Below, one piece after another: positions 1 to 36,485 of a DNA stretch of 36,485 nucleotides. Location of the stretch: positions 1 to 36,485 of the forward strand of contig CANRJP010000018.1 in the NCBI GenBank assembly GCA_947630975.1, read 5' to 3'. Positions within the stretch are counted from its first letter, which is position 1; each line of letters begins with the position of its first letter. Below the pieces are notes generated by a model. The model saw only the letters and a list, made by a program, of their open reading frames with translations. It ran no database searches and was not told the DNA's origin. The DNA is from an uncultured Clostridia bacterium. GTDB taxonomy: Bacteria > Bacillota > Clostridia > UMGS1883. Both the position numbers and the translations under genes were made by a program.

Positions 1-543
1 CTGGCGGAAAACCGGGTGCAGGAGATGAACGCCAAGTTTGACCTGCTGCCCGGCGCCCGCTGGCACATAATCGGCCATCTCCAGACCAACAAGGTCAAGT
101 ACGCCGTGGGACGGGCCGAGCTGATACACTCGGTGGACAGCCTGAGGCTGCTGGAGGAAATAGACCGTCAGGCGAAAAAACTGAATATTGTTCAGGAAAT
201 TTTGCTCGAACTGAACATTTCCGGCGAGGAAAGCAAATTTGGTTTGACAAATGATGAATTTAGTTATATAATAAATAAGTTGGGGGATTATCCGTCGGTT
301 CGTCTGCGCGGCCTGATGGCGATGGCCCCGAATTATGAGGACAAGGAGCTCTGCCGGCCCATATTCCGACGGGCGAGGGAGCTTTTCGATGGCATACCCG
401 GCGCGGACATTCTGTCCATGGGCATGAGCGGCGATTTTGAGATCGCCGTGGCCGAGGGCGCCACTCACGTGAGGATAGGAAGCGCCATTTTCAAAGAAAA
501 CAATAAAGAAAACGATAAAGAAAACAATAAAGAAAACAATTAA
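1..543 (+). CDS. YggS/YlmE-family PLP-binding protein, 5' truncated by the window edge
   Basis: Frame is open from base 1. Motifs WHIIGHLQTNKVKY, IHSVDSLRLLEEI, RLRGLMAMAP and LSMGMSGDFEIAVAEGATHVRIGSAIF are typical of the YggS/PLPBP family. It lies directly upstream of sepF. Confidence 0.93.
   Translation: MAENRVQEMNAKFDLLPGARWHIIGHLQTNKVKYAVGRAELIHSVDSLRLLEEIDRQAKKLNIVQEILLELNISGEESKFGLTNDEFSYIINKLGDYPSVRLRGLMAMAPNYEDKELCRPIFRRARELFDGIPGADILSMGMSGDFEIAVAEGATHVRIGSAIFKENNKENDKENNKENN
493..540 (+). repeat. Four tandem copies of a 12-bp repeat at the yggS 3' end
   Basis: AAAGAAAACAAT / AAAGAAAACGAT / AAAGAAAACAAT / AAAGAAAACAAT, encoding KENN-KEND-KENN-KENN. Confidence 0.95.
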
Positions 544-577
544 ATTCACATATAAACGAAAGGAAGGGCTTAAAGAG

Positions 578-1051
578 ATGAAAAAGAATTTCTTTAACCG
601 CATGGCCGACATGGTTTTCGGCGACGCATCTGATGAGGACGATTTTGAGGAAGTGAACTTTTCCGAGGAGGAGCCCGCTCCCGTGAGAAAGGCCCAGCCC
701 GCTCCCGCAAGCCGCAGAAGCGGCGGGGCGGTCAGTCAGCCGAAGGTTGTCAATTTTGCCGCCACCACACAGCTTAAGGTCGTGGTGCTGAAGCTTAACG
801 CCTTTGACGACACCTGCCGTCAGGTGGTGGACAACTTTAACAACAACAAGCCCGTAATTATCAACATTGAAGATATGGAGAGGGATCAGGCCCGCCGCAC
901 CATCGACTTCTTCAGCGGAGCAGCCTACGCCCGCCGGGGCAACCTTCAAAAGGTCAGCGCCGGAATTCTCCTGCTCACTCCCTCCAACGTGGACGTGACT
1001 CCCGCCGTCAAGAGTGAGCTTGAAAGCGGAAGGCTGTTCCCGTGGGATTAA
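578..1051 (+). CDS. sepF: Cell division protein SepF
   Basis: Short protein with acidic/proline linker and C-terminal DUF552-like core (VVVLKLNAFDDTCRQVVDNFNNNKPVIINIEDMERDQARRTIDFFSGAAYA). RBS aaaggaaggg upstream; follows yggS. Confidence 0.93.
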   Translation: MKKNFFNRMADMVFGDASDEDDFEEVNFSEEEPAPVRKAQPAPASRRSGGAVSQPKVVNFAATTQLKVVVLKLNAFDDTCRQVVDNFNNNKPVIINIEDMERDQARRTIDFFSGAAYARRGNLQKVSAGILLLTPSNVDVTPAVKSELESGRLFPWD

Positions 1052-1812
1052 GTGACAAGAGCCGGTTCCTCGGCGGTCTTGAGGAGCCCGAAAAGACCCT
1101 CTTTGCCAAGCTTTACGACCGGGCGGCGAAGGCCGCGAAATTTGGCGGAGCCGCCTTCGGCGATTTTTTGTCCATGGACGGGCTGACCCTTTTCCGTGAA
1201 CGGAGCCGTTATCTGCCGGACTGCGAAATTGCGGAATTCGGCGGTTATCCCGACGCCGAGCGTAAAATGCCCGGCTTTAACGCCGAGGGGGAGGACTTTC
1301 CCATAACTCCGCTGAAGATCGGCGGAAAACGGCTGGACGCCCTGACCCATAGGGACTATCTGGGTGCTCTCATGGCCCTCGGCCTTGACCGCCACAAGAT
1401 AGGCGACATCGTTGTTTCTCCCGAGGGAGCGGTGGTGTTCGCCGCTTCCGACATCGCGGACTATATAGTGAACACCCTCGGCGAGGTGGGCCGGAGCGTA
1501 GTTCAAATCGAGGCCGCCGACCCCGCGTCCCTTGACCTTGGCCCTCGGGAATTTAAGGAAATACGGGGCACCGTGGCAACTCCCCGGCTGGACAGCGTTA
1601 CCGCCCTCATGACCGGCAAGGGCCGATCCGCCGCCTGCGACCTGATAAAGGCCGGACGCGTCTATGTCAACGGCTCCCCCGTACAGCAGACCGACCGTAA
1701 GGTGTCCGACGGCGATGTTATAACCGTCCGGGGCTTCGGCAAGGCCGCCGTGGAAATGGGCGGTCTCAGCAAAAAAGACAGAATATTTGTTACGCTGAAA
1801 AAGTATGCGTAA
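1042..1812 (+). CDS. YlmH-like RNA-binding protein with C-terminal S4 domain
   Basis: GTG start overlapping the sepF stop. C-terminal S4-like segment RLDSVTALMTGKGRSAACDLIKAGRVYVNGSPVQQTDRKVSDGDVITVRGFG. Syntenic with the ylm cluster. Confidence 0.88.
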   Translation: MGLSDKSRFLGGLEEPEKTLFAKLYDRAAKAAKFGGAAFGDFLSMDGLTLFRERSRYLPDCEIAEFGGYPDAERKMPGFNAEGEDFPITPLKIGGKRLDALTHRDYLGALMALGLDRHKIGDIVVSPEGAVVFAASDIADYIVNTLGEVGRSVVQIEAADPASLDLGPREFKEIRGTVATPRLDSVTALMTGKGRSAACDLIKAGRVYVNGSPVQQTDRKVSDGDVITVRGFGKAAVEMGGLSKKDRIFVTLKKYA

Positions 1813-1830
1813 GTGAAAGGAAGATATAAA

Positions 1831-4611
1831 ATGGATTACTCTGGAACTCTCAATCTGCCCGTGACCGAATTCCCCATGCGGGCCGGTCTGCCCAAGCGGG
1901 AGCCCGAGACTCTCAAAAAGTGGCTGGACGAGGATCTCTACGGCAAGCTGATGGAGGCCAACGAGGGCAAGCCCCTCTTTATACTCCACGACGGCCCGCC
2001 CTACGCCAACGGCGATATGCACATGGGTCACACCCTCAACAAGACCCTGAAGGATATAATCACCCGCTTTAAGAATATGGACGGCTTCAAGGCCCCCTAC
2101 ATTCACGGCTGGGACACTCACGGCCTGCCCATCGAGCGTCAGGCCATAAAGAAGCTGGGCATCGACCGCCACAAGACCAATGTCACGGAGTTCCGCAACG
2201 TGTGCAAGGACTTCGCCCTGAGCTATGTGGAAAATCAGAAGAAGCAGATACAGCGTCTGGGCGTGCTGGGCGACTGGGACGACATATACGTTACCCTCGA
2301 CCCCGAGTTCGAGGCCAAGCAGATCGAGATCTTCGGCGAGATGGCGAAAAAGGGCTACATCTATAAGGGTCTCAAGCCCATTTACTGGTGCCCCGACTGC
2401 GAGACCGCCCTTGCCGAGGCGGAGATAGAGTATCAGGAGGACAAGACCGACTCCATCTACGTAAAGTTCAGAGTTAAGGACGACAAAGGTCTGTTCGCCA
2501 ACGTGGGCGAGCCTCTGGAAAACATCTATTTCGTTATCTGGACAACCACCACATGGACTCTGCCCGGCAACGTGGCGATTTCGCTGAACCCCGACTTCGA
2601 GTACAGTCTGGTAAAGGCCAACGGCGAGGTTTACGTCGTAGCCACGGAGCTGGTGGACTCCGCCATGGCCGCCGGTAAAATAACCGAGTATGAAACAATC
2701 GCCAAATTCAAGGGCGGCGAAATGGAGTATATGACCGTTCAGCACCCCTTCATCGACCGTGAAAGCCTCGTCATCGTGGGCGACCATGTGACGCTGGACG
2801 CCGGTACCGGCTGCGTACACACCGCTCCCGGCCACGGCGTGGAGGACTATGTGGTCTGCCAAAAGTACAAGGACATCCCCATCATCGTCCCCGTGGACGA
2901 TAAGGGCTATCTCAACGAGCTGGCCGGGGAGTTCGCCGGACTTTACTACGAAAAATCCAACGCAAAAATACTCGAAAAGCTTAAGGAGCTTAACGCTCTC
3001 TTTGCCGTCGAGCCTATCATTCACCAGTACCCCCACTGCTGGCGCTGCCACGAGCCCATCGTTTTCCGTGCCACCGAGCAGTGGTTCGCCTCCGTAGACG
3101 CCATCAAGGACAAGGCCGTGGAGGCCATCAAGGGCGTACAGTGGCTGCCCAAGTGGGGCGAGGACCGCATCACCGGCATGGTAATGGATCGCAGCGACTG
3201 GTGCATTTCTCGCCAGAGGACATGGGGCGTACCCCTGCCCATCTTCTACTGCAAGGACTGCGGCAAGGAGCTGCTCAACGAGGACACCATCGCCGCCACC
3301 GCAAAGCTTTTCCGTGAGCACGGCGGCAGCAACGCCTGGTACGAGACCGATGCCAAGGACATTCTTCCCGCAGGTACCAAGTGCGAGTGCGGCTGCACCG
3401 AGTTCACCAAGGAGAAGGACATCATGGACGTGTGGTTCGACAGCGGCAGCTCCCACAGCGGCGTGCTGGAGGTCAAAAAGAGCCTCCGTTTCCCCGCCGA
3501 CCTGTATCTCGAGGGCAACGACCAGTACCGCGGCTGGTTCCAGTCGTCGCTGCTGACCTCCATCGCCGCCAAGGGCGTGGCCCCCTATAAGATGGTAATC
3601 ACCCACGGCATGATAGTCGACCAGAACGGCGACAAATTCAGCAAGAGCAAGGGCAACGGCACCAGTCCCGAGGTGATAATCAACCAGTACGGCGCCGACG
3701 TGCTCCGTCTGTGGGTGGTAAGCGCCGATTACAAGACCGATATGCGCATCTCCGAGGAGATACTCAAGCAGCTCAGCGAGGCCTACCGCAAGATACGCAA
3801 CACCGCCCGCTACATCATGGGCAATATCCACGACTTCAACCCCGACACCGACTGCGTTCCCTTTGAGGAAATGTGCGAGATGGATCGCTGGAGCCTGACC
3901 CGCCTTAACGACATTGTGGGACGGGTGCTGGAGGCCTACCGAAGCTACGAGTTCCACATGATATACCACACTATCCACAACTTCTGCGTTGTGGACATGA
4001 GCAACTTCTATCTTGACGTTATAAAAGACAGGCTCTACACCTCAAAGAAGGACAGCAGGGAGCGCCGGGCCGCCCAGACCTGTATGTTCACCATTCTGGA
4101 CGCCATCGTGCGGCTCATCGCCCCCATACTCTGCTTCACCGCCGACGAGATATGGAGCTATATGCCCCACCGTTCTACCGACCGTCCCGAGGGCGCCATC
4201 TTCAATTCCATGCCCAAGGTTGAGGCCGCGTGGGAGGACAAAGAGCTTGAGGACAAGTGGGAGCGCGTCCTCGCCGTAAAGAGCGACGTCAGCAAGGCTC
4301 TTGAGCTGGCCCGTCAGGAAAAGGTGATAGGCAAATCCCTTGACGCGAAGGTGGAGATATTCGCCTCCGGCGAGCCCTATAAATTCCTTAACGAGATACC
4401 CGACCTTGCCACGGTGCTCATCGTTTCCGAGGCGGTTGTCACCGAGGGCGAGGGTGAGGGCGTCAAGGGCGAGAACGAGCCCGGCATCACCGTGAAGGTA
4501 AGTCCCGCCCGGGGCGAGAAGTGCGAGCGCTGCTGGATGATAACTCCCGACGTGGGCTGCGACCACGACCACCCCACTCTGTGCAAACGCTGCGCCGAGG
4601 TAATACAGTAA
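1831..4611 (+). CDS. ileS: Isoleucyl-tRNA synthetase
   Basis: PPYANGDMHMGHTLNKTLKD (HIGH region), GWDTHGLPIE, SDWCISRQRTWGVPLP, KFSKSKGN (KMSKS-like), C-terminal Zn motif CERCW...CKRC. ATG at 1831 is preceded by gaaagga; the ORF track starts at the 1813 GTG. Confidence 0.96.
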   Translation: MDYSGTLNLPVTEFPMRAGLPKREPETLKKWLDEDLYGKLMEANEGKPLFILHDGPPYANGDMHMGHTLNKTLKDIITRFKNMDGFKAPYIHGWDTHGLPIERQAIKKLGIDRHKTNVTEFRNVCKDFALSYVENQKKQIQRLGVLGDWDDIYVTLDPEFEAKQIEIFGEMAKKGYIYKGLKPIYWCPDCETALAEAEIEYQEDKTDSIYVKFRVKDDKGLFANVGEPLENIYFVIWTTTTWTLPGNVAISLNPDFEYSLVKANGEVYVVATELVDSAMAAGKITEYETIAKFKGGEMEYMTVQHPFIDRESLVIVGDHVTLDAGTGCVHTAPGHGVEDYVVCQKYKDIPIIVPVDDKGYLNELAGEFAGLYYEKSNAKILEKLKELNALFAVEPIIHQYPHCWRCHEPIVFRATEQWFASVDAIKDKAVEAIKGVQWLPKWGEDRITGMVMDRSDWCISRQRTWGVPLPIFYCKDCGKELLNEDTIAATAKLFREHGGSNAWYETDAKDILPAGTKCECGCTEFTKEKDIMDVWFDSGSSHSGVLEVKKSLRFPADLYLEGNDQYRGWFQSSLLTSIAAKGVAPYKMVITHGMIVDQNGDKFSKSKGNGTSPEVIINQYGADVLRLWVVSADYKTDMRISEEILKQLSEAYRKIRNTARYIMGNIHDFNPDTDCVPFEEMCEMDRWSLTRLNDIVGRVLEAYRSYEFHMIYHTIHNFCVVDMSNFYLDVIKDRLYTSKKDSRERRAAQTCMFTILDAIVRLIAPILCFTADEIWSYMPHRSTDRPEGAIFNSMPKVEAAWEDKELEDKWERVLAVKSDVSKALELARQEKVIGKSLDAKVEIFASGEPYKFLNEIPDLATVLIVSEAVVTEGEGEGVKGENEPGITVKVSPARGEKCERCWMITPDVGCDHDHPTLCKRCAEVIQ

Positions 4612-4623
4612 TGATAATTAAAA

Positions 4624-4654
4624 GTGAGGAGTTAGGAGCTTCCTAACTCCTCAC
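4624..4654. repeat. Perfect 14-bp inverted repeat between ileS and lspA
   Basis: GTGAGGAGTTAGGA GCT TCCTAACTCCTCAC, no downstream T-run. Confidence 0.85.
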
Positions 4655-4686
4655 GGAATATATGTACAAAAAAGGGAGGGCTCGTT

Positions 4687-5178
4687 ATGTTCCTATATCT
4701 TATCCCCTTAATACTCATAATCGCCGCCGACCAGATAACAAAAGTTTTGACGGTGAAGAGCTTCGCCGTGGGCGAGGGCTTCACCCTTATACCCAATTTC
4801 GTCGACATAACCTTCGTGCGGAACGAGGGGGCGGCCTTCGGCATCTTTCAGGGGCGCAAGTGGCTGCTCATAGCCGTGTCGGTGCTGGTGTTCGCGGCCA
4901 TAGTTTTCTATGTAGTACGTTACAAGCCCCGCAGCAAGTGGCTCCTTTGGTCACTTACCCTCATAGTGGCCGGCGGACTGGGCAACCTCATCGACAGGGC
5001 GGCTCTGGGCTACGTTCGGGATATGATCGAGCTGACCTTCATGCGCTTTCCGGTGTTCAACATCGCCGACAGCGCCATAACCGTCGGGGCAATAATGCTG
5101 GCTCTTCGGGTGCTGATAAGGGGGGTTAAGGATGAGGCGGACTTTGACTTTGACGGCGACACGGGCTGCCCGCAGTGA
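4687..5178 (+). CDS. lspA: Lipoprotein signal peptidase (signal peptidase II)
   Basis: Four hydrophobic segments, AADQITK, FVRNEGAAFGIFQ, GGLGNLIDR and FPVFNIADSAI (catalytic Asp motifs). RBS ggaggg region upstream. Confidence 0.95.
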   Translation: MFLYLIPLILIIAADQITKVLTVKSFAVGEGFTLIPNFVDITFVRNEGAAFGIFQGRKWLLIAVSVLVFAAIVFYVVRYKPRSKWLLWSLTLIVAGGLGNLIDRAALGYVRDMIELTFMRFPVFNIADSAITVGAIMLALRVLIRGVKDEADFDFDGDTGCPQ

Positions 5179-6046
5179 CGTGTTTGTCAGCGAGGACGCC
5201 GATCTGACGCGCAGCTACGCGAAAAAGCTCTTTGACGGCGGACTTGTGAGGATTAACGGCTCCCCGGCCAAGGCCTCGGCAAAGCTGAAGCTCGGCGACG
5301 TTATTGAAATCGAGCTTCCCGAGGTGAGGGAGGCCGAGGCCGTCCCCCAGGACATACCCCTCGACGTGGTCTACGAGGACGGCGACGTCCTCATCGTCAA
5401 CAAGCCCCGGGGCATGGTGGTCCACCCCGCCGCCGGCAACGAGGACGGCACTCTTGTGAACGCCGTCATGTACCGCTGCGGCGGCAGCCTTTCCGCCATA
5501 GGCGGGGTGCTGCGGCCCGGCATAGTCCACCGGATAGACAAGGACACTACCGGCCTTTTGGCCGTGGCAAAAAACAACGCCGCCCACCTTTCACTGTCGG
5601 AGCAGCTCAAGGACCGCAGCCTGAGTCGAACCTATTACGCCCTTGTCCACGGCAATATAAAGGAGGAAGCCGGCACGGTGGACGCCCCCATCGGCCGAAG
5701 CTCCGCCGACCGTAAAAAAATGGCCGTGACGGCGGACGGCAGGGACGCGGTGACGGATTTTGAGGTGGTTGAGCGCTTCGGCAGATACACCCTTGTGCGC
5801 TGCAAGCTCCGCACCGGCCGCACCCATCAGATAAGAGTCCATATGCGCCACATCGGCCACCCCATAGTTGGGGACAAAACCTACGGGGTCAAAAACGAGG
5901 AGTTCAATCTGGAAGGCCAGCTTCTCCACGCCGGAGAAATAGGCTTTATCCACCCCTCCACCGGTGAACGGATGAGCTTTTCCGCCCCGCTGCCCCGTGA
6001 CTTCGCGCGGGTGCTCGAGCGGCTGCGGACGATGAACCGTGAATAG
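5132..6046 (+). CDS. RluA/RluD-family 23S rRNA pseudouridine synthase with N-terminal S4 domain
   Basis: HRIDKDTTGLLAVAK catalytic motif, GRTHQIRVHMRHIGHPIVGDKTYG, N-terminal S4. Overlaps the lspA 3' end. Confidence 0.94.
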   Translation: MRRTLTLTATRAARSDVFVSEDADLTRSYAKKLFDGGLVRINGSPAKASAKLKLGDVIEIELPEVREAEAVPQDIPLDVVYEDGDVLIVNKPRGMVVHPAAGNEDGTLVNAVMYRCGGSLSAIGGVLRPGIVHRIDKDTTGLLAVAKNNAAHLSLSEQLKDRSLSRTYYALVHGNIKEEAGTVDAPIGRSSADRKKMAVTADGRDAVTDFEVVERFGRYTLVRCKLRTGRTHQIRVHMRHIGHPIVGDKTYGVKNEEFNLEGQLLHAGEIGFIHPSTGERMSFSAPLPRDFARVLERLRTMNRE

Positions 6047-6057
6047 AATATTTTGTT

Positions 6058-6093
6058 GAAAAACGACGGCGATACCTCGCGCCGTCGTTTTTC
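6058..6093 (+). terminator. Rho-independent terminator of the yggS-rluA cluster
   Basis: Perfect 14-bp stem GAAAAACGACGGCG / CGCCGTCGTTTTTC with 8-nt loop, T-run inside the 3' arm, 12 bp after the rluA-like stop. Confidence 0.9.
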
Positions 6094-6126
6094 GTGAAAA
6101 AATTTTCATAAATTTCGATTTATGGC

Positions 6127-6155
6127 TTGCATATTTGCCGACTTTATGATATACT
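6127..6155 (+). promoter_or_regulatory. Putative sigma-A promoter for the large repeat protein
   Basis: TTGCAT - 17 bp - TATACT, about 70 bp upstream of a start codon that has RBS aaggaga. Confidence 0.6.
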
Positions 6156-6227
6156 TGTGTCGGCATAAACCGAAATTCATGTTGCGCCGGCCCGTGGCCG
6201 AAAAATAACACAATAAGGAGAATTGAC

Positions 6228-9200
6228 ATGAAAAAGAGAATTTTAGCGGCACTTGTGGCGCTGACCATGATCTGCGCCGTATTCCCGGCGACGGTTATGG
6301 CCGAGGACGCCGAGCTTATGGCGTCGGCCGTGACTGTCACGTCGCTGAACTACAAGGCCAATGGCTCTGTAAGTTCGTCGGGCTGCCCCGTAAAGCGGAA
6401 CAATGTTATGTGGGTCAGCTTTTGGAACGTCGGAACCTGGGGCAGGCTTCCCTATGACTCCGACGGAGTTATCGAGGTGATCGCCCCGAATGGCGAAAGA
6501 TCCTACCCGTCAAGAATAAAAGACGGCGGAGACAACTATTTCTGCTGGGAAATGTCTTCGGTCGAGACCGGCAGCTATAAAGTAAACTGGTACGCCAATC
6601 CCCAAAGGGATGAGGACGGCGGCCTCGCCGCAGATCAGGAACCCACCAATTCCCTGGAAAAGAAGATGTCCGCCGTTGAGCTGACCGTTGATCCAAAGGA
6701 CGGCAAGTTCGAGACCGAGGTCGCCAACCCCATCTATGCCTTCGAGAACGACTCCCTTGATATGCTGGGCCTCCCCAAGATTGTCTCTAACGATCCCAAT
6801 AATGGCATCAGAGGCTGGAAGGACGCGGAGGGTAAAACCGTCACCAGAGTCCCCGCCCTCGGCGCGGACGGCAGCATACCGAAGCTGACAGCCGTTGTCA
6901 GCGAGCTCCCCAGATATGACTACGATATAGTCTACGCCGACGGCGAACACAAAGGTGAGAGCATCTTTGTCAGCGACGCCGACGGAAGCCTTTCCGCCAG
7001 CATCGATCTGGGCGACGCCGTTATGGGCTATACGGCGGAGGATGTCAAGCCCGTCAATATTGAGTTTAAGAACACCGGCAATCAGAAGCTGACCATGTAC
7101 GGCAGTTTCAACTGTGCCGTCGGCAGCCTTAAGCTGGATAAGAACCCCATCGAGCCCGGCGAGACCGTAAATGGCCAAATCGCGGCAAAAACCGGTCTTA
7201 CCGCGGGTGTGCATACCGGTGTAATGCAGTTTTACTATAACTCATTCCGCATTATACGCAAAATTAACTTAAAGCTCACCGTAAATTCCAAGGGCATAAC
7301 CGTGAAGCCGGAGAGCCTTACCAAGGAATACGGCGAGACCCGTACCTCCACGGACGTAAAGTACGAGATACTTGCCGAAGATGTTGACGATTCATTCATC
7401 CGCAACGGCCTGACCTTCACCAGCGCCGGCTTCGAGGCCGCCGCCAAGGTCGGCAGCTACCCCTATACCGTCAGCGGTCAGGTGACGGGCTACAGCGTGA
7501 CGATCGACGAAAGCGACAAGCCAGTCGTCACCGTCACCCAGTCCGAACCAATGGTTGCGTCGGAGAGCACCTCCGGCATAGCCGTGGGTCAGAAGCTCTC
7601 CGAGTCCGTCATTACGGCGAAATTTGTCAACAAATATACGAACGAGCCCGTTCACGGAACCTTCAAGTGGAAGGACGGGGACAAAAAAATGAGCTCGGAG
7701 GGCACCTTTGTCGAGCCCTACATATTTACCCCCACGGACACACAAAACTACAAGACCGTTGAGGATGAGGTGACGGTGACAGTTTCCGGCGGCACCCCTA
7801 CTCTTGTCACGGTTGTTTCCGGACAAAAGCTGGATCCCATGTATGACGCAAAGCCCCACGGCGTGCGCTTCCAGGCCGATCGTGAGGGTGAGATCACCGT
7901 GCGCTACAGGCTCCACAGCTCCACGGAAGATTGGAGCACGGAGGAACCCATCGACGCCGGCAGCTATGACGTCATAGCGTATATCGAGAGCGAAGGGGGC
8001 TATGCCGAGGGTACAGGCGTGGCCAATCTGACCATCCGTCAGAGGGAGCTGACCCAGTTCCTGTGGAATCCCACCCCCGTTTCGCAGAAGGCATACAACG
8101 GCAGAACCAACGCCAACATCGCCGGTGTGCCCGTCGAGGTATATTACAGTTATTACAGGACGGTGGACGGCAAGAGCGTCGCGGACGACGTCAGGATAAA
8201 GCGGGCCAATGTGACCGCCGAATTCCTGCACCCCAACGTCGGCAAGCAGACCATCGAATTGACGCTCCACGCGGAGAACGCCCTCGAGGGCGCTCAGGCG
8301 GCAAACTATGTCATTCCTCACGACATGGTTCACCACGCCGAGGCGACCATCGTTCCTCTGCCCCTGACCTTTACCGTTCCGGACAAGGAAAAATTCTATG
8401 GCGAATACATAATTTTTGACCATGAGGACTTTGATATATCCGTGGGCCACCTTGTCGAAGGCGAAACCAAGGAGGACGTAAAGATGGTGCTCACCAGCGC
8501 CGGCGCCGCCGTTGACGCCGAGGTGGGCGAGTACGAAATAAAGGGCGACACCGCCCCCACCAGCAACTATGTGAGAAATGGCTTCCAGGGCGGGGCCGGC
8601 AAGGTCATCGTAAAACAGACCACTCCCGGACTGGTGAGGGATAACGTGGCCGTCACCGACGGCAAGGAGGGCAAGCCCCTTTCCACCGTTACGCTGAGCG
8701 CCACCTTTGAGAACCCCTACACCAAGAACGAGGTCAAGGGCGACCTCCACTGGAAGCAGCCCGAAACCGAAATAAAGCAGGGCGCCAATGTATACGAGTG
8801 GGAGTTCATTCCCGAAGACCGGCACAACTACACCGCCCGTGAGGGCAGCGTGACGGTTACCGGCGTGGCCAAGGAGCCCGCGTCGATCACCGTACAGCTC
8901 CCCGAAAATCGGGTATACGACGGCAAGCAAAAGGTCGTTACCGCAACGACGAACTCCGGCGGCGCCGTTACCGTACAGTACCAGAAGACCGACGCCGCGC
9001 CTCACGACGGGGGACAGGAGCAGCCTTCCTTCGAGGGCGGAGCCTCCGCTCCGGCAAGTGCGGACGGATGGACAGCCGACGCTCCCGTGGATGCGGGCAA
9101 CTACCTCGTTAAGATAGACGTTGCCGCGGATGGCGATTATGCCGCAAACTCCACCACCGCCGTGCTTAACATTTCCCCCGCCGAGCCAAAGGCCGCCGCA

Positions 9201-12200
9201 GGGGTTACGGCCGCCGGTGTCGAGACCGGCCAGACTCTGGATATGGCCTTGCTGAGCGGCACCTTCGTGGGCGTGGACGGAACTGCCGTTGACGGTAAGC
9301 TCGGCTGGATGCCTTATGGCGAAAGACAGCCCAATCAGGTAACCGTAAGACCCGATGTGGATTACACTTGGGTATTCCTGCCCACATCGGAAAACTACAG
9401 CAGCGTTACGGGAACCGCCAGAGTAAGCGTGACTCTCACCCGGGCGCCCAAGGACACCGTTGTTTACAACCTTCCCGGCGACGACGGCAACTACGCCTAT
9501 GTCAATATTGACGGCGAAAACCTGAAGGTCGGCGACGTTGTGGCCTTCTACAAATACAGTGTGAACGATCAGGGCGGTGTGACCGCCGCCGAACCCGACG
9601 ATCCCGTATGCCGCGAGGTACACATAACCCGCGATATGAACGGCAGGGTGAGAATAGCTCTCGATCCCGACGCGCTTGCCACCTCCGCCGGAGAAATATA
9701 TGTCCGCATCGAGGGCTCCACAAAGTGGGAGACCGTAAAGTATAAAAATGAGGTGGACTTCAGCGTCGACCCCGCCGAGATCACCGTCAAGCCTCAGGAA
9801 ACGACCGACGTGAAGCTGATAAGATCCGATAGCGAATACGAGATAGTCAGCTCGAAATGGATAGTTGACGAGGATTGTGTTTCCGTTGAGGGAAGCGGCG
9901 AAAGCGCCGTTGTCTCCGGCCTTGACTCCGGTCGGGCGACCCTTACGGTCGAAACCGTGTTTAAGCATCCCGATCCCGATTCTCCCGAAAAGACCGTTAC
10001 CGTGACCCGTACCGCTCCCGTGACCGTCAGTGACCGGGCGCCTACCACCGTCACCGTCTCTCTGCCGGAGCAGACCTATGACGGCAAGGCCAAGGCGGTA
10101 AGCGTCGAGGCGAACCGAGAGGGAGAAATAACCGTTGAATACGCCCCCGAGGGCACCGAAAACTGGAGCAAAGAGCCTCCCGTCAATGCCGGCGCTTACC
10201 GTGTAAAGGCCACTATCGCTCCGAATTCCGATTATTTGGGACACTCCACCGAGGCCAAGCTTGTCATCAATCCCCTTGAGGTCACTCTTGACAAGGGCAC
10301 TCTCGCCGCCGCGAATAAAACCTACGACGGCGCCAATACCGTCTCGCTCAGCGGCGAGATAGCCATAACCAATAAGGTGGAGGGCGATACCGTTTCAATT
10401 GACGGCGAAAAGATCACGGCTCTGTTCGTCGATGTAAACGCCGGACAAAACAAGACGGTCAATGTCACCGTGCCCGCCTACTCCCTCACGGGAGACGGCA
10501 GCGGCAACTACTCGATGCCGAAGGCCGCCGCGTTTACCCTGACAGCCAATATCGATCCCATGCCCGTGACGGTTACTCCCGTTGGCATGACCAAGTTCTA
10601 CGGCGAGACAAAGACCTCCGCCGATGTGAGCTTCACCAACGACAAGAATGTTCCCAACGGTGAATTGAAGATAACCTTTGGCAGCGAGGGCTTCGCTCCC
10701 GGCGCGGCGGTAAAGGACGGGGCATATCCCTATACCCTTGACGCTACCGCCAACAGCAACTACTCCGTGACTCTGGACGGCGAGGTCAACCCGGGCGTTA
10801 CCGTCGAAAAGACGGTCCCCGTCAAGGTTCAGGCTTACGCCGACGGTATAAAGACCGAAGTCGCCCTGTCGCGGTCAAAGATATCCGGCCACTACAAAAA
10901 CCCATATACCGAGGATCATGTGGATGGTGAATTTACCTGGGCCGAGCCCGACAAGTCATACAGTGAAAAGGGCAATTATCAGGCCGCTTACGTGTTCACT
11001 CCCGTCGATGAGGTCAATTACGAAAAGGTGACGGGCGATACCGTGAGCATAATAGTGTCCGACAAGACACCCACCAACTTCAATAAGCTCACCGATGAAG
11101 ATATGAAGTTCGTCTATGACGGACGGCCCAAGCGGATAAGGTTCACCGCCGACAGAGACGGTGAGATAACCGTAAAATACGCCCCCGTCGGCACTGAGGA
11201 CTGGGTCGCCGACGAGCCCGTCGATGCCGGTGCTTACAGTGTGCGGGCCTATATCGCGGCCACCGACGAGTTCGCGTCCGGCCTTGTGTTCACCACCCTC
11301 AACATTCTTCCGTTGGCCGTTGAACCCGATTACAGCGGCATAGCCGTTGCGCCCAAGACCTATGACGGCACGGCGGACGCTCTGCTCGGAGGCTCCGTTG
11401 CCGTGGGCAACCTTGTGGAGGGCGATGAGGTAAACATTCCCGCCTCCGCCGTGACAGCGGTTTATGAAAATGCCGCCGCCGGTACGGCCAAGAATGTTAC
11501 CGTTACCGTCGCCGCCGATTCTCTCACCGGCAGGGACGCCGCCAACTACACTCTGGCCGCCCACACCCATCATGTCGAAGGCGAGATAAACAGAAGAACG
11601 GTTAATTTGACCGCTTCCGCCGAAAAGGAGTACGGTCAGACTCTGACCCTCACCGACGGCGACTTTGAGGTTTCCCCGGATACTCCGCTGGTCGCCGGTG
11701 AGACCAAGGCCGACATCAAGGCCGGGCTTTCCAGCGAAGGCGCGGCTGAAACCGCCGCCGCCGGCAGCTATGCCATCACAGCCACCGCTTTGGCCGGCTC
11801 GAATTACGAGATAGGCACGGTGACCGGTGAAGTGACGGTAACAAAGGCCACTCCCGCCAAGGTCAGCGTCAGCGCGGGCAACGGCCTTGCGGGCAACACC
11901 CTCGCCACCGTTGACACCCTTGCCGGTACCTTTGAAAATCCCAACAACCATGCCGCCGTGGAAGGCGCCCTTACATGGGCACGACCCGAAACGGTTCTCA
12001 GCGCGGGCGTTTATAACTACGAGTGGGTATTCACCCCCGGCGACACAGATAACTACAATTCTCCCGTTACCGGACTTGTCTCTGTAACGGCCGGCAATAA
12101 GACTCCCGCCGCTCTGAAAATAACCGTGCCGGAAAGCCTTGTTTATGACGGCAAGGCCAAGACCGTCACCGCCGAAACCGACGCCAAGGCGGACGTGACT

Positions 12201-13502
12201 GTCGAGTACAGAACCCACAGCGTGGTCGTTCAGGCGGATGAGGCGATGATAATGGCTGTTGTCAGCGAACCCGCGGCCGCCGACGGCTGGTCGAAGGAGG
12301 CTCCCGTGAACGCCGGAAGCTATGATTACCGGGTAAGCGTACCCGAGACGGAGGCTTTGGCCGGCAACACAGTAACCGGAACCATGATCGTCGAACAGGC
12401 GGCTCCCGCCGGCGAGGTCAGCGCCTCCGATGTGGAGGAGGGCTCCTTCCTGGCCGAGTCCGCGCTTACCCACAGCTTCACCGATGTGAACGGCGGCGCT
12501 CTGAACGGCGCACTCACATGGGACAATGTGGGAGAGCTGGCACCCGAGCAGATAGTGGCCGAGTCCGAAACCGATTACGGCTGGACCTTCGTTCCCGCTG
12601 ACCCCAACTACAAGACGGTCGGCGGAACCGTGAAAGTCAAACTCACTCCCAACGTTCGTGAGGCAAAGGCCGTTATCTATAACCTTCCCGAAGCGGATTA
12701 CGCCTATGTTGACGTGGACGGCGTCAACCTTCAGGAATACGACACGGTAACATTCTATTCCGACATGGAAATGACCGATCCCGTCAGCGAGAGCGTCGTT
12801 ATTCCCGCCGGAACCTCCGGTCAGTTCAGAATCATGCTTGACGGCGACGCCCTGACCGCGCAGGCCGGTACGGTCTACGTGAGCATCGGTTCCTCCAGAG
12901 CCGTCAAGGCCGTGGATTACAAGGCGCAGCTGGGCTTCACTCTTGAACCCGCCGGCATAATTGCCGGTATCGGCGATACCGTGGAAATAACCGTGGCGCC
13001 CGCCGACGGCTCATATGTTGTCGAGAAGGCCGACTGGATGAGCGGCGATGCGAAAGTAGCCGACGTAACCGCCGGAGCCTCGGTCGGCACCGCCGACGTA
13101 AAGGCGTTGGCCGCCGGCAGCACGAGGATCACCGTTTCCGTCACCTTCAGCCATCCCGATCCCGCCGTTGATGAAAAGATAACCATGAGCGGCGAGGCAG
13201 AGGTCAACGTTATAAATAACGATGTCGAGGCGACCGTGACCGGTGCGGCATATGCCGATGGCGCGGTAAACTTCGTCCTCAACAACGCTCAGGATTACGT
13301 CGAGGTCGACGCTTATGCCGCCGAGTATAAGGACGAAAAGCTTCTGAATGTGAAGTCCAGGAAGGTTTCCGTAAATTCCGCGGCGCAGCATATAAGCGTT
13401 GACTTTACGCCCGCGGCGTCCGACTCCGAGATAAGGGTCTATGTCTGGATGGTGGATAAGACCGTTCCCGTGACCAAGGCCGAAAACGTGATAAGAAAAT
13501 AA
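6228..13502 (+). CDS. Very large secreted repeat protein with MBG/YDG-like beta modules and Ig-like domains
   Basis: Signal peptide MKKRILAALVALTMICAVFPATVMAED. At least 5 copies of a 'VYDGK...ITVEY...W..E.PVDAGAY.V' module, YDG-like copies (KTYDGANTVSL, KTYDGTADALL), '(F/E)YGE(T)...' modules and '..L.W..P......Y.W.F.P.D..NY' modules. ORF is open for 7.3 kb. Confidence 0.9.
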   Translation: MKKRILAALVALTMICAVFPATVMAEDAELMASAVTVTSLNYKANGSVSSSGCPVKRNNVMWVSFWNVGTWGRLPYDSDGVIEVIAPNGERSYPSRIKDGGDNYFCWEMSSVETGSYKVNWYANPQRDEDGGLAADQEPTNSLEKKMSAVELTVDPKDGKFETEVANPIYAFENDSLDMLGLPKIVSNDPNNGIRGWKDAEGKTVTRVPALGADGSIPKLTAVVSELPRYDYDIVYADGEHKGESIFVSDADGSLSASIDLGDAVMGYTAEDVKPVNIEFKNTGNQKLTMYGSFNCAVGSLKLDKNPIEPGETVNGQIAAKTGLTAGVHTGVMQFYYNSFRIIRKINLKLTVNSKGITVKPESLTKEYGETRTSTDVKYEILAEDVDDSFIRNGLTFTSAGFEAAAKVGSYPYTVSGQVTGYSVTIDESDKPVVTVTQSEPMVASESTSGIAVGQKLSESVITAKFVNKYTNEPVHGTFKWKDGDKKMSSEGTFVEPYIFTPTDTQNYKTVEDEVTVTVSGGTPTLVTVVSGQKLDPMYDAKPHGVRFQADREGEITVRYRLHSSTEDWSTEEPIDAGSYDVIAYIESEGGYAEGTGVANLTIRQRELTQFLWNPTPVSQKAYNGRTNANIAGVPVEVYYSYYRTVDGKSVADDVRIKRANVTAEFLHPNVGKQTIELTLHAENALEGAQAANYVIPHDMVHHAEATIVPLPLTFTVPDKEKFYGEYIIFDHEDFDISVGHLVEGETKEDVKMVLTSAGAAVDAEVGEYEIKGDTAPTSNYVRNGFQGGAGKVIVKQTTPGLVRDNVAVTDGKEGKPLSTVTLSATFENPYTKNEVKGDLHWKQPETEIKQGANVYEWEFIPEDRHNYTAREGSVTVTGVAKEPASITVQLPENRVYDGKQKVVTATTNSGGAVTVQYQKTDAAPHDGGQEQPSFEGGASAPASADGWTADAPVDAGNYLVKIDVAADGDYAANSTTAVLNISPAEPKAAAGVTAAGVETGQTLDMALLSGTFVGVDGTAVDGKLGWMPYGERQPNQVTVRPDVDYTWVFLPTSENYSSVTGTARVSVTLTRAPKDTVVYNLPGDDGNYAYVNIDGENLKVGDVVAFYKYSVNDQGGVTAAEPDDPVCREVHITRDMNGRVRIALDPDALATSAGEIYVRIEGSTKWETVKYKNEVDFSVDPAEITVKPQETTDVKLIRSDSEYEIVSSKWIVDEDCVSVEGSGESAVVSGLDSGRATLTVETVFKHPDPDSPEKTVTVTRTAPVTVSDRAPTTVTVSLPEQTYDGKAKAVSVEANREGEITVEYAPEGTENWSKEPPVNAGAYRVKATIAPNSDYLGHSTEAKLVINPLEVTLDKGTLAAANKTYDGANTVSLSGEIAITNKVEGDTVSIDGEKITALFVDVNAGQNKTVNVTVPAYSLTGDGSGNYSMPKAAAFTLTANIDPMPVTVTPVGMTKFYGETKTSADVSFTNDKNVPNGELKITFGSEGFAPGAAVKDGAYPYTLDATANSNYSVTLDGEVNPGVTVEKTVPVKVQAYADGIKTEVALSRSKISGHYKNPYTEDHVDGEFTWAEPDKSYSEKGNYQAAYVFTPVDEVNYEKVTGDTVSIIVSDKTPTNFNKLTDEDMKFVYDGRPKRIRFTADRDGEITVKYAPVGTEDWVADEPVDAGAYSVRAYIAATDEFASGLVFTTLNILPLAVEPDYSGIAVAPKTYDGTADALLGGSVAVGNLVEGDEVNIPASAVTAVYENAAAGTAKNVTVTVAADSLTGRDAANYTLAAHTHHVEGEINRRTVNLTASAEKEYGQTLTLTDGDFEVSPDTPLVAGETKADIKAGLSSEGAAETAAAGSYAITATALAGSNYEIGTVTGEVTVTKATPAKVSVSAGNGLAGNTLATVDTLAGTFENPNNHAAVEGALTWARPETVLSAGVYNYEWVFTPGDTDNYNSPVTGLVSVTAGNKTPAALKITVPESLVYDGKAKTVTAETDAKADVTVEYRTHSVVVQADEAMIMAVVSEPAAADGWSKEAPVNAGSYDYRVSVPETEALAGNTVTGTMIVEQAAPAGEVSASDVEEGSFLAESALTHSFTDVNGGALNGALTWDNVGELAPEQIVAESETDYGWTFVPADPNYKTVGGTVKVKLTPNVREAKAVIYNLPEADYAYVDVDGVNLQEYDTVTFYSDMEMTDPVSESVVIPAGTSGQFRIMLDGDALTAQAGTVYVSIGSSRAVKAVDYKAQLGFTLEPAGIIAGIGDTVEITVAPADGSYVVEKADWMSGDAKVADVTAGASVGTADVKALAAGSTRITVSVTFSHPDPAVDEKITMSGEAEVNVINNDVEATVTGAAYADGAVNFVLNNAQDYVEVDAYAAEYKDEKLLNVKSRKVSVNSAAQHISVDFTPAASDSEIRVYVWMVDKTVPVTKAENVIRK

Positions 13503-13529
13503 CTTACAAACACAATTCATGCTGAACGC

Positions 13530-13557
13530 AAGGGGGCGCGGAATTTCCGCGCCCCTT
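13530..13557 (+). terminator. Putative terminator after the large repeat protein
   Basis: Hairpin AAGGGGGCGCGGAA / TTCCGCGCCCCTT followed by att; 28 bp after the stop. Confidence 0.75.
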
Positions 13558-13760
13558 ATTGTACAGATTATTATATATTGTCAAGCAATGGAGAATTGAA
13601 CCCAATACGGACAGGGCCGGTAACAGTCGCAATAACTCACTCTGTCATATTTCTAAAACTTCGTAAACGCCTGCGGCGTATTGCCTTAATGTGTTTGTGG
13701 GTATTTTAATGATTTTTGTCCGGAAAAATGGAACGAAAAATGACAAAATGTAAATCATTA

Positions 13761-13789
13761 TTGATTTTTACTGTGAATTTTTGTATAAT
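13761..13789 (+). promoter_or_regulatory. Putative sigma-A promoter
   Basis: TTGATT - 17 bp - TATAAT, 35 bp upstream of the 13825 CDS. Confidence 0.65.
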
Positions 13790-13824
13790 ATAAGATATAA
13801 GTACTGCATCAGAGGGGATAGACA

Positions 13825-14205
13825 ATGGGGGAGAAGAACTTTAAGGTTTCAAGGATCTCGGCAAAAGAATTGGCCGATTTCATGGGGATATCCACAAGGA
13901 CTCTGACCCGCCTTGACGAAAGCGGGGTCTTGCCCGCATACCGCAGCGCCGGCGGCAACCGTATATATACGACGGATCACTTGAAAAAAGCGTTGGAGAT
14001 CATGACCGACTCGAGGGCAAGGAAGGTGGACGTGGCATTTTTAAAAAAGGGCACGGCTCTGCTCCGGGGCAGAGTAGAGGTCCCTCGCCGCTGGCTGGAA
14101 AAGATCGGAATAACCAAGGATTCGCCCACGGCCAAGGTCAGCTTTGACGGCGAAAGGATTATTATCACAAGGGACGAGCCGTTATACGAAGATGACAGCG
14201 AATAA
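13825..14205 (+). CDS. Putative regulator: MerR/excisionase-type HTH fused to an AbrB/SpoVT-like domain
   Basis: N-term ISAKELADFMGISTRTLTRLDESGVLPAYRSAGGNRIYTTDHL (MerR-like HTH); C-term GRVEVPRRWLEKIGITKDSPTAKVSFDGERIIITRD (AbrB-like swapped-hairpin pattern). Confidence 0.75.
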   Translation: MGEKNFKVSRISAKELADFMGISTRTLTRLDESGVLPAYRSAGGNRIYTTDHLKKALEIMTDSRARKVDVAFLKKGTALLRGRVEVPRRWLEKIGITKDSPTAKVSFDGERIIITRDEPLYEDDSE

Positions 14206-14222
14206 ATGCCAAAAATCAATAG

Positions 14223-14251
14223 TTGACATTTGACAGATAATGTGATATAAT
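14223..14251 (+). promoter_or_regulatory. Consensus sigma-A promoter for the exonuclease gene
   Basis: TTGACA - 17 bp - TATAAT: exact consensus hexamers with optimal spacing. Confidence 0.85.
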
Positions 14252-14253
14252 TT

Positions 14254-14309
14254 AAGGTAGTACCGCACAGAGTTCCTCAGCGGTCTTTGTGCGTGCGCGG
14301 TACTGCCTT
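14254..14309. repeat. Long inverted repeat / hairpin in the exonuclease 5' leader
   Basis: AAGGTAGTACCGC / GCGGTACTGCCTT (13 bp, one G-U), with possible inner or alternative stem CGCACA / TGTGCG. Confidence 0.8.
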
Positions 14310-14337
14310 AAAAAAATTTACGAGAGGGATCAGGCCC

Positions 14338-15330
14338 GTGAATTATGTTATTTTGGATATGGAGTGGAACCAATCTTATCCTAAAACTGACAGCGAGGGG
14401 AAGAAAAAGACCTCGCCCATGAATGAAATTATTGAAATCGGCGCCATCAAACTCAATGAAAAACTGGAATTCATGGACGCGTTCAAGTGCCTTGTGCGCC
14501 CGTGCTACATAAAGAAGCTGAACAGCCATGTGAAGAAGCTGACCGGCATCACGTCGGAAATGCTCCGCCGGGGCATATGGTTCCCCGAGGCGGTGGTGGA
14601 TTTTCGGGATTGGTGCGGCGAGGATAGGGTAATTCTCACATGGGGCTACGATGACGTCCCCATGCTTGAGTCGTGCCTCAAGCTCTACGGCTTGGAGACC
14701 GGCTGGATAGGCCGGTGGTACAATCTTCAGGTAATTTTCAACGCCCAGACCGACGGCGGAAAAAATCAGCGTTCGCTTAAGTCCGCCGTTGAATATTTCA
14801 ATTTGACCGTAGATGAGGAGGGCCATCCCCAACACGACGCACTCAACGACGCGGGCTATACCGCCATGGTTTGCCGCTGTCTCGATTTGGAGAGGGGTAT
14901 AGCGGAGTACGGACACAGCACAAAATCCATGTCTCCGTCCGTTATCGCCTTTGGCGATCTCAAGGTGGAATCCCGCCGTCAGTTCCCCTGCGCCGTCATC
15001 AACGGCCGCAGCCAGTGCCCCGAGGCCTTTTCCGTCAACCCCTGTCCCAGGTGCGGCGCACCCATGGTACGCGGCAAATGGGTTCGTCAGGGCCGGGGCA
15101 AGATGATAGCCATAGGCGAGTGCCGTGAGCACGGACGGTTTTTCATGCAGAATTCCATCGTCAGGAACGGAGGGGAGAGGACGGTGCGCAAGACCGTCTA
15201 CAAGAGCGCTCCCTCCGCCGAGGAGTTTTACGCCGAACGCCTGTCCGTCGAGGAACAAAAGGCCGAGCGCAGAGCCGCCAACCGCGCCGCCCGCCGCGCC
15301 GAAAACGAAATGGAGGCCGAGGAGGCCTGA
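14338..15330 (+). CDS. DEDDh-type 3'-5' exonuclease (KapD-like) with C-terminal Zn-ribbon-like and charged tail
   Basis: GTG start after gagaggg RBS. YVILDMEWNQS, NEIIEIGAIKL, HDALNDAGYTAMV (exo motifs); C-term CPRCG...GECREHGRF; Ala/Arg/Glu tail. ORF track opens at 14287. Confidence 0.85.
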   Translation: MNYVILDMEWNQSYPKTDSEGKKKTSPMNEIIEIGAIKLNEKLEFMDAFKCLVRPCYIKKLNSHVKKLTGITSEMLRRGIWFPEAVVDFRDWCGEDRVILTWGYDDVPMLESCLKLYGLETGWIGRWYNLQVIFNAQTDGGKNQRSLKSAVEYFNLTVDEEGHPQHDALNDAGYTAMVCRCLDLERGIAEYGHSTKSMSPSVIAFGDLKVESRRQFPCAVINGRSQCPEAFSVNPCPRCGAPMVRGKWVRQGRGKMIAIGECREHGRFFMQNSIVRNGGERTVRKTVYKSAPSAEEFYAERLSVEEQKAERRAANRAARRAENEMEAEEA

Positions 15331-15454
15331 CAGTTATGGCCGTGGAAAAATCGCGCGGAACGGCGCCGTCGCAAGCGATGCGAGGCTGCTCTCCTTTTCT
15401 CCGCAAACAACTTCGCCGTTTGCGGGGAGTGGTGATTTTCGTTCATAGTTAAAA

Positions 15455-15492
15455 GAAAAACCGTCTTTTCGTAAGAAAAAGGCGGCTTTTTC
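15455..15492. terminator. Bidirectional terminator between convergent genes
   Basis: AAAAACCGTCTTTTC ... GAAAAAGGCGGCTTTTTC imperfect stem flanked by A and T runs, between the exonuclease (+) and YbaK-like (-) genes. Confidence 0.7.
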
Positions 15493-15578
15493 AATTCATA
15501 CTGATACTTGATTAAAACCGGACATTTGCGCCGACATTTTTCGCGCCGGTCAAGGAAGGCGGCAATTTGGGATCGGTA

Positions 15579-16049
15579 TTAATTCCATCCTTTGCAGACA
15601 TCGATCCACGAGGTAAATCCGGAATACTTTTCAAGCTCGGCTACTGTCAGTTCGATTGCGCTGTTACTGCTTCCGCACGCCGGAAACACGGTTTGAAATC
15701 TTTTCAGCGATACGTCGAGATATACCGCGACTCCGTCGTTGACCGCGAATGGGCAAACTCCGCCGACAGCATGACCTACCATTGCCCGTACTTCATCCGA
15801 CGTCAGCATTTTCGCCTTTGTGCCAAACCGCGCCTTGTATTTGGGATTATCAATTTTTGCGTCACCGGCGGCAACGATCAATATGGGGCCTCCGCCTGCC
15901 ATGAATGAAAGCGTTTTTGCGATCCTGCAAGGCTCGCAATGTAAAGCTTCGGCGGCAAGCTCCACCGTAGCGCTTGATACCTCAAATTCTTGTACTCGGT
16001 TTTCCATTCCGTATTTCTTAAAATATTCTTTGACTTTTTCGACTGACAT
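15579..16049 (-). CDS. YbaK/EbsC-family aminoacyl-tRNA deacylase-like protein
   Basis: CRIAKTLSFMAGGGPILIVAAGDAKIDNPKYKARFGTKAKMLTSDEVRAMVGHAVGGVCPFAV is typical of the YbaK/ProX fold. Confidence 0.9.
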   Translation of the reverse strand: MSVEKVKEYFKKYGMENRVQEFEVSSATVELAAEALHCEPCRIAKTLSFMAGGGPILIVAAGDAKIDNPKYKARFGTKAKMLTSDEVRAMVGHAVGGVCPFAVNDGVAVYLDVSLKRFQTVFPACGSSNSAIELTVAELEKYSGFTSWIDVCKGWN

Positions 16050-16061
16050 TTTTCCGCCTCC

Positions 16062-16940
16062 CTAAATCTGTTCCCATAGGAGCATATTGTTTTCAAATCG
16101 TGTGTTCAACTTGCCGGTATCCTTTAGCCATGCAAGATATGAGCGGACGGTGCTTCCGACCAAAACGTACTGCTCAAAATTCATTGTGAGAGAATAGCAG
16201 GTGAACAGCCGTTGCAGAATTGCCTCAAAGCAAAGCGGCTCTTTACAAAGTTCAATGATTTTCCCGGCGATCTCCCATACTTTTTCAATGTTGTACTGTG
16301 CCAATGAGGAAATATTGTCCGTTGCCTCCGCATGAGCCGGAATAAACATTTTGGCGTTCAGTGTCTTTACCGTTGCAAGTGTTTCCAGATAAGCGGCCAC
16401 ATCATATATAAATCCGATCCGGTATTTGTCCAGCGTTTGACGGCTCGATAGACAATCGGCGAGATAGACAACATTATCCGGTGTACGAAAACCCACCATG
16501 TCAAAGAAATGTCCCGGTAGATCGATGATCTCAAAGCCCTCCGGCAAGGTATCCTTTGTCAAACGGTCCGCATTACTCTCTTGCGCCAGTAAAAACTTGT
16601 GGCGCAGATCTTTGCACGGATAGCCGCCGTACAGGAAGGACGGCTCCAAAATGGGGTGCCTTGTGAAATCGCACTCTATCCCCGGCGCATAAATCTTACA
16701 TCCCGTTTGCCCCTGCAAATACCTGTTGCCGCCGATGTGGTCGGCGTTGGAATGAGTGTTGTATATAGCCGTCAGTTTCCAGTCGCTAGCGTCCAATATC
16801 TGTCGGATTTTTCGTCCCGCGTCTTTGTCGTTGCCGCTGTCGATCAGACAAACTTCTTTTTCATTCAGCTTTACAAGTCCTATTTTTGCGGGGCTTTGAA
16901 TATAATAGCTGCTGTCTGAAACCTGTATCAGTTCATACAT
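16062..16940 (-). CDS. MBL-fold metallo-hydrolase-like protein
   Basis: VCLIDSGNDKDAGRKI, NTHSNADHIGGN, DLPGHFFDMVGF, VYLADCLSS, FIPAHAEAT. ATG at 16940 preceded by aaggggg; the ORF track extends to 17039. Confidence 0.87.
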   Translation of the reverse strand: MYELIQVSDSSYYIQSPAKIGLVKLNEKEVCLIDSGNDKDAGRKIRQILDASDWKLTAIYNTHSNADHIGGNRYLQGQTGCKIYAPGIECDFTRHPILEPSFLYGGYPCKDLRHKFLLAQESNADRLTKDTLPEGFEIIDLPGHFFDMVGFRTPDNVVYLADCLSSRQTLDKYRIGFIYDVAAYLETLATVKTLNAKMFIPAHAEATDNISSLAQYNIEKVWEIAGKIIELCKEPLCFEAILQRLFTCYSLTMNFEQYVLVGSTVRSYLAWLKDTGKLNTRFENNMLLWEQI

Positions 16941-17550
16941 TATGTATCCCCCTTTATACTGCTCCTTGATAAAAACATCACATATAGTCTGTATCCGCCC
17001 GGTCAGAAAGGGCTGTACAAAGCCGATGACCGGAAACATGGCCGCAAGCGTAAAATTTTTTATTTGCTTTTTTACGGCAATTTCTTCCTGTATGTCGGCG
17101 GATTTTCACCTCCGGCGGTTATATTATACCACACTTTTTCCAAGAAGGCAAGTACAAAAAGTTTACGCCTTTAATTCCTCAGTGCCTATGTGGCCGACGG
17201 GAAAATCAAGACCGAAATGTGCGCCGTGCGCGGGGAGAATAACAATGCCGGCGGTGATAGACACAAATATTCCCGTTTCGGCTTTGTGGCCGAGGGTCAG
17301 CGCTCCGGCGAGGATAAATCCGCGCCGTCGTTCAAAAAATATGTTTCCGACCGTCATCCCAAAAACGCTGTACGCTTCTCAAAGCGGGGATACCGAAAAG
17401 ACGGAGACATTACCAATCTTCCGCTATATCTCGCTCGAAAAACAAAAGAGCTTCTGTGAAATCCTAATGAGGCTGCGGCATGATCTCGAAGGAAGCATGG
17501 AATACAAAATAATTCACAGTAAAGGAAAGGGCCTCGGTCTTGAGGTTAGA

Positions 17551-17585
17551 GATGGCTCTCCGCCCGTGCGGCGCGGAGAGCCATC
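17551..17585. repeat. Perfect 13-bp inverted repeat
   Basis: GATGGCTCTCCGC / GCGGAGAGCCATC with 9-nt spacer. Confidence 0.8.
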
Positions 17586-17605
17586 CGCGCGTATCGATAC
17601 AATTA

Positions 17606-17720
17606 ATACTAATCCCCGATAAAAAGCAGCAAATCTTTTCGGTGTGATTTGCGCAGGACATTGTTGTCCTGCACAAATCATCCTCGAAAATCTATGTGAT
17701 GTTTTATCAGGGATTAGTAT
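17606..17720. mobile_element. MITE-like element (about 115 bp) with terminal inverted repeats and internal hairpin
   Basis: Ends ATACTAATCCCCGATAAAA and TTTTATCAGGGATTAGTAT are inverted repeats (18/19). Internal hairpin at 17646-17679, GATTTGCGCAGGACA / TGTCCTGCACAAATC (14/15). Non-coding. Confidence 0.6.
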
Positions 17721-17729
17721 AACCGTAGT

Positions 17730-19694
17730 TTACTTCTGCCGCGTCACCGGCTTGAGCGAGTCAAGAGAATACCATACCAACAGCCGGTCGCCCTCCTTGG
17801 AGGGGTCGTCCGCTACCACATATGAGCCGGCGGGGACAGCCTCGGTCACGGCGTTGATGCCCGTAAGGGCGCCGTCATTGTAGCCCGCCGCCATAACGGT
17901 GACGTTCAGGTCGGCGTCGGTGGTGTTGGTGAGCTTAAGGCTGCCGCCGTAATCGGAATAGACCGCAACACCGCCGTATGCCGCCACAGCCAGCCTGTCT
18001 TTGATGACGCCCCGGCTCGGGTCGTAGGCCGCCAGCTCTACGTTGGAGATTTCCCCCTTCGGCAGGGCGAACACGGCGGTCAGATCGTCGCCGGAGACCT
18101 TTGAAGTCGTGGAATATGTAACATTTCCGCCGTTGTCAAAGAACACCGCCGAAACCATGCAGAAGCGGTTGAGGGAAACCGTCAGAGTGTTCCCGTCTAT
18201 CTCCGCGTCGGAGATCCAGCCCACTTCCTCCGGCTCGGAGTAATGCATATCCCTTATTTCTCCTTCGTCCAGCGCTCGGGGATAGATAGTGAATTCATAT
18301 ATCTCGCCCTTGAAATACGGGTCGTTGTATGGCGATTTTGCCAGCCAGTTGTCGGCGGTGTCACCCAGCTCGGAGGGTGAAAAGCCTAAGTTCCCGGCGG
18401 CAATGGGCACGCCGTCCTTGTACATTTTAGCCTCGGTACCGCTGACGGTTACGGCCAGGGCGGCGGTCTCGCCGTCCCTTAGACCGGGCAGAGATGCGAT
18501 GTTCTTCTCGCTATCAGAGCCGTTGTTGGTCAGGGCCAGGCGCAGGGTGTTGATGTCCGGGTTCGGTCGGGAGGTGTTGAGGAAGAAATACTCATTCGTA
18601 CCGTTGCCAAAACAGAAAGTGAACTGATGAGTTTGGACAATTCCGTTCTTAAGCCGCATAACTATGGTAAATTCGTCGAGATCGGCCAGCATACCCCGGG
18701 GCAGCTCCACATAATCGTTCACGCCGTCAAAGGCCGAGCCGGTCTTGCCGCCGAAAAGCTTGCCGTGGTTGCCGTTGCCGCTCCTGTCCTCCACCACATC
18801 CACGGTATTTTCGTCAAAAACGTAGGAAAGTACCATATTGTCGTTGGCCTTTTGGGCGGCCTTCAAAACGGTGAAGTCAAATGTCTTAACTATGTCCTCG
18901 CCCCAAGGCCCCATTTTCTTTGTGCCGGTGAGGGTTACGGCGGTATTTTCGGCGGGGCGGGTGACCTTGCCTTCTGCGGAAATCACCTCCGGATGGTCGG
19001 ATATCCAATTCACGCCCGCACCCGCGGCGTCAATGTCAATATCGTCTATCAATGTGGACGGGAAGCCGCCGAAATATTCAAATGTTCTGTTGATCACCGC
19101 AAGGTCGTCCACCGTGGCTGAAAGAGCGTCGGCGCTCCAGTAGGTAGAGCCAAGGTACAAATCGCCGCCGCCGGAGACTACCGCGCCGGATGCGGCCAAA
19201 ACGCCGTCAACGTAAAGCTCGGCGCTGCCCATATTTTCAACATATTTTATCTCAACGGTCTTGCCGACGCAGTTCTCGGCTTTAGTTTCAAGGGCGGCCC
19301 AACGGAAAGTGTCGCCGTCATGGCTCCACACGTTTGGGACGCCGTTTTGAAAAATGACGCCCAGCCATTTTTCAGAGCTGCTCGTGCCCATGTTTTTAAA
19401 AAACAGAGTGCTTGTGTCTCCGGAAGAGGCGAGCGTAACTTTCGCGCTGACCTCGTAATACGGCCCAACGGAGCCAAGCTTAAGGCCGTAAGTGCCGTCC
19501 AGCTTCAAAGCGCCGCCGTCGTAAACCGCCGCGCCGCCGCTGCCAAGAGTGCTGGACACGGTCGTGGCGGGAGTTGCGAGGCCCGCCCCCTCTTCGGAGG
19601 CGAGACTGTTATCAAAACGGTACAGGCCCTCGGCCCCGGCGGTTACCGTTAGGGCGGCAAAGGCCGTCATAAAGGCAAGAATAAACTTTTTCAT
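17730..19694 (-). CDS. Secreted LamG/concanavalin-A-like domain protein with bacterial Ig-like segment
   Basis: Signal peptide MKKFILAFMTAFAALTVTAGAEG. LamG-like VLSYVFDENTVDVVEDRSGNGNHGKLFGG...FDGVNDYVELPRG...GEIYEFTIYPRALDEGEI; Ig-like VNWISDHPEVISAEGKVTRPAENTAVTLT. Confidence 0.85.
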   Translation of the reverse strand: MKKFILAFMTAFAALTVTAGAEGLYRFDNSLASEEGAGLATPATTVSSTLGSGGAAVYDGGALKLDGTYGLKLGSVGPYYEVSAKVTLASSGDTSTLFFKNMGTSSSEKWLGVIFQNGVPNVWSHDGDTFRWAALETKAENCVGKTVEIKYVENMGSAELYVDGVLAASGAVVSGGGDLYLGSTYWSADALSATVDDLAVINRTFEYFGGFPSTLIDDIDIDAAGAGVNWISDHPEVISAEGKVTRPAENTAVTLTGTKKMGPWGEDIVKTFDFTVLKAAQKANDNMVLSYVFDENTVDVVEDRSGNGNHGKLFGGKTGSAFDGVNDYVELPRGMLADLDEFTIVMRLKNGIVQTHQFTFCFGNGTNEYFFLNTSRPNPDINTLRLALTNNGSDSEKNIASLPGLRDGETAALAVTVSGTEAKMYKDGVPIAAGNLGFSPSELGDTADNWLAKSPYNDPYFKGEIYEFTIYPRALDEGEIRDMHYSEPEEVGWISDAEIDGNTLTVSLNRFCMVSAVFFDNGGNVTYSTTSKVSGDDLTAVFALPKGEISNVELAAYDPSRGVIKDRLAVAAYGGVAVYSDYGGSLKLTNTTDADLNVTVMAAGYNDGALTGINAVTEAVPAGSYVVADDPSKEGDRLLVWYSLDSLKPVTRQK

Positions 19695-21346
19695 TCTCCA
19701 TCGCCTCCCACTGTGATTTCCGCCACTCTGCCTGAGGCGGTGATTTTGTATGTGCCGCTTACTTCGGGGACAAAGCCGTAAGCGAATTTGCCCTCGCCGT
19801 CCGCCTTGGAATAGACTATGTGTGTTCCGTCGGGGACGGAGATAACTATTATCAGCTCCGCGCTGGGCTCGTTTGTCCCGTTTATGGTGATTTCGCCGTT
19901 TTCAAGGGATACATTCAGGCTCTGCTCCGCGAGGGCGGTTGTTTCAAAATATGCCGGTTCGTCGGCGAGTATAATGTTGCCGTACCCGTCAGCGGCCAGG
20001 TATTTCCCGGGCAGGGACTTGCTCTCGTATGCCGTCAGACCGCCGTCCTCATGGGGGATAAACGTCCTCCCGTTGAGGGAAGCTGTGCTGTCGTCGTTAT
20101 CGTGGTGCAGCTTCGCCATGCCCCGGTACTCGGTCACGTAATAGCCCATCTTGTTCACCGACCGGATATACACTCCGCCGTTACCCTCGGTTATCTCCCA
20201 AAGGGAATCGTTGGGATAAAGTCCGTTTTCCCCCAGCTTCAGCGTGGTTCCGGCGGGGTAGGCCGAGGGGAGAAATGAATTGTCCATGTGTACCTGAGTG
20301 AGTTTTTGACCGTTCAGCGAAAGGCTCACGGCTTGACCGTCGAGGCCGACGCTGCTTTCCTCAAGCTGGGCCACTCCGCCGTTTTCGTCAAAGTACAGCC
20401 TGTCCACGCAGACGCTGCGCAGATGCCCGTTTCCCTTTGGTTGGGCGCCGGTGTGGTAAATTATGTAGGTTTGACCCTTGAAGTCAATTATGGACGGATG
20501 GTTGGTGTCACTGGAGGCCCCGACGCCCATGACAAGGCCGGCGTATTCATAGGGTCCCCAAATGTTGTCCGAGACCGCGTAGGACAGCTCCTCGTGCCAG
20601 TTGCTGGCGAAAAATACGTAGTAGCGGCTGTCGCCGGGGCGCCGGTATATCCACGGGGCCTCGGTGTACTGGCTGTTTTCCGGGATGCCGTTTATGGTCA
20701 GCTCCCTGATGCCGCCGCTGCCGTCTTTGAGATTTATCATGTCCTCGCTCAGCTCGGTCAGATAGAGGTTGCTGTTGCCCCACATTAGATAGCGGTGTTC
20801 CACGCCGTTTTCGTCATTTTCGACCCACACGGTGGGGTCAATGTCGTCCCAGCTCACCTTGCCGTGGGTGAAGTTCGGGTCGATAAGCTGAACGCCGTTC
20901 CGGGCGTCCGTGAACGGCCCCGTAGGGCTGTCGGCAACCGCCACCGATATACCGGAGCCGTTTTTGCAGTTGTAAAAATAGTACTTGCCATTGTACTTTA
21001 TCACTTGACCTGCCCAGGCGTCGTCGGCCTTGGGGCTGCCCCAGGAGAAGTCGCCGGCCCTCAGCGGAACGCCCTCGTACTTCCAGTTCACCATATCGGT
21101 TGTGGAATAGCAGAGGTAGTCGGGCATACTGTAATACCCGCCGTCGCCGGTGTCGTGGCCCACATAGAGGTAGACCATGTCGCCCTCTCCGTCGCCGTCG
21201 GTGTCCTCCACCAGCGCCGCCGGGTCGCCGCAGTAGACCCGCGTACCCGGCTCGGTTTCGGTTATTTCGGGGTTCGAAGCCAAGGCCGCGGAGCACAGCA
21301 GCGCCGTCCCGAGGCAGGCCGATAAAAGTTTTTTCATCTTCCTCAC
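19691..21346 (-). CDS. Secreted glycoside hydrolase family 43-like protein
   Basis: Signal peptide; CGDPAALVEDTDGD...YLYVGHD, MVNWKYEGVPL, DAWAGQVIKYNGKYYFYNC, DDIDPTVWVEND, YTEAPWIYRRPGDSRYYVFFASN, HPSIIDFKGQTYIIYHTG are GH43 blade motifs. Stop overlaps the start of the LamG gene (ATGA-type). Confidence 0.9.
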   Translation of the reverse strand: MRKMKKLLSACLGTALLCSAALASNPEITETEPGTRVYCGDPAALVEDTDGDGEGDMVYLYVGHDTGDGGYYSMPDYLCYSTTDMVNWKYEGVPLRAGDFSWGSPKADDAWAGQVIKYNGKYYFYNCKNGSGISVAVADSPTGPFTDARNGVQLIDPNFTHGKVSWDDIDPTVWVENDENGVEHRYLMWGNSNLYLTELSEDMINLKDGSGGIRELTINGIPENSQYTEAPWIYRRPGDSRYYVFFASNWHEELSYAVSDNIWGPYEYAGLVMGVGASSDTNHPSIIDFKGQTYIIYHTGAQPKGNGHLRSVCVDRLYFDENGGVAQLEESSVGLDGQAVSLSLNGQKLTQVHMDNSFLPSAYPAGTTLKLGENGLYPNDSLWEITEGNGGVYIRSVNKMGYYVTEYRGMAKLHHDNDDSTASLNGRTFIPHEDGGLTAYESKSLPGKYLAADGYGNIILADEPAYFETTALAEQSLNVSLENGEITINGTNEPSAELIIVISVPDGTHIVYSKADGEGKFAYGFVPEVSGTYKITASGRVAEITVGGDGE

Positions 21347-21361
21347 ACCTTTCTTTTTTTC

Positions 21362-21390
21362 ATTATAGCATTACCTCACAAATAATTCAA
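21362..21390 (-). promoter_or_regulatory. Putative sigma-A promoter for the GH43-LamG operon
   Basis: Minus strand TTGAAT - 17 bp - TATAAT. Confidence 0.65.
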
Positions 21391-21396
21391 TGTAAA

Positions 21397-21421
21397 CTTG
21401 TACTTTTTGCTTGTATTTTTG
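21397..21421. promoter_or_regulatory. Tandem direct repeat, candidate AraC-type operator
   Basis: CTTGTACTTTTTG followed immediately by CTTGTATTTTTG, between divergent promoters. Confidence 0.5.
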
Positions 21422-21439
21422 TACACCGTGTGATATACT
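21411..21439 (+). promoter_or_regulatory. Putative sigma-A promoter for the araC-like gene
   Basis: TTGTAT - 17 bp - TATACT; the -10 lies inside the left arm of a perfect palindrome. Confidence 0.55.
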
Positions 21440-21460
21440 AAAGCCAAGGCTTTAGTATAT
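21433..21460. repeat. Perfect 13-bp inverted repeat at the araC promoter
   Basis: ATATACTAAAGCC AA GGCTTTAGTATAT. Confidence 0.85.
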
Positions 21461-21522
21461 TTTCGATTTTATGCGCCGCCGAAATTTTCCTCGCCCAAAG
21501 GCTCGGAAACGGCGATGCGCAA

Positions 21523-21554
21523 TTGCACATAAATTTTTACAAATTTATGTGCAA
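21523..21554. repeat. Perfect 14-bp inverted repeat upstream of the araC RBS
   Basis: TTGCACATAAATTT TTAC AAATTTATGTGCAA, just before the aaaagaggtgagg RBS. Confidence 0.85.
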
Positions 21555-21574
21555 TAAAAAAAGAGGTGAGGAAA

Positions 21575-22351
21575 ATGGACGAGTTCAGATTTGTAAACGC
21601 GGGCTGCGACGTGTCGGAGCCAAAGGGGCTGTGGTTTAATCGGGCAATTCCCCAGCACGCCTTCTTCTATTTTCAGGGGCCGGCGACGGTCGGCGGGAAG
21701 CGCGTCGATTCCGGGGCCTGCATTTTGTATACCGGCGGCACCGCCCACGATTATGCTACCCTTGACGGTTTTGTAAACAGCTACATAGGCTTTTTTGTGC
21801 CGGACGACATCCTTACCGGCTTGGGCATAAAGACCAACAAAGTTATCTATCCGGCCAACTGCTCCGAGATAAACGACATTTTGCGGGAGATCTGCGACGA
21901 GAACGGCTCACGGCATCAGGGGTACGAAACGGCCATCCTGTCCCTTATTTTAAAAATGCTGGTGACCATAGCCCGCGGCACCGGCGTGAAAAGGGACAGC
22001 ACCGAATTTGACCGGCTGCGGGATAAGATGACGGCGCTGCGGGGGCGGTATTTGGCGAATGTGGCCGAGCCGCCGAAAATCGACGCCATAATCCGTGAAT
22101 CGGGCCTGTCGCGGACGTGGTTTTATCGAATGTATTCCTCGATTTTTCATATGTCGCCCAAGGAGGATCTCATATGGGCGCGGCTGAAACGGGCCCGTAA
22201 TTTGATTTTGGAAAATCCCGACCGCAAGCTCTACGATGTGGCTGTGGACTGCGGCTTTATAGATATGCCCCACTTTTCGCACATTTTCAAAAACCGCTAC
22301 GGATATACGCCCAAGGCATACGCCGAAGCGGTGAAAAACAGCCGCGCATAA
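21575..22351 (+). CDS. AraC-family transcriptional regulator
   Basis: C-terminal two-helix-turn-helix: IIRESGLSRTWFYRMYSSIFHMSPKEDLIWARLKRARNLILENPDRKLYDVAVDCGFIDMPHFSHIFKNRYGYTPKAYAEA. ATG at 21575 follows gaggtgagg; the ORF track start is 21566. Confidence 0.9.
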   Translation: MDEFRFVNAGCDVSEPKGLWFNRAIPQHAFFYFQGPATVGGKRVDSGACILYTGGTAHDYATLDGFVNSYIGFFVPDDILTGLGIKTNKVIYPANCSEINDILREICDENGSRHQGYETAILSLILKMLVTIARGTGVKRDSTEFDRLRDKMTALRGRYLANVAEPPKIDAIIRESGLSRTWFYRMYSSIFHMSPKEDLIWARLKRARNLILENPDRKLYDVAVDCGFIDMPHFSHIFKNRYGYTPKAYAEAVKNSRA

Positions 22352-22391
22352 AAGCGGCGGCGTTCGCGCGGTATTGCCTTAATTATTGGGA

Positions 22392-23066
22392 TTAGTATAA
22401 GTGTTTAACTTCAAAAATTTCAGAGATCTTTTTCCATTCATTAACACTTTTTGTTCTGTATTTATTGGTATTATTCATTTGTACGGTTATTATTATTTCG
22501 TATAAAACAGATATGATGAAAAGGGAGAAAATCAGGATGTTTTTCCATGTCCAATCATAAAAATACGGAAGCATTTTTACAGTATACAATACCCAGCACG
22601 CAATGATTAGCATTAAAAACTCAAAATAACGGTTATATCTTATAATCGGCTTTATAAATTGTATAATTTTTTTGGGAAAATGCGACCTGTTCAATGAATC
22701 GTCAATTATAGCATTTTTAGAGATATTTTCAAAGTAGTTGTTGTATGTTTCCCATTGTAAACCGTTATATCGGGGTTCCAGAACGGCGATAATATATCCT
22801 CCAATTTCAACTATTTTTTTTCTATAATACAATACTCTTGTTGACACAGCGATAATCAGTGGAATGGGAAGAAAAAATAACGAATAGTTAGAGTTATCGT
22901 TAGAAATCAAATACCCTAAAAAAGCAAGCACAGATGTCAGTGTTAAAGATGTTAACGAATTATGTAATTTTATAAGGTCTGAAATGGATGATTTCAATAA
23001 TTTATACTCTAAAAGATAGCCATCATCTTTACCTTTTGTAATTTTTAATTTCATATATATCACCAC
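22392..23066 (-). CDS. Orphan membrane protein with about four TM segments, unknown function
   Basis: Hydrophobic segments LTLTSVLAFLGYLI, YSLFFLPIPLIIAVSTRVLY, FEFLMLIIACWVLYTV, ILIFSLFIISVLYEIIITV. AT-rich relative to neighbours. Confidence 0.65.
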   Translation of the reverse strand: MVIYMKLKITKGKDDGYLLEYKLLKSSISDLIKLHNSLTSLTLTSVLAFLGYLISNDNSNYSLFFLPIPLIIAVSTRVLYYRKKIVEIGGYIIAVLEPRYNGLQWETYNNYFENISKNAIIDDSLNRSHFPKKIIQFIKPIIRYNRYFEFLMLIIACWVLYTVKMLPYFYDWTWKNILIFSLFIISVLYEIIITVQMNNTNKYRTKSVNEWKKISEIFEVKHLY

Positions 23067-23191
23067 ATATCGATTATATCACACTTCTCGCGCAGAATCA
23101 AGCCCGAATTTCGCCGAACTTTGCGGGCTTACAATAGATGTGCTACACATGGCTCCGTCATATTTGTCGGGGTAAAAGATTAGTATTATAT

Positions 23192-23245
23192 CACAAAAAA
23201 CGACTGCAGTCTCTACTTTTTTTGAGATTGCAGTCGTTTTTTGTG
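23192..23245. terminator. Large bidirectional terminator/hairpin at the 3' end of the polysaccharide operon
   Basis: CACAAAAAACGACTGCAGTCTC / GAGATTGCAGTCGTTTTTTGTG (21/22), flanked by A/T runs, about 40 bp after the BCCT stop. Confidence 0.9.
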
Positions 23246-23288
23246 TGGGACTTTTTTACAGCCCTTTTTGGCTTTCAAGCTGTAAGAG

Positions 23289-24812
23289 TTATTTTTTCTC
23301 CTCAAGATAACGCTTCGCGTCCTTAATAAAGCTCCATATCATGATTATCATGATAATGCCTATCGGGAAGGCGCTTATGATGCTTACGCTCTGGATGTTG
23401 CTCATGCTGCTCTCCGAGAACACCAACCCTATCGGCAGAACAATGAGCAGCAAGCACCACAGCAGGGTTATCATTGCGTGAGGCTTTTCATTTTGTCCCA
23501 GATTTTTATAACTGTAGCAGGCCGCCGTGTACGCTATGGAGTCAAAGGACGTGGCGTAAAAGGCTATCATACAAACCAGCGTCAGCACAAGAATGAGAGT
23601 GGAGCATGGCATGGTATTGATTATGTTCATGATAAGCCCGTACAGATCGCCGCTCGCCTCGTACTGGGCGATGAAGTCTGCCGCTCCCTTTGCCTGAAGA
23701 CCGAGGCTGTAGTTGCCGAGGATTATAAAGCTGACAATAGTCGAGCCCACGCCGAAAACGTAACCGCCGAGTATAGTCTGCTTTATCGTCCTGCCGCGGC
23801 TTATGTTGCCGATAAAGAAGGGCGCCGCTATGCACCATACCATCCAGTAAGCCCAGTAATATATGGTCCAATCCTGCGGGAAGCTGTTCGCCCTTACCGG
23901 ATCGGTATAGGTGGACAGCTCGAAGAAATTCTGGAACATTTTGCCCAGCGACTGGAAGCCGTTTTCAATGATAAATCGCCCCTGCCCGCCAATGACAAGA
24001 ACCAGAATGAGCAGGCCGAAGAAAAGATATATGCAGAGCTTGGCGAGGAAGCCTATGCCTTTAAAGCCGTGCATAACCGCGTATGTGTACACGGCGCAGG
24101 TTATGAGCAGAATAATTATTGTTACAGTCGTGCGGCTGATGCTCAAGCCGAAAAGCTGTAATATTATGCTCGCCATAAGCGGAGTCGCCACCGAAAAGGT
24201 GGTTGCCGTTCCGGCAAGGAGGGCAAACAGCGCGAAAAGGTCGATTACCCTGCCGACAATGCCGTCGGATTTTTTGCCCAGCACAGGACGGCAGGCCTCC
24301 GAGTAACGTTGGCGGCCGCGTTTCCGCACATGGAGCATGAAGCCGAAGGCCACCGCCAGCACCAGATAAAAGGCCCATGGGATAAAGCTCCAGTGGAACA
24401 GGGGGAATACTCCCGCCCACTCGGTAACGCTGCCCATATCGGCGATATGGGGGTTTGTGGCGTACATGACCCACTCGGAGAAGGAATAAAACAGTATGTC
24501 GGCGGCGAGGCCGCAGGTGAACATCATGCTGCCCCAGGTAAAGAATGAGTACCTCGGCTTTTCGCCCGGCTCACCGAGGACTATATTGCCGTACTTTGAA
24601 AAAGACAGGAACACCGAAATGAGCAGAACTCCCAGCCCTATTATCAGATAATACAGTCCCACCGTGTCCCCGAAGAAGAACCGAACCCTGCTTATGACCT
24701 CGTTGGATTTCACCGGGAAAATAAACAGCAGGACCGCCAATCCAACGATCAGAATAAACGGCGCTAAGGTTATCAGCCAGTCAACCCGGCTTTTTTGTTT
24801 TTTAGTATTCAT
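23289..24812 (-). CDS. BCCT-family (betaine/carnitine/choline) transporter
   Basis: Twelve-TM-like profile; FFTWGSMMFTCGLAADILFYSFSEWVMY, FHWSFIPWAFYLVLAVAFGFMLHVRKR, DWTIYYWAYWMVWCIAAPFFIGNISRGRTIK, FYATSFDSIAYTAACYS are BCCT hallmarks. Confidence 0.93.
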   Translation of the reverse strand: MNTKKQKSRVDWLITLAPFILIVGLAVLLFIFPVKSNEVISRVRFFFGDTVGLYYLIIGLGVLLISVFLSFSKYGNIVLGEPGEKPRYSFFTWGSMMFTCGLAADILFYSFSEWVMYATNPHIADMGSVTEWAGVFPLFHWSFIPWAFYLVLAVAFGFMLHVRKRGRQRYSEACRPVLGKKSDGIVGRVIDLFALFALLAGTATTFSVATPLMASIILQLFGLSISRTTVTIIILLITCAVYTYAVMHGFKGIGFLAKLCIYLFFGLLILVLVIGGQGRFIIENGFQSLGKMFQNFFELSTYTDPVRANSFPQDWTIYYWAYWMVWCIAAPFFIGNISRGRTIKQTILGGYVFGVGSTIVSFIILGNYSLGLQAKGAADFIAQYEASGDLYGLIMNIINTMPCSTLILVLTLVCMIAFYATSFDSIAYTAACYSYKNLGQNEKPHAMITLLWCLLLIVLPIGLVFSESSMSNIQSVSIISAFPIGIIMIIMIWSFIKDAKRYLEEKK

Positions 24813-25686
24813 CTTTGCTTACCTCCTGAATTTTTTTATCATTATATTTATATATAAATTTTTTACCGTTACATATGAACGTAAAGCCTACCGCCAAATT
24901 GTCCTTTCCCTTAATGGCGGCAATATTTTGCAGCTTTGACTCCTTTACGTTTAACCCCGACGCTACGGCTTTCAGTATCTTTGACCGGGTATCATCTATA
25001 TATGATGAGTCAAAGGCTCTAAGCTCGTCCAAGGTATCAAATTCAAAAATCGCTTCATCGGGATATTTTCGTATCCGCATCGGCAATTCGCGTATGTGGT
25101 CGATGTATATAGCTTCCCATAGCTTATCTTTTGTTTCCGGCAAAAAATATTCCTTCTCTAAAATTGACAAAAAATGCGAAGAAAATTCCTCGTTCCAGAA
25201 AACATGGCCCAGCATATACCAAACATTTTCACCGCCAATTTTAACCGAGCGGATATATCCGTCCGGCCCCTCCTCGATGCACCACTCGTTTGTCGCCCCA
25301 TGTGCGTACAGGGCGGAATAATACGCGCCGTCCACCTCAGGCTCAAAAGGGTTGATTGTGAAATAGTTGTCGCCGGAACAGATATATGTATTCCTTATGA
25401 CGTCTTTGGCCGCCCAAACACTCCCGTTATTGTTGCGGGTAAGATATTCCGTATTATGTATAAGCTTTACTCCGAACTTTTCCTTAAGATATGAGAACCT
25501 TTCCGCCTTATATCCGGTCACGACATATATTTCGTCTACTCCGGCCTCTCTAAGCTGTCTGATTTGCCTTTCGATGAGGGACTCGCCCCTTATCTCTATC
25601 AGGGCTTTGGGGTTTTCATATGACAGCGGCGCAAATCGGGCGGATGTTCCCGCAGCCATAATGACCGCGTTGTCAACCTTGCTCAT
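24802..25686 (-). CDS. LicC-like sugar/choline-phosphate nucleotidyltransferase with truncated kinase N-lobe-like C-terminus
   Basis: VIMAAGTSARFAPLSYENPKALIEIRGESLIERQIRQLREAGVDEIYVVTGYKAERF; C-terminal about 78 aa resembles the start of the kinase domain of the neighbouring fusion protein. Confidence 0.85.
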   Translation of the reverse strand: MSKVDNAVIMAAGTSARFAPLSYENPKALIEIRGESLIERQIRQLREAGVDEIYVVTGYKAERFSYLKEKFGVKLIHNTEYLTRNNNGSVWAAKDVIRNTYICSGDNYFTINPFEPEVDGAYYSALYAHGATNEWCIEEGPDGYIRSVKIGGENVWYMLGHVFWNEEFSSHFLSILEKEYFLPETKDKLWEAIYIDHIRELPMRIRKYPDEAIFEFDTLDELRAFDSSYIDDTRSKILKAVASGLNVKESKLQNIAAIKGKDNLAVGFTFICNGKKFIYKYNDKKIQEVSKDEY

Positions 25687-27430
25687 TGAGTTTTTTCATC
25701 TCCTCCCGCGCATATCTGTAGTACTCTTTGGCGTAACGGTACTGCCGCAAGGAATATTCGCCAAACTCAACGCCGAGATTGCGCTTGTATTCGCACCAAT
25801 TGCTCCATAGTAAACCGCAAGCCGCTATATAACAATAGATTTTCACCTTTGTTTCCGACGGACAGTTTCCGTCAAAATAAATGGATATGAGCCTGTCCAC
25901 CTGACGTTTGTTGTACATTGAATAGATACAGAACATGGCAATGTCCATATGTGGGTCCTGCATACCGGCGTATTCCCAATCCGTAAGCTGTATTTCATCC
26001 CCGTCGAACAGGAAATTGTCCGGAACGGCGTCAATATGCGTCAACACTTTCTTACCGGCATGGGACTCAATGTACCCCCGAAGAGACAGAACCTTTTCCT
26101 TTGTCTGTTGGTGGTCCCTGTATATGGACGGAGTTCCGTTCCAAAGAGATTCGTAAAAATCTATCATCCCGAAAATATCAAACTCATGCTCAACCGAAAG
26201 TTCCATTTCGTGAAAACTCCTGAGCCTCTTCATGCAGCTCCTGATGTCAGTCACGTCAAGAGGATCGCACGTCCGAACATTTTCTATGTACTTGGTTATC
26301 TTATAGCCATTGGTTGGGTCGATATATACCGGGTCGTCACAAAGTCCCTTGCCGGATATGGTACGGTAAACCGCCGCTTCTTTTTGCCGGTCGATAAGCA
26401 TATCCGTTCCCTCTCCCGGAACGCGCATTATATACCGCTGTCCATAGCAAGAAAAAATGAACGAACGGTTAGTCATGCCCTTTTTCAGGACTTCAATATC
26501 CGTGATTTCCTTTGTGTCAACGCCAAGGACTTTTGCGATGACGTTCAAGGCGTCGGAATTAAGCTGAGACGAGCTGCTGTCCAGTTCGCGGAGCTGTTCA
26601 TAGGTGTTTATCTCCACCACATCGGCGGCACGGATCACCTTGGCGCAAACTATCATTTTACCTCTTTCATAGAGAGCCTCCTCCCAGAACGAATTATCAA
26701 AGCGGCTGTCGGAGCAGAGGGCTTCCACTCGTTCACGTACCTCATTCGCCTGCTCCTGAAGAAGGTATGCTATGCCGACCATGGAATTGCCCCCGACGCC
26801 GTGATTGACCGTAACCAGCTCAGACTTGCGGTTCACTCTTACGGAACTGTCATCGTCCACAAGATCGCTTACCATATACCACGAATACAGTTCCCGCGTA
26901 CTGAACGGGTTACTGTCACACCAAATGTCGCCGGGAATAATGTATGTGTTTGAGATATGTCCAACAGCCAGCTTTAAAGAGTGGAGATTATTTTTCGTTC
27001 CATAGTCCGGATTGACTATCAGTTCAACGCCATACTCATCGATCAGGTATTCAAACTGCTCCTTCATAAAGCCGACAACAACATATATTTCTCTTATGCC
27101 AACCTCGTGGAGTTGACGAATTGTCCGCTCAATAAGTGGTTCGCCGTTTACCTCCAACAGAGCTTTCGGCGCGGAGGTGTTGATAGGAGCCATCCTCATG
27201 CCGGCGCCGGCGGCAAGGATCACCGCGTTTTTTGGGGACTTGCTCCTGATTTCATTCTGCGCTTTTTCCGTTGGACGTATATCGTCGCTCAAGTATCCGT
27301 CTTTGATTAACGACTTGACGGATCGATTGACCGTTCCGAGAGAGTGACCGCAAAGCTCGGCCAATATGCGCTGATTTATATACGGCTCCAACATCAATGC
27401 GTTCAAGACATCGCATTCTTGTTTGTTCAT
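25673..27430 (-). CDS. Three-domain protein: winged-HTH + LicC-like nucleotidyltransferase + LicA-like choline kinase
   Basis: HTH (NQRILAELCGHSLGTVNRSVKSLIKDGYL), NTase (AVILAAGAGMRMAPINTSAPKALLEVNGEPLIERTIRQL), kinase (LTHIDAVPDNFLFDGDEIQLTDWEYAGMQDPHMDIAMF). ATG at 27430 preceded by aaaggagg. Confidence 0.92.
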   Translation of the reverse strand: MNKQECDVLNALMLEPYINQRILAELCGHSLGTVNRSVKSLIKDGYLSDDIRPTEKAQNEIRSKSPKNAVILAAGAGMRMAPINTSAPKALLEVNGEPLIERTIRQLHEVGIREIYVVVGFMKEQFEYLIDEYGVELIVNPDYGTKNNLHSLKLAVGHISNTYIIPGDIWCDSNPFSTRELYSWYMVSDLVDDDSSVRVNRKSELVTVNHGVGGNSMVGIAYLLQEQANEVRERVEALCSDSRFDNSFWEEALYERGKMIVCAKVIRAADVVEINTYEQLRELDSSSSQLNSDALNVIAKVLGVDTKEITDIEVLKKGMTNRSFIFSCYGQRYIMRVPGEGTDMLIDRQKEAAVYRTISGKGLCDDPVYIDPTNGYKITKYIENVRTCDPLDVTDIRSCMKRLRSFHEMELSVEHEFDIFGMIDFYESLWNGTPSIYRDHQQTKEKVLSLRGYIESHAGKKVLTHIDAVPDNFLFDGDEIQLTDWEYAGMQDPHMDIAMFCIYSMYNKRQVDRLISIYFDGNCPSETKVKIYCYIAACGLLWSNWCEYKRNLGVEFGEYSLRQYRYAKEYYRYAREEMKKLNEQG

Positions 27431-27492
27431 GTACGTTTCCTCCTTTTGTTTTGTGAACATGGGGGCATTTTTCGGGGCCGGTTGGCCCCAAA

Positions 27493-28722
27493 TCAAAGTA
27501 TTTTGTATTTTTTCAGCAGTTCCGTCCGTCTGTGACTTATTTTCATACCCTCAAGGGCAAGATTTTTGTTTTCGCCTTTGCTGAGCCTGATGAACTTTAT
27601 CCAGCGCCCCACCCATACCTTCGGCAGTAGCCAAGGCTTGTCCTCGAGCTCCGGATGTTGGTTGAGCATCTGGGCCTTGTCGGGGAAGATAACATTGAAA
27701 AGGGCCTTTGCTCCGTTTGAATGTTTGGCCTTTCCTCTTGAAGAAAATGCCGCCCGTGTTAATTCGTGGGCCGAGCGCTGGGCCTCGGTACCGTTGCCGA
27801 AAGCTCCGTTACTCATCAGGTCGTCGAGCAGCTCATCCGGGCAGTTGGGCGGACAGAGAGACTCAAGCTTGAAGCCAAGATATGTATTACCAATGTAGAT
27901 CAAGTCGGACAAAAACAGTTCGGCCTCAAAATCTTTGGTCGTGGATTTTATGTAGTCCCAGTCAATTTCACCACCGTATTTTTCGGCATAGAGCAGTATA
28001 TCCAGTACTTGGCGGATACCGAAGCCCCCGGAAATAAGGTGCCGAAAAGCGTGAAACACCAAATAGAGAAAATGGTCGGTATGGTTCATTGTGCGAACCG
28101 GCACGCCGTCAGCGTCAAACTCACGGTAGTTGGCAAATACATCTTTGAAGCATTCGTTCATTCTGCTGCACAGGGGATTACCGTGTCCGGTGGGATTGAG
28201 GTGCAGTTCGATATACAGCCCATCCTCGCCGGAGCCATAGAAGCTAATCTCCTGAAGCTCATCTATTTGTCCCTTGGTTATGTCATCACGCTCGATTTTG
28301 TAGCCTTGTCTTTCGAGAATACCCTTGGCCTTTTCAAAGTCTTTCTTTTCTATCAGAATATCCTCGTCCCCCGATGGCCGGTGGTCGGCCAACTCGCCGT
28401 AAAGCTGACGGCAGACAAGCCCCTTCATCACAATAGGGTGTAAATCCTCCGCCAAAAACGCACGGTAAAGATTCAAAAATGCTTCCGTGTGCCGAGCCTG
28501 ACGCATTATCCACTGCATGGAGATGGTCATGTAGGTCTGATAATTGGGCGAATTAATGAAGTCATCATATTCCGACGCCGCCTCGAATATCAGCGGCAGG
28601 ACGTTGTGGTTTTTGGCGAGGGTGAATACGGCGGGCCAATTTATCGGCGGCAATGGTTTTGCGAACGAGTTATGTACAGATTTATTTAGCAAAGAAAGGA
28701 ATGCGCTTGCGTCACTATCCAT
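27493..28722 (-). CDS. NTP_transf_5-like (PF14907-type) nucleotidyltransferase-fold protein
   Basis: PIVMKGLVCRQLYGELADHRPSGDEDILIEKKDFEKAKGILERQGY and HFLYLVFHAFRHLISGGFGIRQVLDILLY match the family pattern. Confidence 0.8.
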   Translation of the reverse strand: MDSDASAFLSLLNKSVHNSFAKPLPPINWPAVFTLAKNHNVLPLIFEAASEYDDFINSPNYQTYMTISMQWIMRQARHTEAFLNLYRAFLAEDLHPIVMKGLVCRQLYGELADHRPSGDEDILIEKKDFEKAKGILERQGYKIERDDITKGQIDELQEISFYGSGEDGLYIELHLNPTGHGNPLCSRMNECFKDVFANYREFDADGVPVRTMNHTDHFLYLVFHAFRHLISGGFGIRQVLDILLYAEKYGGEIDWDYIKSTTKDFEAELFLSDLIYIGNTYLGFKLESLCPPNCPDELLDDLMSNGAFGNGTEAQRSAHELTRAAFSSRGKAKHSNGAKALFNVIFPDKAQMLNQHPELEDKPWLLPKVWVGRWIKFIRLSKGENKNLALEGMKISHRRTELLKKYKIL

Positions 28723-28736
28723 TTTACTCCCTCGTT

Positions 28737-29747
28737 TTATTCCGGAAAATTATAAATGTATTCCTTAAGGTTTTCTTCTATATATTGTATGTCCTTGGCG
28801 TATTGCGGATATTTCTTTTTGAGGTTTGTATTTTTAACAGATATGGCCGGGTCAAGATGTGATTTGGGAGACGTGTGGTCTTTAGGGTCTAAGCCCACAA
28901 ATTTAATTAGCTTTGCCGTAGTTTCATCGTATTTATAAATTAAATCTTCAAACCGGATCAGACGCACTCTGTCTTTATCGTATTCCTCTCTTTTGCGATG
29001 ACGGCGGGTTATTTCATACCACTTGCAAAAATCCTTAACGCTTTTATGCGGCGTTACTTTCCCGTGCCACACCTCATTTTCAAGGAGATATATGTCGCGG
29101 GGATCTCTTTCCACCACTACAACGCGAATATCGTCATCGAAATAATTTAAATATCCATTCAGATTTGACGGCGGCAGCAATTGATCGACCATGACATAAT
29201 CTGACTGTTTTTTGTTGAGGGTCTTCACAACATTTTTTATATAATTTTTTGTTAACCTATAAAATGTCTCTTTGTCTATGGCGGAAAAATATCCTTTTTC
29301 GTCAGTCAAGTTTAATAATGAAAAGCCTTCATTTTTGAACAATCCGTATCCGACTTTACTGATAATTGTGTCAATAAAATAAAATAAATGTCCCTTTTCT
29401 ATACGGTCATAATGCCACCATGAATTACATTGCAGTTCAGTTATGCTTTTTATATATTCATCGGTATACCGCATGAAATCGCCGTCCATATACCTTTTGT
29501 ATCCCTTCCTGATAAAACTGCCGTTGAGCTGCTTTGCGAATTTTATATATCTTTTTATAGCATTGCTGGTGTTGTGCCGATTATTATTTTCGATAAGGTT
29601 ATATTCCAAATCGCGTATACCGTCAGGATCATGAATAAATCTATATTCATATCCTCCCACAGAACTGCAGCTGCTAAATTCGGAAAACAAATCTGTGACC
29701 GCGCTGGATCCGGTGCCGTAATAACTGGCGCAAGTTATAATTCGCAT
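28737..29747 (-). CDS. Sulfotransferase-like P-loop protein
   Basis: N-terminal CASYYGTGSSAVTDLFSEF (5'-PSB-loop-like); VVVVERDPRDIYLLENEVWHG and VRLIRFEDLIYKYDETTAKLIKFVGL (3'-PB and C-terminal sulfotransferase patterns). RBS aaggagg. Confidence 0.75.
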   Translation of the reverse strand: MRIITCASYYGTGSSAVTDLFSEFSSCSSVGGYEYRFIHDPDGIRDLEYNLIENNNRHNTSNAIKRYIKFAKQLNGSFIRKGYKRYMDGDFMRYTDEYIKSITELQCNSWWHYDRIEKGHLFYFIDTIISKVGYGLFKNEGFSLLNLTDEKGYFSAIDKETFYRLTKNYIKNVVKTLNKKQSDYVMVDQLLPPSNLNGYLNYFDDDIRVVVVERDPRDIYLLENEVWHGKVTPHKSVKDFCKWYEITRRHRKREEYDKDRVRLIRFEDLIYKYDETTAKLIKFVGLDPKDHTSPKSHLDPAISVKNTNLKKKYPQYAKDIQYIEENLKEYIYNFPE

Positions 29748-29762
29748 TAAACGACCTCCTTC

Positions 29763-31238
29763 TTAGGATTTGCGTATGGCCTTTATTTTTTCGATAAAAT
29801 AATTACGTTTAATAATCATTACAATGCAAATTGCCGCTATAATCGCATATCTTACGATGATCATGTCATAAACAAATACAACGCTCAAAGCGAACATTAC
29901 CAGCGCCGCAGAAATCAGTACAATGAATTTCATATCATACACTCTGACCCCGTCAGTCATTTTATTCAGCACCTTTATGTGGAATAAATAATGGCTTACG
30001 GAAAATAAAATATAGCAGAACAGCGTCGTGTATCCCGCGGCAATGTAGCCAAATATGGGTATGAAAATATAATTAAGAATAATATTTACAATCGCGCCAA
30101 ATACCGAGGCGATCATTATGAACTTATTTGCCTCGTAGTAGAACTCCACATTGCCAAACAATGTGTACAAAAAGGTAAAATACACAGATAGAGCCACCGG
30201 CGGAATTATCCAGCGTGCCTCATAATATGCGGGTGAGGCAAAAATGCGTATTATTTCCGGGCCAAAGCATATTATAATTACAAGCATACAGGCCCACATT
30301 AAAAGCAAAACATTTGCGTTTTTCCCTATATCCTTATATTTTTTATTTTTCATTGCCTTATACGAATATGGAATAAACGAGCTGTTTACGGCTGTGGTTA
30401 ACAAATTCATCATTTGGGATATATTATATGCGAGGCCGTATATGGCCGCCTGAGACAGGCCTACCATTTTTCCTATCATTATTCTGTCGGCCTGACCTAA
30501 AACCGACATCGACAAATAGTGCGGTATGAGCGGAATGTTGAACCAGAGGGCGTATTTCCAAAATGATTTTACGTAGAAGCTTTTGCCTTTGTAAAAATTC
30601 ACCGCGCAAAGGACAATACCTATACACACCTGAACACCAACATAAGACAGTACCCTCGCCTCGGCCTTGTGCGAGGAAATCAACACGGCTCCCACGCCAA
30701 TGACAGGGCTTAAGACAGACATTATCAAAGTAATCGCCACAAGCCCACGGTAACGGTAGTCAAACCGCTGGCGTGCGCTCCACAGTGAAAAGGCCGGTGA
30801 AAACATAAGTTCAACAAACATGGCGACAACAAGTAATGTCGGAAGTCCCAAAAGCTCATTGAAAAGTTTGTATCTAAGCAAGTAAATCGCAAACAAAATT
30901 GCGGTTACAGTCATCGACAGTCCGTTAAGCGCCGAAGTATATCTGTTCCGCTCATTTTCAAACTTTATCATGCCATTGTTGAAAACGCCGGCGGCTAAAT
31001 TGAGTGTGGCAAAAATATATATCAAGTTGTACCATGATTGGTAAATCGTGTATACACCATACTGCTCCGTGGTCAAAAGCCGGGTAAAAATGGGTATAGT
31101 GAGTATATTTATGCCTTTTTGCATGAAGTTGCAAAGAGCGAACCAAACTGAAGCCTTTACGGCGACAGGCATGGATATATAATGTTTATACATTTTTTTC
31201 ACAAAATTCACAAACGGCATTCCTTCCCGTAAATACAT
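29763..31238 (-). CDS. Wzx-like polysaccharide flippase (MOP superfamily)
   Basis: VKASVWFALCNFMQKGINILTIPIFTRLLTTEQYGVYTIYQSW and multiple TM segments. Start chosen for RBS aaagga; the ORF track extends to 31289. Confidence 0.9.
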   Translation of the reverse strand: MYLREGMPFVNFVKKMYKHYISMPVAVKASVWFALCNFMQKGINILTIPIFTRLLTTEQYGVYTIYQSWYNLIYIFATLNLAAGVFNNGMIKFENERNRYTSALNGLSMTVTAILFAIYLLRYKLFNELLGLPTLLVVAMFVELMFSPAFSLWSARQRFDYRYRGLVAITLIMSVLSPVIGVGAVLISSHKAEARVLSYVGVQVCIGIVLCAVNFYKGKSFYVKSFWKYALWFNIPLIPHYLSMSVLGQADRIMIGKMVGLSQAAIYGLAYNISQMMNLLTTAVNSSFIPYSYKAMKNKKYKDIGKNANVLLLMWACMLVIIICFGPEIIRIFASPAYYEARWIIPPVALSVYFTFLYTLFGNVEFYYEANKFIMIASVFGAIVNIILNYIFIPIFGYIAAGYTTLFCYILFSVSHYLFHIKVLNKMTDGVRVYDMKFIVLISAALVMFALSVVFVYDMIIVRYAIIAAICIVMIIKRNYFIEKIKAIRKS

Positions 31239-31353
31239 TGAAATATCCTTTGATATAAAATTCTCAAAATATACGTTTGTTAAAAACAAAAGTGCTATTC
31301 ATGTATTGGAACAAATCTAAAATTCATTAATTACTATTAACGAGTCAGTATCC

Positions 31354-32067
31354 TCAATCTGTATAATATTTTTTTATCCATTCCTTGGCGATATATAAAT
31401 CAATTTCCTTATGTATATCTATAGACTCGTCTATTTTAAACGGAATTATTTTATTGCCCATAAAGCCCCACGGTTGTTGACCTTCTTTGCCGGAAAGCAC
31501 AAACTCCGTATTCAGCACCCAAAAATTGTGAGAAAGGAACAGGCACTCCGGTAAATCCTGACGGTTGGTCGACACCTTGCCTGTTACGCCCTTTTCATAC
31601 ATTGCAAGGGTTCCGTCCGGCTTTAATGTCTTTGCCCTCAACGGATGATGATCGTTGTCCTCATACACCGGCACCACGGCGGTTACGGACATATCGTTTT
31701 TCATAATCTCAACACATTTTTCTATCCATTCCGCCTTTACTGTAACATTGTTGGCCAGAACCACGACCAAAATATCCGGCGCATTGCCTTCTTTCTTCAT
31801 AACGTCAAGAGCGTGAAGTATGCAGTCAATATGCTGTGCTGATGGCAGTGCCAGTTCAGCGGGACGGATAATAGATTTATATCCCAACTCAGCCGAAACA
31901 TTAAGAATATTTTCATCGTCGCTGCTGCAATAATAATTATCAATATTTTTAGCCTTTGCCGCAGCGTTCGCGGGGTAGTAGAGTACAGGCTTGCCCAAAA
32001 TATCAAGTATGTTTTTATCTTTTAGAGTATTGTTACCTCTGCCGGTCAGTAGCGCTGTAACTTTCAC
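31354..32067 (-). CDS. CMP-sugar synthetase-like (acylneuraminate cytidylyltransferase family) protein
   Basis: VTALLTGRGNNTLKDKNILDILGKPVLYYPANAAAKAKNIDNYYCSSDDENIL...IIRPAEL pattern; GTG start with aaaggag RBS (ORF track starts at 32097). Confidence 0.8.
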   Translation of the reverse strand: MKVTALLTGRGNNTLKDKNILDILGKPVLYYPANAAAKAKNIDNYYCSSDDENILNVSAELGYKSIIRPAELALPSAQHIDCILHALDVMKKEGNAPDILVVVLANNVTVKAEWIEKCVEIMKNDMSVTAVVPVYEDNDHHPLRAKTLKPDGTLAMYEKGVTGKVSTNRQDLPECLFLSHNFWVLNTEFVLSGKEGQQPWGFMGNKIIPFKIDESIDIHKEIDLYIAKEWIKKYYTD

Positions 32068-32884
32068 GATATTTCTCTCCTTTAAATAATGTATCAAAAT
32101 CTACCCGTTCAAATACTTCAAGCTTGCCGCCGCGTGTGGCGTTATAAATTTTTATGCCGTGAGCGTCAGCGTACTGTCTGGCGGCTTCGTAGGCAAGTGT
32201 AGATTTATATAGTTGTGGAACATTGGTAATTCTATCATTCTCAGAAAAATGATCTTGTAAATTCTGTTTGGATAAAGAGCCATCCGGATTAAGTGTGACA
32301 GAATAATTGTGGTCAATCCCTAACAAATAAATAGATTTAAATCCCATATATGCCGCGATTTGTATAGCCATATAGGTCACAGTCCAACCGCCATAAAACA
32401 TTTCCGATATATCTTCAGAAAACAAAGGTAATTCAGGATAAAATTTTTTATTATTTATCTTTACATAGTGTGCATCTTTTATATATGGATACATCGTATA
32501 TTCAGATGATGCAATAAATTTTTCACTGTCAACTTTATAAGAAATATTGTTTTTTTGCTTCTTTATTAACTTATAATCTTGTGCACAATAATAGGTAGGA
32601 CGCCAATCTGTCTTATCGAATATTTCAAAAATACAATGTGAACCAAAACATATTTCTTTTTTTAATTTACTTAGATCTTCCAGTTTTAAACTTGGTCCAT
32701 TGCCTATAATAAAACAACGTTTCCCATAATGAGCATTTTTAAGAGTCGTTATATATTCATAACTTTGCTTCATCTTCTTTTCATGGGATGGTTTACAAAT
32801 CATTTTACATATGGGCGTATAAATCTTGTGGTAATAAAACCTATAGTAGGGACGAAACATATCTTTTATTTGATTTTTTATCAT
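32033..32884 (-). CDS. DUF115/Maf-like protein, putative glycosyltransferase
   Basis: RCFIIGNGPSLKLEDLSKL, PTYYCAQDYKLI, GGWTVTYMAIQIAAYMGFKSIYLLGIDHNYS are DUF115/GT42-like motifs. Confidence 0.75.
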   Translation of the reverse strand: MIKNQIKDMFRPYYRFYYHKIYTPICKMICKPSHEKKMKQSYEYITTLKNAHYGKRCFIIGNGPSLKLEDLSKLKKEICFGSHCIFEIFDKTDWRPTYYCAQDYKLIKKQKNNISYKVDSEKFIASSEYTMYPYIKDAHYVKINNKKFYPELPLFSEDISEMFYGGWTVTYMAIQIAAYMGFKSIYLLGIDHNYSVTLNPDGSLSKQNLQDHFSENDRITNVPQLYKSTLAYEAARQYADAHGIKIYNATRGGKLEVFERVDFDTLFKGEKYRESYSATDRQR

Positions 32885-32896
32885 TTTGCCAACCTC

Positions 32897-33931
32897 TCAA
32901 TTATATTTGATTTTAAATATTAATTTAAGGGGAAAATAAAAACCATGCAATGCAAAAAATAGAACAATGCGCTTATTTAAGGGGTACTTTTTCAAAAGGT
33001 TTTCTTCCTTTGATTGTCTATAAAAGCTTATATATTTTGCAAATATTTGTTTCATTCTTCTCTTCTTCGAATCTTTTTCCTCTGTGTTTTCTTTATGAAA
33101 AAAATCATATTTAAGATATAAAATAATGTCATTTAAACGATAGAATCCATGATAAATTTCATATTCGGGGTGCGTTTTCAACCATGGCGTTATGGCATTA
33201 ATATATGTATCAACTATCTCTTGAAAATCAGGTTTATATCGGTTCGTGATAGACGCCGGATTATAATAATAAAGATATATGGTCATTGGAATATAATTAA
33301 CGGAACTGATGTGCGAAAGGTATTTCAACATGAAAAGCATATCAGTACCTATTTTTACGCCTTCATCAAAGTACACCCCATAATCGTCAATAATCCTTTT
33401 GCGTACCAAAGTACCTACGGGTCCGCGATAGGAACAATATCCGTCTCCTTTGCAATACGCTTCACCCAAAAAACAGCTTTTTATCATAGAAGAACAATCA
33501 TTCAGCATAATTGGTTCATGCGCACTTTTATTCAATTCATCAATGCTATCAGAATCACTCAATTTATACGCATTAAACAATAACCATTCGGCCTTATCTT
33601 CCCAGTACTTTGAAATAATTTTATAAAATTGAGGCACCAATGCATCATCGGCATCAACAAATAGTATCCATTCGCCGGAACTATTCTTTATTCCGGTATT
33701 TCGAGCAGCACCCTCTCCACCGTTTTCGCGGTTTACAACCTTAATACACAAATATTTATTTCCGTATTCATCGCATATTTTTCCACTTCCATCTGTTGAT
33801 CCGTCGTTTACCAAAATCACTTCAGTTCTATCATCTATCTGATGAATAAAGCTTTCGATACATCTGCGAAGAAATTTTTCAGCGTTGTAAATAGGAACTA
33901 TGATGCTCAAACGAATTTTATCTTTACACAT
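32897..33931 (-). CDS. Glycosyltransferase family 2
   Basis: LSIIVPIYNAEKFLRRCIESFIHQIDDRTEVILVNDGSTDGSGKICDEY...NGGEGAARNTGIKNSSGEWILFVDADD. ATG at 33931 with aaggaaggag RBS. Confidence 0.95.
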   Translation of the reverse strand: MCKDKIRLSIIVPIYNAEKFLRRCIESFIHQIDDRTEVILVNDGSTDGSGKICDEYGNKYLCIKVVNRENGGEGAARNTGIKNSSGEWILFVDADDALVPQFYKIISKYWEDKAEWLLFNAYKLSDSDSIDELNKSAHEPIMLNDCSSMIKSCFLGEAYCKGDGYCSYRGPVGTLVRKRIIDDYGVYFDEGVKIGTDMLFMLKYLSHISSVNYIPMTIYLYYYNPASITNRYKPDFQEIVDTYINAITPWLKTHPEYEIYHGFYRLNDIILYLKYDFFHKENTEEKDSKKRRMKQIFAKYISFYRQSKEENLLKKYPLNKRIVLFFALHGFYFPLKLIFKIKYN

Positions 33932-33956
33932 ACATCTTTCTCCTTCCTTTAAAAAT

Positions 33957-35216
33957 TTAAATGATTTTTTTTGCATTAACACTGTATGTTAATGCAAATA
34001 TATGCATTGCATTCCAAAAGCATGAAAAATCAATGTCCGGGATACCAATAAACATCGCAACTATGGTTGAGATAAGAAAAAGCCCGCAAGATATATTATT
34101 TTGATTGCTCTTTTTTAAGCTCGAAAACAAAAGAGAGAAACTCATAAAAAACCACGGAATTGCTCCAAAAATACCAATTTGTGCCAACAGCGAAGGCAAA
34201 AATTGCGCACCTCGCACATTTTTATACCCAGCACCAAATTTAGGAAACAACTTAAACTGCTCTAACGCATTAATATCCCAATTTTGACGAGTGTGAAATG
34301 ACCCTGTTGAATCTTTTTCAAATATTACTTGATTAAGCACATCCATTAATCCACCAGAAAATAAGGCTAAAAAACAAGCAAGTAGAGCAATAGGGACAAG
34401 ATATTTTAACGCTTTTTTATCCTTGCTGACAAATAGATATATTACTCCTACTATAGCCAATGTCCCATATGCCGTGGATGAAAAAGTCAGGATTATTTCA
34501 ATTGCAAGGGCAATCGAAAGCAATATTTTTTGTCTGGTCAATTTACGGGAAATGACATAATAAAATGCCCCCACCAAAAACGCTCCGCAATAACTCGGTT
34601 CCATAAATGTTGAAAAGAGTCGTTTATATGCACTGTGATCCCAATAATATGCCGACCTGGTATCAGAAGTATAGATAAAAGTTGTCCATAAAAAATTTCT
34701 CGGTAAAATATTGATCGTGGTCAAAAATTGTAATGCACCTATCACGACAACAAATGTTATTGCCCTAATTATTATTTTTTCAAGCTCCTTTTTCTCGATT
34801 GTTTTTGCCAAAATCCAGCATGAAAAGTAGCAAAAAATATAAATAATAATCATAAGTAACCACAAAATAAACTGATTTTGACTTATGCTATAATTTTTTC
34901 TATTAATTAGATATGATATTACCATAGATATAATAAGAACCAAAGAAGCAGCCATAGATATATTTGGGGCTTTTATTTTAGAGAGATGAATTTTTCCAAA
35001 GCTTCCTGTACGCATTGAGAAAATGACAGTATAAAGCACCGCAACTCCTGAAGTTATAACCTGCGGGCCAATGCCATCATCGCCCAACATGATTACCGAG
35101 GCTGACTGAAAAACCATCGCCAGCAATATTGTGGAGATCATGTATTTGGGATTGTTGTTAAAAAATGAAAAAATTAAAACAGCAATCCATATAAATCCAA
35201 AAATCGTAATACTCAT
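33957..35216 (-). CDS. O-antigen polymerase/ligase-like membrane protein (Wzy-like)
   Basis: Multi-TM protein with RLFSTFMEPSYCGAFLVGAFYY and large periplasm-type loop (HTRQNWDINALEQFKLFPKFGAGY). The ORF track start at 35228 is a TTG. Confidence 0.8.
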   Translation of the reverse strand: MSITIFGFIWIAVLIFSFFNNNPKYMISTILLAMVFQSASVIMLGDDGIGPQVITSGVAVLYTVIFSMRTGSFGKIHLSKIKAPNISMAASLVLIISMVISYLINRKNYSISQNQFILWLLMIIIYIFCYFSCWILAKTIEKKELEKIIIRAITFVVVIGALQFLTTINILPRNFLWTTFIYTSDTRSAYYWDHSAYKRLFSTFMEPSYCGAFLVGAFYYVISRKLTRQKILLSIALAIEIILTFSSTAYGTLAIVGVIYLFVSKDKKALKYLVPIALLACFLALFSGGLMDVLNQVIFEKDSTGSFHTRQNWDINALEQFKLFPKFGAGYKNVRGAQFLPSLLAQIGIFGAIPWFFMSFSLLFSSLKKSNQNNISCGLFLISTIVAMFIGIPDIDFSCFWNAMHIFALTYSVNAKKII

Positions 35217-35224
35217 TATTTTTC

Positions 35225-36316
35225 TCAACCTTTTATTTCCATGTATATCTGCCTAAGCTTTTCACATTCACAACTTATGTCATATCCCTGTTTCTCTATT
35301 GTTTTGCATGATAAAGTCGAATTGCCTTTTCTGTCCATAATGGCAGAACATTTCATAATTTCCCTTGCCCAATATTCAGGTGATTGTTCTAAACTTATAT
35401 ATTCGATATTATCTGAAACTTTTGTCGCATCCGGCGCAGCTTCCGAAGCGTAACATGGCAAACCATTAGCCTGTGCCTCTATAAGTACCAAACCAAGTCC
35501 TTCCCATTTTGATGGAAAAACAAATACATCCATACCGCAATACATTCGTTCTATGTCATTCCAACAACCAGCAAAAATCACAAAATTTATTAAATCTTTA
35601 TCAATAACTTTTTCATAAATTTTTCCTTTCAGTTCGCCATCTCCCACCAAAAGTAACTTCGACTTAGAATTTAATTTGTGATATTCCTCAAAAATGTCTA
35701 ATAAAAACTCATGATTTTTCTGTTCAGCAAAATTTCCTATATGTCCAATAACGAATTCATCTCCAACGATTCCAAATTCCTTACGTACATTATCACGAGT
35801 ACAGCTGTTAAAATGAAACCGATCTACATCTATGGCATTATTTAAAACAATATAATTATCATTTTTATACAACCAATTTCCTGCTACATTAGAACAAGCG
35901 AGAAAATCCGTTGCCAAGAATTTCATTATTGGGCGCAAAACTGAATTTATAACAGGATATTTACATTCTGTGTTATGTGCATGAACAATTATTTTTTTTA
36001 CGTGATTTCTTCTTGCGACAAACGCCTCCAAAGCCATCGTACTGCTGTTGCCGTGAATATGTACGACATTATAATGTTCTTTTTTTATCAATCCGTTAAG
36101 GTTTGCGGTATATTTGAAAACATTTTTTTTGGGACCAATATTAAATATTCTTGATCTGTTACCTTCCAATTCTGCTCTATATTCATCACATATTTCATTC
36201 ACTACCGCAAAATCAATTTGTATCCCTTCTTTGTCCATTTGACGATAATAGTTCATTATAACCGATGTTATGCCATTAAGCCGAAAACGCACGGTATTTA
36301 TAATTAAGACCTTCAT
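35225..36316 (-). CDS. Glycosyltransferase family 4
   Basis: GITSVIMNYYRQMDKEGIQIDFAV, VVHIHGNSSTMALEAFVARR, IGHIGNFAEQKNHEFLLDIFEEY, VFPSKWEGLGLVLIEAQANGLPCYAS. Confidence 0.93.
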   Translation of the reverse strand: MKVLIINTVRFRLNGITSVIMNYYRQMDKEGIQIDFAVVNEICDEYRAELEGNRSRIFNIGPKKNVFKYTANLNGLIKKEHYNVVHIHGNSSTMALEAFVARRNHVKKIIVHAHNTECKYPVINSVLRPIMKFLATDFLACSNVAGNWLYKNDNYIVLNNAIDVDRFHFNSCTRDNVRKEFGIVGDEFVIGHIGNFAEQKNHEFLLDIFEEYHKLNSKSKLLLVGDGELKGKIYEKVIDKDLINFVIFAGCWNDIERMYCGMDVFVFPSKWEGLGLVLIEAQANGLPCYASEAAPDATKVSDNIEYISLEQSPEYWAREIMKCSAIMDRKGNSTLSCKTIEKQGYDISCECEKLRQIYMEIKG

Positions 36317-36394
36317 GTAGCCAACCTCGCACCATTCATATTTTGCTTATCATTCACGCTTTATCATTCAATACGACCGACGGCTATCCTATAT

Positions 36395-36404
36395 CCCCCC
36401 CCCC
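36395..36404. repeat. Homopolymeric C10 (G10 on the minus strand) tract upstream of the polysaccharide operon
   Basis: atatCCCCCCCCCCgaat, about 80 bp upstream of the first minus-strand gene. Confidence 0.85.
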
Positions 36405-36485
36405 GAATAATTTTCAGTTTAACAAGCATCAACTTTACGCACTGACGCATAAACCTTTTGGGAAGCATACGAACAACTAATTTAT

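Follow-up and report, generated by a model that had tools for sequence, protein, structure and literature searches.

Surface phosphocholine is a motif of host mimicry and immune recognition that has been studied mainly in Haemophilus, Neisseria and the pneumococcus. The closest described system is lic1/LicABCD of Haemophilus influenzae and Streptococcus pneumoniae, in which the importer, LicB, is of the EamA type. We analysed a stretch of DNA from an uncultured Clostridia bacterium (the window; 36,485 bp, the whole of contig C18) carrying a cassette that shares with lic1 a LicA and a LicC homologous to the solved pneumococcal proteins, together with a polysaccharide context. It departs from lic1 in several ways: the window cassette has no LicB (EamA/DMT-type) importer and a BCCT carrier fills that slot, LicC and LicA are fused behind an HTH domain, a second LicC is encoded separately, LicD lies outside the operon, and the leader carries conserved candidate operators.

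The combination of a DNA-binding domain with salvage enzymes has a known counterpart in NadR, an NAD-dependent repressor and enzyme made up of an HTH domain, an NMN adenylyltransferase and a ribosylnicotinamide kinase (PMC7221760 and references therein). The fusion described here is of the same architectural kind, with a DNA-binding domain, a nucleotidyltransferase and a small-molecule kinase of a salvage pathway in one chain, but its domains are of the LicC and LicA types rather than the NadR families, the ligand differs and its regulation is predicted only. By this analogy the fusion may work like NadR without being a member of that family. PntC-AEPT, a phosphonate cytidylyltransferase fusion, also matches the LicC domain structurally, more weakly than pneumococcal LicC (1jyk) does; unlike the HTH-LicC-LicA fusion it lacks a kinase, and the window shows no recognisable phosphonate genes.

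The pathway is a known one, and the conserved sites in the leader of the fusion are newly found here. By text search, a 2023 survey of phosphocholine genes makes no mention of BCCT-linked or fused forms or of Clostridia, and a search of the literature available outside subscription found nothing on the fusion or on PF14907. The best explanation, to which we give a probability of roughly 70%, is a choline-activation cassette whose fusion protein is choline kinase and autoregulator at once, built like NadR, with transfer to a glycan left to a separate transferase. Choline imported by the BCCT carrier would be phosphorylated by the fusion's LicA domain and turned into CDP-choline by the separate LicC; the winged HTH would bind a pair of operators, O1 and O2, located in the leader of the fusion's own gene and across its start codon, with the diverged LicC domain as the putative sensor of a ligand (choline phosphate, CDP-choline or CTP). 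A transferase encoded elsewhere, most likely of the LicD family, would then move phosphocholine onto a surface glycan.

A recurrent three-gene cassette

A preliminary description of the window had proposed a lic-like choline-phosphate cassette in a minus-strand run of four genes that ends in a terminator, with no visible LicD and an NTP_transf_5-like protein as its possible replacement. All four open reading frames lie where that description had put them, and profile searches assign them to the families it had named (Table 1). The activation set stands, with a LicA-type kinase that retains its aromatic cage, two LicC domains and BCCT in the importer slot. The terminator is also real, a 22-bp near-perfect stem (23245–23192) whose 3′ arm contains a T tract; a consensus terminator scan missed this hairpin, probably because the T run sits inside the stem. 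The close or overlapping gene spacing that had been described gives way at one junction, as the fusion and NTP_transf_5 genes do not overlap. The fusion probably starts at the ATG at 27430 and not at the TTG at 27496, given the Shine–Dalgarno sequence, the conserved N terminus of its relatives (beginning MN) and the conserved leader motif, and this start leaves a 62-bp intergenic region between the two genes.

Table 1. Features of the cassette and its surroundings, in window coordinates
Feature	Position	Strand	Basis
Terminator-like inverted repeat, 3′ of last gene	23192..23245	-	Arms 23245-23224 and 23213-23192; sequence reading
BCCT transporter, 507 aa, proposed importer of choline or another quaternary amine	23289..24812	-	PF02028, 407 bits
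Separate LicC, 294 aa, predicted CTP:phosphocholine cytidylyltransferase	24802..25686	-	NTP_transf_3/LicC-like; 1jyk, E 8.7e-41
HTH-LicC-LicA fusion, 585 aa from ATG at 27430	25673..27430	-	Pfam HTH_24, NTP_transf_3 and Choline_kinase
LicA choline-kinase domain of fusion, full aromatic cage	25697..26515	-	4r77, E 1.5e-30; residue mapping
Diverged LicC domain of fusion	26567..27229	-	Alignment, residue mapping
Winged HTH domain (PF13412) of fusion	27290..27430	-	E 2e-11; model helices 3-14, 20-27, 31-43
O2, CGTACATGAACA, operator-like palindrome copy straddling start codon, consensus TGTTCRTGAACA	27424..27435	-	Leader motif search
Shine–Dalgarno AGGAGG, between O1 and O2	27439..27444	-	Sequence reading
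O1, TGTTCACAAAAC, first operator-like copy, consensus TGTTCACGAAAA	27448..27459	-	Leader motif search
NTP_transf_5 (PF14907) protein, 409 aa	27493..28722	-	Pfam, 156.5 bits
Sulfotransferase-like protein	28737..29747	-	Weak Sulfotransfer_3 match
Upstream polysaccharide genes: Wzx-like flippase, PseF-like cytidylyltransferase, MptE/WaaZ-like, GT2, Wzy-like, GT4 (label of 35225-36316 from reading and similarity, without a Pfam run)	29763..36316	-	

The fusion, the separate LicC and BCCT form a recurrent cassette. Of the 66 related loci that extend far enough downstream, 55 keep its order; they come from Clostridia, Erysipelotrichia, Coriobacteria, Streptococcus, Lactobacillus and Treponema. Its position here is best explained by a horizontally spread cassette at the 3′ end of a polysaccharide operon. 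That so compact a cassette recurs across gut Clostridia, Erysipelotrichia, Coriobacteria and Treponema suggests choline uptake for surface decoration in many commensals. Choline-binding-repeat proteins are encoded near 16 of 79 LicCA loci; in the window's genome a search that had no positive control found none.

The CDP-choline might alternatively feed membrane phosphatidylcholine instead of a glycan, through a CDP-alcohol phosphotransferase, as in the LicCA-dependent phosphatidylcholine route of Treponema denticola, to which the literature searched refers only in passing. The genome does have, on contigs C77 and C23, two additional CDP-alcohol transferase genes, both weak matches. Both of these, however, sit in polysaccharide loci, and the cassette itself, here and in many relatives, lies among polysaccharide, LicD or choline-binding-protein genes. 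We consider this lipid destination quite unlikely, and a surface glycan remains the putative acceptor.

The separate LicC, whose best solved relative is again 1jyk (Table 1), belongs to a group in which E155, W156, W211, E236 and D238 (1jyk chain numbering) are kept in 77 of 77 members. Its cytidylyltransferase spans residues 1–230 and is followed by a tail of about 60 residues homologous to the start of a choline-kinase domain; we rejected a decayed fusion as the origin of this tail, since about 15 other, diverse loci share it. The BCCT carrier, proposed from its sequence to import choline or another quaternary amine, is 78–89% identical to those in four related cassettes (G042, G278, G136 and G394), and its closest solved relative is DddT, followed by CaiT and BetP. 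An EamA-type, LicB-like carrier replaces it in the cassettes of at least two relatives (L095 and L170). Genes for MTTB quaternary-amine demethylation occur in four relatives' cassettes and are absent from the window's genome.

Domains and residues of the fusion

The AlphaFold2 model of the fusion has a pLDDT of 91.7, and Foldseek matches it to LicA (4r7b/4r77) and LicC (1jyk); its best solved relatives are pneumococcal LicC 1jyk (E 1e-27) and LicA 4r77 (Table 1). The aromatic cage described for S. pneumoniae LicA (PMC4364537) aligns to Y509, W564, W567, Y581, V491, T342 and D489 of the fusion (607-aa numbering), so that all four cage aromatics and the equivalents of Val178, Thr29 and Asp176 are conserved. 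Counting against the best explanation, LicA Glu213 is replaced by a tyrosine (Y525).

The fused LicC domain has kept the residues of the nucleotide site (equivalents of R, K, D107 and E216). In the window's protein the equivalent of Trp136 is missing and that of Asp218 is Asn; across fused domains, W156 is missing in 89 of 90 and D238 has become N in 80 of 90 (1jyk chain numbering). The missing residues, kept in all 77 separate LicCs, are probably pocket residues.

Paired sites in the leader

Several lines of evidence single out the leader of the fusion gene. First, a palindromic motif search of width 20 scored about 405 on the leaders of related genes, compared with 38–45 on shuffled leaders. 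Second, O1, just upstream of the fusion start, is found in 59 of 85 leaders against 13 of 645 control genes, and O2, over the start codon, in 48 of 85 against 8 of 645; the two occur together in 38 of the 85 and in none of the 645 controls, and the window has both. The right half of O2 doubles as the Met-Asn codons, which is a caveat for the operator reading; among the 64 controls that start MN, O2 is present in 1. Third, the start-to-start spacing, 24 bp in the window, is 24 or 25 bp in 56 of 57 leaders with both sites, and information content reaches 2.4 bits inside the sites compared with 0–0.5 bits in the flanks. In a second LicCA subfamily the sites are absent from five members.

On this basis O1 and O2 are predicted operators for the winged HTH of the fusion. 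A leader with these features could also act as RNA: O2 covers the start codon, TGTTC of O1 could pair with GAACA of O2 and hide the ribosome site, and a T tract immediately precedes O1 in 28 of 59 leaders. The folding energy of the O1–O2 region is nevertheless ordinary (mean z −0.33), no compensatory changes were noticed by eye, both sites are individually palindromic or nearly so, and the gene behind them encodes a winged HTH. We therefore rejected an RNA control element, which we regard as unlikely, in favour of DNA operators.

A sigma-70-like promoter immediately in front of O1 was not seen in the window, and the target of autoregulation may therefore be read-through or a different promoter. 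Sites scoring at least 11/12 number 139 in 1.47 Mb, and a single shuffled set gave 47. The majority of the 139 are grouped at LicCA leaders, and one lies 55 bp before a LicD gene (L168). None is less than 240 bp before a gene labelled choline-binding protein, and we therefore claim no regulon beyond LicCA.

Together, the conserved leader sites and the pocket residues missing from the fused LicC domain suggest a NadR-like enzyme and autoregulator. In its full form, this would be a trifunctional choline sensor that acts as kinase, senses phosphocholine or CDP-choline through its catalytically diverged LicC domain and represses its own operon of kinase, LicC and BCCT importer via the conserved operator pair, in gut anaerobes of several phyla; we put that somewhat above an even chance. 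If the fusion is NadR-like, choline supply and surface decoration would be coupled through one protein.

Candidate transferases

The absence of a visible LicD holds for the window and fails for the genome, in which a PF04991 scan has a single match, on contig C65 (91 bits). The window's contig stops at a repeat that it shares with C7, and another LicD may be missing from the assembly. This LicD has an intact GTLLGA..GFIPWDDDID motif and sits in a glycosyltransferase/Wzy-like cluster. LicD in general is associated with LicCA (14 of 16 genomes with LicCA compared with 101 of 375 without; odds ratio 19, p 1.4e-6; 391 genomes, uncorrected for phylogeny), usually unlinked, as it lies within about 10 kb in only 14 of 79 loci. 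However, an orthologue of the C65 gene (82.6% identity, with an HD neighbour at 95%) is syntenic in a genus relative without LicCA (G004), so this LicD did not arrive together with the cassette. LicD-family proteins, such as FKRP/FKTN, also move other CDP-linked groups. The C65 LicD is accordingly a tentative candidate for the phosphocholine transferase, at slightly less than even odds.

An ancestral origin of the genome's only LicD would favour some other transferase, such as the NTP_transf_5 protein that the preliminary description had put forward, whose gene adjoins the cassette on the same strand. PF14907 is a family without assigned function, distinct from LicD; the protein exceeds its curated cut-off (156.5 versus 31.2 bits) and has a nucleotidyltransferase-fold signature, with K100, G101, R115, D119, D121, H224 and H228 invariant. 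A possible parallel is PsmN, an annotated nucleotidyltransferase of a lasso-peptide cluster that is needed to place hexoses on a phosphoserine (PMC9266682). Against this, hmmscan gave NTP_transf_5 only and no LicD (PF04991) match, the motif G(T)LLGA..GFIPWDDDID is replaced by KG..(x)..Y..R..GD-x-D, and hhalign of the two families gave a probability of 7% over a short catalytic patch; solved relatives match weakly, among them lincosamide nucleotidyltransferase (E 0.024, active-site region).

Nor is the gene tied to the cassette. The conserved linkage to licCA expected of a dedicated transferase is not found, with NTP_transf_5 near 1 of 79 LicCA cassettes, and its occurrence is independent of LicCA (5 of 16 genomes with it, 133 of 375 without; p 0.8; 391 genomes, uncorrected for phylogeny). 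The genome holds six further copies, two of them, on contigs C7 and C95, at 87–90% identity in polysaccharide loci without lic genes. With a LicD in the genome and no conserved linkage to licCA, the two outcomes that the preliminary description had named as refuting its proposal, we rejected NTP_transf_5 as a dedicated cholinephosphotransferase replacing LicD, a role that is very improbable, and annotation as a phosphocholine transferase is not warranted. It is probably a generic nucleotidyltransferase-fold protein of polysaccharide loci, outside the cassette, and its gene would belong to the polysaccharide operon and have adjoined the point at which the cassette was inserted.

Homologues of the neighbouring sulfotransferase-like protein are encoded near 7 of 79 LicCA loci, and in one relative (G278) a copy with 59% identity lies some 4 kb upstream of LicCA.

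Layout of the locus

The lic-like cassette encodes, judged by its gene content, a lic1-type pathway for phosphocholine activation, a known pathway, and two operator-like palindromes in its leader, O1 and O2, are a putative regulatory feature open to testing. The preliminary description, of such a cassette with a replacement transferase, stands in its observation and in its pathway (LicA and LicC), but not in its transferase, the NTP_transf_5 protein.

The genome comprises 2.95 Mb in 191 contigs, one of which (C18, 36,485 bp) is the window. After the sulfotransferase-like gene of a polysaccharide run, the order is NTP_transf_5, the HTH-LicC-LicA fusion (LicCA), a separate LicC and a BCCT carrier, and an inverted repeat of 22 bp, including a T tract, ends the run 3′ of BCCT, confirming the terminator of the preliminary description. 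GC content is 31–42% in the polysaccharide genes, 46–50% in the cassette and 51–61% in most of the remainder, a contrast consistent with acquisition. Overlapping starts and stops were found for fusion and LicC (14 nt) and LicC and BCCT (11 nt), but not for NTP_transf_5 and the fusion. The listed fusion frame opens at TTG 27496, within the NTP_transf_5 stop region; ATG 27430, with a perfect AGGAGG nine bases upstream, yields the conserved MN.. N terminus and leaves a 62-bp intergenic region, so that the two genes do not overlap translationally.

Features of the window
Feature	Coordinates	Strand	Sequence	Score
Polysaccharide run: GT4-like, Wzy-like, GT2, MptE/WaaZ-like, PseF-like cytidylyltransferase, flippase, sulfotransferase-like	36316 down to 28737	minus		
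PseF-like and MptE/WaaZ-like pair	31354-32884	minus		
Sulfotransferase-like gene	28737-29747	minus		
NTP_transf_5 gene	27493-28722	minus		
O1	27448-27459	minus	TGTTCACAAAAC	10/12
O2	27424-27435	minus	CGTACATGAACA	10/12
Separate LicC	24802-25686	minus		
BCCT	23289-24812	minus		
2424-residue protein with YDG and MBG repeats	6228-13502			
Contig end	36338-36485			

Elsewhere in the window, the protein with YDG and MBG repeats is probably a surface protein. The last 148 bp match positions 1-147 of contig C7 at 93% identity. C7 is another polysaccharide locus likewise ending in a near-identical NTP_transf_5 gene, which is followed by a serine recombinase; the two loci have leader and end gene in common and differ in their middles, as mosaic polysaccharide loci. 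The PseF-like and MptE/WaaZ-like pair, a possible module for activating and transferring a CMP-sugar, is duplicated in a polysaccharide locus on contig C86 (L087, 7753-9254; 89% and 59% identical).

The cassette in relatives and known systems

The fusion is absent from all relatives examined (20 in the family, 27 in the order) and present in 16 of the 391 genomes sampled from the class. Sequence extends far enough downstream in 66 loci: the order LicCA-LicC-BCCT occurs in 55 of them, LicCA with BCCT alone in 3, and LicCA plus LicC with a standalone LicA-like kinase in 5. In both tested standalone-kinase loci (L095 and L170), an EamA carrier of the LicB type comes next in place of BCCT, a swap that supports BCCT as the choline carrier, as had been proposed. 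Like lic1, the cassette has both LicA and LicC; it differs in that BCCT replaces LicB and the operon has no LicD.

Choline-binding-repeat proteins neighbour LicCA in 16 of 79 loci, and one genome (G267) has LicD, such a protein and a metallo-beta-lactamase-fold protein nearby. In four relatives (L066, L067, L068/L117 and L109), MTTB-type methyltransferase genes are interleaved with LicCA-LicC-BCCT, accompanied by varying combinations of genes for a corrinoid protein, a RACo-like activator and URO-D, which suggests that quaternary-amine demethylation is linked to choline activation there; a search of this genome found no MTTB-type genes. In locus L104, another LicCA-type gene set, diverged in sequence, precedes a standard cassette by ~5 kb.

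The fusion may work like NadR, whose architecture it resembles, without being a member: none of the NadR enzyme families occur in it. A literature search, with most subscription journals outside its scope, found no published account of such a fusion.

LicC and LicA domains

In an alignment with pneumococcal LicC, numbered as in the 1jyk chain, the separate LicC keeps E155, W156, W211, E236 and D238 in 77/77 sequences. The fused domain keeps R38, K48, D127 and E236; W156 (native Trp136), a residue reported to line the choline pocket, is missing from 89/90, and Asn replaces D238 in 80/90. We infer that the separate LicC produces CDP-choline; the fused domain would bind nucleotide, its activity changed or lost.

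The kinase domain retains the LicA cage residues Tyr197, Trp251, Trp254, Tyr268, Val178, Thr29 and Asp176 (PMC4364537) as Y509, W564, W567, Y581, V491, T342 and D489 (607-aa numbering), with Tyr for Glu213. An AlphaFold2 model of the fusion (pLDDT 91.7) gives target-normalised TM ~0.85 to LicA and LicC structures. The separate LicC here and in ~15 related loci carries a tail of ~60 residues that shares homology with the first part of the choline-kinase domain, its GMTNRSF loop altered; being conserved, the tail is probably functional.

Paired sites in the leader

Unsupervised palindromic motif search recovered TGTTCATGAACA in nearly all of 81 LicCA leaders (score ~405 at width 20, versus 38–45 in shuffled leaders). 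Inspection resolved two sites, O1 (TGTTCACGAAAA) and O2 (TGTTCRTGAACA), the latter centred on the start codon. At a threshold of 9/12, O1 occurs in 59/85 leaders versus 13/645 control genes, O2 in 48/85 versus 8/645, and both together in 38/85 versus 0/645. Because the right half of O2 codes for Met-Asn, control genes starting MN were checked; 1 of 64 has O2. After re-anchoring, 57 leaders have both sites, spaced 24 or 25 bp in 56 of them; the window has a spacing of 24. Information reaches 2.4 bits inside the sites and 0–0.5 outside, the Shine-Dalgarno region excepted.

The simplest reading is that the winged HTH of the fusion would bind O1 and O2, a putative autoregulation of its own operon. 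By eye, −35/−10-like boxes end directly 5′ of O1 in several relatives; in the window, no promoter was found directly before O1. Folding of the O1–O2 region gave no unusual RNA structure. In a second LicCA subfamily, five members have neither site.

NTP_transf_5 and LicD

Replacement of LicD by NTP_transf_5 as phosphocholine transferase is not supported. First, the genome has a LicD (PF04991; C65:484-1131, 91 bits), clustered with glycosyltransferases and a Wzy-like gene. Second, across the 391 genomes, with phylogeny ignored, LicD occurs in 14/16 LicCA-positive versus 101/375 LicCA-negative genomes (odds ratio 19, p 1.4e-6), and NTP_transf_5 (PF14907) in 5/16 versus 133/375 (p 0.8). Third, among 79 independently fetched loci, LicD lies within ~10 kb of LicCA in 14 and NTP_transf_5 in one (L152, non-adjacent). 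Fourth, the genome has seven NTP_transf_5 genes and a single LicCA, and the copies on C7 and C95 (~90% and ~87% identical to that of the window) sit in polysaccharide loci without lic genes. Fifth, profile comparison with LicD aligns a short active-site patch alone (probability 7%). The candidate therefore fails the refutation tests set for it.

The C65 LicD is syntenic with, and 83% identical to, that of a genus relative without LicCA (G004); it is thus older than the cassette and may use another donor. For a LicCA operon to lack LicD is ordinary in this family.

Two weak CDP-alcohol phosphatidyltransferase-family genes (C77:9037-9387 and C23:23860-24219), possible users of CDP-alcohols, lie in polysaccharide loci also holding NTP_transf_5 copies. 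The sulfotransferase-like family recurs near LicCA in 7 of 79 surveyed loci, oftener than NTP_transf_5; loci named for it are L067, L078, L096, L104, L108, L125, L138, L141 and L159.
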